55,960 bases of DNA from Planctomycetota bacterium. GTDB taxonomy: Bacteria > Planctomycetota > MHYJ01 > JACQXL01 > JACQZI01. The notes below the pieces were generated by a model that ran no database searches, had not been told where the DNA came from, and was given only the letters and a program-made list of their open reading frames with translations. Below, one piece after another: positions 1-55,960 of the stretch. Position 1 is the stretch's first letter. Each line of letters begins with the position of its first letter. The stretch lies in the NCBI GenBank assembly GCA_016207825.1, contig JACQZI010000006.1, positions 1 to 55,960 of the forward strand, in the 5' to 3' direction. Position numbers and translations under genes: made by a program.

Positions 1-202
1 AATTCTATTTAAGGGGAACAAAAATAGTTATGCCCTCCTTACAGGGTATCACCACCCCCTCTACCCACCTCCCCTATACCCCCCTCCTGACCCCTATCCG
101 GACCGGTCAAAGCACTTGGAATAGGGGGTGCGACGGGAAATTGAGTTTAATCAGAATCGAAATGCCAAGGGAAATTTTGAATTCGGTATGTAAATTATCA
201 GC
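1..202. other. intergenic/edge region, no gene seen
   Basis: The stretch before the end of the first permease gene has a C-rich plus strand (repeated CCCCT/CCCCC blocks at about 50-95) and no convincing reading frame with a ribosome binding site. A 76-codon frame starting at 30 has no recognisable features. Nothing can be assigned here. Confidence 0.5.
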
Positions 203-1471
203 CTATTCAGCCTGCAAGGCTTTAATCGGGTTTAGAAAGGCGGCTTTGATTGCCGGATAGACGCCGAATACCATGCCGATTATGCCGGAGAATAAGAATG
301 CAATTATAATTGCCGGAACGGATAAGCTAAGTTGCCAGCCGGTAAAATAAGAAATTCCTACCGAAGCAAATACACCCAAAATAATCCCGATGATTCCGCC
401 GGTCAGGCTCAACACGAATGACTCCATGATAAATTGGAGCAGGATATCCCGCCTTAACGCGCCCACCGCCCGGCGCACGCCTATTTCCCTGGTTCGTTCT
501 TTTATTGATATCAGCATCACCGCCAAGATACCGATGCCGCCAACCAGAAGCGCGATAACCGCCACCGCGCTGAGCAGATTCGTAAACACCTGCGATGTTA
601 TTTGTTCGGTTCTCAGAATCTCTGCCTGGTTCTGTATGGTAAAATCATCCGGCTTTCCCCTTAATTTATGTTTTTCCTGAAGTATTCCCCTGATTTCATT
701 GGCGGCGCTTTCAATATGACCGGAATCCTTTGCCTGGACATAAATATTGTTGATATAGCTGAGATTAAACAGCCGCCTGAGCGCCGTATTAATCGGCAGA
801 TAAATAATATCGTCCTGGTCCGCGCCCGTAATATCCGCTCCTTTTTCCTTTAGTATGCCGATAACTTCAAATAACACGTTCCCAATGCGGATTTGCTCGC
901 CGACCGGATTCCTGTTTTCCCGCCTGAGGCGGGTCTGCCCCGCCTCCGCGAATCTGCCTTCGGCACCGACAAAGAACTCTGTTGCAATGGTTTTGCCAAG
1001 AACCGCAACTCTTTGCAGGGATTTATTATCATCTTCCGAAAAGAACCTGCCCGAATCGATAAGGAGATTCTTTATTCCCAGAATCTCTTCAGTTGTTCCG
1101 ACAATATTGGCGGTAGTATTGGATGCTTCATATTTGACAAGCATTTTGGCGCTCTGCACCGGGGCAACCGCTTTAATATTTTGCGCCTCATCCGATATGG
1201 CTTTGGTATCCCTCATGGTTAATGTCGTCACATTTCCCGTTTGCCTTTGCCTTCCGCCGACTAATCTTACCTGCCCGGCGGTTACGATAACCAAATCAGT
1301 TCCCATAGCCCGGATTTTGGATAAGGCTTTAGTTTGCGCGCCCTCGCCGATGGCGACCATGACAATAACCGAACTGACGCCGATAATTATGCCCAAAGTG
1401 GCGAAAACGGTTCTTAGCTTGTGGCTGAAGAGCGTTTTAAGAGCGACCTGCGAACCCCTGATTATTCTCAT
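203..1471 (-). CDS. MacB-like ABC transporter permease (FtsX family) with an in-frame palindrome insertion
   Basis: This 422-residue inner-membrane protein has the MacB plan: one N-terminal membrane helix (about residues 20-42, ending IGEGAQ), a large periplasmic domain (about 45-290), and a C-terminal FtsX domain with three helices (about 300-415) carrying the cytoplasmic ERTREIGVRRAVGA segment. With the ATPase and adaptor upstream it should form a tripartite MacAB-type exporter or lipoprotein-release machine; the substrate is unknown. It is the last gene of the ArsR-led operon, 11 nt after its paralogue. Residues about 168-185 are an extra segment absent from the paralogue, where FG is followed directly by NQNP. 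This segment is encoded by a GC-rich palindromic element at 917-970 (see finding). The FtsX family assignment is firm; the split into two permease genes suggests a heterodimer. Confidence 0.9.
   Translation of the reverse strand: MRIIRGSQVALKTLFSHKLRTVFATLGIIIGVSSVIVMVAIGEGAQTKALSKIRAMGTDLVIVTAGQVRLVGGRQRQTGNVTTLTMRDTKAISDEAQNIKAVAPVQSAKMLVKYEASNTTANIVGTTEEILGIKNLLIDSGRFFSEDDNKSLQRVAVLGKTIATEFFVGAEGRFAEAGQTRLRRENRNPVGEQIRIGNVLFEVIGILKEKGADITGADQDDIIYLPINTALRRLFNLSYINNIYVQAKDSGHIESAANEIRGILQEKHKLRGKPDDFTIQNQAEILRTEQITSQVFTNLLSAVAVIALLVGGIGILAVMLISIKERTREIGVRRAVGALRRDILLQFIMESFVLSLTGGIIGIILGVFASVGISYFTGWQLSLSVPAIIIAFLFSGIIGMVFGVYPAIKAAFLNPIKALQAE
917..970. repeat. GC-rich palindromic element inside the permease CDS
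   Basis: This 54-bp block holds nested inverted repeats: CCCGCCTGAGGCGGG, a second GGGGCGG/CCGCCTC arm and a small GCCTTCGGC hairpin. It is a multiple of three and leaves the permease frame open, adding about 18 residues. Its composition (C/G runs) differs from the surrounding gene. Similar CCCGCC/GGCGGG hairpins occur at 10809-10839, 31463-31498 and 37335-37355. Confidence 0.6.
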
Positions 1472-1482
1472 AAGTTGCCAGT

Positions 1483-2694
1483 TTATCCCCGTATTGCCTC
1501 AACCGGGTCGAGCGATGCGGCGCGTTTTGCCGGCTGGATGCCGGATAAAACCCCCACTAACATTGAAAATACAATGGCAAGGGCAAACGGTTCCCAGGAA
1601 ATCGCCACCGGCATCTTTTTAACAAAGGCAATACCTTTTGACAGGGCAATACCCAGAATCGTCCCGATAATGCCGCCGCTCACGGTAATAATCAATGCTT
1701 CAACGAGGAATTGGTTCATAATATCACGGGCCCTGGCGCCGAACGCACGCCTGATGCCTATTTCTTTACGGCGCTCATTGACAGAGATAAACATTATATT
1801 GGCAATGACAATGCCGCCGATCAGCAGTGCGATTAGAGACAACAGTCCCAATAATATCACCAGGGTTTGGGAAACCCCCTGGACTGTTTTGGCTATGGCA
1901 ATTGAGTTAGTAACCCGGAAATCATCTTCTTCGGGAGGCGTAATATGATGGCGCTCCCTCAGGATGGAAGCAACGCTCTTGGTAACCTCATCCAAACGGT
2001 TCGGGTCACCCAGATAAAGGCGGAGCATCCCGATATGAGTAATATTAAAAAGCCGCCTCATTGCCGTGGAGAGCGGTATGGTTATACGGCTATCCATATC
2101 CATGCCTATCGGGCTTGTGCCGCGTTTTTTCATTATGCCGATGACCTTAAAATTAGTATTATTGATGCGCACGGTTTCCCCGATGGGGTTTTGATTGCCG
2201 AATAATTCCTTAACGATGGTTTGCCCGAGCACGCAATTCTTGCTTAAGGAAGAAACATCTTCCTCGCTTATGAAATCGCCTTTTTCGGTAAACCACTGCC
2301 AGGCATCTGCCCATTCCGGCGTTACGCCCACTATTACGCATGTCGCGTATTTGTTCCCGTAAACAATATCCTGTTCCAGATGCATGGTAAACGGCGCGAT
2401 ATATTTGATGCCGTTAACGGATTCTTTAATCGCAGTGACATCTTCAAGCGTCAGCGTCGTCGTGTGATCATCCGCCGGACCCCAGGCCTTTCCGCCGCCG
2501 GCGGAAACCATCACCGAGTTCGGCCCGAAATTCTGGATATTCTGCATAATCTTGTTTTGCGCGCCCTTTGCCATGGCGACGACAACCGTCAGGGTGGCGA
2601 TGCCGATGATGATGCCGAGCATCATGAGGAATGTCCTGCCTTTATATTTCAGCAGGCTATTAAAAGAAACCCTGATAAGTTTGGATAGTGGCAT
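1483..2694 (-). CDS. MacB-like ABC transporter permease (FtsX family)
   Basis: This 403-residue paralogue of the preceding permease has the same order: N-terminal helix (about 18-40, ending MAKGAQ), a periplasmic MacB core domain, then three C-terminal helices flanking the cytoplasmic motif [19 protein letters not shown]. The two probably pair in one transporter with the single ATPase encoded upstream. It starts 21 nt after the ATPase gene and has a GGAGGAATATTTA leader before ATG. No insertion or damage is visible. A LolC/E-like role is the alternative, but the neighbouring HlyD/MacA-type adaptor favours a MacAB-type efflux complex. Confidence 0.9.
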
Positions 2695-2715
2695 TAAATA
2701 TTCCTCCTATTTCCG

Positions 2716-3396
2716 CTATTGCGGGGCAATAATATCGCTGATGATTTTCCCGTCTTTCATATTGATGGTGCGTTTTGCCTGCCGGGCGATATCAGGTTCG
2801 TGCGTGACAATCACGATTGTCCTGCCTTCCTGGTTCAGCTTCTTGAAGATAGCCATAATCTCTTCGCTGGATGCCGTGTCAAGGTTGCCGGTCGGCTCGT
2901 CAGCCAGTATAATCGCCGGGTCGTTCACCAGCGCCCGGGCAATCGCCACCCGCTGTTGTTGTCCGCCGGATAATTCCGAAGGACGGTAATGAAGCCTATC
3001 CGCTAACCCCACAGATTCAAGGACTGATTTTACCCGGTGCTTTAAATCCACATTGCCCGATGAGTAAATAAGCGGAAGTTCCACGTTTTCCAGCGAGGTG
3101 CTTACCGGCAACAGGTTAAAACTCTGGAAGATAAATCCGATTTTCTTGTTCCTGATATGCGAAAGCTCGTCATCATTCAATTTATCGACTTCTGTGCCAT
3201 CAAGGAAATATGTTCCGCCGGTGGGCTTATCCAGGCAGCCGATGATATTCATGAGAGTTGACTTGCCCATGCCCGATGGCGCCATAATGGCGACGAATTC
3301 GCCTTTCTTGATTTCCAGGCTCACACCTTTAAGAACATTCACCTCAAGACTGTTATCTTTTTTATAAGCCTTGGTGATATTCTTTAATTCAATCAT
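2716..3396 (-). CDS. ABC transporter ATP-binding protein, MacB/LolD type
   Basis: This 226-residue cytoplasmic ATPase energises the two permeases encoded downstream. All nucleotide-binding motifs are visible: Walker A PSGMGKST (about 40-47), Q-loop FQSFNLLP (Q91), signature [15 protein letters not shown] (about 142-156), Walker B IILADEP (about 162-168) and the switch His in VTHEPD (H199). The Walker A loop begins with Ala where most LolD/MacB proteins have Gly (APSGMGKST), a minor variation. Length is typical of a stand-alone LolD/MacB-type domain, so unlike E. coli MacB the ATPase is not fused to the permease. It lies 18 nt after the adaptor gene. Confidence 0.95.
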
Positions 3397-3414
3397 ATTA
3401 AAATCTCCTTTAAC

Positions 3415-4482
3415 CTATTGGCTATCCGAAAGGCCCGTCTCTCCGATTATTACCGTTTCCCCCTCGGCTACGCCTTCAAGGATTTCCGTGAAGTTGCTGT
3501 CTTTCCATCCGGTCTTTACGGCTTTCCTGATCGGTTTATCGCCTTGAAGGATATAAACCACTTTCTGTTCAGATTCGCGCTTAACGGATTTATTGGGAAC
3601 GCTTAAAACATTATCCCGATTACCTGCCGATATAATTACTGAAGCGGTCATATCCGGCTTGAGCAGGCCTTCGGTGTTTGTAATAGCGATTACGACATCA
3701 TAATACACGACGTTTTGCTGGATGATAGCTTTGGGGTATATGGCGATAACCTTGCCGGAAAAGTCCTTATCAGGGTAGGCATCGACGGTAAAGGTAGCGG
3801 TCTGGCTGATGGCCACTCTGCCGATATCGGTTTCATCCACAAAGGTATCAACCTGCAATCTGGACAGGTCAATAATCGTAACGAAAGTGGGCGCGTTTAA
3901 GCCTGCGGCGACGGTTTCGCCTTCCTGGGTAGAGACAGAGGCGATAATGCCAGAAATCGGGGCGATAATCGTGGCATAGGACAGCTGGGTTTCGTTGTAT
4001 TTAATCGTTTCTTTAATCAAATTCACCTGGGCTTGCGTTGCTTTGCAGTCCCTTTCCGCCACGTCAACATCCTCTTTTGAAACAAGGTCTCGTTTATAAA
4101 GAGACTGTATTCTCTGGAGCTTTTTCTGCATAAGCTCCAGATTCGCCTCAGACACCTGCAGGTTCATCTTGGCTTCGTTAACTTTTGCGGTTAAATCGTC
4201 CTGCTCCAGCTTGGCGATGACTTGCCCTTTTTCTATTTTATCGCCAATGTTGGCGTAAAGATGCTCGACCTTTCCCGAAAGCCGCGCGCCCACTTTAACT
4301 TCAGCGCCGACCATGGGCTTGATAGAGCCGGTCGCAAGAATGGATGAGTTGATATTCCGCTTTTTTACGATGGCTGTTTCAAAGGAAGATTTGCCATTTT
4401 GCTTTTCTGAAGATAAAACAACCGCCACAATAATCGTGCCGATTAAAACAATACCAATAAAGGCAGCTAATATCTTTTTCAT
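3415..4482 (-). CDS. periplasmic adaptor subunit (MacA/HlyD family)
   Basis: This 355-residue membrane-fusion protein is held in the inner membrane by an N-terminal helix (about 4-24). It shows the split lipoyl/barrel-sandwich domain (GARLSGKVEHLYANIGD about 47-63, and IIAPISGIIASVS about 172-184), a coiled-coil hairpin between the halves, then beta-barrel and C-terminal domains. It would bridge the MacB-like pump to an outer-membrane exit duct; no TolC-like gene is present in the window. Order in the operon is ArsR, DsrE, adaptor, ATPase, permease, permease. Family assignment is secure; the transported compound cannot be read from the sequence. Confidence 0.92.
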   Translation of the reverse strand: MKKILAAFIGIVLIGTIIVAVVLSSEKQNGKSSFETAIVKKRNINSSILATGSIKPMVGAEVKVGARLSGKVEHLYANIGDKIEKGQVIAKLEQDDLTAKVNEAKMNLQVSEANLELMQKKLQRIQSLYKRDLVSKEDVDVAERDCKATQAQVNLIKETIKYNETQLSYATIIAPISGIIASVSTQEGETVAAGLNAPTFVTIIDLSRLQVDTFVDETDIGRVAISQTATFTVDAYPDKDFSGKVIAIYPKAIIQQNVVYYDVVIAITNTEGLLKPDMTASVIISAGNRDNVLSVPNKSVKRESEQKVVYILQGDKPIRKAVKTGWKDSNFTEILEGVAEGETVIIGETGLSDSQ

Positions 4483-4512
4483 AAATCCTTAGAATGACAT
4501 TTCGTTAAAGAC

Positions 4513-4833
4513 TTAAAAAGTCACGACCTTATCGCTCGCTTTAACGATTTCATACATATCTTTCATGGTTGAAATTGGGCACATTTCCGAACCTTCCTGC
4601 TCCCGGGATTTGATGCATGTTCCGCAAGCAAAAACGTTGCCACCTGATTTCAGAATCTTATTGGCTTGCTCTATTGTGTTGAATTTATCGGTGCTGACCT
4701 TTTGATATTCAACCCCTTTGCCCATAAAGAATATTTTAACTTCATCCTTCTGCCCGATGCAAAAGTTCGCATACCTTAACGCATTCCAGCAAGTCTCGGC
4801 ATCATTACTCGAAATTATCACTCCTATTTTCAT
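4513..4833 (-). CDS. DsrE family sulfur-relay-like protein
   Basis: This 106-residue cytoplasmic protein is of DsrE/DsrF type. The N-terminus MKIGVIISSNDAETCWNALR matches the family start, and the conserved redox Cys region appears as FACGTCIKSR (about 69-78), with further Cys residues near the N-terminus and at EMCPI. DsrE proteins carry or sense sulfane sulfur in sulfur-relay systems. Lying between an ArsR repressor and an efflux pump, it may detect or handle a sulfur species relevant to the operon; that link is inference. Length is typical. Confidence 0.85.
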   Translation of the reverse strand: MKIGVIISSNDAETCWNALRYANFCIGQKDEVKIFFMGKGVEYQKVSTDKFNTIEQANKILKSGGNVFACGTCIKSREQEGSEMCPISTMKDMYEIVKASDKVVTF

Positions 4834-4858
4834 GCAAGACTCCTTTATTTATCTATTT

Positions 4859-5131
4859 CTATTTGCCGTAAATCAGCGTTTTATTAAGCATTCTTCTATG
4901 GTTTAATAACGCCTTGGTGTTAATAGAATAATGCATCCAGTAACCTCTTTTTTTCGCCTTGACCAAACCGGCCGATTTTAAAACCCGCAGGTGCTGGGAC
5001 ACCGCTGACTGGGTAATGCCCAAACGACAGGTGATGGCGTTGACGCATAGCCGATGCGCCTTAAGAAGCCGGAGTATCTTTACCCTTGCTTCAACCGAGA
5101 GCGCCTGGCAAACGACGGTAAACCCAGACAT
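4859..5131 (-). CDS. ArsR family transcriptional repressor
   Basis: This 90-residue winged-helix protein has the ArsR core: LSVEARVKILRLLK, then RLCVNAITCRLGITQSAVSQHLRVLKSAGLV (recognition helix about 41-60) and the wing KAKKRGYWMHYSI. Three Cys residues (C8, C29, C35) could form a metal or thiol sensing site; C29 sits where the classical ELCVCDL motif lies, but the second Cys of that motif is replaced. It is the first gene of the efflux operon, with a strong AAGGAG ribosome site. Its promoter overlaps an inverted repeat, so autorepression with induction by metal or reactive sulfur is likely. The inducer is unknown. Confidence 0.92.
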   Translation of the reverse strand: MSGFTVVCQALSVEARVKILRLLKAHRLCVNAITCRLGITQSAVSQHLRVLKSAGLVKAKKRGYWMHYSINTKALLNHRRMLNKTLIYGK

Positions 5132-5150
5132 TTTAATTGCTCCTTTGCTT

Positions 5151-5186
5151 TATAAGTATATTAGCTTTTACTTATATAATTGTCAA
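5151..5186 (-). promoter_or_regulatory. sigma-70 promoter with overlapping ArsR-type operator
   Basis: On the minus strand TTGACA (5181-5186) is followed after exactly 17 nt by TAATAT (5158-5163), giving a predicted start near 5151, about 20 nt before the arsR ATG. The inverted repeat TATAAGTA (5151-5158) / TACTTATA (5169-5176) covers the -10 and spacer, as expected for an ArsR operator. Binding there would block transcription of the six-gene operon. Confidence 0.75.
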
Positions 5187-5257
5187 GATTTTCACGGTAT
5201 GATATCACAATAAACCAGGCCTCTCCAGCCGCGGGTCAGACCTGTAAGACGATGATT

Positions 5258-6580
5258 TTATGCAGTCTTCAAATAAATAAACCGCAGGATGAATAATGCG
5301 GATAAGAGATAAACCAGCCAGGAAACCTCTTTTCCACGGCCGCTAAAGAGTTTTATCGCAGAGAGGCAGACAAATCCCACCCCAATACCTATGGCAATGC
5401 TGAATGTCAGCGGGATGGTAATAATCACCATAAATGCCGGAATGGATTCGGTATAATCCTTCCAGTTTATCTTGATAATGGAAGCAAGCATAAAACTGCC
5501 CACGATAATCAGTGCCGGGGCAGTGACCGGATTCAGATTATTGCATCCGCCGGCAATCATCTTGATAAAAGGAGAGAAAAACAAGGCGACCAAAAAGAGA
5601 AGCCCGGTAACGATACTGGTCAGGCCCGACCGCCCGCCCGCCGCTATCCCGGCTGAGCTTTCGATGTAGCTGGTCACGGTGGGTGTCCCGCAAACGGCCC
5701 CGAAACAGGTCCCCACCGCGTCAACTAACATGGCCTTACCGGCGCGCGGCATCTTACCGTCTTTGATAAAGCCGCCCAATTCGCCCACTCCGGCCAGGGT
5801 GCCGACCGTATCGAAGATATCCATAAATAAAAAGACAAATATCACGGTCATTAAGCCCATATTGAACGCACCGGTAATATCCATCTTAAAAAGCGTCGGC
5901 GCCATCGAGGGCGGCATGGAGACCAGGCCATCATACTTTAAAACGCCTGTGAGAATACCCAGCACGGCGGTAACGAGAATTCCCCATAAGAGCGCACCTT
6001 TGATATTCTTGGCGAGCAATACCGCGGTTAAAACCAGCCCCAAAACCGCCAGCCCGGTTGCCGGATTCAGGATATTACCCAGCGTAAGCAGGGTCGCCGG
6101 ATGGCCGGTGACAATTCCGGCATCAATCAGTCCGATAAAAGCGATGAATAATCCGATTCCGCAGGCCATGGAGTAACGCAGGCAGGGAGGGATGGCATCG
6201 AAGATTAGCTGGCGTATTTTTGTTATCGTCAAAATGATAAAGAGAACGCCTTCGATAAAGACGCAGCCCAGCGCTACCTGCCAGGAGATGCCCATAGTCA
6301 GGCAGACCGTATAGGTGAAGAAGGCGTTTTCGCCCATCCCGGCGGCTAAGGCTATCGGATAGTTTGTATAAAGCCCCATGAAAATCGTGGCAAAGGCGGC
6401 CGAGATGCAGGTGGCCACCATGGCAGCGTTAAAGTCCATTCCGGTTTTGGCTATCATGGATGAGTTGACGAAGATGATATATGCCATGGTCATAAAGGTG
6501 GTTATTCCGGCGATGACTTCGGTGCGGATGGAGCTGTTGAGTTCCTGTAATTTAAAGAAATTATTGAGTGTTTGTTTCAT
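5258..6580 (-). CDS. purine permease, AzgA (NCS2/COG2252) family
   Basis: This 440-residue polytopic inner-membrane protein has about 12-13 hydrophobic helices. Family marks are the N-terminal LNNFFKLQELNSSIRTEVIAG block, the ALAAGMGENAFFTY signature (APGMGxNAFF in most members) and GTPTVTSYIESSAGIAAGGRSGLT near the middle. AzgA proteins import adenine, guanine or hypoxanthine by proton symport. Length matches the family. It is transcribed alone, 34 nt downstream of the beta-helix lipoprotein gene on the same strand. The exact purine specificity cannot be decided. Confidence 0.93.
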   Translation of the reverse strand: MKQTLNNFFKLQELNSSIRTEVIAGITTFMTMAYIIFVNSSMIAKTGMDFNAAMVATCISAAFATIFMGLYTNYPIALAAGMGENAFFTYTVCLTMGISWQVALGCVFIEGVLFIILTITKIRQLIFDAIPPCLRYSMACGIGLFIAFIGLIDAGIVTGHPATLLTLGNILNPATGLAVLGLVLTAVLLAKNIKGALLWGILVTAVLGILTGVLKYDGLVSMPPSMAPTLFKMDITGAFNMGLMTVIFVFLFMDIFDTVGTLAGVGELGGFIKDGKMPRAGKAMLVDAVGTCFGAVCGTPTVTSYIESSAGIAAGGRSGLTSIVTGLLFLVALFFSPFIKMIAGGCNNLNPVTAPALIIVGSFMLASIIKINWKDYTESIPAFMVIITIPLTFSIAIGIGVGFVCLSAIKLFSGRGKEVSWLVYLLSALFILRFIYLKTA

Positions 6581-6614
6581 AACGCAATTCCGGGGACACC
6601 CCCTCTTATCCTGA

Positions 6615-7289
6615 TTATTTCTTTAGCCCCGGAGTTAGTTCTTTTTTACCCCAATATCCACCGTTACGCTGGATGAGATTGTCGCTCATTTCCATATTGC
6701 CTATTTTATAAAGATTTAAAAAACCGGCATTGTCTTCGATAATATTACCCCTGATTTTTACGTCGTCGCAGTTGTTTATATAAAAAGCCGTGAAGGTATT
6801 GTCGTGGATATAACAATGCTCAATGGTAACAGAATTACTTCCTTCCGCATGAACCCCGATGGCCCCGCATCCGTTCAGGTCGCAGTTGGATATAACCGTT
6901 TTGGATGATTCGCGGATGACGACCACGCCACCGTGGCATTCGTATTCTTCCAGCGGTTTAAGGTGGCGCAAGTGGGCATTTTCCAATAGGATATCGCGCG
7001 AGTTTTCTATGCTGATAATGGCTTCATTGACATCATCGACAAAAATCTGCGTCCCCTTTTGGCACAGGATTTTCAGATTGATGCGGTTTTTCACTTTAAG
7101 CCCTTCCTTTAAGATATACCGCCCGTAAGGGATATCGACGACATCGCCGTCTTTGGCGTTATCTATGAGTCTCTGGATATTTAAGTCCGCCTTGGGCGGG
7201 TTTCCAGGGAAACCTTTTTCCTTTGTCCCTGTGCAACCGATAAGCAAGACCAATGCCAGGCAGATAAAAACCGTCATGTTCTTTTTCAT
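6615..7289 (-). CDS. right-handed beta-helix lipoprotein
   Basis: This 224-residue protein starts with a lipoprotein signal (hydrophobic 5-17, lipobox LIGC with Cys19). It then has the NosD/parallel-beta-helix pattern: IQRLIDNAKDGDVVDIPYGRYI at the entry strand, followed by rungs with repeated Asn/Ile ladders (ISNCDLNGCGAIGV, VTIEHCYIHDNT, VKIRGNIIEDNAG, MEMSDNLIQRNGG). Such proteins often bind or cleave polysaccharides, but no catalytic cluster can be identified. It is probably lipid-anchored in the periplasm. It ends 34 nt before the purine permease gene with no obvious functional link. Confidence 0.8.
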   Translation of the reverse strand: MKKNMTVFICLALVLLIGCTGTKEKGFPGNPPKADLNIQRLIDNAKDGDVVDIPYGRYILKEGLKVKNRINLKILCQKGTQIFVDDVNEAIISIENSRDILLENAHLRHLKPLEEYECHGGVVVIRESSKTVISNCDLNGCGAIGVHAEGSNSVTIEHCYIHDNTFTAFYINNCDDVKIRGNIIEDNAGFLNLYKIGNMEMSDNLIQRNGGYWGKKELTPGLKK

Positions 7290-7300
7290 ATTACTACTCC

Positions 7301-7829
7301 TTAAATTATTTTTCCCCTTAGATGAAACCCGATTCTGGGCTTGGGTTTTTCATCTTCAGTCATTAATTGCCTGATGGCATCGAATACCACCTTAAACTGC
7401 TTGTCATATTTTTGTTCTAATGCATCTAACCGAAGGGCTAATTCCTTATTGGTAGATACCATTTCTCTTAACCGCACAAAAGTACGAACGACCTGTATGC
7501 TTGCCCGAAGTGCAATTTTGCTGTTAAGAACGCTTGCAAGCATTACCGCGCCGAGCTCCGTAAAAGCATATGGCAAATGAGGGGAAAATCTCAGCCTTTT
7601 GAGGTGGTCACAATTTGCGACCAGCTCATCCTTTTCTTTTAATGTCAGCTGAAACATAAAATCGTCCGGGAATCTGTCTTTATTGCGTTTTACCTGCTCG
7701 CTAAGGCGCTTTGTGGTGACGCCGTAAAGAGATTGCAAAATCAATATCAAGCATGACGTTATGGGTGCGTATAAACAAAACGACGCCTTCAAGCAATTCC
7801 GCAGGAATAATGGAAAGTTTATTGCTCAT
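7301..7829 (-). pseudogene. ORF6N domain protein, frameshifted
   Basis: The conserved ORF6N start (MSNKLSIIPAELLEGVVLF, then IRTHNVMLDID) is encoded from an ATG at 7829. The rest (QSLYGVTTKRLSEQVKRNKD and onward) lies in another frame that is open to 7301. The two halves join if one base is removed from the A4 run at 7737-7740, which would restore the family sequence LDIDLQSLYGV. ORF6N proteins are KilA-N/Bro-related DNA-binding modules common in phages and as stray chromosomal genes. The C-terminal half has a helical, coiled-coil-prone tail. The shift may be real decay or an assembly/sequencing error in a short homopolymer. Confidence 0.8.
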
Positions 7830-7952
7830 CGTGTCTACTCCCGCCAAGATGCTACTAACTTACAGTTTATAACTTATAATTAATTTTACTCCTCAATGGA
7901 AAGTTTGGCAAGAAATAAAAAGTCTAATAAGTCAACGGTGTTTATGGAGACT

Positions 7953-8017
7953 AAAGAATCAATCCTGATAAAATAGCCGGCTGAGCAGGGAGCGATGTTA
8001 GCCGGGAGTGATTCTTT
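7953..8017 (-). terminator. nested inverted repeat after the STAS-like gene
   Basis: Directly after the stop codon of the STAS-like gene the minus strand carries AAAGAATCA paired with TGATTCTTT, enclosing a second arm CCGGCT/AGCCGG. A long two-part hairpin at the operon end fits a transcription terminator or mRNA-end stabiliser, though the U-tract is part of the stem rather than a clean tail. Confidence 0.45.
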
Positions 8018-8398
8018 TTATGCCACACTGGATTGGATGTTTGCCTCAGGGAAGCCGTTTTCAAGGAGTTCTTTACGCACGCTTTGTTTGGGACGCGCCA
8101 TAACGATAAAACCAGGCTCGCTCCGGGCAAAGTCAGCGAATATTTTTATGCAGGCCTTTGCAATATGCTCCGTGCCGCTTAAATCCACAATAATGACGTT
8201 CCTTTGGGTATCATTATATAAGCCGTAACTATCTCCAACGGGTTTCCCGGCAGTTTCAACGCAATAGCGTATGAACTCTTTAATGAAGTTTTTGGCAATG
8301 CGGACTTCCTCTCCGGAACGCGATGTCGCCGGATGGTAATCTATAAAACGCGGCGCTTTTAGCTGCAAATCATTTATCACAGTAGCAGTGCTGGACAT
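8018..8398 (-). CDS. STAS-like (anti-sigma antagonist fold) protein
   Basis: This protein of about 126 residues has a C-terminal half with the STAS strand-helix pattern: RNVIIVDLSGTEHIAKACI, then FIVMARPKQSVRKELLENGF. The Ser normally phosphorylated in SpoIIAA-type proteins (DSSG) is not present; IAKAC occupies that place, so it would not be a classical phospho-switch. The ATG at 8398 is chosen because GGAGGGGG lies just before it; an in-frame ATG at 8413 overlaps the stop codon of the upstream gene. It is the last gene of the REC-REC operon controlled by the sigma-54 promoter at 10939-10954. A partner could be one of the regulators in this cluster. Confidence 0.55.
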   Translation of the reverse strand: MSSTATVINDLQLKAPRFIDYHPATSRSGEEVRIAKNFIKEFIRYCVETAGKPVGDSYGLYNDTQRNVIIVDLSGTEHIAKACIKIFADFARSEPGFIVMARPKQSVRKELLENGFPEANIQSSVA

Positions 8399-8412
8399 AT
8401 CTTCCCCCTCCA

Positions 8413-9438
8413 TTAATTTGCCGGCTGGGGAGCCGGTGCAGGGCTGGATTCATCCCCCGGAGTCTCTTCCGGCTTGGTTTCACCCTCTGGCTTGGTTTCT
8501 TTCGGTTCAGATTCTTCAGGAACAGTCGTCGCAGGCTTTGACCTGGCGCGCCTGGCCGCTTTACGGGGGCGTGGGGCAGGCATTTCCTGACCGGACTCCG
8601 CTTTTGCCACGGATTCGGATTTTGCTTCCTTTGGGGCATTATTCTTTCGGTCATCCGGCAATTCTGCCTTTGCCAATTTGTTGATAAGCGCCGACGCACG
8701 CTTCCTAATTTCCTTATCAGGGTCTCCCAGGACGGCTGCCAGGTAAGAAATGCTTTCCTTTTTATCAAGCAGTTCCAGCTTCCGGATGGCGGCTAAGCGC
8801 ACCGCGGCATTTTTGTTTTTCAGACTGTTCACGGCTAAATCGAATTCATGCTGTTTTTTCCTTTCCCGTTCCCTGGATTCGATTTCATCCGTTATTTTTT
8901 GTATGCTCCTGCCGATTTCAACGGCTTTATCAACCATTTGTTTAATCTCCGGCTCGTCAAAGAAACCGGGCATCTGTTTTTTCCTGCGCTTTAAAACCTC
9001 TGCGCCAAGCGAGGCAAAAAGTTTCTGCTGTTCCGCCTTATATTTTTTCAATTCCGCATCATCAGGGCATCCGATGCAGCAGGCAAAGGTGCTTTTGACC
9101 ACATCCTCGCTTTTCTTTACGGCTTTCTGGACCGCCTGGTAAGCTGAGGTTCCTATTTTACCGATGGGATAAACCTGGCGGACGATATTGTTGGAAAACT
9201 CGCTCACCCGGTTGCAGATAGTATTTTTCCGCATGTTTTGTTGTTCCGCTGCCTGCGCAGGGGCGGCCCCGGCCGGCTGGGCGGATTGCGCCGCCCTGCC
9301 GACGATGGTAAATATCGGGGTCCCGCATGAGGAACAAGCCCCCCGGATGGCTTTCATGCCGTTACTCAACACGACTTCCTTGTAATTTTCAATATCCATC
9401 CTTTTTTTGCATTTGACACAAAAACCTTTTTCTAACAT
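8413..9438 (-). CDS. zinc-ribbon/HEAT-repeat protein with low-complexity tail
   Basis: This 341-residue cytoplasmic protein has an N-terminal zinc ribbon (C7, C10, C35, C38 in FCVKCKKR and GACSSCGTP) resembling the DUF5679 module. A helical middle region contains CCIGCPDD, two HEAT-like repeats follow (about 205-260: NKNAAVRLAAIRKLELLDKK, DPDKEIRKRASALINKL), and the last 80 residues are rich in Pro, Glu, Lys and Ala. No enzymatic motif is seen; a scaffold or nucleic-acid-binding role is possible. It sits between the coiled-coil gene and the STAS-like gene in one operon and has a good AAAAGGAG leader. Confidence 0.7.
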   Translation of the reverse strand: MLEKGFCVKCKKRMDIENYKEVVLSNGMKAIRGACSSCGTPIFTIVGRAAQSAQPAGAAPAQAAEQQNMRKNTICNRVSEFSNNIVRQVYPIGKIGTSAYQAVQKAVKKSEDVVKSTFACCIGCPDDAELKKYKAEQQKLFASLGAEVLKRRKKQMPGFFDEPEIKQMVDKAVEIGRSIQKITDEIESRERERKKQHEFDLAVNSLKNKNAAVRLAAIRKLELLDKKESISYLAAVLGDPDKEIRKRASALINKLAKAELPDDRKNNAPKEAKSESVAKAESGQEMPAPRPRKAARRARSKPATTVPEESEPKETKPEGETKPEETPGDESSPAPAPQPAN

Positions 9439-9470
9439 TTTGGTTCTCCTTTTAATGCCGGCTGCCGCAA

Positions 9471-9968
9471 TTAAACCTGTTCGGATGCGGCATTAGAAGC
9501 ACCTCCCGGCTGGGATAAAGGCGGATTTGCCTTTTTCGCCCGCAGCCTGGCCGGTTTTGCCCGGCTTGTTTTTTTAGTTTCAACGGATTTTTTAATCTTC
9601 TGGATAGCATCTTCGATTTCCCGAATCTGCTTAATTAACGCCTTAACCTTCGGCTGGCTGAAAATATCCTTGTCGCTTTGCTTGAGAAGCCGCGAAATTT
9701 CGGCGCCCAGTTCGGTATGGCACTCACCCAGCTTTTGTTCCTGGCGCAGCAGTTTCCAGCTGTTTTCAAACTGGCCCAGCGCCTTCCTGGCAAAGCGGGA
9801 ACTTGAATTGCCCAGTTTGGACAGCTGCTTTTCAATCTGCTTCTGTATAATATATAAACGCTTCGTTACTTTGCCGGCAAGCTTGCCAGCCTTATCGCAG
9901 AATTCCGTATTCTTAATGCTCTCCTCTGAACGGGCTGTTTTTTCCACTTTTACTTCATTATTGGGCAT
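9471..9968 (-). CDS. helical protein of unknown function with basic tail
   Basis: This 165-residue protein has no recognised family. It is almost entirely predicted helix, with two charged stretches likely to form coiled coils (about 20-60 and 95-135), and a C-terminal Ala/Lys/Arg/Pro-rich tail (RAKPARLRAKKA) reminiscent of histone-H1-like tails, which might bind nucleic acid or acidic partners. The ATG follows a strong AAGGAGGTG site 20 nt downstream of the REC-REC gene, so both are translated from one mRNA. Real coding is supported by the operon position; function is unknown. Confidence 0.65.
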   Translation of the reverse strand: MPNNEVKVEKTARSEESIKNTEFCDKAGKLAGKVTKRLYIIQKQIEKQLSKLGNSSSRFARKALGQFENSWKLLRQEQKLGECHTELGAEISRLLKQSDKDIFSQPKVKALIKQIREIEDAIQKIKKSVETKKTSRAKPARLRAKKANPPLSQPGGASNAASEQV

Positions 9969-9988
9969 AATCGCACCTCCTTATATTA

Positions 9989-10753
9989 TTAACATCCGCC
10001 ATCAGCCATGAAGATTTTGGTCAAAACGACCAGGTCCAGGTATTCCAGATTAAACGGCTTCATGATATATTCGAATGCACCCAGATTTAAAGCCTGGTCT
10101 ATCGTACCGGATTCACGGTCGCCTGTAATTATCATGACGTTGATTCTTCTATCCAATGCCTTGATTTTTTTTAAGGCCAGCAAGCCGTCCATGCCGGGCA
10201 TGTTTACATCCAGTAAAACGAGGTCCGGCCTGTCCGCTTTGATTTTATCAAGCGCTTCTTCCCCACAGGATGCCGTATCCACGGTATAACCGCGCTGCAT
10301 TAAGAATTTACCCAAGAAACTGCATATTTCCGGATCATCGTCAACTATCATAATTTTAGCCGTTTGGTTCTTGGGCTTGGCAGAAGCTGGTTTCTTTTTA
10401 AGCTTCAAATCTTCGATGGTATTCATGAATGATTCTATGCTCAAACCCTTTTGCAGGAAACGGGTCACCCCAAAAACTCTGGCATCCCTTTCCAGTTCTT
10501 CCGTGCCAAAACCGGTCAACATGATTATATCAACTGCTGGATCAAACCGCCTGATTTCCCGCAATAAATCCAAGCCGCTTAGCCCGGGCATACGATGGTC
10601 CAGGATTATCAAATCCGGCCGATCATTGCGCAGCTTAAGAAGCGCATCCTCTCCCGAAACACTGGTATCCACCGCATAACCATAGCGGTTAAGAAGCCTG
10701 TATAATAAATCCCTTATCGCCACATCATCATCCACGACTAGGATTTTTTCCAT
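9989..10753 (-). CDS. tandem receiver-domain response regulator (REC-REC)
   Basis: This 254-residue cytoplasmic protein is made of two CheY-like receivers and no output domain. Receiver 1 (about 3-120) has acidic pocket D8-D10, phosphoacceptor in LIILDHRMPG (about D53) and Lys in RFLQKGL. Receiver 2 (about 132-252) has VDDDPE, LVLLDVNMPGMDG and FEYIMKPFN. Both look phosphorylatable. Such proteins work as phosphorelay nodes or protein-interaction switches. It is the first gene of a four-gene operon (REC-REC, helical protein, zinc ribbon/HEAT, STAS-like) behind a sigma-54-type promoter. No histidine kinase is encoded anywhere in the cluster. Confidence 0.9.
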   Translation of the reverse strand: MEKILVVDDDVAIRDLLYRLLNRYGYAVDTSVSGEDALLKLRNDRPDLIILDHRMPGLSGLDLLREIRRFDPAVDIIMLTGFGTEELERDARVFGVTRFLQKGLSIESFMNTIEDLKLKKKPASAKPKNQTAKIMIVDDDPEICSFLGKFLMQRGYTVDTASCGEEALDKIKADRPDLVLLDVNMPGMDGLLALKKIKALDRRINVMIITGDRESGTIDQALNLGAFEYIMKPFNLEYLDLVVLTKIFMADGGC

Positions 10754-10808
10754 CTTATCTTTCCAGGATATTATGCAGTTTTTCGATACTAACAGTAAAA
10801 AAACCGCT

Positions 10809-10839
10809 GACCTGCCCGTCGTATAATAGGCGGGCAGGG
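10809..10839. repeat. palindromic element in the 5' leader of the REC-REC operon
   Basis: ACCTGCCCG and CGGGCAGGGT form a 9-10 bp stem around a 12-nt AT-rich loop, placed between the sigma-54 promoter and the REC-REC start codon. It resembles the other GC-rich palindromes in the window and would fold in the leader RNA. Confidence 0.55.
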
Positions 10840-10938
10840 TCGGACGCCTAGAGCATATAAATTAAAATATTTATTTATTGGTCTCTCCGCGTCTTTCAAG
10901 CGGTATATTTATCGTTTTCATATTCCGCTTAAAAGAGA

Positions 10939-10954
10939 AGCAACATTTATGCCA
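10939..10954 (-). promoter_or_regulatory. sigma-54-type promoter (variant) for the REC-REC operon
   Basis: Minus strand TGGCATAAATGTTGCT has GG and GC exactly 10 nt apart, as the -24/-12 elements require. It differs from the usual TGGCACGN4TTGCW at the CG positions (TA here), a feature shared with two other promoters of this cluster. Predicted start is near 10928, leaving a leader of about 175 nt. Confidence 0.75.
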
Positions 10955-11023
10955 AAATGACATGAGAACAATTCATAATCTTTGTTGGATTTAAAAGAAG
11001 CATTTAACTTCCAGGATACCGTG

Positions 11024-12427
11024 TTAAATTTGTTCTTCTATGGCGGAGTGGGTCGCTATTTTATCACGGAGTTCTTCCAGCGGGATATTAATCATTTCCG
11101 CAGCTTTCTCCAGATTGCCGTTAGCCTGGTTTATGACATACTGGATATATTTCTGCTGCATTTCGGAAAGGGGTTTAATTTTATGTGGAGCTTTATTGCT
11201 AAATAGATCCAGTTCTTCCCACAAAATCTGGTAATCATCCAGTGATGGGATGGCCAGCGCCACATCAGCCGGAGTAATGGTTTCATTTTCACTCAGGATA
11301 TGCACCCTTTCCACGAAATTCTTCAATTCCCTGATATTACCCGGCCAATCGTATTCGAGGAGCATTTGGATGGCGCTTGGGGAAAATGGTTTCCTCTTTT
11401 GACCGTTGTTTTTTTCATATAAACCTGAAAAATGACCGACCAGTAGCATGATATCATCCGGCCTCATGCGCAGGGGATAAACCTGGATATTCATTACCGC
11501 CAGCCGGTAATAAAAATCGCTTCTGAACCGGCCGGACTTAACCTCATCGGCAATATTGCGGTTCGTAGCGGAAACAATCCGGACATCCACCCAGCGTTCC
11601 TGGTTATCACCCAGTCGCCTGAAAGTGCCGGTTTCTATCACCCGCAATAATTTAACCTGAAGGGTAGCAGAAAGTTCAGTTACTTCATCCAGAAAAAGGG
11701 TGCCCTTGTTAGCTTCTTCCAAAAGCCCGAGTTTGGAATTGACCGAATCGGTAAACGCACCTTTGGTATGCCCGAAAAGCTCGTTTTCCAGGAGATTTTC
11801 CGGAATGGCACCGCAGTTAATCGGGATAAAAGGCGCCTGCGAACGCTTGCTGTTTTGATGGACCATGCGGGCCACCAGTTCTTTCCCTACGCCGGTTTCA
11901 CCGGAAATCAAGACAGAAGCATTGGTCGGCGCCACCTTGCTAACCACATTCTGGATGCCTTTAATCGCAGTGCTTTGGCCGATAAACTCCGTGGCAGACG
12001 GCTTGATAACGGACCATTTGCCATCGTTTTTTTCTATTTCTTTCTTGTAATTACGGTTGGCTTTCCGGTAAGCACTGCCGATAACCGAAATGAATTCCTC
12101 CGAATTTGATGATTTTACCAGAAAATTATGCGCTCCCAGCGACATGGCACGGCAGGCTATTTTAAAATTGCCTTTGCGGGCGAGAATTATAACTTCTACA
12201 AAAGGCAGGTAGATTTTAAGGCTTTTAAGGGTTTCTAGGGATTCTCCTTCATCCTGATTGGCGCTTACCAGAACGACCAGAATCTTCTTTTCGGTCAAAT
12301 CCTTGAGCCCGGCTGACAGGTTCGGGGTAGAAAACACCTGGTAATTCGCCTCTGCCAAATTAATGGTCAGGCTGTCAACAAACGGCTCATCATCATCAAT
12401 AATCAAGACCTTGGGCTGCTCGTTCAT
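11024..12427 (-). CDS. sigma-54-dependent activator with degenerate receiver and GAFTDS loop
   Basis: This 467-residue NtrC-family protein has three parts. The receiver-like domain (about 5-120) keeps the acidic triad D11-D13 and a Lys (K105) but has no Asp at the phosphorylation site; the strand reads ILVVLVSANQ. The AAA+ domain (about 148-380) has Walker A GETGVGKE (176-183), Walker B GTLFLDE (242-248) and arginine finger region FRSDFYYRL. The C-terminal helix-turn-helix is Fis-like and weak (GNLEKAAEMINIPLEELRDKI). The sigma-54-contacting loop reads GAFTDS (223-228) instead of GAFTGA. It therefore probably works without phosphorylation. Two -24/-12 promoters and a structured leader element lie upstream. 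Confidence 0.9.
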   Translation of the reverse strand: MNEQPKVLIIDDDEPFVDSLTINLAEANYQVFSTPNLSAGLKDLTEKKILVVLVSANQDEGESLETLKSLKIYLPFVEVIILARKGNFKIACRAMSLGAHNFLVKSSNSEEFISVIGSAYRKANRNYKKEIEKNDGKWSVIKPSATEFIGQSTAIKGIQNVVSKVAPTNASVLISGETGVGKELVARMVHQNSKRSQAPFIPINCGAIPENLLENELFGHTKGAFTDSVNSKLGLLEEANKGTLFLDEVTELSATLQVKLLRVIETGTFRRLGDNQERWVDVRIVSATNRNIADEVKSGRFRSDFYYRLAVMNIQVYPLRMRPDDIMLLVGHFSGLYEKNNGQKRKPFSPSAIQMLLEYDWPGNIRELKNFVERVHILSENETITPADVALAIPSLDDYQILWEELDLFSNKAPHKIKPLSEMQQKYIQYVINQANGNLEKAAEMINIPLEELRDKIATHSAIEEQI

Positions 12428-12457
12428 ACCCCTCTTTCTATATAATATTTTTACCTA

Positions 12458-12473
12458 AGCAACACCTATACCA
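12458..12473 (-). promoter_or_regulatory. sigma-54-type promoter (variant), proximal, for the GAFTDS activator
   Basis: Minus strand TGGTATAGGTGTTGCT has the invariant GG and GC 10 nt apart and the same TATA...TGTTGCT pattern as the promoters at 10939 and 24756. Predicted start is near 12447, 20 nt before the ATG of the activator gene. Confidence 0.7.
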
Positions 12474-12606
12474 TACAAGAATTATAAAAAGGGAGAAGCT
12501 AAATATCCAGGTGCAAAATCAAGCGAGTCAAATCAAAGGATTCCAGCTTCCCCCCGAGCATTTCTACCGGAAACAAGTGGGGAGGGTTAGACTAACATCC
12601 CTAAGT

Positions 12607-12703
12607 CAACCTTGCGGGTAAAACTTATGGGCAAAGCCCAAGGACGTTGTTTCCCTCCCCTTATTACTTCCCTCACAACAAAGGAGCTAATGTCCGCAAG
12701 GCT
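12607..12703 (-). repeat. structured leader element, copy 1
   Basis: A 97-bp segment is bounded by inverted ends AGCCTTGCGG (minus strand start) and CCGCAAGGTTG, and contains GCTCCTTT, AAGGGGAGGGA and GTCCTTGG blocks. All of these recur in the same order and spacing at 14409-14500. It begins about 17 nt after the predicted start of the distal sigma-54 promoter, so it would form the 5' leader of the GAFTDS activator mRNA. It could be a regulatory RNA or a small mobile palindrome; no known riboswitch class was recognised. Confidence 0.6.
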
Positions 12704-12730
12704 ATTTTTCTCAGGTCATCATTCAATATA

Positions 12731-12746
12731 AGCAATTTTTGTGCCA
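12731..12746 (-). promoter_or_regulatory. sigma-54 promoter, distal, near-consensus
   Basis: Minus strand TGGCACAAAAATTGCT matches TGGCACGN4TTGCW in all but one position, with the correct 10-nt GG/GC spacing. Predicted start is near 12720, immediately before leader element copy 1. It would produce a leader of about 290 nt for the GAFTDS activator gene. Confidence 0.7.
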
Positions 12747-12960
12747 CTATGCCGGATTATTGACATAATCTTTACTTATTGCCCTAACCATATGCCTTTA
12801 TTGGAGTTAAAGACATAGAATTAAATTAAGGGCTGGATTCTTGTTGTGCGTAGCAACAAATTTTCCCATTAATGACACAGTATCGTGTGCCATTTTCCCA
12901 TATTTGGGACAGTTATGCTGGCAATGATTCCCAAAACGCGGATTTTCTGGAGGGATGCGG

Positions 12961-14316
12961 TTATAGGAATGTATTAATCCGGTATTCCTTCAACTTCCTG
13001 TATAATTTTGAGCGGCTAAATTTTAAAGCCAGGGCGGCTTTTATTTTATTGCCTTTGTGATCTTCAAGGGCTTTAACGATAATGTTTCGCTCAAAATCTT
13101 TTATTGATTCCTTAGGGCATAGTTTATCAGGGGCAAGAAAATTGAGTTGGTTGGAAAGATGCATCGGCAGGTCAATGGGCAAAATGCAATCACCTTCAGA
13201 AATCATCAAGGCGCGCTCGACGACATTACATAATTCCCTGATGTTTCCCGGCCAGTTATATTGCATAAGGATTTTCATGGCGTCAGGTGTAATTTTTTTA
13301 TTTGCTTTGACCCCTTTCCTGGCAATAAAATATCTTGCCAGCAAGGGAATATCCTCTTTTCGTTCCCTCAAAGAAGGCAGGTGGATATTGACCATATTCA
13401 AACGGTTATATAAATCATTGCGGAAATTGCCTTTTTCAACTTCCTCCTGTAAAGTTCTATTGGTTGCCGCAATGATTCTAACGTTGACCTTGATTTGTTC
13501 GCAGCCGCCGACGCGGCGGAATTCCCGGGTTTCTATCGCACGCAGGAGTTTTGCCTGTGTAGCAAGGTTCATTTCCGTAATTTCATCAATGAACAAAGTC
13601 CCTTTATCCGCCAACTCAAAAAGCCCCGGTTTGGCAGAAAGGGCATTCGTAAAAGCGCCTTTTTCATGTCCGAACAGCTCGCTTTCGAAAAGCGTTTCCG
13701 GGATGGATGTGCAATCAACAATGACAAACGAATTTTTATCCAGATGATTAATACTGTGGATCGTTTTTGCCACTAATTCCTTGCCTGTCCCAGTTTCCCC
13801 GCTGACTAAAATCGTGGGGGCAATTTTCGCCACCTTATTAATCAGGAAAAAGGCCTCTTTAATCTTTTGGCTTTTCCCAATCATCCTGTAATAGCTGTTT
13901 TTCGCCGGTAATGTTTCCCCCACATTATTATTTTCACCGCGGCTAGCCATTCTTTTATATGATGCATCAATAGTCGCTTCGAGTTCGCCTATATTGACGG
14001 GTTTGGGAAGGTAATCACAACAACCCAATTTCATAGCTTCAACGGCGGTCGGCACGTTACCTTCGCCGGTAATAATGATGCATTCGGGTGATACTTTTTG
14101 CGACTTGAGTATCCTCACCAATTCAATCCCGTTCATCTCCGGCATGTTTATATCAATCAGGCCAATATCGAACTCTTTTGTTTTCATCCTGCCAAGAACC
14201 GCTTTGGCGTTGGCAAAAACCTCCATGCTATATTTATCTTTGGATAATGCCCTGGCGAGAAGACTGCGTATTCCTTCATCGTCGTCCACTACGAAAAGGT
14301 TTATTTTTTTGCTCAT
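12961..14316 (-). CDS. NtrC-type response regulator with GAFTNA loop
   Basis: This 451-residue sigma-54 activator has an intact receiver (D11-D13, phosphoacceptor D55 in GLIDINMPEMNG, K105 in LPKPVN). Its AAA+ domain has Walker A GETGTGKE (173-180), Walker B GTLFIDE (239-245) and the NLYNRLN-type region, and a C-terminal Fis-type helix-turn-helix (GNKIKAALALKFSRSKLYRKLKEY). The loop that contacts sigma-54 reads GAFTNA (220-225) instead of GAFTGA. The ATG follows GAAAGGAG. The gene is monocistronic, behind a sigma-70 promoter and leader element copy 2, so it is a good candidate for the master activator of this cluster. Its cognate kinase is not in the window. Confidence 0.93.
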   Translation of the reverse strand: MSKKINLFVVDDDEGIRSLLARALSKDKYSMEVFANAKAVLGRMKTKEFDIGLIDINMPEMNGIELVRILKSQKVSPECIIITGEGNVPTAVEAMKLGCCDYLPKPVNIGELEATIDASYKRMASRGENNNVGETLPAKNSYYRMIGKSQKIKEAFFLINKVAKIAPTILVSGETGTGKELVAKTIHSINHLDKNSFVIVDCTSIPETLFESELFGHEKGAFTNALSAKPGLFELADKGTLFIDEITEMNLATQAKLLRAIETREFRRVGGCEQIKVNVRIIAATNRTLQEEVEKGNFRNDLYNRLNMVNIHLPSLRERKEDIPLLARYFIARKGVKANKKITPDAMKILMQYNWPGNIRELCNVVERALMISEGDCILPIDLPMHLSNQLNFLAPDKLCPKESIKDFERNIIVKALEDHKGNKIKAALALKFSRSKLYRKLKEYRINTFL

Positions 14317-14408
14317 CAGACTCCTTTCGCAATAGTCGCATCAAAGATGGTTGATTGTTCCAATCCTTACGCTAAAAAACGGGAAGGACTAGGCAAAAAT
14401 CCTCGAGC

Positions 14409-14500
14409 CAACCTTGCGGATAAAAACCAAGGACTTTTCTCCCTCCCCTTGTCGCGTTGTTGCGCAATAAAGGAGCCGAAAACATTTCCCCGCAAGGTTG
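14409..14500 (-). repeat. structured leader element, copy 2
   Basis: A 92-bp segment has perfect 11-bp inverted ends CAACCTTGCGG/CCGCAAGGTTG and the internal blocks GGCTCCTTTATTG, AAGGGGAGGGA and GTCCTTGG shared with 12607-12703. It lies in the 5' leader of the GAFTNA regulator, between its sigma-70 promoter and start codon. Both copies have the same orientation relative to the downstream activator gene. Confidence 0.6.
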
Positions 14501-14609
14501 ATAAATAGTTATTTAAGAACAAGAACATTTCTCATCAATCCAATTCAATGCTGCTGTTTAATCCTTGTTCAATCCACGTTAATTCCAGAGATAGAGCGAC
14601 TTTATTCAT

Positions 14610-14638
14610 ATAATATAGAATAACCTGATTAAAGTCAA
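14610..14638 (-). promoter_or_regulatory. sigma-70 promoter of the GAFTNA regulator gene
   Basis: Minus strand TTGACT (14633-14638) and TATTAT (14610-14615) are separated by exactly 17 nt. The predicted start near 14603 gives a leader of about 290 nt containing element copy 2. This suggests housekeeping expression of the activator that then switches on the sigma-54 promoters nearby. Confidence 0.65.
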
Positions 14639-14697
14639 CTTTTTAGCTCCATGCTTTTTTTACGGGCGTAATCATCCTAGTCTTTAGCGGTGAGGCC

Positions 14698-14753
14698 AAA
14701 AAGCAAGCTTCGACCGGATTCATCCCGGCATCCGAGAAAGCACCTCAAGCTTG
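14698..14753 (-). terminator. candidate terminator after the rpoN-like gene
   Basis: On the minus strand CAAGCTTG and AAGCTTG arms enclose a CCGG-containing loop and are followed by CTTTTT, about 55 nt after the stop codon of the sigma-54-like gene. A long loop makes this a moderate candidate for the end of the eight-gene operon. Confidence 0.45.
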
Positions 14754-14807
14754 GACAGGGATTTAATATGAGGTGAAACTTTCTTATTTGTATCAGGAAT
14801 TGCGGCT

Positions 14808-15917
14808 TTACGGTTTTATGGTATTCAATTCGTTGCGATAAGCGCAGATAGTCCGGCGGGCGAGGGTGATATTATATTTTCCCCTGATTATTTCCCTTAT
14901 TTTTTCATCGGTCAATTTATTGCCCGAATCACCATTGAATTGCGATAGTATTTTTTTAATGAACAGTTTCCGGTTGGTCAGGAAAAACTTAAGGTATTTT
15001 TCATCACCCCACGGTGTTTCGATATATTTATGATTGATCGCACGGTTAACGGTGCTGCGGTGCACCTTCAAATATTTTGCCAGCATCTGCTGGGTAAGCG
15101 GTTTCAAGGCGTTTTCGTCCCTCGTCCGGAAATACTCAGTTTGATCGTTTACGATTTTCTTGACCACCTGGTAAAGAATGGTTTGCCTCGTGTTAATCAA
15201 CTCTATTTGCTTGAGAAGTTTTTCTATTTCCCTAAAATCAGTCGAGGAAAATTTATTCTGCGATTTAAGCTGGAACAATCTTTTGTAATTCACGTTATAA
15301 CGGCCGCGTGCATAGTGCGTGGAAAGATACCCTATTTTAAATGCCGTCTGGCCGGCCTGGGGGGCATCGTCATGTTCGATTGCCGCGATTTTCACTCCTG
15401 GTGCAGCCGCCGGTACGGGCGCGGAAGCAGCCATCGGGTGCGCCAGGTCCAGAAGATAAAGCTCGTCCATTAGTTCCCGAATGGCTTTGACCTGCGATAA
15501 AGGAATATTGCAAGCTTCGGCAATATCCTGCTTGCTCAAATTTTCATCGGGCGTAACGAAATAACGTTTAAAATTATCCAACCCGATCTTTTTGATTTCA
15601 GGAATAAGTTCTTTTTTCTTCTCCAGGAGCGGTGATATATCCGCCGCACCGCGGGACACGGTAATTTCTTCGTTCAACTGGCAATACCGGTCTGCCAGGT
15701 CGGTCTGTGGAAAGCGCTGGTAACTGATGATTTTTTCCCTGGGATTATCAGGAACGAATAGTTTCTTGAAAAACGGGTGAAGCTCGGTTTCCATGATTAA
15801 TTTGCGGAAATCTTTTTCGGGAAGCTCCATGAAATTGGAAAGTTTTACCCTGCCCCATAAGCGCGTGCCTACCTGGGTTTTAAGGTTCGTTCCGGGGCGT
15901 AAAGATAGTTCGGCCAT
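14808..15917 (-). CDS. diverged RNA polymerase sigma-54 (RpoN) homologue
   Basis: This 369-residue protein matches RpoN along its length but is shorter (family usually 430-500) and diverged. The core-binding part ends in INTRQTILYQVVKKIVNDQ (about 241-259), the helix-turn-helix is PLTQQMLAKYLKVHRSTVNR followed by HKYIETPWG (about 273-304), and the RpoN box reads ARRTICAYRN (353-362) against canonical ARRTVAKYRE. N-terminal Region I, which contacts activators, is recognisable only by spacing (about 10-53: TQVGTRL..KLSNFMELPEKDF, ending ETELHPFF) and has lost the Gln-rich LxxTPQLQQAI sequence. It is the last gene of the operon starting at 24707. I infer a dedicated second sigma-54 for this cluster, though a sole fast-evolving RpoN is not excluded. 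Confidence 0.88.
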   Translation of the reverse strand: MAELSLRPGTNLKTQVGTRLWGRVKLSNFMELPEKDFRKLIMETELHPFFKKLFVPDNPREKIISYQRFPQTDLADRYCQLNEEITVSRGAADISPLLEKKKELIPEIKKIGLDNFKRYFVTPDENLSKQDIAEACNIPLSQVKAIRELMDELYLLDLAHPMAASAPVPAAAPGVKIAAIEHDDAPQAGQTAFKIGYLSTHYARGRYNVNYKRLFQLKSQNKFSSTDFREIEKLLKQIELINTRQTILYQVVKKIVNDQTEYFRTRDENALKPLTQQMLAKYLKVHRSTVNRAINHKYIETPWGDEKYLKFFLTNRKLFIKKILSQFNGDSGNKLTDEKIREIIRGKYNITLARRTICAYRNELNTIKP

Positions 15918-15929
15918 AATTTTTATCCG

Positions 15930-16922
15930 CTAATTCGCAAAGTCTAAAACATACTGTTTAAAATTACCCGGAGAAACCAGGATAAACCAGCAGTTAATCG
16001 GCGAGTTTATAATACTGAATTTCATTTCAATAGTAAAGAGATATTCGTCTTTGGTTTTTCGGGCCGGGGCTAATTTTTCGGTGATTGCTTTAATCAAGGC
16101 ATTACGATGCTCAAAGGCTAATTCGGGTACTTCGAGCTTGGCCGAAAGTTTCAGGCGTTGCGAAATTTCTTGAAAACATGTTTTTATAAAAATCGTCCCG
16201 GCTGATTTTAAGTAAACCTGACCCAAGTCATCAAAAACTCTGGTGCTGCCGAACGGTATTTTTTTTATCGAATCAATCAAGAGCAAACTATCTTTCCATG
16301 AGGTTAAGAATAGCATATTGCCGTTGATGGCGCCGGAAAATTGGCTGTTCAGGCAAACCGAAGATAATCCGGGCTCTTCTAACGGACGGGCAATATGTTC
16401 TAAAGAAAGGATATTGACCTGTTGCAGAGATGCTTCCATGCTTTTTTGCATGATCCCAGATAAAACACGTGAAAAAGTTAAAACATACAATTTGGCAATG
16501 CCACCCAGGATTTCCAAGCGTTCCGTCATTAAATGGAATGCCGTATGTGTATTGCCTTCCACCGCAATCCGCAGGCTTTTCTTAAGTTCGCCTGTATTGA
16601 GCGGCTTGAAAATAAAACCTTCAACCATCTCCTCAGATGAAATTAAACTTTCGCTAAAGTCCTGTTGACTGGAAGAATCACTAATAATAACCACTTTTAG
16701 AAATGGTTTAAGCTTCCTCAAGCGGCGGAAAACATCATTGGCATTTATGGTCGTCAGAGCTAAATCGATGAACACTAAATCAACCGGATTAGATTTAAAC
16801 AACTCCAGAGCTTTATTACCATCATCTATGCTAATCGTACTATAACCGCCTTCGGCATGGATAAATTCGCCGATTGTTTCGCGCAGTTGCTCATCTTCTG
16901 ATACAATTAGAATTTTAATCAT
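15930..16922 (-). CDS. response regulator with CheC/CheX-like C-terminal domain
   Basis: This 330-residue protein has an N-terminal receiver (about 3-120; acidic E9-D10-E11, phosphoacceptor D53 in LVFIDLAL, Lys in GFIFKPLN). Its C-terminal domain (about 150-325) has the strand-helix layout of CheC/CheX-type proteins (FSGAINGNMLFLTSW, a long helix around the DDLGQVYLKSAGT stretch, ending INCWFILVSP). The Glu/Asn catalytic pairs of CheC phosphatases are not evident, so the domain may only bind partners. Its ATG is 1 nt after the stop codon of the TPR gene, indicating translational coupling; the sigma-54 homologue follows after 12 nt. The receiver call is firm; the CheC-like call is tentative. 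Confidence 0.7.
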   Translation of the reverse strand: MIKILIVSEDEQLRETIGEFIHAEGGYSTISIDDGNKALELFKSNPVDLVFIDLALTTINANDVFRRLRKLKPFLKVVIISDSSSQQDFSESLISSEEMVEGFIFKPLNTGELKKSLRIAVEGNTHTAFHLMTERLEILGGIAKLYVLTFSRVLSGIMQKSMEASLQQVNILSLEHIARPLEEPGLSSVCLNSQFSGAINGNMLFLTSWKDSLLLIDSIKKIPFGSTRVFDDLGQVYLKSAGTIFIKTCFQEISQRLKLSAKLEVPELAFEHRNALIKAITEKLAPARKTKDEYLFTIEMKFSIINSPINCWFILVSPGNFKQYVLDFAN

Positions 16923-16923
16923 A

Positions 16924-18303
16924 TTATTTCTCTTTACTTATGCTGTTTGTTTCTAATCTGCCTTTGGCCTGGCTGGCATAGGGTCCTTCCGGTTCGATGT
17001 TAATTGCCTTTTGCCAGGAACTCTGAGCCAGTTCGCTGTTTTTTAATGACATATACACATCTCCCAGATATAAAAACACCTCTGGATTGGTGTTATCCAA
17101 CTCCATTGCTTTTTCCAGGAGCGGCTGGGCGGAATACGGCAACCCTTTTTTCAGATAGGCTAATCCGGCAAGAAAATTAATCACCGCCTCATCCGGATTA
17201 GCTGTTAATGCTTTTTGGGTATACACCAGAGCTAAATCGTACTCTTTATTTTCAAGATAACCTTTAATCAACTTCTCGGCTGACTCAGTATCGCGGTTAT
17301 CCGCATCAAAGGCTTTCTTGTAGGCATCAATCGATGACGGCAAATAAACTTTTTCTTCGCTGTAAAACTCCCCTAACAAGAAAGATGCCAGGTTATCTTT
17401 CGGGTCGATTTCAAGTAACTTATCGCATATTTCTATGGCTTTGTCATATGAGCCCTGCATACGGTAGATGATGCTTAAAAGATAATAATGCATCATATTA
17501 TCTGAACGCAGGGTAAAATTCTTTTTGCCATGTGACGTAATGACTTCACGGGACAAATTTAAAAGTATCCTGTCGGCTGCTCGGCGATGATGGCTTAACG
17601 TATCGACACTCTGTTTTTCCAGTAGCTGTTTGTAAGTATCAACCGCCTGTTCAAATGAATTTTTTGAATAATACGCTATGCCTAACCCTATCAGGACCCA
17701 TTCGCTTAATGGGGTAATAGTTGAAATTTCTTTCCAACACTTAATTGCTTCATCATAGTTTTTACAGGCTAAATGGCAAGTCCCAAGCGAATATAAATCG
17801 CGCTGGTTTTTCCCGTTTATCTGAATATTCTTCTGGAAAGCATCAATCGCATCCTGATAATTATTCTGAAGAATGTAAACCGATCCCAAAGCGCTATATA
17901 CGTATTCATACGCTGGATCAAGGGTAATAACCTTTTTGTACAGGGCGACTGCATTGTCATATTCCTCTTTCTCACGGTAACATGTCGCCATATAAAAATA
18001 AGGTTCGGGCAATGCCGGGTTGTATTCGGCATATTTTTTAAAACAGTCCAGCGCATGGTAAATAGAACCCTTGTTAAATAATCCCAGCCCGAGATAAAAA
18101 TATAGTTTCTCCATTTCATCGGGCGGAGGATTAAGCGCTAAAGCCTTTTCTAAATATTTGAGGCTCTGGTCAAAATCACCTTTATTTAAATACGCCCTCC
18201 CGAGCGCAAAATGAGCCTGGAAACTGGACGGATTCAACTTTAACGCCTTCTGACCCAGCTCGATAGCCTGCTCCAAATATTCGTTCTTAAAAACCGATGG
18301 CAT
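16924..18303 (-). CDS. TPR-repeat protein (459 aa)
   Basis: This cytoplasmic protein is built almost wholly of about eleven to twelve tetratricopeptide repeats with the usual pattern (ALGRAYLNKGDFDQSLKYLE, YLGLGLFNKGSIYHALDCF and similar). There is no signal peptide or membrane helix. TPR arrays bind other proteins, so this is probably a scaffold for the coiled-coil and receiver proteins of the same operon. It lies 15 nt after the larger TPR gene and 1 nt before the receiver/CheC-like gene. Specific partners cannot be read from the sequence. Confidence 0.88.
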   Translation of the reverse strand: MPSVFKNEYLEQAIELGQKALKLNPSSFQAHFALGRAYLNKGDFDQSLKYLEKALALNPPPDEMEKLYFYLGLGLFNKGSIYHALDCFKKYAEYNPALPEPYFYMATCYREKEEYDNAVALYKKVITLDPAYEYVYSALGSVYILQNNYQDAIDAFQKNIQINGKNQRDLYSLGTCHLACKNYDEAIKCWKEISTITPLSEWVLIGLGIAYYSKNSFEQAVDTYKQLLEKQSVDTLSHHRRAADRILLNLSREVITSHGKKNFTLRSDNMMHYYLLSIIYRMQGSYDKAIEICDKLLEIDPKDNLASFLLGEFYSEEKVYLPSSIDAYKKAFDADNRDTESAEKLIKGYLENKEYDLALVYTQKALTANPDEAVINFLAGLAYLKKGLPYSAQPLLEKAMELDNTNPEVFLYLGDVYMSLKNSELAQSSWQKAINIEPEGPYASQAKGRLETNSISKEK

Positions 18304-18318
18304 TTTATTTATATCCTT

Positions 18319-20898
18319 CTATTTTTCTGATTTCAACAAGTAAATCATGGACAAACGCGCATGCGCCTCGGCATTTTCCGGTTCAAGCGAAATAACCCTC
18401 TGGTATGAATCAATGGCTTCATCGTATTTCCCTTGCTCATAATAAATTCCGGCCAACCAATTATGAAGACGACTATCCATTGGAGTTTTCTCGAAAAGCT
18501 TGTTGATATAACTAACCGTTTCCTGGACAGTATAAGCAGTTTTATAGCATTCGGCCAATCCCTCGTAAACTGAAGCGTCTACCGCTTTAGCATTAATTAA
18601 CCATTCGTAACTTTTAACGGCTTCATGATATTTTGCAAGATGGCGGTAACTCTCGGCTAAATACTTATGCACTTTAACAGAAAAAGGCATCTTGTATTCT
18701 TTATCCGCCAAAGGAATGCAATACCCGATTACTTTACTATAATCTTGTTGTTGGAAATATGTTTCAGCGACAGCCAGGTAAAGATCGGGATTGCCCGCCT
18801 GCCGTTTTGTGACATCCTCATAATAATCCATAGCCGTACCGTTTTCCCCTTTCGCAGTATAAATCGCTCCCAGATTCAGGTAAGCATCCATATCGTTCGG
18901 ATCAAGCTTGACGAGTTTTTTGTAATAATAAATTGCCTCATCATACAACCCGTTCTGGTTATAAATAACACCCAGTTTCCTGCATACCTCTTTATCATTA
19001 GGATTAATCTCTATTTCCTTTTTATATTTTGTGATGGTTTGATGGACTTCTTCTTCAAAATCACCCTGAGCATCGACTTTTTGATTGTATTGCGGATTAA
19101 GGTCGCTCGCTTTCTGGAAGCAGTTGGAAGATTCTTTAGTTAACCCTTTTTGTTTATACGCCTTCCCTAATATATAAAATGATTTGGCGTCTTGCGGATT
19201 TAATGCCACGGCTTTTTTGAGATGCGCAACAGCTTCTTCCAAGAGGTTTTGCATCGAATAAATGGAGCCTAAATCGCCGTAGGCTTCGGCATTATCCGGG
19301 TTCAACTCTATTATTTTCTCATATACCTTGATAGCTTTATCATAAGCGGATTGGTTTTTATACGCTTTCCCAAGGATAAAATAGGCCTGTATATCCTGCG
19401 GGGCAATGTTTAATCTTTTAAGGCATACGCTAATGGCTTCTTCATAATTACCTTGTGAAAGATAAACCTGGGCAAGCGCGATGGATGTTTGCTTGGAAAC
19501 AGAGCTTATCCGGTATGCTCTGGTATATGCCTCCATAGATTCGCTGTATAATCCTTTTGCCAGATACGCCGCGCCTAAAGCAAAATACGAACGGCTGTCA
19601 TTTGGATTAAACAACAGTGTTTTTTTGTAAATCGCAATAGCTTCCTCCGGCAGGCCTAATTCCATATAAGCATTGCCTAAAATCGGGTAGCTTTCAATAT
19701 TATGCGGAGTAATCTTTACGCCATCGATATTTGCCTCAATCGCTTTTTTAAACTCTTTAGCCACTTCAAGATCTGAACCTTTTTGAAGATATAACTGGGC
19801 TGATTTAAGATAATCCTGCATACCCAGCTTGGGCTTACTATTGAGGAAATATTGGTATTGGTTTAAGGCTTTTTCCAGTTCCCCCTTATGCTCAAACGCA
19901 CTTGACAAATAATAGTAAGCCTGGTAATTTTCAGGGGCTGATTTTATCAGCCTTTCCAGTATTTTTACCGCATCATCATAATTATCCAGTGAAAGATATA
20001 TTTTAGCCATAGTTAAAAGATGATTAGGGTTATCTGGAATTTGGGCGATTTTTTGTTCGCAAACCGACAAAAGCTGCCTGGTTTGGGCATTACGCTGGTA
20101 AGCTATCCCCAAATGATGCATGCTCAAAATATCGTCACTAATCAATTGCAGCCTTTTTTCATATGCACTGACTGCCTCGTGGTATGCGCCGCGGACTAAA
20201 CAAATCGCACCGATGACGGCATATGCCAAAGCAGCATGAGGGCTAATTTGCTTTTCCGGCATATCCGGGTGTTCATCCTTGGATACAGCGGTTCCAGTAG
20301 ATTCCGCATAAACAACCGCCTGCTTGCAGGTGCTATAAGCTTCGTCGTTCATTCCAAGCACAAGATAAACTAATCCAAGGTTAGCTGAAAGTTCCGCCGC
20401 AACTGAATGGTCCGGTTTCAATAGAATGGCTTTCATATACCATGAAGCGGCTTCTTCCAACAATCCCTTTTCATCACAAGCCAGAGCCAGATTGATACAT
20501 GTATCCAAGTCATTGGGATTAAGCTGATTAGCCTTTTGCAGGGTAAAAAGCGCCTCGTCTAAATTTCCATTTTCAAAATATAGCCTTCCTAATTCAGCAT
20601 AAACCCGGACGGATTGTCCGGTAGAAGTTCTAAACGCTAAAGCATTTTTGAAACTCGATAACGCTTTATTAATCAACCCTAGGTTTTTGTATGATATACC
20701 GGAATAATAATAAACTTCCGCATCCTTTAAGCCTAATTCAAGCGCTTTATTAAGGCAAACTAAAGCTTTTTCATAATCACTTTTTTCCGCGTAAGCAATC
20801 CCCAGATCCCTATGCGTTTCTTTATGATCAGGATTATGCTCCAGCACCTTCTGATAAGTGGCGATTGCTTTTTCCTGTAGATTTTTCATATTTGTCAT
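18319..20898 (-). CDS. large TPR-repeat protein (859 aa)
   Basis: This soluble 859-residue protein contains about twenty or more tetratricopeptide repeats running from residue 8 to the C-terminus. Most have the 34-residue spacing and Pro at the repeat end (NPNDLDTCINLALACDEKGL, NPQDAKSFYILGKAYKQKGL). A short non-TPR linker lies near residue 600. No catalytic domain, signal or membrane segment is seen. It presumably forms a long superhelical scaffold. Two nearby Met codons (residues 1 and 4) could be the start. It is tightly packed with the smaller TPR gene downstream and a coiled-coil gene upstream. Confidence 0.9.
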   Translation of the reverse strand: MTNMKNLQEKAIATYQKVLEHNPDHKETHRDLGIAYAEKSDYEKALVCLNKALELGLKDAEVYYYSGISYKNLGLINKALSSFKNALAFRTSTGQSVRVYAELGRLYFENGNLDEALFTLQKANQLNPNDLDTCINLALACDEKGLLEEAASWYMKAILLKPDHSVAAELSANLGLVYLVLGMNDEAYSTCKQAVVYAESTGTAVSKDEHPDMPEKQISPHAALAYAVIGAICLVRGAYHEAVSAYEKRLQLISDDILSMHHLGIAYQRNAQTRQLLSVCEQKIAQIPDNPNHLLTMAKIYLSLDNYDDAVKILERLIKSAPENYQAYYYLSSAFEHKGELEKALNQYQYFLNSKPKLGMQDYLKSAQLYLQKGSDLEVAKEFKKAIEANIDGVKITPHNIESYPILGNAYMELGLPEEAIAIYKKTLLFNPNDSRSYFALGAAYLAKGLYSESMEAYTRAYRISSVSKQTSIALAQVYLSQGNYEEAISVCLKRLNIAPQDIQAYFILGKAYKNQSAYDKAIKVYEKIIELNPDNAEAYGDLGSIYSMQNLLEEAVAHLKKAVALNPQDAKSFYILGKAYKQKGLTKESSNCFQKASDLNPQYNQKVDAQGDFEEEVHQTITKYKKEIEINPNDKEVCRKLGVIYNQNGLYDEAIYYYKKLVKLDPNDMDAYLNLGAIYTAKGENGTAMDYYEDVTKRQAGNPDLYLAVAETYFQQQDYSKVIGYCIPLADKEYKMPFSVKVHKYLAESYRHLAKYHEAVKSYEWLINAKAVDASVYEGLAECYKTAYTVQETVSYINKLFEKTPMDSRLHNWLAGIYYEQGKYDEAIDSYQRVISLEPENAEAHARLSMIYLLKSEK

Positions 20899-20913
20899 TT
20901 ATTAGATAAACTT

Positions 20914-21513
20914 TTATTCTATCTTCTTTTTGTGCCAGGAATCACAGGCGTTATTTAACATCTTTTCGATGTCCGCTATTTCTTTGTTCATTATTTCCTT
21001 ATATTGGGTTTCTGTTTCCTGGAGCTTTAAAGCATGGTCTCTTTTTAAATCCTGAATATCGGTTTCTAATTTCTTTACGGTTTGTTCCAGTGCCGCTTTT
21101 TCAAGATTCCATGCCTTTTCTTTAGTTCTTATTTTTTCCTCAAGCCGCTGGATATCGTCTTTATAATAAAACTGGGTTTGGGTCTCCCATTTGTTACGCT
21201 CATTTTCCCATTCGCTTTGCTTTTTGTTCCATTGTTCTTCTTTTTTTTGGTATATTTCATACTGGGTTTTCCATTTATTTATTTCCTGATGAAGCAGTTT
21301 TTTTTCAGATTCCCATGCGGAATCCCTTTTAGCCAATTCCGATTGCAATGCCTTAACTTCAGCCTCGCGCAATAAGCGCACTTCGTCTAGGTTTTGCCTT
21401 TCTTCGTCCAGCTTTTTGGCCAACCCGTTCAAGCGGCTGCGGACATCGTCCGGTATCAACTCTCTTTTAGGCATATCAGTATCCGAAAAATTATCCATTT
21501 TATCGTTCTCCAT
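20914..21513 (-). CDS. coiled-coil protein (199 aa)
   Basis: This cytoplasmic protein is nearly entirely heptad-type coiled coil from about residue 25 to 195, rich in Glu, Lys and Gln, with repeated Trp in the pattern W-E-x-E-K (DSAWESEKKLL, EEQWNKKQSEWENERNKWE, EKAWNLEKAAL). No membrane helix or known domain is visible. It is encoded between the 878-residue anchored coiled coil and the TPR proteins with gaps of 27 and 15 nt, so it likely belongs to the same assembly. Family unknown. Confidence 0.75.
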   Translation of the reverse strand: MENDKMDNFSDTDMPKRELIPDDVRSRLNGLAKKLDEERQNLDEVRLLREAEVKALQSELAKRDSAWESEKKLLHQEINKWKTQYEIYQKKEEQWNKKQSEWENERNKWETQTQFYYKDDIQRLEEKIRTKEKAWNLEKAALEQTVKKLETDIQDLKRDHALKLQETETQYKEIMNKEIADIEKMLNNACDSWHKKKIE

Positions 21514-21540
21514 AACCAGTTAATATATACTTATCACTCC

Positions 21541-24177
21541 TTACGAAAACGCATGCCAGAGGAATAAACTCAACATGCCCAGCATGAATACCACCAGCGA
21601 AACCATAAAAATGGTTTGCCATGCCTGAAGTGAAATCAAAGGTTTAATCCGGGTCAATTCCCTTTTTTTTTGCAAATAATCATCCGAAATCCCCTCTAAA
21701 GCTAGCTGCTGCTGCAAAATTTTCTCATCCAGCAATGCCAACGGCGACCGCATCTGATTATATTTTTCGGTTTCCGACATTATTTTAAATTGCCAGTCAG
21801 TTATTTTTCTCATCAACTCGTCACGAAGAGCTTTCTTTTCCTTAATCGCAGACCCTAAATCAGCCAGCATGCTGGTAAGTTTTTTCTGTTCGTCTTTTAT
21901 TCTCAGTGTTTCTTTTTTTATCTGCGATTCTTTTTCCTGGAGTTTTTGCAAGTTATCCGCCTTTTCCGTTATCTCCGCTTCTAATTTACTAAGTGCGCTT
22001 TCGTTCTTCCCCGCTTCTTCGGATAATTTTTTCGTTTCATCCTTAAGTCGGTTCAATTCCTCTTGTGATTGGGTAAATCCTTTCTTTTCAAAATTACTGA
22101 CCGCATCCTGGATTTTCTGTTTTTCATCTGTTTTGGTTTTGATTTGTGCATCAAGGGTTACTAGCTTTCCCACTAGGTCTTTTTTTATACCCTCCTGTAT
22201 TGCTTTCTCCTCCTCTAATGCCTTAAGTTTTACTTCTTGAGGCGACAATTCCTTGCTTTCAATTTGCCTAACCATATCCGCCAGCTTCTGCGCCTCAAAG
22301 CTCTTATCGCGAACCTGGGCTTCCAGTAATAGTATTTCGGAAACAAGCTTATTATATGATACCGCCTGTTGAGACTTTCTTTCCTCCATACAGGTTATCG
22401 AATCGTGGACTCTATCCAGCTGTTCTTTTTTATCCCGTATCTCCGATTCCAACTTTATGATTTTCCGGCTTAATTCTGCCTGTTGGGCGTTTTTCTGGTA
22501 AATATTAGATTCCACCTGGGCCGAAAGTTCACTCAGTTCTTTTTGCGTAGCCGAAAGTTCTTGTAGTTTTTTAGCCAAAACACGCTCTTTACCTTCGAGT
22601 TCTTCTAACTTCGCTTTTTCCGTAGGCAAATCTCTGGTGATTTTATCTATCGCCGCACATTTTTCATTGGTTTCATTTTTCAGATGCTCGATTACCGTCA
22701 CCAGCTTTTTTATTTCCTCTTCTTTTTGAGGTAATTCTATTTCCCTCAGACGCTTTATTTCTTCGGTTATCCGTTCTTTTTCGGTTAACTTACCGGCTAT
22801 CTGGTTGTTCACAGACTCCAGCTGCACACCTAACCCTAGGCGAATCTTTTCCTTTTCCGCAATCATTGTTTCTGCTTCCTTTACCTTGGCCTCATGCTGA
22901 AGGAGATCTTCCTTTTCAAGGCGCCTGATTTCTTCGGAAAGTTTTTTAATCTCGATGTTTTTAGCGTAAATTTGGTGTTCTAATATAGAATTCTCCCTTA
23001 CCAATTCCTTATACCTGCTTATCTGTTGGATATTTTGCTCTTCAATTGTGCTGATGTGCGCCGATAAATCCTTTATTTTATTATTCAGGACGCCTGTCTC
23101 CTGCTCGGTTTCTTCCAGCAAACGGCTCTGGCGTGAAAGAGTAGATTGCATCTTTTCGATTTCACCATTTATTTTGGTGAAAGCGTTTTCTTGCCTGGGA
23201 ATTTCCTCTTCCTCAAGCCGCATGATCCAAGTCAGTAGTTTCTGCTTTTCGGATAATTTCGCGCTTAATTGGATGTTTATTAAGTTAAGTTTACCGGGAA
23301 ATTGCTGGTTTTCTGTTTTCTGTGCAAGAACCTTGCTTTCCAGTTCTTTTAACATGGATTCTCTCTGCGGAATTTCTACATCTTCCAAGTGTTTAACCGT
23401 ATCCAGCAGTTCTTTTTTCTGCACTCCCTTGGTTTTCAGCTGCCCCTCCATCAAAGTTGACTGCTTAACCAGGCTTTGAAGATCTGATTCATGTCGGGAA
23501 ATAGCCTCCTCAAGGTTTTGTATGCGCTTGGGTAATTTTTTCGCCTTTTTATCCAATGCGAATATCTCCTCTTCGGTATTTACTAAAAGCCCACGATTTT
23601 GGTCTATTTTTATCGTGGTTTCCTCGATATCCTTTTTCAGCTTGGCCAGTTTCTCTTCGCATTGCGGCTGTTCGCTCTTTTCCAAGTAATTAACCGCTTC
23701 TAATAGCTTTTGCTTTTCATTAAGTTTGGTTTCAATATCCACATCCAATAAATGCCTATCCTGAACAAGCTTCCTGAGAGCTTCTTCCTTTTCGTTAATT
23801 TCACTTTCTAGCCCATGAAGTTGTTTTTGCTTTTTCCGCAGACGTTGCTCCTCCTGTGCCAGGCTCTCCTGTTCCGCCTTTATTCCTGATTGCTTTTCAC
23901 CGTAAAGCTTTTCTTCCCAATGCAAAGCGTCCAGCAATTCTTCCATCCGACGGTTTAAGGAAGATGCCTCCTGTTCCATGATTTTGTCCACGCTTTTCAG
24001 GTAGCCAGCTTCGGCCTGGGAAATCTGCCAGTATAAGCTTTTATTTTCTTCCTGCAGGATGCTTAACTGCGCCTGATACGTATCCCGTTCCTGGACTATT
24101 TCCAACAGCCAATCATTAAGCTTGGATTTTATTCTTTGCTGTTGTGATACTATTTCAATCTGGTTATTCGCAATCAT
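21541..24177 (-). CDS. long coiled-coil protein with C-terminal membrane anchor
   Basis: This 878-residue protein is continuous predicted coiled coil from about 10 to 845, ending in a single hydrophobic helix (about 855-875) and a three-residue tail. It is therefore tail-anchored with the rod in the cytoplasm, or less likely spans the periplasm. A motif like LExxExPQxExxLxxL recurs at about 171, 270, 327, 426, 483, 646 and 702, giving a 156-residue super-repeat (see finding). No head domain is present. It shares an operon with receiver, TPR and sigma-54-like genes, suggesting a structural rod whose production is controlled by this cluster. Similarity to SMC- or golgin-like sequences would be compositional only. 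Confidence 0.82.
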   Translation of the reverse strand: MIANNQIEIVSQQQRIKSKLNDWLLEIVQERDTYQAQLSILQEENKSLYWQISQAEAGYLKSVDKIMEQEASSLNRRMEELLDALHWEEKLYGEKQSGIKAEQESLAQEEQRLRKKQKQLHGLESEINEKEEALRKLVQDRHLLDVDIETKLNEKQKLLEAVNYLEKSEQPQCEEKLAKLKKDIEETTIKIDQNRGLLVNTEEEIFALDKKAKKLPKRIQNLEEAISRHESDLQSLVKQSTLMEGQLKTKGVQKKELLDTVKHLEDVEIPQRESMLKELESKVLAQKTENQQFPGKLNLINIQLSAKLSEKQKLLTWIMRLEEEEIPRQENAFTKINGEIEKMQSTLSRQSRLLEETEQETGVLNNKIKDLSAHISTIEEQNIQQISRYKELVRENSILEHQIYAKNIEIKKLSEEIRRLEKEDLLQHEAKVKEAETMIAEKEKIRLGLGVQLESVNNQIAGKLTEKERITEEIKRLREIELPQKEEEIKKLVTVIEHLKNETNEKCAAIDKITRDLPTEKAKLEELEGKERVLAKKLQELSATQKELSELSAQVESNIYQKNAQQAELSRKIIKLESEIRDKKEQLDRVHDSITCMEERKSQQAVSYNKLVSEILLLEAQVRDKSFEAQKLADMVRQIESKELSPQEVKLKALEEEKAIQEGIKKDLVGKLVTLDAQIKTKTDEKQKIQDAVSNFEKKGFTQSQEELNRLKDETKKLSEEAGKNESALSKLEAEITEKADNLQKLQEKESQIKKETLRIKDEQKKLTSMLADLGSAIKEKKALRDELMRKITDWQFKIMSETEKYNQMRSPLALLDEKILQQQLALEGISDDYLQKKRELTRIKPLISLQAWQTIFMVSLVVFMLGMLSLFLWHAFS

Positions 24178-24194
24178 TTTATGTTTTACGCTAA

Positions 24195-24707
24195 TTAGTC
24201 CTCAAAAAAATCATGTTTCAGGCTAGTTTCAAGAAACCGGGCAAGCCTCTTGTTTTCAAGCGGGCGCCGGCGGTTAAGCAGCTGTTTTTCACGGTCCTGC
24301 CTATTTAATGGTTTTTCGTCTTCAGCCGATTTCTCATTATTTTTTTCTATCACCTCTTCGATAGCAAAAATCAGTTCGTCCAAATCCAATGGACGGTATA
24401 AGATGAAAGCAAAATCATCGAAAGAGATATTGCGGGCGTTTAAAAAATGCTTGAGTTTATCTTTAGAGAGACTGGCTAAACCGATGAGTGACAAAGAAAA
24501 ACGTAATTCCTGGAATGCTTGTAAAAATAACGGTAGGGTTACATTATTTTCAATATCTATAAACGCCAAGGAAAATTCGGCCGTGCGCAACAACTCTTTG
24601 CATTCACTTATATCATGAGCGATTATGACATTATAACCCCATTTCTTCAATGGAGAAAAAAGGTCGATATAATCCTTGTTACCGGTTATCAATAAAACTC
24701 GCACCAT
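24195..24707 (-). CDS. receiver-like (pseudo-REC) protein
   Basis: This 170-residue protein has a CheY-like fold (about 1-118): RVLLITGNKDYIDLF, phosphoacceptor-like Asp in SLAFIDIEN, and FAFILYRPLDLDELI where the conserved Lys would be Tyr-Arg. The N-terminal acidic pair that binds Mg is missing, so phosphorylation is doubtful. A charged linker and basic tail (RQDREKQLLNRRRPLENKRLARFL) follow. It is the first gene of the operon running to the sigma-54 homologue, starting about 38 nt after the predicted start of the sigma-54-type promoter. It may be a constitutive docking module. Confidence 0.72.
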   Translation of the reverse strand: MVRVLLITGNKDYIDLFSPLKKWGYNVIIAHDISECKELLRTAEFSLAFIDIENNVTLPLFLQAFQELRFSLSLIGLASLSKDKLKHFLNARNISFDDFAFILYRPLDLDELIFAIEEVIEKNNEKSAEDEKPLNRQDREKQLLNRRRPLENKRLARFLETSLKHDFFED

Positions 24708-24755
24708 ATTTTCTTATTGACGCATAAAACTATAAATTATGCACTATTGTTTCGA

Positions 24756-24771
24756 AGCAACAAATATGCCA
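24756..24771 (-). promoter_or_regulatory. sigma-54-type promoter (variant) of the TPR/coiled-coil/rpoN-like operon
   Basis: Minus strand TGGCATATTTGTTGCT has GG and GC separated by 10 nt and shares TATA-N2-TGTTGCT spacing with the promoters at 10939 and 12458. Predicted start is near 24745. It would make the sigma-54 homologue at the operon end autoregulatory if that protein uses this promoter class. Confidence 0.75.
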
Positions 24772-24816
24772 TTGCGTTGCATACTGAAAAAAGTGAAAAA
24801 ACGTAAAATAAAAACA

Positions 24817-24833
24817 TATTAGCATTGCTAATA
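24817..24833. promoter_or_regulatory. palindrome upstream of the operon promoter, candidate enhancer site
   Basis: TATTAGCATTGCTAATA is a perfect 8-bp inverted repeat around one central base, centred about 80 nt upstream of the predicted start from the 24756 promoter. That is a typical place for an NtrC-family enhancer-binding site. From here to 25111 nothing else is recognised: the sequence is AT-rich and holds only the end of the HEAT-protein gene downstream region. Confidence 0.5.
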
Positions 24834-25111
24834 AAAATCGGGCATAACCTCTTAAAACATATGCTATTAAATATAATTCAAGGGGGTTGAGAATGGAGAA
24901 GTTTGTATTTACAGACATCCGGCTTACCAATTAGTTTTATCACCTTATTCTATGTATATCGGATTTACTATTTCACGGCTTACCTTCAACAATTACCCTG
25001 GATTCCGAGCGCATAGAATAAATAAAAATCACCAGCTAGAAATGCCAATAAACGACTTTAACTTAGTCTTAACCTAAAAATCATTATCAATCCAAATATG
25101 ATTAATTGCAA

Positions 25112-27505
25112 TTACCATACTTTAAAGCTTTTGGCACTATTCTTAAAAATCTTCTCGTATTGTCCGTAAACGCTTTTTTTGCAATAAAAAACCAGTCTCA
25201 GCTTGATACCGGCAACATCTATAACACGCATATAATATTCATATTTTAGTCCTTCTATATCGTAAGTATACACCAAAGTTGCATCCGTTTTTCCTTCCGG
25301 CTTTAAAATAATTTCCTTGGTGCCGTCTTTTACTCCTTGCTCTACCAGGCCTGACAAATATTCATCACAATCCTCTTCGCTGTCTTCCTGAGCAATAAGC
25401 CCGTAAACCCCTTCTTCCTCATTTGAAAACTTGGCAGTCATGATACCGTCGATTTTCTCTAATATATCCATCTTCCAATCGGAAGGCAGTGAAATTTCAA
25501 ATCCCCAGCGGCTGCTACGCCAAATCTTGGTGTCACCAGCATCTTCTTGTACCCCTGAAGAAATCGATAATATTAAAGACTTTGCGCATTCAGCAAATAT
25601 TTTCTCATATTTATCGTATTGATCAGTCTTGCAATTAAAAAATACCCGTATTTTTTCTTCGCCGGAACTTATAGCTCTGACATAATTTTGATAAGAAGCT
25701 CCTTTTACTTCCCCGATAAAAACGGCTGTGGCCTCTGATTTACCTTTTGGCTCCGTAATCATATCGATCTTATATTCTTTCTTAAGAGCATCCAGATATT
25801 CTTCCAAATATTCATCTGCACGACCGTCACTTTTTTCCCGGTAAACACTTCCGTAAACCGCATCTGAATCACCGGAAATTTTAGCTATCCGGCCATTTTC
25901 ATCCTCGTCAAAGATATCTATCTCCCAATCGGAAGGCAGTGAAATTTCAAATCCCCAGCGGCTACTGCGCCAAACTTTGGTATCCTCTTCTATATCGTCA
26001 GAAGAACCATTTACCGCCTTCAGCGTCCCGGCGTATTTTTTTAACGCGTCCTCGTATTCGTCGAAAGATGCCTCGTCACACCAAATAACCGTCCAAAGTT
26101 TCGTCTCACCGGCCCCAATCGCATATATGTAGTAATAATATTTAACATCTTCTGACTTTTGGGTAAAAATCCCACTGGCTTTCTTTTCGTTTCCTGACAC
26201 CTCAACTTCTTTAACCGTTGATTCCGAATCTTTTGCGCTGTCAATTATTGACTTAATAAACTCCTTGCAACCGCCTGACCAATCCTGTATTTTGATATAA
26301 CCACCTATCTTTTCGTTTTTCCCGGTAAATTTAGCGATATTAACTCCGTCTTTTTTATCATAAATGTCCATCTTCCAATCGGAAGGCAGAGTCAATTCAA
26401 AACTCCATTTTTCACTGGTCCAAGTTTTATCCTTGGTTTTTACATTTTTGTTGACTGCCGCGGATATGCCTTCCAGCGTTTCGGCGTATCGGGCAAAAAG
26501 ATCTTCGTATTTATTATAAAGTTTTGCTGAACAATAAAATACAATCCTTAGCTTAGAGCCATCAACATCTACCACACGAACATAGTATTGATAACTAGTC
26601 CCTTCTATATCGCATATATAAACCATGTTTGCGGCTAATTTACCTTTTGGTTTTACGACGACTTCTAGCCCACCATCTTCTTTGAGTGATTCAAGAACAC
26701 CCTTAAGATATTCATCCGCCCAGCTTTCAGAATAATCCTTGGCGATAAGTCCGGAAATACCGTTAGGCTTATCCGAGAATCTGGCAACAAGTATTCCTTC
26801 AGATTTATCTAATATATCCACATTCCAATCAGAAGGAAAAGTCACCTTAAAACCCCATTTATCACTTCGCCACACCTTATCTTCCTCAGACAAAAGTGAC
26901 GGCTCATCCGGTATTTTTTTAGGGCGACTTTCATTTAACTTCACCAAAGCTTTGGTGGCTTTGTCACGAACCGATGAATCGCTATCCCCCAATAAAGCCG
27001 TAATATCCTTTATGTATTCAACGGCACCAAGTTTGCCTAAAGCTTCAGCCGCAGTCCCTCTTAATCCGGCATCTCTATGAGCTAAAAATCCGGCGATATT
27101 CTGAGAATATTCCATTGCGCCTAAATTACCCAATGCTATCGTGGCGCCTGTTTTCACTAGGACATTCGTATCATCCAAAAGCCCGGCAATATCTTCGGTG
27201 TATTGTTTGGCTCCAAGTTCACCCAACTGAACTGCGGTAATGCTTCTTATATTAGCACTGGAATCGCTCAAAAGCATGACAAGCTCTTTGCTAATTTCTA
27301 TTTTATCGCTGATGCTTAACTGATGGCTGACCTGCTTGATTTTTTCAAATACCCCTATTTTTTTTAATTCATCTTTAGCGCCCCGTATCTCTTTTTTAAG
27401 GCTGTCAATATCAACCTTGGACTGGCTATGCAAGGGGAGGTTTAACCCGAAGGGTAAATGTAAAAGAATCAAGCAGAGTAAAAATCTTATAAGAAGTTGT
27501 TTCAT
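25112..27505 (-). CDS. secreted HEAT-repeat protein with four 150-residue repeats
   Basis: This 797-residue protein has a signal peptide (about 1-27), a short helical linker, four HEAT-like repeats (about 68-190, each DSSANIRSITAVQLGELGA-like), then four copies of one domain starting exactly at residues 211, 361, 511 and 661. Each copy opens with WRSxxWGFexxLPSDWxmDI and closes with YEKIFaxxAKSL. The domain resembles PsbP/DUF1795-like folds that start with a short W-F-PxxW strand, but I do not assign a family. It should be periplasmic or surface-exposed. The gene is monocistronic on the minus strand. Copies 3 and 4 share a long near-identical stretch of DNA, suggesting recent duplication or gene conversion. 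Confidence 0.85.
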   Translation of the reverse strand: MKQLLIRFLLCLILLHLPFGLNLPLHSQSKVDIDSLKKEIRGAKDELKKIGVFEKIKQVSHQLSISDKIEISKELVMLLSDSSANIRSITAVQLGELGAKQYTEDIAGLLDDTNVLVKTGATIALGNLGAMEYSQNIAGFLAHRDAGLRGTAAEALGKLGAVEYIKDITALLGDSDSSVRDKATKALVKLNESRPKKIPDEPSLLSEEDKVWRSDKWGFKVTFPSDWNVDILDKSEGILVARFSDKPNGISGLIAKDYSESWADEYLKGVLESLKEDGGLEVVVKPKGKLAANMVYICDIEGTSYQYYVRVVDVDGSKLRIVFYCSAKLYNKYEDLFARYAETLEGISAAVNKNVKTKDKTWTSEKWSFELTLPSDWKMDIYDKKDGVNIAKFTGKNEKIGGYIKIQDWSGGCKEFIKSIIDSAKDSESTVKEVEVSGNEKKASGIFTQKSEDVKYYYYIYAIGAGETKLWTVIWCDEASFDEYEDALKKYAGTLKAVNGSSDDIEEDTKVWRSSRWGFEISLPSDWEIDIFDEDENGRIAKISGDSDAVYGSVYREKSDGRADEYLEEYLDALKKEYKIDMITEPKGKSEATAVFIGEVKGASYQNYVRAISSGEEKIRVFFNCKTDQYDKYEKIFAECAKSLILSISSGVQEDAGDTKIWRSSRWGFEISLPSDWKMDILEKIDGIMTAKFSNEEEGVYGLIAQEDSEEDCDEYLSGLVEQGVKDGTKEIILKPEGKTDATLVYTYDIEGLKYEYYMRVIDVAGIKLRLVFYCKKSVYGQYEKIFKNSAKSFKVW

Positions 27506-27595
27506 AATGTTCTCCTATCTAATATTTCATAATTTATGTAAAATACCTTAATTCTTGCGGAAAAGCAACAAATAACTGGCTTCTGGCCGATCGTG

Positions 27596-28141
27596 TTAGA
27601 AGGTGTAATCCAACCCAATCATCAATGCTTTTCGGTTAATATCGTAAAACTTCGATGATGTGAATTCCTTCAGTGCCTTAAAGCATTGGGCGACAGAAAT
27701 AATTTTTGTGATATTTACGAGGCCGCCAACCATAATCAGGTTCGCCATGGTCGCGTCGCCAAGCTGATTCTGGGCAATCTCGCTTGCAGGGATAGTGTAC
27801 AATTTTTGCGCCGGGGAACTTTTCTTGACCAAAGAGCTGTCCGTAAGGACAAAACCGTTATCTTTGATATCTTTTAAATATTTTTCATGCGCATTCTGGT
27901 GCAAAGAAACTAAAACATCAAGCTTTTCCGTATAAGGATAATCTATCGGGTTAGGTGAATAAACGACCTCTGAAGAAGTCAGGCTTCCACGGCTTTCCGG
28001 GCCATAACTGGCCGAAACCGACACAAAACCTTTTTTATAACTTAACCCTGCCCCTAAAAGGTTGGCAGCGTAAACAACCCCCTGACCGCCGATTCCCCCG
28101 AATTTTATTTCAAGGCGTTTTGAAACTGTTTTTGTTTTCAT
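27596..28141 (-). CDS. korC: 2-oxoacid:ferredoxin oxidoreductase, gamma subunit
   Basis: This 181-residue protein has the family start EIKFGGIGGQGVVYAANLLG, the SASYGPESRGSLTSSEVVYS segment, and later LTDSSLVKK, matching the gamma domain of 2-oxoglutarate/pyruvate:ferredoxin oxidoreductases. The enzyme oxidatively decarboxylates 2-oxoacids to acyl-CoA and reduces ferredoxin in the cytoplasm. The beta subunit gene lies 508 bp upstream on the same strand but is separated by a plus-strand lipoprotein gene with its own terminator. No alpha subunit gene is in the window. Whether the substrate is 2-oxoglutarate, pyruvate or a branched 2-oxoacid cannot be told. Confidence 0.88.
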   Translation of the reverse strand: MKTKTVSKRLEIKFGGIGGQGVVYAANLLGAGLSYKKGFVSVSASYGPESRGSLTSSEVVYSPNPIDYPYTEKLDVLVSLHQNAHEKYLKDIKDNGFVLTDSSLVKKSSPAQKLYTIPASEIAQNQLGDATMANLIMVGGLVNITKIISVAQCFKALKEFTSSKFYDINRKALMIGLDYTF

Positions 28142-28201
28142 GATTATCTATCATAATAAAAAAAAACTTCCAGGTCAATATTATTTTTTTTTATTAAATA
28201 G

Positions 28202-28235
28202 TTGACAAAAAGGCATAAAGAAATAATTATAGTCG
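28202..28235 (+). promoter_or_regulatory. candidate sigma-70 promoter of the Bor-like lipoprotein gene
   Basis: TTGACA at 28202-28207 is followed 17 nt later by a weak AATTAT and shortly after by TATAGT. One of these could be the -10, about 40-50 nt before the lipoprotein start codon. The -35 is perfect, the -10 uncertain. Confidence 0.45.
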
Positions 28236-28272
28236 ATTATTATACACAATAAGAGAGGGGGTGAGTTAATAA

Positions 28273-28572
28273 ATGGCGAACAAAGTACTGATCCTGGTAG
28301 TACTGGCTTTATTCACGGTCGCACTGGTCGGTTGCGTAACACATACGCACATCGTCGGCAAAGGCGCACCCACAAACGGCAAAAAAGTCGAACAGAGACA
28401 ATGGTACGCAGTATGGGGTTTTGTTGATATCAATAAAGTTGATACCGCTAAAATGGCCGGTGATGCTTCTGATTACACCATAAAAACCCGGTACAACGTC
28501 ATTGACGCCGTGGTAAGTTGGTTGCTCGGAGGTTTCAGCATTTATTCCAGAACGGTTACCGTAATTAAATAA
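28273..28572 (+). CDS. small Bor/Iss-like lipoprotein
   Basis: This 99-residue protein has a lipoprotein signal (hydrophobic 5-19, lipobox LVGC, Cys21) and a mature part HTHIVGKGAPTNGKKVEQ, then WYAVWGFVDINKVDTAKMAG. A late hydrophobic stretch WLLGGFSIYSRTVTV follows. This layout resembles the phage lambda Bor / E. coli Iss family (FxxxGLxxxxxVdaaxxcG ... LLGfxtlGiYtP), but the C-terminal Cys is absent. A strong GAGAGGGGGTGAG site precedes ATG. It is transcribed against its neighbours and has its own promoter and terminator, so it looks like an inserted single-gene unit. The Bor assignment is by pattern and tentative. Confidence 0.7.
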   Translation: MANKVLILVVLALFTVALVGCVTHTHIVGKGAPTNGKKVEQRQWYAVWGFVDINKVDTAKMAGDASDYTIKTRYNVIDAVVSWLLGGFSIYSRTVTVIK

Positions 28573-28590
28573 CTGCTGTAATTACAACAT

Positions 28591-28623
28591 AAAAAGGGAG
28601 GCAAATTACCGCCTCCCTTTTTT
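28591..28623. terminator. bidirectional rho-independent terminator
   Basis: AAAAAGGGAGGC and GCCTCCCTTTTTT form a 12-bp stem with an 8-nt loop, with an A-tract on one side and a T-tract on the other. It terminates the lipoprotein gene on the plus strand and the ferredoxin oxidoreductase beta gene (ending at 28649) on the minus strand. Confidence 0.88.
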
Positions 28624-28648
28624 AATGGTTTATTATAAAAAAACAGTT

Positions 28649-29434
28649 CTAAAAAGCAGTATAATCGCCGATGACTATTTTTCTTTTGGCGTCAGGCGGA
28701 GGCAAGAAAAGCTCTTCCCTGCTTTTAGCCCGGAATGATTTTCCCCTTAAATCCCGCAGCATTTCAACTGAAGAAGCGTAATTATTGCGCCGACCGTATT
28801 GCGAATGGCAATATGTTACGGCATCTACAAACGCAAACCCGCCTTTTTTCGGCTCGAGCGAATGGACAATGGCAGTTTTTATATATTTTAATAAATCCTT
28901 ATAATGCCAGACCGTGGCCCTGGCAGCGTAAGTAGCGCCTGCGCCGATAACCAGCTTCATCAGATCAAAAGGCGGCTCGCTTGAGCCTTTAGGAGTCGTG
29001 ACTGTCCGGCTTCCGAGCGGAGTGGTCGAGGCAAACTGCCCACCGGTCATTCCGTAAATATTATTATTGGCACAGATAACGGGTATCCTGATATTTCGCC
29101 GGGCCGCGTGGATCAGATGATTACCGCCGATGGAAGTTAAATCACCATCTCCGCTAACCACGATAACATTAAGTTCCGGGTTATATGATTTAATGCCGGC
29201 GGCAAAGGCGATTGCCCTGCCGTGTGTAGTATGCATGGTATCCGCGGAAAAATGAGGGGACGGTATCCAGGCTGCACAACCAATACCGGAAACAAAAACC
29301 GTTTTTTTCCAATCCAGCTTCAATTCATCAACGGCCTCTATAAGAAGCTTCATAAGAATCCCGTGCCCGCAACCGTTGCAGAAAGGTGTTGGAAAAGATT
29401 CCCATCGAAAATATTTTGCTAATTGTTGTTTCAT
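28649..29434 (-). CDS. korB: 2-oxoacid:ferredoxin oxidoreductase, beta (TPP) subunit
   Basis: This 261-residue protein has the thiamine-diphosphate motif VSGDGDLTSIGGNHLIHAAR followed by CANNNIYGMTGGQ, the Cys cluster FCNGCGHG (about 18-25) and the GIGCAAW segment typical of the beta subunit. It forms the catalytic core with alpha and gamma subunits. It starts 4 nt after the acyl-CoA synthetase gene, so the two are co-transcribed; acyl-CoA formation and 2-oxoacid cleavage share CoA ester chemistry. The alpha subunit is not seen in this window, and the gamma gene is displaced downstream. Confidence 0.93.
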   Translation of the reverse strand: MKQQLAKYFRWESFPTPFCNGCGHGILMKLLIEAVDELKLDWKKTVFVSGIGCAAWIPSPHFSADTMHTTHGRAIAFAAGIKSYNPELNVIVVSGDGDLTSIGGNHLIHAARRNIRIPVICANNNIYGMTGGQFASTTPLGSRTVTTPKGSSEPPFDLMKLVIGAGATYAARATVWHYKDLLKYIKTAIVHSLEPKKGGFAFVDAVTYCHSQYGRRNNYASSVEMLRDLRGKSFRAKSREELFLPPPDAKRKIVIGDYTAF

Positions 29435-29438
29435 ATAA

Positions 29439-30998
29439 TTAAATCGTCCCGTACCTTTTACGCAACTCCCTATGGAGAATCTTACCGCTGGCCGTACGCG
29501 GCATTTCCGCCTGTTTTATAAACTCTACGCTTTTGGGTTTTTTATATGCGGCCACTTTATCGCGGCAGAAATCGATTATTTCCTTTGATGTTATTGTTTT
29601 ACCTTCTTTGGAAATTACCACGGCTTTTACGGATTCGCCCCATTTATCGTCCGGGATTCCGATAACCGCCACGTCAAACACATCCGGATGCCTGGCAATC
29701 GTCTCCTCCACCTCAGATGGATAAACATGTTCGCCACCGGTGATTATCATATTGTCTTTACGATCGACGATATAATAATAGCCGTCCTGATCTTTCTTCA
29801 CTAAATCTCCGGCGCTAAACCATCCGTTTTTGAATGATTTAGCGGTCTTTTCCGGAAGTTTATAATATTCGTTAAAGAGCATGGGCCCGCGCGAGTAAAG
29901 TTCGCCGACTTCTCCGACCGGGACTTCGTTCCCGTTTTCATCCAGCACCTTAATGCAATCCGTCCCGCAGGATTCCCGACCGATAGAGCCAAGCTTTACC
30001 ATCTGTTCGTGAGGTTTTAGAACCGTAACGATTCCCGCTTCAGTTGAACCGTATCCTTCGTAAAGTTCCACGCCCCTGAAAAAACCCATAATCTGTTTCT
30101 TTATTTCACCGCGAGCAGGCGCAGAAGAACACAGGAGTTTTTTTATAGAACTGACGTCATATTCGGAACGTTCTTTTTCCGGAACGCCTAGTATTATACT
30201 GTAATGAGTCGGGATAAGGGAAATAAACGTGGTTTTTTCGCGCTGGATAATTTCCAATATTTCCTTTGGGTCAAAACGGCGCGCCGGGTGGATATAAATC
30301 GCCCCACCGATATATGTAAATGTAAACGAGAAGAAAGTTGAATTCACATGGCATAACGGCATGACATTAAAACAAATATCATGTTCCGTAAAGCCAAAAT
30401 CCACCGCATTAATCAGGTAGAAAGCAGTATAAGATTCATGGGAGCGGACCACACCTTTGGGCCTACCGGTTGTCCCGGAAGTATAAAGCAATACCCAGGT
30501 GTCTTCGGGTTTGACATCATATAACACCGAAGGTTCTGTTTCCGAAAATTTCGCAATGAAATCATCGTAGTTTTTATATCCACCGGGCGTTTTATTGCCG
30601 ACAGAAATATAATCTTTTACTTTAGGCATTTCTTTGCGGACTGATTCAACCATGGGAATAAATTCTTCATCGACGATAAAAGCCCGTGAATCCGCATCAT
30701 TCGTGATATAAGCAACGTCATTTGAGGTAAGGCGAAAATTAATCGGGTTAATGACAATGCCTGTTTTGGCGCAGGCTAAATATGCTTCCACTATTTCCAC
30801 ACAGTTTTCCAGAAGGACGGAAACCTTATTACCTTTTTTCAACCCCAGGCTTAACAACGCATGGGCAAGCTTATTCACACGTTGGTTAGTCTGGCGATAG
30901 GAAAACTTGCGTTTGGCATCCTTAAGGCAGGTTTTATCCGCATATTTGACTGCATTAACCTTTAATATCTGTCCTAAATTCAACCAAGATGCGCTCAT
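29439..30998 (-). CDS. AMP-forming acyl-CoA synthetase
   Basis: This 519-residue member of the ANL adenylate-forming family has the P-loop YTSGTTGRPKGVVRSH (about 171-186), motif YGSTEAG, the hinge/A8 region SAGDLVKKDQDGYYYIVDRKDNMII split as usual, GGEHVYPSEVEE, and the catalytic Lys in PRTASGKILHREL near the C-terminus. It activates a carboxylic acid as acyl-AMP and transfers it to CoA. The length and the GGEHVYPSEVE motif resemble medium- or long-chain fatty acid or aromatic acid ligases; the substrate cannot be settled. It is the first gene of the unit with the oxidoreductase beta subunit. Confidence 0.93.
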   Translation of the reverse strand: MSASWLNLGQILKVNAVKYADKTCLKDAKRKFSYRQTNQRVNKLAHALLSLGLKKGNKVSVLLENCVEIVEAYLACAKTGIVINPINFRLTSNDVAYITNDADSRAFIVDEEFIPMVESVRKEMPKVKDYISVGNKTPGGYKNYDDFIAKFSETEPSVLYDVKPEDTWVLLYTSGTTGRPKGVVRSHESYTAFYLINAVDFGFTEHDICFNVMPLCHVNSTFFSFTFTYIGGAIYIHPARRFDPKEILEIIQREKTTFISLIPTHYSIILGVPEKERSEYDVSSIKKLLCSSAPARGEIKKQIMGFFRGVELYEGYGSTEAGIVTVLKPHEQMVKLGSIGRESCGTDCIKVLDENGNEVPVGEVGELYSRGPMLFNEYYKLPEKTAKSFKNGWFSAGDLVKKDQDGYYYIVDRKDNMIITGGEHVYPSEVEETIARHPDVFDVAVIGIPDDKWGESVKAVVISKEGKTITSKEIIDFCRDKVAAYKKPKSVEFIKQAEMPRTASGKILHRELRKRYGTI

Positions 30999-31066
30999 AT
31001 TTTTATACTAAAATGGGCAGTAGAGGATTCATTATGCCAAATAGATTAGAGAAAAGAATGAATAAA

Positions 31067-31312
31067 CTAACCACCCAACATTTTCTTTATAAATCTTCTG
31101 CCAGCAGCGGATTTTAAATACAACTCTCTTTTATGCGCTTCTATCTTATCATTATATTCTTCGGTATAAACGACTTTAATTATTTTCATATTACGGGTAG
31201 TTTTTGTTTTACCGCATTTATGTTCGGATAATCTCCTCAGAAGATTATTTGTCATTCCTTTATAAAACCTATTCTTTTCATCTTGTAAAACATATACTGT
31301 AAACACAAACAC
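31067..31312 (-). CDS. GIY-YIG domain protein (UPF0213-like)
   Basis: This 81-residue protein is essentially a single GIY-YIG nuclease domain: FTVYVLQDEKNRFYKGMTNNLLRR (the GIY-YIG half), then SEHKCGKTKTT, VVYTEEYNDKIEAHKRELYLK (catalytic Glu region) and GRRFIKK. The two signature triplets read VYV and YKG. Such small stand-alone proteins are common in bacterial chromosomes and often travel with mobile DNA; the cellular role is poorly known. It lies just downstream of the tRNA-Val gene, a frequent site for mobile gene acquisition. Confidence 0.85.
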   Translation of the reverse strand: MFVFTVYVLQDEKNRFYKGMTNNLLRRLSEHKCGKTKTTRNMKIIKVVYTEEYNDKIEAHKRELYLKSAAGRRFIKKMLGG

Positions 31313-31349
31313 GTTCCTGATTCATCCGTAACTTCACAATTATATTAAA

Positions 31350-31423
31350 TGGACGATAGAGGATTCGAACCTCTGACCTCCTGGGTGTGATCCAGGCGCT
31401 CTAGCCAGCTGAGCTAATCGTCC
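31350..31423 (-). tRNA. tRNA-Val (anticodon CAC)
   Basis: The minus strand folds into a full cloverleaf: acceptor GGACGAT/ATCGTCC, D-arm GCTC-AGCTGGCTA-GAGC, anticodon stem CCTGG/CCAGG with loop ATCACAC (anticodon CAC), extra loop AGGTC and T-arm AGAGG-TTCGAAT-CCTCT. The 3' CCA is not encoded; the discriminator is A. Residue 32 is A rather than a pyrimidine, a mild oddity. Confidence 0.92.
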
Positions 31424-31452
31424 GTATGTTATATTTCTAAACACCCTATACG

Positions 31453-31520
31453 CCAAGTGCTCCCCGCCCGAACGACCGCGGCCTTTCGGTCGGGCGGGTA
31501 CCGGGCTGAGCTAACTGCCC
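31453..31520 (-). pseudogene. tRNA 5'-half remnant interrupted by a palindrome in the D-loop
   Basis: Minus strand GGGCAGTTAGCTCAG is a tRNA acceptor and D-stem start. It continues CCCGGTA, is broken by a 36-bp hairpin element (31463-31498), and resumes GAGCACTTGG, exactly the expected D-stem return and anticodon-stem start. The rest of the tRNA is missing. The fragment lies 30 nt upstream of the intact tRNA-Val in the same orientation. Confidence 0.6.
31463..31498. repeat. GC-rich palindromic element inside the tRNA remnant
   Basis: CCCGCCCGA and TCGGGCGGG form a perfect 9-bp stem, with an inner ACCG/CGGT arm, in a 36-bp element. Its ends (CCCGCC/GGCGGG) match the other palindromes of this window at 917-970 and 37335-37355. 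Confidence 0.65.
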
Positions 31521-31596
31521 AAATTTTATTAACCAGATTTATACTAAATATATACTCCAAGGTCAATACAAAATGACTTGCTCTTATCATTTAGTC

Positions 31597-31625
31597 TTGC
31601 ATTATAAAGATAAAAATGTTATATT
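31597..31625 (+). promoter_or_regulatory. sigma-70 promoter of the HEAT-protein gene
   Basis: TTGCAT (31597-31602), a 17-nt spacer and TATATT (31620-31625) precede the GTG start of the secreted HEAT protein by about 30 nt. An AAGCGGAG ribosome site lies between. It probably also serves the alcohol dehydrogenase and cyclase-like genes, which follow with gaps of 6 nt each. Confidence 0.6.
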
Positions 31626-31654
31626 CGGGCAAATAAATAAAGCGGAGAACACTC

Positions 31655-33010
31655 GTGAAAATAAAGATTGCTTTCAGCCTATTTTTCTGCATTATAGCAA
31701 TCCTGCTTTTCTACCGCTATCCGGCAAACGCCCAGGACATGGAAAATGAGGAAGATGATATTATAATCTGGGAGTCACCAGACTTTCAACAACCTGAAAT
31801 TGGAACTGCCGTCCCTTCCCTGGGGGCAATGGTAAATTCAACCGAGTTCAAGAGCCTAAAAACATTCTGGAATTCGCTGGATGAATCCAAGTCTGGTTCC
31901 AAAGAATCGCTTGAATCATTAAAGATTAAATCAATGGAATCACTTAGCGCAATTATTTCCTCAATAGAAGGGAAACAACTGAGCGGGCGATGGGTACGGA
32001 AGTTTTTTGAAGATGAGCTTTCCCGCCGGTTCCAACAACAGGTGATTACCCGCAAATTCGAGGCGCCGGAAAACCCTGGCGAAAAAGAACGCACTATACG
32101 ATTCTGGAAAGAAATCGATTTCTGCCTGGAAGGGCTTGTTACGCTTTCTACCCTTAAAGATTGCGATTCTCTTATCCTGGAACTTTTAAGCGAGCGGATT
32201 AAGCGTAATTTCAATGACATTAAAACAATCCGCTTTAAAGGACGATTGGAGATATTGAATATTTCCCGAGACAAGTATAAAGAAAAAATTGTCCGACTTA
32301 GCGATGAGTTCGCCGGCTATAAAAAGACCTTGAAAGGCGACAGCACATCGATTATATGTATCAGCAAAGAACCGGTTACCGATTTATCCGTCCGCCAGCC
32401 CAAGCCATTGTCGGACGGAGAATGGATGGATTTTTCCAACCGCCCGGATAAGTCGTTTAAAGAAAACGACCTCCTGGATATCCTTTCCAAAGAAGATAAA
32501 AAAGTCATCCTTTCCGACCGGCGCTATATTATCCTGGAAGGCGGGTCTCTTGTAACCGGATGGGAACTTGACCCGAAAATACCGGACGACCTTATAAAAG
32601 ATATTGCCCGCTTAATCGGCGAGCTTGGCAATGATGACTGGCAAACAAGGGAAACGGCGACAAAAGAATTAATCGATATCGGCGAACCGGTTATTATACC
32701 GCTCAATGAAACCCTGGAGAAAAACCCAGACCCGGAAGTAAGGATGCGGGCTAAATTTGTCCTAAGCAAACTTAAAAAAGATAACTCGGAAGGCGAAATA
32801 AGAAAATTAATCGAGGAGTTTATTCAAAACGGAGGGGGAAACAGGGAAGTTATAGACAAATTAAGAAAGTCATTTACCCCTGAACAATTACAGTCGGTTA
32901 TTAAGCTGATGCTTCAGGAAGATACAAACCAACCGAACCAAAACCGGATAGCTATGATACAATTTCTAATGGCATTTATAGAAGAGTTTAATAGTATGGA
33001 GGGGAGGTAA
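31655..33010 (+). CDS. secreted protein with C-terminal HEAT-like repeat
   Basis: This 451-residue protein starts at GTG, with AAGCGGAG 8 nt upstream. It has a signal peptide (about 1-26, ending ANAQ), a long helical middle without recognised domain, and about residues 322-377 a HEAT-like pair (DDWQTRETATKELIDIGEP, DPEVRMRAKFVLSKL). This form of the repeat is very common in secreted planctomycete proteins and is one reason for the taxonomic suggestion. Function unknown; probably periplasmic protein-protein interaction. It is the first gene of a three-gene plus-strand unit. Confidence 0.8.
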   Translation: MKIKIAFSLFFCIIAILLFYRYPANAQDMENEEDDIIIWESPDFQQPEIGTAVPSLGAMVNSTEFKSLKTFWNSLDESKSGSKESLESLKIKSMESLSAIISSIEGKQLSGRWVRKFFEDELSRRFQQQVITRKFEAPENPGEKERTIRFWKEIDFCLEGLVTLSTLKDCDSLILELLSERIKRNFNDIKTIRFKGRLEILNISRDKYKEKIVRLSDEFAGYKKTLKGDSTSIICISKEPVTDLSVRQPKPLSDGEWMDFSNRPDKSFKENDLLDILSKEDKKVILSDRRYIILEGGSLVTGWELDPKIPDDLIKDIARLIGELGNDDWQTRETATKELIDIGEPVIIPLNETLEKNPDPEVRMRAKFVLSKLKKDNSEGEIRKLIEEFIQNGGGNREVIDKLRKSFTPEQLQSVIKLMLQEDTNQPNQNRIAMIQFLMAFIEEFNSMEGR

Positions 33011-33016
33011 TTTAAA

Positions 33017-34039
33017 ATGAAAGCTGCCGTATTCCACGGGGAAAAGAAACCGCTCACTATCGAAGAATACCCGAAGCCGCAAATCGGTCCGGATGATATC
33101 CTGGTAAAAGTGGCCGCCTGCGGGGTGTGTCATACTGACCTACATTATATAGACCACGGCGTTCCCACGGTCAAGAAACCGCCCATGATTTTAGGGCACG
33201 AAGCCGCCGGCACGGTGGCCGAAACTGGCGCGAACGTCAAGAACCTAAAAGTGGACGACCGGGTGCTTTTACCGGCGGTCCTCACCTGCGGGACGTGCGA
33301 ATTCTGCCGCATCGGTAGAGAAAACATCTGCAAGACCATGATAATGTTCGGCAACCATATTGACGGCGCCTATGCGGAATACGTCAAAGCGCCCGCCAAG
33401 GATGCCTTTATAATGCCCAAGGAAATACCGCTGGAAGAAGGATGCATCATAGCCGATGCTATTTCCACGCCCTATCACGCGGTCAAGAACCGCGGACAGG
33501 TGAAACCCGGTGATACCGTGGCAGTTTTCGGCTGTGGCGGAGTCGGCATCAATGTAGTCCAGTTAAGCGCGGCGGCTGGCGCAACCGTTATCGCCGTTGA
33601 TATCATGGATAAAAAGCTGGAATGGGCAAAAAAGCTAGGCGCGACCTACACCTTAAACGCCCAGCAAAGCCCGGATGCCACCAAAGATATCAGGAAACTC
33701 ACCAACGGCGGAGTGGATATCGCTTTTGAAGCCATCGGCAACCCCAAAACCATCACCATGGCATTTAACTCCCTTAAAAAAGGCGGTCGGCTCTGTGTAG
33801 TCGGTTACACGGATAAAGACATGATTATCTCCGGCGCCAAGACCATGTTTTTCGAGATGGAAATAGTCGGCTCGTTAGGCTGCAGGCCGGTTGATTATCC
33901 ACGCCTGATAGAAATGGTGCGTATCGGCAAGGTACAGGTAACACCCCTGGTTACGCATAAATTCAAGCTGGATAAAATAAACGAGGCATTTGATACCTTG
34001 CGCAAAGGAGAATGTATCCGGGCGGTGGTAATGCCGTAA
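33017..34039 (+). CDS. zinc-dependent alcohol dehydrogenase (MDR family)
   Basis: This 340-residue cytoplasmic oxidoreductase has catalytic zinc ligands in CGVCHTDLH (C38) and LGHEAAG (H61, E62), four structural-zinc Cys in LTCGTCEFCRIGRENIC (C91, C94, C97, C105), and the NAD(P)-binding loop VAVFGCGGVGINVV. The position that is Cys in classical alcohol dehydrogenases appears as Asp in IIADAIST, as in several branches of the family. It interconverts alcohols and aldehydes or ketones; the substrate is unknown. It lies between two genes for secreted repeat proteins with short gaps, a surprising operon mate. Confidence 0.92.
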   Translation: MKAAVFHGEKKPLTIEEYPKPQIGPDDILVKVAACGVCHTDLHYIDHGVPTVKKPPMILGHEAAGTVAETGANVKNLKVDDRVLLPAVLTCGTCEFCRIGRENICKTMIMFGNHIDGAYAEYVKAPAKDAFIMPKEIPLEEGCIIADAISTPYHAVKNRGQVKPGDTVAVFGCGGVGINVVQLSAAAGATVIAVDIMDKKLEWAKKLGATYTLNAQQSPDATKDIRKLTNGGVDIAFEAIGNPKTITMAFNSLKKGGRLCVVGYTDKDMIISGAKTMFFEMEIVGSLGCRPVDYPRLIEMVRIGKVQVTPLVTHKFKLDKINEAFDTLRKGECIRAVVMP

Positions 34040-34045
34040 AAAGCT

Positions 34046-36001
34046 ATGTTTTGCCTGAAAAAGAAATATTTGTTGTTATTCATTATCTTACCGGCCTTTT
34101 GTTTCATTGCTACCGGGGCAATCTGCCTCGCACTGAGCGCGCTCGGTACGGAGTGCCTGGCGCAGGTTTTAAACGAACAAATATCGCCTTCGGACTGGGA
34201 TAAAATCAAAGCTTCATTTACAAGACAATATGCCTCCAAACTACCCCAAAACCGCATTGAAGCCATAAACCTGATTACACCCTGCTGGTTTAACTTTACC
34301 TCACCCAAAAGCGGGAAAGAAGCAGTCATGCTGCTCGTAAAAGTACTCGAAGAAGAAACCGCTAAAGAAGTTGTGGCGGCGGCAATAAATTGTTTATACA
34401 TGGCTTCTTATGATAACGAATCAGCGGATACTTTAATAAAACAATGCGAAACGGCAAAAAATGAAACGACACGCCTACGGTTGATTGAAACTCTCGGGAG
34501 ATTTGTCGGGTCGCAGGATAAAGCGGTGGCGTCTTTATCCGCCATGGCCAAGGATAAAAACGTTAAAATACGCCTGGCGGTAATAGAAGCTCTCAAGAAA
34601 TTACCCGCAAAACACACTCTTTCTCTCTTAATCTCCCTGATAAGCGATGCCGAAAAAGAAATATCCTTTGCGGTCATTGCCCATCTCGCCGCGACAGGCG
34701 ATTACGATATCGTCCCGCAACTGATTGAATTAACCGGAACGGAAAAGCGCGAAGATGTCAAAAAGAAAATCCTGCAAGCACTTGAATCCATAGTCGGCAA
34801 AAACTACGGAAACGCACAGAAAGAATGGCAGGAATGGTGGAAAGAACGGGAAAAAAGCAAGGTTTCACAAGAAGAAATTGATAAAGCCATCGACAAAGCA
34901 AAAAACTACCTGCTGGATAAAGCCGCCACCAATATTACCGCCACCAACGAATGCGAACTGACCTTTTACGCTTTGCTCCACGCGGGATGCTCACCAGATA
35001 CTCCGGTGATGAAATCAGCCCTGCAGCATATCCTTACCAAGCAACTGGCGCAGACCTATAATGTGGCGTTGATAGCGCTGGTGCTTTCCGATTTGGACAA
35101 GGTAAAATACCAGGCGCGCATAGCCCAATGCGCCATGTGGCTTTTGGGAAACGAATCCAAACAGGGCAACTGGCATTACGGCACCGCCCTGCCTGATAAA
35201 GATATGATTGCCCCGACTATCACCGGGAACGATAAAAAGAAACCGGAAAAAGATAAATACGCTAAAAACACTAAGAAGACTATGCTGAAAATCAAAGTCC
35301 CTCCCCGCCAGCAACGCGACCCGAACAGCTGGGATAATTCAAACACCCAATACGCCATACTCGGGCTTTGGGCCTGCGCCAAGGCGGGAATAGAAATCCC
35401 CAAAGAAGCCTGGCAGGATGCGGAAGCGAATTTATTGCGCAGCCAAAGCGCGGACGGCGGCTGGAGCTACCAGGCGGCACAGGGAACCGGGCACGGCAGC
35501 ATGACCGCGGGCGGATTGGCCGCACTGGTAATCTGTATGCAACAACTCGGCAAAAAGACATCGGATAACCGCGCAATAAAAAACGCCAAGGAATGGCTTG
35601 GGAAAAACTTCACCGTTAAGGAAAATCCCAAGTACGGGGAATCATGGCATTATTATTACCTCTATGCGCTGGAACGCGCCGGGGTCCTGAGCGAAACCGA
35701 CTTTTTCGCCAATAACGACTGGTACCAAATCGGGGCGAAATATCTGCTGGGCAAGCAGAAAAAAAATGGGAGTTGGGATGTACAAGCGACCTGGGACACC
35801 TGTTTTGCGGTGCTGTTTTTAAGGAGGGCAACCAAATTTGCCCCGCCATTAAAGGCAACCGTAACCGGCGACGAAAAACCAAAAGAAGTAGAAAAGCCCA
35901 AGGAAACGGAAAAGCCGGAAACGCCGGAAAACATTGAACCGCCGGAAGATATCGAACTGCCTGAAATCCCGGAAGTGCCTCCAGAACCGGATAAAAAATA
36001 A
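34046..36001 (+). CDS. secreted HEAT-repeat / prenyltransferase-squalene-cyclase-like protein
   Basis: This 651-residue protein has an N-terminal signal or anchor (about 8-32), HEAT repeats (about 75-260, for example DKNVKIRLAVIEALKKLPA), then an alpha/alpha toroid (about 280-605) with cyclase-like repeats ADGGWSYQAAQGTGHGSMTAGGLAAL and QKKNGSWDVQATWDTCFAVLFL. A Pro/Glu/Lys-rich tail (about 610-651) follows. The catalytic DxDD of squalene-hopene cyclases is not present, so this is likely a binding or structural member of the superfamily exported to the periplasm. Genes with this combination are typical of planctomycetes. The ATG is 6 nt after the alcohol dehydrogenase stop. Confidence 0.85.
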   Translation: MFCLKKKYLLLFIILPAFCFIATGAICLALSALGTECLAQVLNEQISPSDWDKIKASFTRQYASKLPQNRIEAINLITPCWFNFTSPKSGKEAVMLLVKVLEEETAKEVVAAAINCLYMASYDNESADTLIKQCETAKNETTRLRLIETLGRFVGSQDKAVASLSAMAKDKNVKIRLAVIEALKKLPAKHTLSLLISLISDAEKEISFAVIAHLAATGDYDIVPQLIELTGTEKREDVKKKILQALESIVGKNYGNAQKEWQEWWKEREKSKVSQEEIDKAIDKAKNYLLDKAATNITATNECELTFYALLHAGCSPDTPVMKSALQHILTKQLAQTYNVALIALVLSDLDKVKYQARIAQCAMWLLGNESKQGNWHYGTALPDKDMIAPTITGNDKKKPEKDKYAKNTKKTMLKIKVPPRQQRDPNSWDNSNTQYAILGLWACAKAGIEIPKEAWQDAEANLLRSQSADGGWSYQAAQGTGHGSMTAGGLAALVICMQQLGKKTSDNRAIKNAKEWLGKNFTVKENPKYGESWHYYYLYALERAGVLSETDFFANNDWYQIGAKYLLGKQKKNGSWDVQATWDTCFAVLFLRRATKFAPPLKATVTGDEKPKEVEKPKETEKPETPENIEPPEDIELPEIPEVPPEPDKK

Positions 36002-36066
36002 CGGATAAAACTACTTCACCACGAAGACGCAAAGAACACAAAGAACGCCAAAAACTCTTTAACTTA

Positions 36067-37098
36067 TTAGAAATTAAGTTTTTCTTCCAGCTTTTCTTTT
36101 CCTTCGGTAATCGCCAGCTCTATCTGCAGGGAGTAAATAATTGGTGATTGGTTATTGGTCATCGGAATTTTCACCATATCCTTCCTCGTGGTGACAAGGC
36201 ATTCAGCGCCGGAGTTTTTGGCGTGTTCGTACAGTTTGCTTATATCGTCCGCTGTGTAGCGGTAATGGTCCGGGAATGCCGTAAAGCCGGCAAGAGACAA
36301 ACCCGCTTTCTCAAGCGTCAGCTTAAAAGAATCAGGGTTGCCGATGCCGCAGAAAGCAAAGGATTTCTTATGCGCTAAATCAGCAAGGGGAACGGTTTTT
36401 CCTTCAGGCGAAATAAACCCAACCGGCTTATGGATGGTTTTCATCACGGGCTTGCCCAAAGCGGTTAAAAGATTCGTCATCCTTAAAAGATGCTCATCCT
36501 TAACCAAATCCGTGTGGGTCAGTATAAAAATATCGGCCCGTCTCAAAGCGTTCAGATGTTCGCGCAAGGTTCCGGCCGGAAAAACGTGCCAGTTGCCGAA
36601 TGGGTTCAGGCAATCTATCATCACGATATCCAGGTTGCGCGCCAGCCGCCAGTGCTGGAATCCGTCATCTAAAAGAATTACATCCGGAGAATATTTGGCA
36701 ACAGCTTCCTTCCCCAGCTTGGCGCGGTTCGGGCCGGTCAGGCGGATTACCTTATCGGATGAAACTGATAATTTCTCATCATCGCCTGAACCTCCCACAG
36801 AGCCGTATCCCCTGGAAAGAACGACGACTTTTTTATTCTTATCGGCAAAGTACTTGGCGAGGTATTCGGTCATCGGGGTTTTGCCGGTCCCGCCGACCGT
36901 AATATTGCCGATGCTGATTACCGGAACGGCGAGCTTGACGGGCTTAACAAGCCCGCATTTATATAAACACGTTCTGAACAAAAGAATAAAGCGGTAGAGC
37001 AAAGAGACAAGCCAGAACGCGGTAAGCATAACCAGGTCAAAAAAACCCAGCTTTCGCCCGCTCGCGATATTATACCACCACAGTTTAATAGATTTCAT
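36067..37098 (-). CDS. lpxK: tetraacyldisaccharide 4'-kinase
   Basis: This 343-residue inner-membrane-associated kinase phosphorylates the 4' position of the lipid A disaccharide precursor, making lipid IVA. The family marks are clear: SIGNITVGGTGKTPMTEYLA (P-loop), VVVLSRGYGS, VILLDDGFQHWRLARNLDIV and the FPAGTLREHLNALRRAD block, with an N-terminal hydrophobic helix. Length is typical. It shows the cell makes lipid A and hence a Gram-negative outer membrane. It is transcribed alone, convergent with the cyclase-like gene. Confidence 0.96.
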   Translation of the reverse strand: MKSIKLWWYNIASGRKLGFFDLVMLTAFWLVSLLYRFILLFRTCLYKCGLVKPVKLAVPVISIGNITVGGTGKTPMTEYLAKYFADKNKKVVVLSRGYGSVGGSGDDEKLSVSSDKVIRLTGPNRAKLGKEAVAKYSPDVILLDDGFQHWRLARNLDIVMIDCLNPFGNWHVFPAGTLREHLNALRRADIFILTHTDLVKDEHLLRMTNLLTALGKPVMKTIHKPVGFISPEGKTVPLADLAHKKSFAFCGIGNPDSFKLTLEKAGLSLAGFTAFPDHYRYTADDISKLYEHAKNSGAECLVTTRKDMVKIPMTNNQSPIIYSLQIELAITEGKEKLEEKLNF

Positions 37099-37193
37099 AC
37101 GGATGACATATTATCAAAAGGTTCTTCTAAAGTAAACTATTAGAAGAAAATTCTATTTGGCTTTTATATTTGCATAGTATAAACTAAACACGA

Positions 37194-37424
37194 ATGCACA
37201 CGAATAAGAACACATATATACGAATATTTCTCTTCATCCTTTGCGCCTTTGCGGTAGTGTTTACTGGCTGCGCAAACGCAACTAAAGAACCTAAGAACGG
37301 AAGAACAGAATTCCGCATCCGCCATTCCGAATTCCCTGCCTCGCCGTCAGGCGGGTGGAAATGCGTTAAAATGAGTCTTAGGGTGCCCCTCTATATACGG
37401 GGTAGGGTGGGGATGCGGCTTTAA
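37194..37424 (+). pseudogene. possible decayed lipoprotein gene carrying a palindromic element
   Basis: The 76-codon frame begins with a plausible lipoprotein signal (IRIFLFILCAFAVVFTGC), but after about ten residues it runs into a palindromic element and low-quality sequence ending RVPLYIRGRVGMRL, with no domain. No good ribosome site precedes the ATG. It looks like the 5' end of a lost lipoprotein gene; chance is not excluded. Confidence 0.3.
37335..37355. repeat. GC-rich palindromic element
   Basis: CCTGCCT and AGGCGGG arms (one wobble) flank a short CGCCGTC core. End sequences match the elements at 917-970 and 31463-31498. Confidence 0.5.
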
Positions 37425-37428
37425 AATC

Positions 37429-37494
37429 TATCCCAAACGGCTCCAAAAGTTATCCCAAGCGGCTCGAAGAGCTACCCCGAACGGCTCTCCTCAG
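37429..37494 (+). repeat. three tandem 22-bp repeats
   Basis: The core TCCCAAACGGCTC recurs as TCCCAAGCGGCTC and CCCCGAACGGCTC at 37431, 37453 and 37475, a strict 22-bp period, in the gap between the decayed lipoprotein frame and the porin gene. The remaining gap to 37586 has no recognised feature. Confidence 0.7.
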
Positions 37495-37586
37495 TATTAT
37501 GTTTACCACCGAAAATCTAGACACATACCGATGGGGATTGTCAAGCATAATCTTGAACCGAAAGGTTGTTTAACAGGCGGAATTAT

Positions 37587-38648
37587 TTAGAACCTGACTT
37601 CCATCTGAATCAGGGTTTCTTTATCCATGTTCTTGATATCTTCCCTGATATCGTTGTAATTTAACATAAAACGAACGGCCCGATTCATCTGCCAGTTAAA
37701 GCCGAATGTCGTCATCCTAACCTCGTCATTATTGATATTATTATCAGGGTCAAAATACTGGTAACAAGCTATCGGGCGGATGACCTGGTTTTTCCCGAAG
37801 AAGTCTATTGTTTGGTTTGTGGTCAGTTGCAGATACCAGCATTTGCTGTTGATATTATCCGTGCCCGTCACGTCAAGCATCTGGGAAAAATATTCGTAGG
37901 TAATCATTATCTTGCTTAATTCATATTTTATGCTGTAGGCATAGCGGTCACGCTGGTTTACCCCGATTTTCAACGGGTTGGGGTCGCTTTCGTAGCCGGT
38001 TATCCAGGCAGCACCGAACTCCATGGGTTTTAAGGGAGAGTCGTTGTCATCCTTCCAGGGCAGCATCCTTATCTGGAACATGCGGTCTTTAAGGTCGCTG
38101 TCATCGGTGGTGTTTATCCCGTTACCGTTGAAAACGGCTATTGCATATGACGCCTTTTTATCGAGCATTAGCCCTTGCGCCATGACGCCGAGTTCCCGGT
38201 CGCTGAAGGTCGCCAGAGGGGTCGGTGTCAATGGTTCATAAATCAATGGACTCCTGATTGTTTCCTGGAGCGGTGTCCCGGCAACATCGGCGGCGAAAGA
38301 AAAGGGAATCTTAAACTGCCCCACGGTTACCGCCCAATCCGTATAAGGGATATGGGAAAGAGTGAACCTGGCATCAAGCAGGGTATTATTATAAAAATCA
38401 TATTCAACCCGACCGGTGACATCCGTAGCGATTTTACCGTCTAGGAAGAGATGCGCCCGGATATTTTCCATCGTGTCCGGAGTATCGGCGGCGGTATCTT
38501 CCTCTGTATAGCTGTAGCGCAAGTGGACGTAACCGCCGGGGGAAAGGTCGCTATTCCCTATTTTAATCGGGGTGCCTTCCGCCCAAATATCAGTCAATAA
38601 GCAAAGAGTTCCCATTAATAAGACTATAACGAAGATAGTTTTTTTCAT
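37587..38648 (-). CDS. outer-membrane porin, OprO/OprP (phosphate-selective) type
   Basis: This 353-residue beta-barrel protein has a signal peptide (about 1-23, ending WAEG), a GGYVHLRYSYTEED first strand, and the IRAHLFLDGKIATDVTGRVEYDF and VTVGQFKIPFSF motifs typical of OprO/OprP-like porins. It alternates amphipathic strands throughout and ends in the terminal Phe (QMEVRF) required for barrel insertion. It would form a diffusion channel in the outer membrane; the phosphate selectivity of the founding family need not apply. It is divergent from the nuclease gene across an inverted-repeat intergenic region. Confidence 0.82.
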   Translation of the reverse strand: MKKTIFVIVLLMGTLCLLTDIWAEGTPIKIGNSDLSPGGYVHLRYSYTEEDTAADTPDTMENIRAHLFLDGKIATDVTGRVEYDFYNNTLLDARFTLSHIPYTDWAVTVGQFKIPFSFAADVAGTPLQETIRSPLIYEPLTPTPLATFSDRELGVMAQGLMLDKKASYAIAVFNGNGINTTDDSDLKDRMFQIRMLPWKDDNDSPLKPMEFGAAWITGYESDPNPLKIGVNQRDRYAYSIKYELSKIMITYEYFSQMLDVTGTDNINSKCWYLQLTTNQTIDFFGKNQVIRPIACYQYFDPDNNINNDEVRMTTFGFNWQMNRAVRFMLNYNDIREDIKNMDKETLIQMEVRF

Positions 38649-38695
38649 AATAGATTCCTTAATTAATAGTTTTTGTTGATAAGAAAGCCTGTTTT

Positions 38696-38721
38696 ATGGT
38701 ATAAATTTTTAATTATACCAT
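38696..38721. promoter_or_regulatory. inverted repeat between divergent porin and nuclease genes
   Basis: ATGGTATAA and TTATACCAT are perfect 9-bp inverted arms with an 8-nt spacer, 48 nt before the porin start and 22 nt before the nuclease start. It could be an operator or a hairpin; arms contain TATAA-like hexamers in both directions. Confidence 0.45.
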
Positions 38722-38742
38722 CTTATTTAATCGGCATAATCA

Positions 38743-39384
38743 ATGAAGATATTAAAGGAAATATACCAAAGGCTGTTTAAGCATTTCGGGCCGCAACACT
38801 GGTGGCCCGGTGAAACGCCGTTTGAGGTAATGGTCGGGGCAATCCTGACACAGAACACCAACTGGTCGAACGTGGAAAAGGCCATCAAGAACCTGAAGGC
38901 CGAAGGCTTAATGACCGCAAAAGGATTATACGGCTTGGATACGGAAACGCTGGCCCAGCTTATCCGCCCGGCAGGCTATTATAATATCAAGGCAATAAGA
39001 TTGAAGAATTTCATAAAATGGTTTGTGGAGACTTACGATGGGGACGAGGAAAAGCTTTCCAAAAGCAGCCTGGAATCGTTGCGCGAGGAGCTTTTGGGTA
39101 TCAAGGGAATCGGGCCGGAGACCGCGGATTCAATCGCTTTATACGCAGGAGGAAAGCCCTCTTTTGTGGTGGATGCCTATACATACAGGATATTTTCCCG
39201 CCACAGCCTTATCCCTGAAGAAACCACCTATGACGAAATCAAAGCTTTCTTTGAGGACAACCTGGAAAATGACACTAAATTATTCAACGAATACCACGCG
39301 CTGATTGTCCGAACGGGAAAAGAATATTGCAAGAAAACAAAGCCTTTATGCGATAAATGCCCTCTAAAAGGAGTAGAAAGATGA
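38743..39384 (+). CDS. endonuclease III-related DNA glycosylase
   Basis: This 213-residue HhH-GPD protein has PFEVMVGAILTQNTNWSNVEKA (helical start), helix-hairpin-helix LLGIKGIGPETADSIALYA (about 117-135), catalytic Asp in FVVDAYTYRIF (D144) and an iron-sulfur loop CKKTKPLCDKC. The Lys that gives Nth its lyase activity is Glu here (GIGPETAD, E126), and the fourth cluster Cys is replaced by Glu near the end, so the protein resembles the MagIII-like monofunctional branch that removes damaged bases. The stop codon overlaps the ATG of the peptidase gene (ATGA), so the two are co-translated. Confidence 0.85.
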   Translation: MKILKEIYQRLFKHFGPQHWWPGETPFEVMVGAILTQNTNWSNVEKAIKNLKAEGLMTAKGLYGLDTETLAQLIRPAGYYNIKAIRLKNFIKWFVETYDGDEEKLSKSSLESLREELLGIKGIGPETADSIALYAGGKPSFVVDAYTYRIFSRHSLIPEETTYDEIKAFFEDNLENDTKLFNEYHALIVRTGKEYCKKTKPLCDKCPLKGVER

Positions 39385-40709
39385 CAAATACAACATGGCC
39401 CTTGGAAACCCTAAAGAAATATCTTTCCATACCGAGCGTTTCGGCACAAGGCACGGGAATCAAAGAAGCCTGCCGGTTCCTGAAAAAGCTATTCACCTCT
39501 TTGGGGCTCAAGGCAAAGATAATTGATTGCGGAGGTAACCCAATTTGCTATGCAGAATTAATAATCGATAAGAAACTACCAACCCTGCTTTTCTATAACC
39601 ACTACGATGTCCAACCGCCTGAACCATTGGAAAAATGGATTTCACCTCCGTTTAACCCTGCCGTAAGAGGCGGGAAGCTTTTCGCCCGCGGTAGCTCGGA
39701 TAACAAAGGAAACCTGACTGCCCGCCTGTCCGCGGTCAAGTCATTTTTAGACAGGGGCGCAAAGCCGCCGGTAAACGTAAAGTTTGTGGTGGACGGCGAG
39801 GAAGAAATTGGCAGCCCCACCCTGCCGCGTTTTATCAATAAATACCGCGCGATGATAAAAGCGGATATGTGCATCTGGGAATCCGGCGGGCGGGACGAAA
39901 AAGACAACCCGGATTTATCGCTCGGATGCAAAGGCATCTGCCACGCAGAACTGGTGGCGCGCGGGGCCAAGGATGACCTCCATTCTTCCAAAGGGGTAAT
40001 CGTGAAAAATCCGGCATGGCGGCTTATCTGGGCATTGAACAGCCTTAAAGACAGCAATGAAAACATCCTGATAAAAGGATTTTATGACAAGACGATAAAA
40101 CCCGGAAGGCTTGATAAAAATACAATCGCTAAATTTATGTTTTACGAAAAAGAAAAGAAAGCCCAGTGGGGAATCAACGGCTTTTTAAAAGGGTTAAGCG
40201 GGATTAAACTAAAGGAAAGGTTTTTCTACGAGCCGGCGCTTAATATCGACGGATTAACTTCCGGCTATCAGGGTTCGGGGCATAAAACGGTCCTGCCCAA
40301 ACAGGCATCGGTTAAGATAGATTTCCGGCTTGTTCCCGATATGACACCCAAGGATATTTTAAACCAATTAAGAAATCATCTGAATAAATATGGTTTTAAT
40401 GATATCGAAATACATGATTTCAGGGGATACCCCCCGGCCAGAACGCCTTTAACCACTCCTTACCTTAAAATTGTCAGGAAAGCGCAGGAGCGTGTTTATA
40501 AAAAACCCGTAATGGTCGAGCCTCTGGCAGCTGCTTCCGGCCCCATGTATCTTTTTACGTCGCTTATGCCGTGTTTCTCTTTGGGGGTCGGGCACAGCAG
40601 TTCAAGCATCCACGCACCCAATGAAAATATCCGGCTGGATGATTATCGGATGGGAATAGAATGCATTGCGGAAATAATGCACGAACTCGCAAGCGCCGCC
40701 GGGAGCTGA
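39381..40709 (+). CDS. M20 family metallopeptidase (dipeptidase)
   Basis: This 442-residue cytoplasmic hydrolase has its start at 39381 chosen because AAAAGGAG lies just upstream and the ATG overlaps the preceding stop. Zinc-binding and catalytic motifs are visible: FYNHYDVQPPEPLEKW (His, Asp), ARGSSDNKGNL (bridging Asp), VDGEEEIGSP (catalytic Glu pair), ESGGRDEKDNP, and the late VGHSSSSIHAPNENI (His). It resembles CNDP/dipeptidase members of the family that cleave dipeptides or N-acyl amino acids with two zinc ions. The pairing with a DNA glycosylase gene looks incidental. Confidence 0.92.
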   Translation: MTNTTWPLETLKKYLSIPSVSAQGTGIKEACRFLKKLFTSLGLKAKIIDCGGNPICYAELIIDKKLPTLLFYNHYDVQPPEPLEKWISPPFNPAVRGGKLFARGSSDNKGNLTARLSAVKSFLDRGAKPPVNVKFVVDGEEEIGSPTLPRFINKYRAMIKADMCIWESGGRDEKDNPDLSLGCKGICHAELVARGAKDDLHSSKGVIVKNPAWRLIWALNSLKDSNENILIKGFYDKTIKPGRLDKNTIAKFMFYEKEKKAQWGINGFLKGLSGIKLKERFFYEPALNIDGLTSGYQGSGHKTVLPKQASVKIDFRLVPDMTPKDILNQLRNHLNKYGFNDIEIHDFRGYPPARTPLTTPYLKIVRKAQERVYKKPVMVEPLAAASGPMYLFTSLMPCFSLGVGHSSSSIHAPNENIRLDDYRMGIECIAEIMHELASAAGS

Positions 40710-40710
40710 A

Positions 40711-41970
40711 TTATTTCTTACTTTTAAGTATTTCCAGAGCATTCGCAAACAATCCGGCCATTTTATCGGAGTTCGCTTTCAAGGTATTCTGCAATTCGCC
40801 TGTTTTATCACCCTCTTTAAAAATAGTATTGTAAGTTTCTATATTACTCTTTGTCAGTTCTAAATAATCAGCTACTATTTTATAAAGAGGTTGGAATTCT
40901 TCGGAAGGATAGTTTTTCTGGAATTCGGCAAAATACTTATTGAATTCGGCAATATTCTGTTGGCGGCGCCCGGCATCTTTTTCCCATAATTTGGCCCGCT
41001 CAGAGTTAGTTTTTATTTTCCCGTAAAAGACATTAACGGATTCCGTATAATATTCCAGCATCCTGACCATTTCGAATACGGTTTCAAACATCGCGAAAGA
41101 CCCCACTTTTCCCAGCTTAACCCTGTCATCCGTAAGCTTGTTGGGGGCATGAGGATTCTGCTCATCAGGATAAGGTTTTCCTCCGCCCTCAACGGAAACA
41201 CGCATGTTGGTTAATTCATTCTGAATAACGGTGCCGATATCCCTCAAGAAAGAAGCGGCGGCATGGTAACAACCGGGATAACTCTCGTATGAGGAAAGAT
41301 TAACTTTCTGCATAACATCGGAAAGTTGCGCATCTGTTTTATCAAACCAGGATTTGAATGCGGCTTTTTGCGAATCAAATTTCTTAGCCTGGAAAGTCTC
41401 TATAAAAGCATTGAGATCTTTGATAGTCTTTTCGTAAAAGGCGATAATTTTCTTGATGTCTTCAAACTGGCGCTTATTGGAGCCAACAACCTCGTTCATT
41501 TCGCCGCCGACTGTGATTGTCTGCTGGATAATGACTTTATCAAACCTGTTGGCGGGCAGTTTGGGAATTATATTCTTTCTCTGCTTTTTAGGAATTTCAA
41601 CTTTAATGAAATAAACCCCGGCGGGCAGCTCCCAGTTGAAATCCGATATATCCAGCTTACACTCGCCTTTTGAATCAAGCTCAGCTCGATGAGGCCCAAC
41701 AACCCTGCTTTCTTTAAAGGTGAAATCATCCGTTGAAAAGACTTTGGAAAAAATATACACGTTCAATACGGTCTGTGACGGCAAATCCGAATCTAGTGCA
41801 ATATTTATAGTATTTTTATCATTGGCTTTAACCTGGGAGAAATTAACTATTTTCAACCCGGTTTCGGCATCGGTAGCCCCTGCCGTGGTTTCTGCCGGGC
41901 TTTCCACGGGATTAACGGCAAAAAACACCGCCAGGAAAATACATAATAAAATGTAGCGCATATTTTTCAT
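40711..41970 (-). CDS. secreted helical protein of unknown function
   Basis: This 419-residue protein has a signal peptide (about 1-27, ending SPAET), a beta-rich part (about 35-155, with an ELPAGVYFIKVEIPKKQRK strand pair like an Ig-type module) and a long helical C-terminal part (about 165-415). No known domain is recognised. It is the last gene of the ECF sigma/pseudopilin operon, 32 nt after the second GspK-like gene, so a link with the secretion apparatus or pilus-like structure is likely. Periplasmic or surface location is inferred from the signal. Confidence 0.7.
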   Translation of the reverse strand: MKNMRYILLCIFLAVFFAVNPVESPAETTAGATDAETGLKIVNFSQVKANDKNTINIALDSDLPSQTVLNVYIFSKVFSTDDFTFKESRVVGPHRAELDSKGECKLDISDFNWELPAGVYFIKVEIPKKQRKNIIPKLPANRFDKVIIQQTITVGGEMNEVVGSNKRQFEDIKKIIAFYEKTIKDLNAFIETFQAKKFDSQKAAFKSWFDKTDAQLSDVMQKVNLSSYESYPGCYHAAASFLRDIGTVIQNELTNMRVSVEGGGKPYPDEQNPHAPNKLTDDRVKLGKVGSFAMFETVFEMVRMLEYYTESVNVFYGKIKTNSERAKLWEKDAGRRQQNIAEFNKYFAEFQKNYPSEEFQPLYKIVADYLELTKSNIETYNTIFKEGDKTGELQNTLKANSDKMAGLFANALEILKSKK

Positions 41971-42002
41971 AACAAATATTCTCCTTATAATAATCTAATT
42001 TT

Positions 42003-45000
42003 CTAAGGAACGGGGCTCCATGATAAAAACCTCGGGCTAGCATAATATATTAAAGTGATATCGTCAAATATTAAAGAATCGACCACGCTCGTATTGATAT
42101 TCGCATCCGGCCTGAAATAAACCCGGTAACGGATGGGCTCGCTTATATTCGCCGGAGTATTACCGTAACCTCTAATGACAGTGCCATCCGGCTTATTCAA
42201 TAAAGAAGGCTCGGTTATCGGGTCAAGGGATTTCGCATCAAGGATACTTACTTCGCATGTCGCCGTAGTTGGGAGCGTATCCGGCCGGTACTGCGTCCAA
42301 TTAGCCATAAGGAGAGTAACGGATGAGTCTTTGGGCAAGCCCATTTCTTTGACCAGATCAATTTCTCGCGAAGTGAAAGAGCCATCATTACGCTTATAAT
42401 AACGGCCCTCGTTCCATATTTCGGATATTTTTAAGCCGCCATCCGCTAAAGCCAAATTTTCCCAGACAATGACTTCATCAAGCGTTGAATCAGGAGCGGA
42501 ATTCATGTAATTAGCCGATTTCCTTTCGCCTAACCTCAAACCGCCATAACCGCCGGTTAAATAACCGGTGCTGCCACCGCTTAAATAAGTACTGGTACCT
42601 CCCATTGAATATTGGCCTATAACCTTTTGTCCATTAATATAAAGCAAATCCATTTTATCCGAGTTATATCTTGCTACGTGCCCTGCGGGACGGGCCTGTG
42701 TTGTTATATCATGCACCCAACCGACATGGATCCATTTTCCTGCGCGGAACCAATTACCCCATTGCTGTGTTCCCCTTGTAATATACTCATGACTATGCCC
42801 TTGATGGTTAAGGCATGGCGAACCAACCCCTCCGGCATACTGGGTTTTCCCTGTTGAATCAGCTGCTCCCGCAATAAAAGAAGCATTATCCCAGGCATTC
42901 CCATAGCTATATCCCCTGGTGCTCAAGATTTCTGATGCGTTAGAATCCCCTTTACGCCAGATAGAATAGATACCATATGGGAAACCACGCCCGGAACCCC
43001 ACCATCCTCTTCTGTTTTCCCTGAATTGATAAGTAAAATAAACCCTTGTGCGCGAGGTAAATTCCGGGAAAAACTGTGGTTTAATCCACATGGAAACCGT
43101 CACCATATCCATATTCGCAGGCACATATGAATATATGGGAACGGATTCTGTTTCCGAATAAACGCCGTCAGGAAATAATTTACCGCATCTCCAAGCTACA
43201 TTATCAGCCTGGTTAAACAAAGCATCTTTATACGGTCCTTTGGTATCAACGGTTATCGATGGCCCGACATCCGCATCAAGCCCTTTTTCATTAAAGTTTG
43301 CCCTGAATTGCACGTCTTCAGGTTTATTCTCAAGCGTCGCCAGACTGATATACCCGTCATAATTTGCGTTCTTGAGATATTCAACATCCGGTAGTTCAGG
43401 AAAGGTCTGGAGGGCAAGATTATTTGTCGTTTCAATAAGGCCCTGATCGCTGTTTTCCGAAATAATAGTTCCTCTGATAGGCACATCATTTTTCCAATTC
43501 TCATAAAGAAATTCTGATTGCGTCGTTTCGCGGTATATTTCGAACAATTTAACGAGACTGGAAATTTCGGCTTCCGCAAGCATGGTTTTATTATCGCTAT
43601 TAAACACCCTGCCGATGGAATCTATCGCAAAATAGCCGGTCGGATAGAATATAAATTCTGTCGTGAAATAAGCCAGGTCTGTTTTATCCACCCAGAAAAT
43701 CCGGTGGAAATCAGGATTAAAATCGTTAATATTGGAATTAGAGTTGAAGTTCGCCTTAATAACATCGGATTGCTGTGCGGTCAGGAACCCCTGTGGGTTG
43801 GCCGTACTTTTCCAAAGCACATTGTCACAAAACAGGTTAAACTGCTGCCAGGATTTAAAACGGCCTTCCCATTTCTTGGCAGGATTTTTTATCGTGCGAT
43901 TGGCAATTATCGCATCCGCAATCTGGCGGGCAAGCTGTAAAGTAATTTCCGGAGTTTCGGTAACGCTTCCCAAAGCAACGCCCCCAGTATGTGTGGTGCC
44001 GTATAATATATCATAGGGACCCGATTGGCCTCCGCCTGTTGCCGGAGCCAAATACCACCCCTTAAGCCCTTTTAATAAAGCGACTAAAACAGCTTTCGGC
44101 GCGGTATTCACATTAACCGGCGCGCGCCCGACCGGTTCAAGTTCACCTTCTCCTAAATAACCAGATTCGGAATTGGATGTATCACACGGAAATTCAATTT
44201 TAATGGGCCTAAAAATTTCCGCTGTTTCAAGCCCGGCGCCTAATTTGGGAGCTCCGATTCTTTTCTCAAGAGGAACGGATTTAACCACTGTTTTATCCTG
44301 CCAGGCATAAACCGTCAGGTAACATTTAATCTTATTATATTCGTCATCGGTTAAATCAGCCTTGTCTTTGATTTCTTCGAAAGTATGATACCCCTTACCG
44401 CGGTTCTGATAAATTTTAGTCCCAACCGCCCTGCTTAGACCTATTTCTTCCGCCAGGTTTTCCAGGATGTTTTGAATCCAGGGATGGTCCACCATATTCA
44501 CATAAATGCAGGACGAAAGATCCGTAACCCTGATAGAAAAGAAATTATTCTTGCCATCTGTCTGGCTCATTTCCGCGGTGACGCCTAATTTCTTTTTCCG
44601 CATTTCCATTAGATCTTCTTCATTAAAAACAGGATTGCCGTCTTTGTCCTTGTCATCGTTCTTGTTTAACATGAATGAAGGCCTCACCGCCCTGCGGAGT
44701 GGGCAATCATATATCTCCAGCTTATTATTTTTATCAGAATCCTCAAGCGCATCCAAAGACCCGTTATTATTTAAATCTTCGCCCATATACATAAAAGCAT
44801 TGCTGTAAAAATCATCCGTCAAAAGGGCGCGCGTCGTGGTAATCCCGTAAAAGATGCCGCTTTCCGCCAGCATTTTTGCCTGAACCAGATCGCGATATGC
44901 CCGTGAAGTGGTCCGTTCTATGGATGCTAATCTTGTCAGCATCACTCCGATAAGCGATAAAACCGTCAAGACAGCCAACACCATGATAAGCACTACGCCA

Positions 45001-45017
45001 TTATTCTTTTTCCTCAT
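42003..45017 (-). CDS. GspK-like giant minor pseudopilin with lectin-like domain (copy 2)
   Basis: This 1004-residue protein has the GspK N-terminus KNNGVVLIMVLAVLTVLSLIG: a prepilin-type Gly-Val cleavage site and a helix without Glu at +5. It then has Ca-binding-like loops (DLNNNGSLDALEDSDKNNKLE, about 81-101), a helix-hairpin-helix region (FEEIKDKADLTDDEYNKIK), and VNVNTAPKAVLVALLKG (about 301-317) typical of GspK/T2SK. After about residue 550 an extra half follows that resembles a LamG/concanavalin-like jelly roll (TVSMWIKPQFFP, GKWIHVGWVH, DSTLDEVIVWENL). Usual GspK is about 300-350 residues, so this is a threefold enlargement. It is a tandem paralogue of the next gene. Confidence 0.82.
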   Translation of the reverse strand: MRKKNNGVVLIMVLAVLTVLSLIGVMLTRLASIERTTSRAYRDLVQAKMLAESGIFYGITTTRALLTDDFYSNAFMYMGEDLNNNGSLDALEDSDKNNKLEIYDCPLRRAVRPSFMLNKNDDKDKDGNPVFNEEDLMEMRKKKLGVTAEMSQTDGKNNFFSIRVTDLSSCIYVNMVDHPWIQNILENLAEEIGLSRAVGTKIYQNRGKGYHTFEEIKDKADLTDDEYNKIKCYLTVYAWQDKTVVKSVPLEKRIGAPKLGAGLETAEIFRPIKIEFPCDTSNSESGYLGEGELEPVGRAPVNVNTAPKAVLVALLKGLKGWYLAPATGGGQSGPYDILYGTTHTGGVALGSVTETPEITLQLARQIADAIIANRTIKNPAKKWEGRFKSWQQFNLFCDNVLWKSTANPQGFLTAQQSDVIKANFNSNSNINDFNPDFHRIFWVDKTDLAYFTTEFIFYPTGYFAIDSIGRVFNSDNKTMLAEAEISSLVKLFEIYRETTQSEFLYENWKNDVPIRGTIISENSDQGLIETTNNLALQTFPELPDVEYLKNANYDGYISLATLENKPEDVQFRANFNEKGLDADVGPSITVDTKGPYKDALFNQADNVAWRCGKLFPDGVYSETESVPIYSYVPANMDMVTVSMWIKPQFFPEFTSRTRVYFTYQFRENRRGWWGSGRGFPYGIYSIWRKGDSNASEILSTRGYSYGNAWDNASFIAGAADSTGKTQYAGGVGSPCLNHQGHSHEYITRGTQQWGNWFRAGKWIHVGWVHDITTQARPAGHVARYNSDKMDLLYINGQKVIGQYSMGGTSTYLSGGSTGYLTGGYGGLRLGERKSANYMNSAPDSTLDEVIVWENLALADGGLKISEIWNEGRYYKRNDGSFTSREIDLVKEMGLPKDSSVTLLMANWTQYRPDTLPTTATCEVSILDAKSLDPITEPSLLNKPDGTVIRGYGNTPANISEPIRYRVYFRPDANINTSVVDSLIFDDITLIYYASPRFLSWSPVP

Positions 45018-45048
45018 ACATTTCCTCCTTAAAATATTTCATTATTAA

Positions 45049-48000
45049 TTACGGAACAAAACTCCATGATAAAAACTTGGGAGCAGCATAATATACCAAA
45101 GTAATATCATCAAATATCAATGGATCAACCACCACGTCGTTAATGTTCGTTTGCGGCCTGAAATAAACCTTATAGCGGATGGGTTCGCTTATCTCCAATA
45201 AACGGCCATCTTCAGCCTTAATCATACTACCGGCCGGATTCGTCAAATATTCAGAATCATGAATTACATTGCCGTTTCTGTCCACGATATTAACTTCGCA
45301 GGTCGCATTCCTGGGAAGGGTTTCCGGGCAATACTGCGTCCAATACGCCATAAGAAAAGTAACAGGGGACCCTCCCGGTAATCCAGCTTCTTTTGACAGA
45401 TCAATCGGCCCTGAGGTAAATACCGCATCATTTTCTTTATAATAACGCCCTTCTTTCCAAATATCCATGATTACTTTTTCGCCTGCTTCTTCATTTAGGT
45501 TTTCCCAAACAAGAACCTCATCAATAGTGGAATCAGGTGCGGTATTCAAACATGGAGAACTTCTTTGCTCACCGAAACGGAGAATATTCTGTTGGATGTA
45601 ATAATTAGCCTTACTGGCATCAAATTCTCCTGTCGTAAAAATACCGCCGCATTTCTGTCCGTTAATAAACAGGATGTCATTTATTCCCTGCCCTGTACTA
45701 CCTGTATAACCGCCTTTTTTCTGCGCCGGGACATGAATCCATCCCAAATGCATCCATTTACCGGCCCGGAAATAAGTTCCCCAGAATCCGTTGACATATA
45801 TACCGTCATGCCCGTGCCCGATATGATTAAGGCAAGGGGTCCCGACTCCGCCTCCCCAATAATTATTTCCGGCATCTATGTTACGCAGGCTGGCACTGCA
45901 GCCGCCTGCCATAAAAGAAGCGTTATCCCATGGTTCACAATAACTATAACCATCCCGGCTTAAATTTTCCATATTTGAAGGATAACGGTACCATGCTTGG
46001 CTCCCCCACCCCGATGAGCCGAACGAACCGGAACCGTTCGTATTGGCAATACTATAAATCCCGAAAGGGTAGCTTATCCACATTCTATACCAGCTATCCC
46101 ATTGATTCGACTGATATGTGAAATATGACCTGACTTTCGCGGCGCTTTCCGGAAAAAAGTGCGGTTTAATCCACATAGAAACCACCACTGAATCTAGGTT
46201 TCTCGGCCGGTAATTATACATGGGGACAGAATCAATTTCGCTGTATACGCCGTCCGGGAATAATTTACCGGCATACCAGTTTTTTGGATATTCTTTGGTA
46301 TTCCAGACTAAACGGTCCTCATAAGGACCTTTAGCATCCCTCATTAATTTATGTCCGGAATTTTCCGCATCCAAGCCCTTATCAGAATAGTGTACGGCAA
46401 AGTTTGCATTATCAAACTTGTGCTCGATTGTCGCCAGGCTGATATATCCTTCATAAGTTGCGTCCTTGACATAATCCTTATTAAGAATTTCCGGATACGC
46501 CTGAAGGCTTAAGTTATTGGCGCTGTCAAAAACACCGTTGTTTTCTGAAATAACTGATCCAATCGAAACATCATCTCCCTTGTATTGATTCAAAAACTCG
46601 CTTTGCGAAGTTTCTTTATATATATCAAAAAGCTTTACCACCGTGTTAATCTCGGCTTCCGCAAGCAGCTTATCGTTTTTATCCAGCACCCTGCCGATGG
46701 AATCTATGGAAAAATAACCCGAGGGAAAGAAAGAAAATTCCGTGGTATAATAAGTCAGGTCTGTCTTATCCACCCACAACATCCGCTGGTAACTCGGGTT
46801 AAAATCATTAATATTGGAATTCGGATTAAAATTCGCCTTAAGGACATCCGACTGCTGTGAATTGATAATTCCTTTATGAGGCGCCCGCCCCCCCTTGCCG
46901 AGCCAGAGAACATTATCGCAAAATTGATTAAATTGCTGCCAGGAATTAAACGCGCCTTCCCAATCAGACTCTTTCTCTTCTTCTTTAATCAGCCTGTTAG
47001 CGATGATAGAATCGGCTATCTTACCGGCCAATACTTTATCTATTACCGGCGTTTCCACTATTCTTCCTAACGTACCGCTCTGCCCGCTGGAGCCTACATA
47101 AGTGTAGTTAACAGTCATCATCCCGTACGCGCTGACCATAGGGATAATCGTGGAGCCTTCATCAAGATAAAACCCTCTAAGATTCCTAATTAAAGCAACA
47201 AGAACTTCTTTCGGTGCGGTATTAATGTTAACCGGCGGCCTCCCGACTATCTGTCCGTTATAAGCATCCTTTGAATAATCGCGCGGATAATCCATGTATG
47301 GCGTGCGGACCGTTTCCCAACTGTAAATCGGCGTGTTTAATGCCGGTTTTCCCAAGCGGTCAGCCGGCGTTACGGATTCCACCACACTTTTATCAAGCCA
47401 GGAATAAACCGTTAAGAAAGGTCTAATTTTATTAAACTCGTCTTCGCTTAATTTCGCCTTGCCTTCTATTTCGCTTAATGAAAAATAACCCGCCCCCCGG
47501 TTCTGGTAAATTCTGGTCCCGACATTTCTCTCCAGCCCCACTTCCTCGGCCAGGTTTTCCAGGATGCTTTGAAGATGCGCATGGTCTGACATATTCACAA
47601 AAACACGGTTTGATAAGTCGTCAATGCGTAAGGTGAAAAAGTTTTTCTTGCTATCCGTCTGATTCATCATTCCGGAAACGCCTATTTTCCTGCCGCGTAT
47701 CTCAATCAAATCACCCTGGTCAATAGAACCGTTACCGTCCAGGTCAGCCATAAACGAAGGACGAACTGCCCATTTTAAAGCAGCACTGTTTATATCTAAT
47801 TTATTATTCTTGTTTAAATCCTCAACGGCATCAAGCGCATTATTCGCGTTCAGATCTTCTCCGTAATAAAAATATTCATCCGCCTTAAAACCTTTTTCCG
47901 CCAAAAGCGCACGGATATTGGTCAGCCCGTGGAAAATACCGCTCTCCGCCAGCATTTTTGCCTGGATTAAATCGCTGTAGGCGCGTGAAGTGGTCCGCTC

Positions 48001-48099
48001 TATGGTGGATAACCTTATCAACATAATCCCTATCATAGAAAGAATCGTCAAAACCGCTAGGACCACTATCAAAACAATGCCTTTGTTTTTCTCTCTCAT
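45049..48099 (-). CDS. GspK-like giant minor pseudopilin with lectin-like domain (copy 1)
   Basis: This 1016-residue paralogue shares the same order: NKGIVLIVVLAVLTILSMIG start, Ca-loop motifs DLNANNALDAVED and DLDGNGSIDQGDL, EVGLERNVGTRIYQNRGAGY, VNINTAPKEVLVALI, then the jelly-roll half with VVVSMWIKPHFFPES, GKWMHLGWIH and DSTIDEVLVWENL. GspK caps the tip of type II secretion pseudopili; the extra lectin-like half could display a carbohydrate-binding tip. The gene follows the FecR-like anti-sigma gene by 5 nt. No other type II secretion genes are in the window. The C-terminal fold is inferred from pattern only. Confidence 0.82.
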   Translation of the reverse strand: MREKNKGIVLIVVLAVLTILSMIGIMLIRLSTIERTTSRAYSDLIQAKMLAESGIFHGLTNIRALLAEKGFKADEYFYYGEDLNANNALDAVEDLNKNNKLDINSAALKWAVRPSFMADLDGNGSIDQGDLIEIRGRKIGVSGMMNQTDSKKNFFTLRIDDLSNRVFVNMSDHAHLQSILENLAEEVGLERNVGTRIYQNRGAGYFSLSEIEGKAKLSEDEFNKIRPFLTVYSWLDKSVVESVTPADRLGKPALNTPIYSWETVRTPYMDYPRDYSKDAYNGQIVGRPPVNINTAPKEVLVALIRNLRGFYLDEGSTIIPMVSAYGMMTVNYTYVGSSGQSGTLGRIVETPVIDKVLAGKIADSIIANRLIKEEEKESDWEGAFNSWQQFNQFCDNVLWLGKGGRAPHKGIINSQQSDVLKANFNPNSNINDFNPSYQRMLWVDKTDLTYYTTEFSFFPSGYFSIDSIGRVLDKNDKLLAEAEINTVVKLFDIYKETSQSEFLNQYKGDDVSIGSVISENNGVFDSANNLSLQAYPEILNKDYVKDATYEGYISLATIEHKFDNANFAVHYSDKGLDAENSGHKLMRDAKGPYEDRLVWNTKEYPKNWYAGKLFPDGVYSEIDSVPMYNYRPRNLDSVVVSMWIKPHFFPESAAKVRSYFTYQSNQWDSWYRMWISYPFGIYSIANTNGSGSFGSSGWGSQAWYRYPSNMENLSRDGYSYCEPWDNASFMAGGCSASLRNIDAGNNYWGGGVGTPCLNHIGHGHDGIYVNGFWGTYFRAGKWMHLGWIHVPAQKKGGYTGSTGQGINDILFINGQKCGGIFTTGEFDASKANYYIQQNILRFGEQRSSPCLNTAPDSTIDEVLVWENLNEEAGEKVIMDIWKEGRYYKENDAVFTSGPIDLSKEAGLPGGSPVTFLMAYWTQYCPETLPRNATCEVNIVDRNGNVIHDSEYLTNPAGSMIKAEDGRLLEISEPIRYKVYFRPQTNINDVVVDPLIFDDITLVYYAAPKFLSWSFVP

Positions 48100-48104
48100 A
48101 TTGT

Positions 48105-48740
48105 TTATTGCGTGCTCAGTTCTATCGAACCGTAAACATTTACCTCTTTATTGTTCTTCCCAGCATTAATTATAAAATCGTTACCCTTTTTAATAACTGT
48201 ATTGAATGGCGTAATAACCTTTACGGCATTGTCGCTTTTCTTTGCATAAAGTCGGATATGCCCTTTTTCTAAAACAACCTCACCTTTGGTATCGTCTACC
48301 CTGATGCTGGAATCCTTTCCCAGTAACACCTTGCTCCCGTCATTCAGAATCACTGTGCGCTCGGCGACAAAACCAGCCTCTTTCACAACTTCGGGATTGG
48401 TCTTAATCATAAAAATAATAAGGGCAAACAAAACCAGCATCACCGATGCCGCTATCGCATAAGCAATCGCCTTATTTACGGGTTTGCCTTTTAGCATCAC
48501 GGAAAACGATAAGATATCCGCGCTCTTAACCCTTTCAATAACTTCCTCTTCACGATTCACGACCGGTGTTATTTTCTGAAAAGCCTCGCAAATCAAACCA
48601 TCCAGCCTTTTTACCTCTTCGTATGATGACTGGCATTTCTTGCATGTTTTAAGATGCGCCTGTATTAATGCCTTTTCGCTTTCAGGCAACTCCCCGACCC
48701 GGTAAAGCTCCATTGATTCTCTTGCTTTTTTACAAATCAT
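48105..48740 (-). CDS. anti-sigma factor with zinc finger and FecR-like domain
   Basis: This 211-residue membrane protein has a cytoplasmic zinc-finger anti-sigma domain (MICKKARESMELYRVGELPE, then HLKTCKKC; H28, C32, C35), a transmembrane helix (about 93-112), and a periplasmic FecR-type domain (ERTVILNDGSKVLLGKDSSI, GEVVLEKGHIRLYAKKSDN). It would hold the adjacent ECF sigma factor inactive and release it on a periplasmic signal. Its start overlaps the sigma factor stop by about 11 nt, indicating coupled translation. It controls, or is read together with, the giant pseudopilin genes downstream. Confidence 0.9.
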   Translation of the reverse strand: MICKKARESMELYRVGELPESEKALIQAHLKTCKKCQSSYEEVKRLDGLICEAFQKITPVVNREEEVIERVKSADILSFSVMLKGKPVNKAIAYAIAASVMLVLFALIIFMIKTNPEVVKEAGFVAERTVILNDGSKVLLGKDSSIRVDDTKGEVVLEKGHIRLYAKKSDNAVKVITPFNTVIKKGNDFIINAGKNNKEVNVYGSIELSTQ

Positions 48741-49266
48741 TTTTATTCAACTCCTTTTTAAGCAGTTTATACGCCCTTGCCAGATTACTAGTAACCGTAC
48801 CAATCGGCTGCTCCAGCTTCTCGGAAATCTCCGCGCAACTCATACCCTTAAAATACTTCAAAGAAAGCACCAGGTAATATTGCTCCGGCAAATCCTTTAT
48901 CATCCCCAATATATTCAGGATCTGCGGTTTATATTCATCAAACTTCGGCACGTCTATCCCTTCAGGAATCCGGCGGAACTTGCTCCGGTCTCTCATCCAT
49001 TCAGATTGGCAGTTACGCCCGATTTTAAAGAGCCAACCGGTAAAACCTGATGGCTTGCGGCAATTACTTAAAGAACAATAAGCCCTGAAAAACGCCTCCT
49101 GCACGATATCCTCTGTTGCGTAGTAATCGCGCATCCTGATAAAAATATATCCGAACAAAGGCTTATAATAACGTTTGACCAACTCGCTGAAAAAATCCTT
49201 ATCGCCATTCTGGGCGCCTGAAACCAATTCAGCATCTTTTAATTCCCTTTGCCCGTCTTCTGCCAC
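48730..49266 (-). CDS. ECF-family RNA polymerase sigma factor
   Basis: This 178-residue sigma factor has region 2 (RYYKPLFGYIFIRMRDYYATEDIVQEAFFRAYCSL) and region 4 (LPEQYYLVLSLKYFKGMSCAEISEKLEQPIGTVTSNLARAYKLLKKEL split by the usual turn), with a short linker and no extra domains. It is the first gene of the operon with the FecR-like anti-sigma, the two giant pseudopilins and the secreted helical protein, and presumably activates that operon. It is divergent from the flavoprotein gene; the 100-bp gap between is AT-rich and its promoters are not clear. Confidence 0.93.
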   Translation of the reverse strand: MAEDGQRELKDAELVSGAQNGDKDFFSELVKRYYKPLFGYIFIRMRDYYATEDIVQEAFFRAYCSLSNCRKPSGFTGWLFKIGRNCQSEWMRDRSKFRRIPEGIDVPKFDEYKPQILNILGMIKDLPEQYYLVLSLKYFKGMSCAEISEKLEQPIGTVTSNLARAYKLLKKELNKNDL

Positions 49267-49369
49267 TTAATATATCCTTATCTATTATATAATGACTTCA
49301 AACCTCTTTTTACTGCAATTATTATTTTTTTTATTGAAATATTATTACATTATACTAAAATAACCAGCC

Positions 49370-50701
49370 ATGGGCAAAAGAATTGTAATAATCGGGGGCG
49401 GCACGGCCGGCGCTTCAGCCGCTTTCTCTGCACGTAAGACAGACCGCTCTGCTGAAATAACCATGCTGGATAAGGAACCATACCCTACCTACTCCCGTTG
49501 CGGACTACCCTTTGCCATAAAAGGTATTATCCCTGCCCTGGAAAACCTTATCGTATTCCATGATAAATTCTTCTCCCAGCAGAAAATCAATCATATTAAA
49601 AATACGGAAGTAATTAAAATAGACCCGAAAGCCAAAACAGTTTCCACTAAAACAGGTAATTTTGATTACGATTCCCTTATTCTTACCACCGGTTCTTCCC
49701 CGGAAAAACCACCCATACCCGGCGCGGATTTACCGCACGTGTTAACTCTGCGCACAATAGACGATGCTCGTTCTATAGTAAAATCAGCCGAATCCGTTAA
49801 ATCCACGGCTATCATCGGTGTAAGTTTTATCGGGGTGGAAATCGCCGAGGCGCTCCATTCCAAAGGAATTACCGTAACGCTCATCGAGTCTGTCCGGACT
49901 ATGTGGCGCGCTTTTGATGAGGATATCGGGAAAATAATAAATGCCCTCCTGGCAACCCATAATATCAAAGTGCTGGAACACGCCTTGGTTACCGGAATAA
50001 CGCCTAAAAAGGTCCAGACCAAAGACCAATCAATCGACGCGGATTTAGTCATTATATCCGCCGGCGTCCGACCGAATATATTGCTTGCCAAGAATGCCGG
50101 AATAGGAATCGGCAAAACAGGTGGCATTAAAACTAATGAACATCTCCAAACTAATATACAAAATATCTATTCCGCTGGTGACTGCGCCGAATCCATATCC
50201 GCCATAACAGGTGAACCGATTACCATAGGACTGGGCACAATTGCCGCACGGCAGGGAGTGGTTGCCGGAACAAATGCCGTTGGGGAACGGCAAAAATCAC
50301 CCCCGGTCTGCAATTCTGCAGTCATTAAGACAATGGAAACCGAAGCCGGCAGTGCCGGTTTTACGGAATCTTACCTTAAACAATTTTACGCTGATAAGTT
50401 CCAAACCGTTTCTATCATGGTTAAATACCCGTCACTGCCTCATTATTATCCTGGCGGAACGGATATATATGTAAAACTGATTGCCGATGCCAAAACCCAT
50501 ATACTGTTGGGCGGGCAGATCCTCGGTAAGACATCCATTGCCCCACGCATCAATACCCTTGCCTTGGCAATTGAAAAAAAGATTACGGTAGATGAACTCG
50601 CACAGGCGGATTTCTGCTACTCACCGCCTGTAGCTGATATCTGGGACCCGATTGCCATCGCGGCACAATCTCTTCTGCGTAAGATTAAGTTATCGAAATA
50701 A
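49370..50701 (+). CDS. FAD-dependent pyridine nucleotide-disulfide oxidoreductase (CoA-disulfide reductase/Nox-like)
   Basis: This 443-residue flavoprotein has the FAD-binding RIVIIGGGTAGASAA, a single redox Cys in YSRCGLPF (C44), the NAD-binding IIGVSFIGVEIAEAL, and the second FAD motif IYSAGDCAES, followed by a dimerisation domain. The single N-terminal Cys places it with CoA-disulfide reductases, NADH oxidases and NADH-dependent persulfide reductases, without a rhodanese domain. It maintains thiol or oxygen/sulfur balance in the cytoplasm. The gene is 6 nt before the MetE/UroD-like gene and probably co-transcribed with it. Confidence 0.9.
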   Translation: MGKRIVIIGGGTAGASAAFSARKTDRSAEITMLDKEPYPTYSRCGLPFAIKGIIPALENLIVFHDKFFSQQKINHIKNTEVIKIDPKAKTVSTKTGNFDYDSLILTTGSSPEKPPIPGADLPHVLTLRTIDDARSIVKSAESVKSTAIIGVSFIGVEIAEALHSKGITVTLIESVRTMWRAFDEDIGKIINALLATHNIKVLEHALVTGITPKKVQTKDQSIDADLVIISAGVRPNILLAKNAGIGIGKTGGIKTNEHLQTNIQNIYSAGDCAESISAITGEPITIGLGTIAARQGVVAGTNAVGERQKSPPVCNSAVIKTMETEAGSAGFTESYLKQFYADKFQTVSIMVKYPSLPHYYPGGTDIYVKLIADAKTHILLGGQILGKTSIAPRINTLALAIEKKITVDELAQADFCYSPPVADIWDPIAIAAQSLLRKIKLSK

Positions 50702-50707
50702 AATATC

Positions 50708-51778
50708 ATGCCGAAATTTAATTTCACTCCTACAGCCATCGGAAGCCTGCCCCATAAAGACGCCTCCCTTGCATGTGCTTTAATCCTTCAAACGCTGGAA
50801 GAAATCCCCTTCCTTCCACAACTGCCAAAACGCAGTTTTTGTGAAGGCATGATTACCCAGTACATAGAAGGCATACCGGGCATCAAGCTTGACCTAAAGG
50901 CCGGCAAAGTCCATCTGGATACCCCATCAGCGGAAAAAGGAATGGAACTCTTTTACGAAAATATACTTAATCAGAATATAGAGCACTTTACCATCTCGCC
51001 CGATTATGCCCTTGGGCTTCATAAGATGCTGGAAACTATTACGGAACGAAGCGACGTCACCGAAGCGAAGCGTAGCGGGAAAAACATCAAAATGAAACAC
51101 CTCAAAGGACAAATTACTGGACCAATTACCTTCGGGCTAAACCTGGCGGATGAAAACGGTAAGGCAATCATCCACAACGAAATCCTGGCGGATATGGCGG
51201 TCAAATGCCTAACAATGAAAGCTCTCTGGCAGGTTAAAAAGATAAAGGAACTAAAACTCAACCCGATAATGTTTATGGACGAGCCTTCTTTAATGGAATA
51301 CGGCTCTGCCTATCTGCCGATCGGCAAAGAGATTATAGAAAAGCAGTTGAATGAAATAATAGATGCCTTACATGCGGAAAAGGCATTGATCGGATTACAC
51401 TGTTGCGGAAACACAGATTGGGGAATGTTATTAAATCTGCCTTTGGATATCATATCGTTTGATGCGTATAGTTATATGGAAAAATTCGCCTTATATACAA
51501 AGGAAACAAACAAATTTCTTTCCCGAGGGGGAATAATCACCTGGGGGATAGTCCCTTCGACTACATTGGAAAACCCTATAACAACGAATGAACTTTCCTC
51601 AAAGTTGAGCTGCGGCATAGAACTATTGGCTAAAAAAGGAGTAAAAAAAGAATTAATCCTGAACCAATCCCTTATCTCTCCTGCCTGCGGATTAGGGCTT
51701 CTTTCGGAAACAGAATCAGAAAAGAGATTTTCTGTGTTAAAAAACATCATCATCAAAAATAATTCAGGACTTATTTAA
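50708..51778 (+). CDS. MetE/UroD-fold methyltransferase-like protein
   Basis: This 356-residue TIM-barrel protein of the uroporphyrinogen decarboxylase / cobalamin-independent methionine synthase superfamily begins FTPTAIGSLPHKD (as in MetE C-terminal-like proteins). It has LKGQITGPITFGL, MFMDEPSLM, a His-Cys pair in GLHCCGNTDW (about 228-237) and a late Cys in SPACGLGLLS (about 323-332), which together could bind zinc as in MetE. It likely moves a methyl group between a corrinoid or other carrier and a thiol. No corrinoid protein is nearby. Substrate unknown. Confidence 0.78.
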   Translation: MPKFNFTPTAIGSLPHKDASLACALILQTLEEIPFLPQLPKRSFCEGMITQYIEGIPGIKLDLKAGKVHLDTPSAEKGMELFYENILNQNIEHFTISPDYALGLHKMLETITERSDVTEAKRSGKNIKMKHLKGQITGPITFGLNLADENGKAIIHNEILADMAVKCLTMKALWQVKKIKELKLNPIMFMDEPSLMEYGSAYLPIGKEIIEKQLNEIIDALHAEKALIGLHCCGNTDWGMLLNLPLDIISFDAYSYMEKFALYTKETNKFLSRGGIITWGIVPSTTLENPITTNELSSKLSCGIELLAKKGVKKELILNQSLISPACGLGLLSETESEKRFSVLKNIIIKNNSGLI

Positions 51779-51806
51779 AATAGCGAAACACAATTTTAAT
51801 TTCGTC

Positions 51807-51835
51807 TTGACAACCATTGGTTTTTTATGTATAAA
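51807..51835 (+). promoter_or_regulatory. consensus sigma-70 promoter giving a leaderless mRNA
   Basis: TTGACA (51807-51812), a 17-nt spacer and TATAAA (51830-51835) match consensus closely. The predicted start falls at about 51842-51843, the A of the activator ATG, so the message would have no 5' leader. The upstream in-frame TTG at 51807 is the -35 box and should not be used as a start codon. Confidence 0.7.
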
Positions 51836-51842
51836 CATACTC

Positions 51843-53849
51843 ATGCCAAAACGCACTCGTACTGACCGAAGAGAATCTAAGCCGTTATTTGTAGCGAAAA
51901 AGGCTAATCTATCCAATTATCTGGAACTAATCAAATCTTTCTTGGATAAAAAAGAAATAACTAAAGCAAAGCGCCTTGCGGAAAAGGCGTTGAAGAAACT
52001 GCCTGATTTGTCTTACACACCGTATGAAGAGTATCTTTTACATTGCCGATTAGGTTATATCTACCAGTGGCGTTTAGAACTATCCCATTCTTTGGACAGT
52101 TTCCACGAGGCTTATTTGATTTCTTCCAAGAATCATCTTTCTCTCCCGCATATCATTTATACTTCATATATGCTGGGATATGATTTTTTACTGCTTAGAA
52201 ACACCAACATGGCTTTGAAGAAATTTGAGAAAGTAGAAGAATATTACGCCAAGCATGGGACCAAGTCGTTTCCCATGGATGAAAATACTTATCTCAAAAC
52301 ACTGATTGATTTGGGATATTGTTATCTGCTGAAAAACGAATTGGATAAAGTGGAGGAAATCATTGAAAAGAAACTTTCCAAATATAGTATTTCCCAATCG
52401 GATAAGAAGTTCCAAATAAATTACAAACATCTCAAGGGTGAATACCTGATGGCTTTGAAAAATTATCCCGGCGCCAGGAAACTTTTCCAGGAATGCATTA
52501 AAGAGGATTCGAATTCCGAATACCCCTCAAGCACCCTTGAAGTAAAAAAACATCTGGCAACGATTGATTTTATAGAAGGAAAGCTTGATGATGCTATCCA
52601 GTGCTCACAAGGCATTCTTAAAGAGGCTAAACAACTCGGATTTAACGATGTTGTCTGTGAAGCAGGGCTTTTTTTGAGCAAGTGTTATTTTTCCAAAGGA
52701 CTTCCTGACAAATCAGAAGCCATAGAAAACAGAATCAAACCCCTGTTAGCTACCCTTGATACATCGTGGCTTTATGAAATGATGCGGGATTTCGTAAGTC
52801 TCTTCAGGCAATCAACTTCGTCAAAAACTGCCCCGGATATTCTTGTTTATGCTATTAATAATCGTTATAAAACGTCTCCTTGCAAAGAAATCGTCATCGG
52901 TAATTCCATCGTAATGCACGAAGTCTACCAGCTTATCGAAAAGATCGCTCCAACGGATATGCCTGTTTTAATCCATGGTGAAACCGGCACAGGCAAGGAA
53001 TTAATCGCACATATTATTCATACCGACAGCCTGCGCGGGAAACATTCTTGTTTAGCATTCAACTGCGGCGCTATCCCGGAAACCCTTATCGAAAGCGGGC
53101 TGTTCGGACATACCAAAGGCGCTTTTACCGGTGCAATAGAAGATACAAAAGGTTATATTGAATTGGCTAGCGGTGGAACACTTTTTATAGACGAAATATC
53201 CAATATGTCTTCATCAATGCAACAAAAACTATTAAGGGTGTTAGAAGAAAAGCTTCTATGGCGGATTGGCGCTTCAAAATCGATTCCTGTCAATACACGC
53301 TTCGTTTTCGCCAGCAATCAAAATATTGAGCAAATGGTCAAACAAAAATTATTCCGCGAAGATTTGTTTTACCGGATTAACACCATAGTTATTAACCTTC
53401 CTCCATTAAGGGACCGCAAAGAAGATATTTTACTGCTAGCCCAGCATTTCCTACAAAAATGCTTGCCTACCAATAAGAAACTCCCGGAAATACCGGCCGA
53501 TACGTCGGAACTCCTCATCAACTATCCCTGGCCGGGTAATGTTCGTGAGCTGGAAAATGAAATGAAGAAAATTTGCGTTTTATTTCCGGACACAAAAACA
53601 ATAACCCCATCAATGTTATCAGAAACTATCCAAAATTATAAGGAGCCTTATCACAAAGATAATGAAAATGCTAATCACTCTCTCAAAGTAATGACGGATA
53701 ATTTCCAGCGGGATATAATCATTGGAATTATGCGAAAATTCGATGCTAATATAAGCAAAACGGCGCATTATTTGGGTTACGAAAGACGCTATTTATACAA
53801 GAAAATGAAACAATTAAAAATAGAAATTCCAATTAAATCCAACGATTAA
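51843..53849 (+). CDS. TPR-containing sigma-54-dependent activator with intact GAFTGA
   Basis: This protein of about 668 residues has an N-terminal TPR/helical sensor (about 15-330), an AAA+ domain (about 355-590) and a Fis-type helix-turn-helix (DANISKTAHYLGYERRYLYKKMKQL). The AAA+ domain has Walker A GETGTGKE, sigma-54 loop GAFTGA, Walker B GTLFIDE and the FREDLFYRIN region. There is no receiver, so control is probably by a ligand or protein binding the TPR region. The ATG at 51843 is preferred over the TTG 12 codons upstream because the promoter occupies that stretch. It probably activates the sigma-54 promoter at 54222. Confidence 0.9.
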   Translation: MPKRTRTDRRESKPLFVAKKANLSNYLELIKSFLDKKEITKAKRLAEKALKKLPDLSYTPYEEYLLHCRLGYIYQWRLELSHSLDSFHEAYLISSKNHLSLPHIIYTSYMLGYDFLLLRNTNMALKKFEKVEEYYAKHGTKSFPMDENTYLKTLIDLGYCYLLKNELDKVEEIIEKKLSKYSISQSDKKFQINYKHLKGEYLMALKNYPGARKLFQECIKEDSNSEYPSSTLEVKKHLATIDFIEGKLDDAIQCSQGILKEAKQLGFNDVVCEAGLFLSKCYFSKGLPDKSEAIENRIKPLLATLDTSWLYEMMRDFVSLFRQSTSSKTAPDILVYAINNRYKTSPCKEIVIGNSIVMHEVYQLIEKIAPTDMPVLIHGETGTGKELIAHIIHTDSLRGKHSCLAFNCGAIPETLIESGLFGHTKGAFTGAIEDTKGYIELASGGTLFIDEISNMSSSMQQKLLRVLEEKLLWRIGASKSIPVNTRFVFASNQNIEQMVKQKLFREDLFYRINTIVINLPPLRDRKEDILLLAQHFLQKCLPTNKKLPEIPADTSELLINYPWPGNVRELENEMKKICVLFPDTKTITPSMLSETIQNYKEPYHKDNENANHSLKVMTDNFQRDIIIGIMRKFDANISKTAHYLGYERRYLYKKMKQLKIEIPIKSND

Positions 53850-54078
53850 TCGAATAACGTTTCGCATTATCTTATTTAGCAAGACATCACCACGATAACC
53901 TTTTTCGTCATACTTGCTCCTGATAAAAACATGAGGGGGCAAAATAAACACCCTGAGTATCTTAAAAAACACTGGGATTAACTAAACAGTCTTATTTTTC
54001 AGGGATGAAAAAGTAGAATCGCTGGAAGTGACGATTTTTATACCTATTAAAATAACAATATACCCTATTAATTTTTAA

Positions 54079-54123
54079 TTATGTGTATTTAAAAGACACA
54101 ATTGTGTCTTTTTAGACACATAA
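54079..54123. promoter_or_regulatory. nested palindromes, candidate enhancer (UAS) for the sigma-54 promoter
   Basis: A perfect 22-bp palindrome (54091-54112; half site AAAAGACACAA) is nested in an outer inverted repeat TTATGTGT (54079-54086) / ACACATAA (54116-54123) with almost the same centre. The half site TGTGTC/GACACA occurs four times. The centre is about 120-145 nt upstream of the sigma-54 promoter, a typical enhancer distance. The rest of the 53850-54282 gap shows nothing else beyond an AATCGCGATT palindrome at 54201-54210. Confidence 0.7.
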
Positions 54124-54221
54124 TTTCATAAAGCCTCATATTTATTTCATCTCTCTGTTACCCAACCCCTTATTTTATTAAAGTTAGGTCGATTAAAAAA
54201 AATCGCGATTATTCTGAATGT

Positions 54222-54237
54222 TGGCACGATTATTGCT
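54222..54237 (+). promoter_or_regulatory. consensus sigma-54 promoter
   Basis: TGGCACGATTATTGCT matches TGGCACGN4TTGCW at every defined position, with GG and GC 10 nt apart. Predicted start is near 54248, about 35 nt before the small BamE-like gene. Confidence 0.9.
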
Positions 54238-54282
54238 GTATATTATGTATATAATATCACTTTTAATAAAGAAAGGACAAAT

Positions 54283-54525
54283 ATGACTAAAAACGATCCA
54301 ATGATTTGCCCACCTTTAACGACTGCGGACATTTTAACCGTTCGCGGCAAACCTGCATTAAAAAGGATTGAGCCGGTTAAATCACGACGTGAACTTCAAA
54401 AGAATGAAGAATGGGTTTATTTCTTTATTTATAACAATACCAAAGAATATTACTTTTTCGAAAAAGGACGTCTGGTTGGCTGGAAAAAAGCTCCGATTCA
54501 GTTAAAGACGGGAAGGGTTTCGTAG
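54283..54525 (+). CDS. small BamE/DUF2845-like protein
   Basis: This 80-residue protein has the pattern ILTVRGKPALKRIEPVKS, EEWVYFFIYNNTKEYYFFEKGRLVGWKK: a short helix-turn then three strands, as in SmpA/BamE or DUF2845 modules (GxPd...eeWvY...YlfFxngxLv). It lacks a signal peptide, unlike true BamE lipoproteins. An AAGAAAGGAC site precedes ATG. It is the first gene after the sigma-54 promoter and is followed by the esterase gene with a 1-nt gap. The relation to BamE is by pattern only. Confidence 0.65.
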   Translation: MTKNDPMICPPLTTADILTVRGKPALKRIEPVKSRRELQKNEEWVYFFIYNNTKEYYFFEKGRLVGWKKAPIQLKTGRVS

Positions 54526-54526
54526 A

Positions 54527-55873
54527 ATGAAAAAAAATCTTAGCTGTGTTATGCTGGCAATATTATTTATAGCAATGACTGTCCATCTTAGCGTTAGCGA
54601 AGAATCTAACCCGGCTGAAATTAAAAAAGGATTATCAAAAGAAGAGAAAAAAGCGGTTGCCGAATTAATTGCGAAATATTTTAACTCAAACAATGTCATC
54701 GAAAAACATAATTTAAGTAATGAAATAGATAAATATAATGACCGCGTCTCAAAAGAGGATTTAACAGAGTTAACCAAACCCATCTGGCCATTAACTAAAA
54801 ATGGGCCAAAACACGATGGCAAAAATGCAGGAAAATGCACCCATCCCGATTATCCGGGCGAATATATGGTTATTATTCCTTCTTCTGCCAAGCAAGGCAA
54901 GAAAACCGGTCTTTGTATAGTATTGCATGGAGGTGGCGCCAATCGCGGTGATGCCAATGAAATTATGGGTTATATCGGCAATCCCAATCCTAATTTTATT
55001 GTTGTTTATCCGACAGTAATAAAACATGAGAATTCTGCCTGGAATACGGAACGAGAAGAGCGTTATGTTATTGAAATTATAAATGATATGAAACGGAGTT
55101 ATAATATAGATACAAACCAAGTATACCTTACCGGTTTTTCTATGGGGGGTTATGGTGCCTGGGGTATCGGCACATGTTATGCCGACCTTTTTGGTTCAAT
55201 CAGTGCCTTAGCAGGAGGCGTTTGCACTTTAAATGTTTCCGGGGGCATTATTCTGGATGTTGGAACTGCGGCTAATCTCAAAAATACGCCTATTTGGTTT
55301 TTCCACAGCCCCGATGACAAGCAAGTGCCCATAGATTCCGCACGCAAGGCGGCTGAAACACTTAAAGACTATAAAGAAAAATATGGCCCTTACGAATTTA
55401 TGTATAAAGAATATAAAAATATCGGCCATGCTAAACCGCCTGATTTAAAAGATGTTTGGAGCTGGATGTTCGCTAAGAAACGTAATCCTTATCCTAAACG
55501 GGTAATATGGGAGCCTCATCGTTCTTATAAAAATACGTTTTATTGGCTTAGGCTGGAAAAGCCCGCGAGGCAACAACGAATTGAAGCAAAAATAGAAAAT
55601 AATAAAATCATTGTGCAAACTACTCAAGCAAATATGGCAGGCAATAACATGGTATTCAAAAATATTAGCCTTAATGGGTTGACGATTTTCCTTAATGAAA
55701 AACTCATTGATTATAGTAAACCAGTAATTATCGAAGTTAATGGGGAAGAAAAGTTTAACGCCCCTGTTGGCTATAGCTTATCTGCCTTAGTAGAAACCAT
55801 AGATGATAAAAAAGACCCGGAAATGTATTTCACCAGTCAAGTAAAGATAAAAAATGATGAGAAACGGAGGTAA
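54527..55873 (+). CDS. secreted alpha/beta-hydrolase (PHB depolymerase/esterase-like)
   Basis: This 448-residue protein has a signal peptide (about 1-24), a helical pro-region (about 30-90), then an esterase core. The oxyanion-hole loop is VLHGGGANRG (about 132-141), nucleophile Ser205 in LTGFSMGGYGAWG, acid in HSPDDKQVP (D263 or D264) and His301 in NIGHAKPP. A C-terminal beta-rich region (about 330-448) may bind substrate. The layout resembles feruloyl/PHB-depolymerase-type esterases acting outside the cytoplasm on polymers or ester-linked decorations. Expression is placed under sigma-54 control by the promoter at 54222. Confidence 0.85.
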   Translation: MKKNLSCVMLAILFIAMTVHLSVSEESNPAEIKKGLSKEEKKAVAELIAKYFNSNNVIEKHNLSNEIDKYNDRVSKEDLTELTKPIWPLTKNGPKHDGKNAGKCTHPDYPGEYMVIIPSSAKQGKKTGLCIVLHGGGANRGDANEIMGYIGNPNPNFIVVYPTVIKHENSAWNTEREERYVIEIINDMKRSYNIDTNQVYLTGFSMGGYGAWGIGTCYADLFGSISALAGGVCTLNVSGGIILDVGTAANLKNTPIWFFHSPDDKQVPIDSARKAAETLKDYKEKYGPYEFMYKEYKNIGHAKPPDLKDVWSWMFAKKRNPYPKRVIWEPHRSYKNTFYWLRLEKPARQQRIEAKIENNKIIVQTTQANMAGNNMVFKNISLNGLTIFLNEKLIDYSKPVIIEVNGEEKFNAPVGYSLSALVETIDDKKDPEMYFTSQVKIKNDEKRR

Positions 55874-55875
55874 TC

Positions 55876-55960
55876 ATGCGTAATAGTAGAGGAAAACCGC
55901 TTCGCAGCAAATGGCTTGGTGCAGGCGTTATTGCGGTAGCAGTAACCGCCTTGTTGCTGG
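55876..55960 (+). CDS. partial CDS with N-terminal signal/anchor, cut by window end
   Basis: The ATG follows CGGAGG 5 nt upstream and lies 2 nt after the esterase stop. The 28 visible codons read MRNSRGKPLRSKWLG then a hydrophobic stretch (AGVIAVAVTALLL), a basic N-terminus plus signal or membrane anchor. Third gene of the sigma-54-controlled unit; identity unknown because it is truncated. Confidence 0.7.
   Translation, partial: MRNSRGKPLRSKWLGAGVIAVAVTALLL

Follow-up and report, generated by a model that had tools for sequence, protein, structure and literature searches.

Sigma-54 and its specialized forms

Region I and the core-binding domain (CBD) of sigma-54 (RpoN) are treated as essential parts of the protein. 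Genomes that encode sigma-54 mostly carry a single copy, with about 5% having more (PMC12316311). Cereibacter (Rhodobacter) sphaeroides, with its RpoN1-4 and the activators NifA, FleQ, and AprX, offers a close parallel to the locus described here, in that extra sigma-54 proteins are likewise found with their own activator(s) and a promoter subclass. There, RpoN1 and RpoN2 each have activators of their own and discriminate between promoters at position -11 (PMC11999139), and AprX is the partner of RpoN3 (PMC11999139, PMC3162934). All four, however, are described as RpoN, and the promoters of RpoN1 and RpoN2 reportedly differ only at -11 (PMC3162934, PMC11999139), whereas the protein considered here, P0001, has lost recognizable domains and the promoters in question differ at about -21/-20 and -17/-16. 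On this comparison, P0001 may best be read as an extreme version of the specialization seen in Cereibacter.

Constructed forms of sigma-54 also bear a resemblance to P0001. In Pseudomonas, sigma-54 promoters are repressed by a peptide designed from the C terminus of RpoN (PMC5626770). Like this RpoN* roadblock, a designed 60-aa C-terminal domain, P0001 has the DNA-binding part of sigma-54 while the activator-interacting domain and proximal CBD are unrecognizable; RpoN* is an artificial peptide, whereas P0001 occurs naturally, has a length of 369 aa, and retains the distal CBD and a start resembling Region I. Activator-bypass forms of sigma-54, which carry Region I deletions, share with it the loss of the canonical Region I surface but were made in the laboratory from a sigma-54 that is otherwise intact.

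The gene and its surroundings

P0001 is encoded in a window (the whole stretch of DNA that was analyzed, 55,960 nt) from a Planctomycetota bacterium. The ORF of 369 residues at 14808-15917 that had been proposed from the window is present on the minus strand and is confirmed as real. It closes a tight seven-gene operon running from 24707 to 14808 with intergenic gaps of 1-27 nt, and the -24/-12-type promoter expected ahead of that operon was located at 24755-24771. The genes of the operon are as follows.

24195..24707, minus strand: VpsR/REC-like protein, 170 aa, first gene of the operon (weak PF20161 match, E 0.0012; REC-type alignment)
21541..24177, minus strand: long coiled-coil protein with a C-terminal hydrophobic segment, 878 aa (SMC-like coil match only; sequence)
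20914..21513, minus strand: coiled-coil-type protein, 199 aa (sequence; no confident Pfam match)
18319..20898, minus strand: TPR protein, 859 aa (Pfam)
16924..18303, minus strand: TPR protein, 459 aa (Pfam)
15930..16922, minus strand: REC and CheC-like protein, 330 aa (PF00072; CheC_Thtogales at aa 153-320, E 3.6e-7)
14808..15917, minus strand: P0001, sigma-54-like protein, 369 aa, last gene of the operon

Two activator genes and a REC-REC gene lie downstream as separate units outside the operon.

12961..14316, minus strand: NtrC-type activator with loop GAFTNA and a REC domain with Asp (sigma-70-like promoter at 14638-14610)
11024..12427, minus strand: NtrC-type activator with loop GAFTDS, in which the REC phospho-acceptor Asp is replaced by Ser
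9989..10753, minus strand: REC-REC protein, behind the third variant promoter (see below)

The short N terminus of P0001 is not an artifact of start choice or of a frameshift, because the frame extends just four codons further upstream (373 in total) and tblastn with canonical RpoN queries found no convincing match in the other frames of the region; a hidden N terminus is thereby ruled out. The preceding gene stops 12 nt short of the P0001 start, and codon use is of the coding type. An AlphaFold2 model made without an alignment reached a pLDDT of 38.5 and was not relied on; IMG/VR yielded no RpoN sequences when these were sought for a structure-prediction alignment.

Conservation of the cluster was also approached through the REC-CheC protein in 99 relatives. 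Among the matches listed, mainly the REC part was covered, and cluster conservation is therefore unsupported by this route. Elsewhere in the window, two very long adjacent genes occupy 42003-48099 on the minus strand (1004 and 1016 aa, the first with a PilX-like N terminus), and a zinc-finger/FecR gene lies near them at 48105-48740.

Domain architecture of P0001

From its sequence, the C-terminal half of P0001 unmistakably belongs to sigma-54. The protein can be divided as follows.

aa 1-50: rewritten Region I (HMM and constrained global alignment)
aa 51-130: unrecognizable middle
aa 131-204: distal CBD-like part (profile alignment)
aa 205-369: extra-long helix (ELH)-HTH and RpoN box (PF04552, conserved residues)
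14811..15305, minus strand: the DNA-binding domain (DBD) at the DNA level, comprising the ELH, the HTH with recognition helix VHRSTVNR, and the RpoN box ARRTICAYRN (PF04552, E 1.9e-23 for this piece)

Within the DBD, 33 of the 59 strongly conserved positions (>=85%) are kept, including the HTH Arg and the Arg-Arg-Thr and Tyr-Arg of the RpoN box. The recognition helix carries V-to-R and S-to-N changes (VHRSTVNR against canonical xHxSTVSR). The RpoN box reads ARRTICAYRN as the original prediction had it, with the Arg-Arg kept and a 100%-conserved Lys changed to Ala.

The remainder of the protein is far less familiar. The DBD (PF04552, E 2.6e-22) is the sole Pfam domain in P0001; neither the core-binding domain PF04963 nor the activator-interacting domain PF00309, which corresponds to Region I, was detected even at E 10, whereas the canonical RpoN of the same genome matched all three in the same run (E 1.9e-54 and 3.5e-7, respectively, for the two that P0001 lacks). 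A profile built from 43 canonical RpoN proteins (42 from the phylum and the genome's own copy) aligns P0001 from residue 131 through to the end, and in the best individual tblastn match the alignment extends to about residue 96. The core-binding/HTH region, which had been described as clear, is thus clear in its HTH, and its core-binding portion is recognizable in the distal part only. In canonical proteins, Region I is separated from the distal CBD by ~190 residues making up Region II and the proximal core-binding subdomain, and P0001 has ~80 unrecognizable residues there. Correspondingly, the spacing between the end of Region I and the ELH is 179 residues in P0001 and at least 271 in canonical copies, two shorter canonical values having been set aside as motif mis-hits.

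Region I itself presents a more subtle picture. The family HMM for this region does not recognize residues 1-52, 444 of 4702 shuffled sequences scoring equally well, and the similarity becomes significant solely when the alignment is constrained end to end (mean score 19.7 vs. -0.5 +/- 4.6, with none of 500 shuffles matching it). As the constrained alignment beats every shuffle, we consider Region I to be retained and altered rather than lost. Its edges match the canonical patterns L..G.NLK.....RL and LP..D.R.LI, and the core PQIIQSIEIL, near-invariant in the canonical set, reads GRVKLSNFME. The proposal that Region I is largely rewritten therefore holds in the sense that the core has been replaced while the edges still align. 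Overall, as judged by domain and profile comparisons, the N-terminal half is altered beyond what the original prediction claimed.

P0001 thus resembles canonical RpoN in its ELH-HTH and RpoN box DBD, its DNA-contact Arg, its distal CBD, and a Region I that can be aligned in place; it differs in its length, in the replaced Region I core, in the contraction of Region II and the proximal CBD, and in its score of 89.6 bits against the TIGR02395 equivalog model, below the cut-off of 277.35. Because two of the three domains that define the family go unmatched, it is filed here as sigma-54-derived, its status as a sigma factor being unproven.

The contraction of ~190 residues to ~80 unrecognizable ones makes core binding by P0001 uncertain. 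This gives weight to a reading in which the protein is a sigma-54-derived DNA binder that occupies the -24/-12 sites of the cluster, and perhaps others, in competition with the canonical holoenzyme, as a natural roadblock providing negative feedback. Only the DBD and distal CBD are recognizable, sigma-54 promoters are repressed in vivo by the designed DBD-only peptide (PMC5626770), and the position of P0001 as last gene behind a -24/-12 promoter fits such feedback. A mere DNA binder, however, needs neither a Region I-like N terminus nor a distal CBD, and mere competition with canonical sigma-54 requires no separate class of promoters in the cluster. We regard this reading as somewhat doubtful, but it stays a serious rival because the proximal core-binding half is unrecognizable.

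Divergence and distribution

A second, canonical rpoN had been named at the outset as the gene whose absence could count against the proposal of a specialized sigma-54. Such a gene, encoding 522 aa, is present on another contig (L035:2032-3600) of the genome (2.9 Mb searched, 97.6% complete, 42 contigs), and P0001 as the only sigma-54 of the organism is ruled out. The description of P0001 as a strongly diverged sigma-54 homologue is borne out, and it stands as a second copy beside the canonical one. An RpoN tree, which the original prediction had called for, makes the extent of divergence plain, the end branch of P0001 being 8.06 as against 0.88 for the canonical copy; given branches so unequal, the placement of P0001 in the tree is meaningless.

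No orthologue was found in 99 relatives, in the order or class, in 392 genomes of the phylum, in two GTDB scans, or in IMG/VR. The best matches among the 392 phylum genomes were RpoN proteins of canonical length. The contig scans, based on exact peptides, reach close relatives only, and the genus is represented by one other genome, 56% complete. Plasmid and phage collections gave DBD-level matches only, starting from about residue 204 or further along, none of which covers 80% of the protein; with these matches and no relative in IMG/VR, identity as a phage- or plasmid-borne sigma-54 finds no support.

The long branch, the lost domains, and the lack of a detected orthologue are what might be expected of a decaying rpoN duplicate without present function, with the canonical sigma-54 running the cluster. 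Against this, the frame is intact, the codons are coding-like, and the operon is tight, and the conserved DBD positions that are kept, including those of the HTH and the RpoN box Arg, point to selection on DNA binding. We consider decay improbable.

Promoters of the cluster

The -24/-12 sites of the cluster are listed below.

24755..24771, minus strand: variant -24/-12 promoter TGGCATATTTGTTGCTT of the P0001 operon
12457..12473, minus strand: variant -24/-12 promoter TGGTATAGGTGTTGCTT, which precedes the GAFTDS activator gene (11024-12427) by 30 nt
10938..10954, minus strand: variant -24/-12 promoter TGGCATAAATGTTGCTT, upstream of the REC-REC gene
12730..12746, minus strand: -24/-12 site TGGCACAAAAATTGCTT with a canonical core, far upstream of the GAFTDS activator gene (11024-12427)

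The GAFTDS activator gene also has a weaker GG/GC site near 12860. A genome search with TGGYAYNNNNNTTGCTT gave 21 matches, and the reversed control gave 2. Outside the cluster, the intergenic sites mostly resemble TGGCACG.TATTTGCTT and lie 17-171 nt ahead of a gene, and TGGCACGATATTTGCTT serves as an example of a canonical promoter. The three variant promoters of the cluster differ from these others in the same manner, at about -21/-20 and -17/-16. The pattern TGGNNNNNNTGTTGCTT occurs at five places in the 2.9-Mb genome (~1.3 expected), two of them inside coding genes and three in the cluster, where 0.003 would be expected (14 kb, coding strand only); each of the three cluster sites is intergenic and precedes a gene by 30-185 nt. 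The variant class TGGYAT...TGTTGCTT is found at no intergenic site of the genome outside the cluster. TG is present in three of four intergenic cluster sites and in none of 12 elsewhere (Fisher p 0.007), a pattern that was seen before it was tested and that involves three or four sites only; counting across the whole genome nevertheless provides a helpful control. The variant promoters of the cluster, that of the P0001 operon included, thus form a sequence class of their own, an observation that is new here. Autoregulation of the operon is plausible.

The cluster promoters retain TTGC, and this bears on the notion that P0001 is a constitutive, activator-independent sigma-54 whose rewritten Region I no longer blocks the entry of DNA. 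Deletion of Region I leads to activator bypass in vitro (PMC4551910), and it is the near-invariant core of this region that P0001 has exchanged. Bypass, however, is rare in vivo and tied to a non-consensus -12 element (PMC4551910), and two activator genes adjoin the operon. Constitutive activity is accordingly very unlikely.

Further sites were observed in the window. A 12-mer of the operon promoter, TATTTGTTGCTT, recurs at 27563-27574 on the minus strand, without the -24 GG, upstream of a HEAT/PsbP-like gene (25112-27505). A perfect canonical sigma-54 core, TGGCACGATTATTGCT, lies at 54222-54237 on the plus strand, ~290 nt upstream of an ORF at 54527-55873.

Activators

The two adjoining activators do have altered GAFTGA loops, GAFTDS and GAFTNA, as originally stated; both lie outside the operon. 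Position 5 of the loop also varies in five of the 23 other activators listed in the genome (four Asp, one Ser), and the loops of the cluster are therefore weak evidence for co-adaptation.

Sigma-54 activators with strong matches number 25 in the genome (on several contigs, L043-L060, and in the window at 51807-53849). Many are ~660-750 aa long and belong to one family with the near-identical motif YIELASGGTLFIDEIxNMSPSMQQ, which suggests a lineage expansion; one member (on L060) carries an internal stop codon. Upstream of both cluster activators are two leader elements, at 12600-12705 and 14370-14510 of the window (both on the minus strand), which are ~70% alike, share CCTTGCGG...CCGCAAGG and AAGGGGAGGGA motifs, and have folding z scores of about -2.5. 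They match no Rfam family, and BLAST found no further genome copy of the second.

A dyad, AATGGCACACGATACTGTGTCATT, at 12871-12894 on the minus strand, just upstream of the weak -24/-12 site, resembles an activator-binding site. This strong dyad recurs nowhere else in the window, and a shared activator-binding dyad near the cluster promoters was rejected as a candidate.

A proposed dedicated sigma-54 paralogue

The reading that we favor, with a probability of roughly 0.48, is that P0001 is a lineage-specific, fast-diverged paralogue of sigma-54 dedicated to its own cluster. In essence, P0001 would form a holoenzyme through its reduced core-binding domain and would read the variant promoter class by means of the altered helix VHRSTVNR and the Lys-to-Ala change in the RpoN box, and one or both of the neighboring activators (GAFTNA, GAFTDS) would remodel it via the rewritten Region I. 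The GAFTNA activator, made from its sigma-70-like promoter, could start the circuit, and the variant cluster promoters would then supply positive autoregulation.

We prefer the dedicated paralogue because the DBD and the DNA-contact Arg are kept, a canonical rpoN is present, Region I can be aligned, the promoter class is private, the codons are of the coding type, and RpoN1 and RpoN2 of Cereibacter provide a precedent. It is weakened by the unmatched Pfam AID and CBD, the unrecognizable proximal CBD, a Region I HMM score at the level of shuffled sequence, the small number of post hoc promoter sites, the lack of a detected orthologue, and loop changes that are not special to the cluster. The orthogonal, cluster-serving, and possibly autoregulated sigma-54 of the original prediction is therefore upheld as regards a diverged second copy with its own promoter class; the argument from altered GAFTGA loops is weak, and sigma function is predicted. 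A stronger version, in which a reduced sigma-54 whose Region I has been rewritten co-evolved within one genome with dedicated activators and a private -24/-12 promoter class as a fully insulated module, is possible but tentative.

P0001 is real and unusual, a lineage-specific paralogue of sigma-54 that is extreme and possibly reduced and has a promoter class of its own. Together with its cluster and the variant promoters, it suggests a nearly self-contained circuit drawn from a system that normally operates genome-wide. A natural protein that keeps the DBD, rewrites Region I, and loses most of the proximal CBD, accompanied by matching promoters, would test which parts of sigma-54 are required, and it would serve as a naturally occurring sigma-54 part, either orthogonal or repressing. 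If the insulated module is true, it would show that a large part of the core-binding domain is open to rebuilding, as is an activator interface regarded as constrained.
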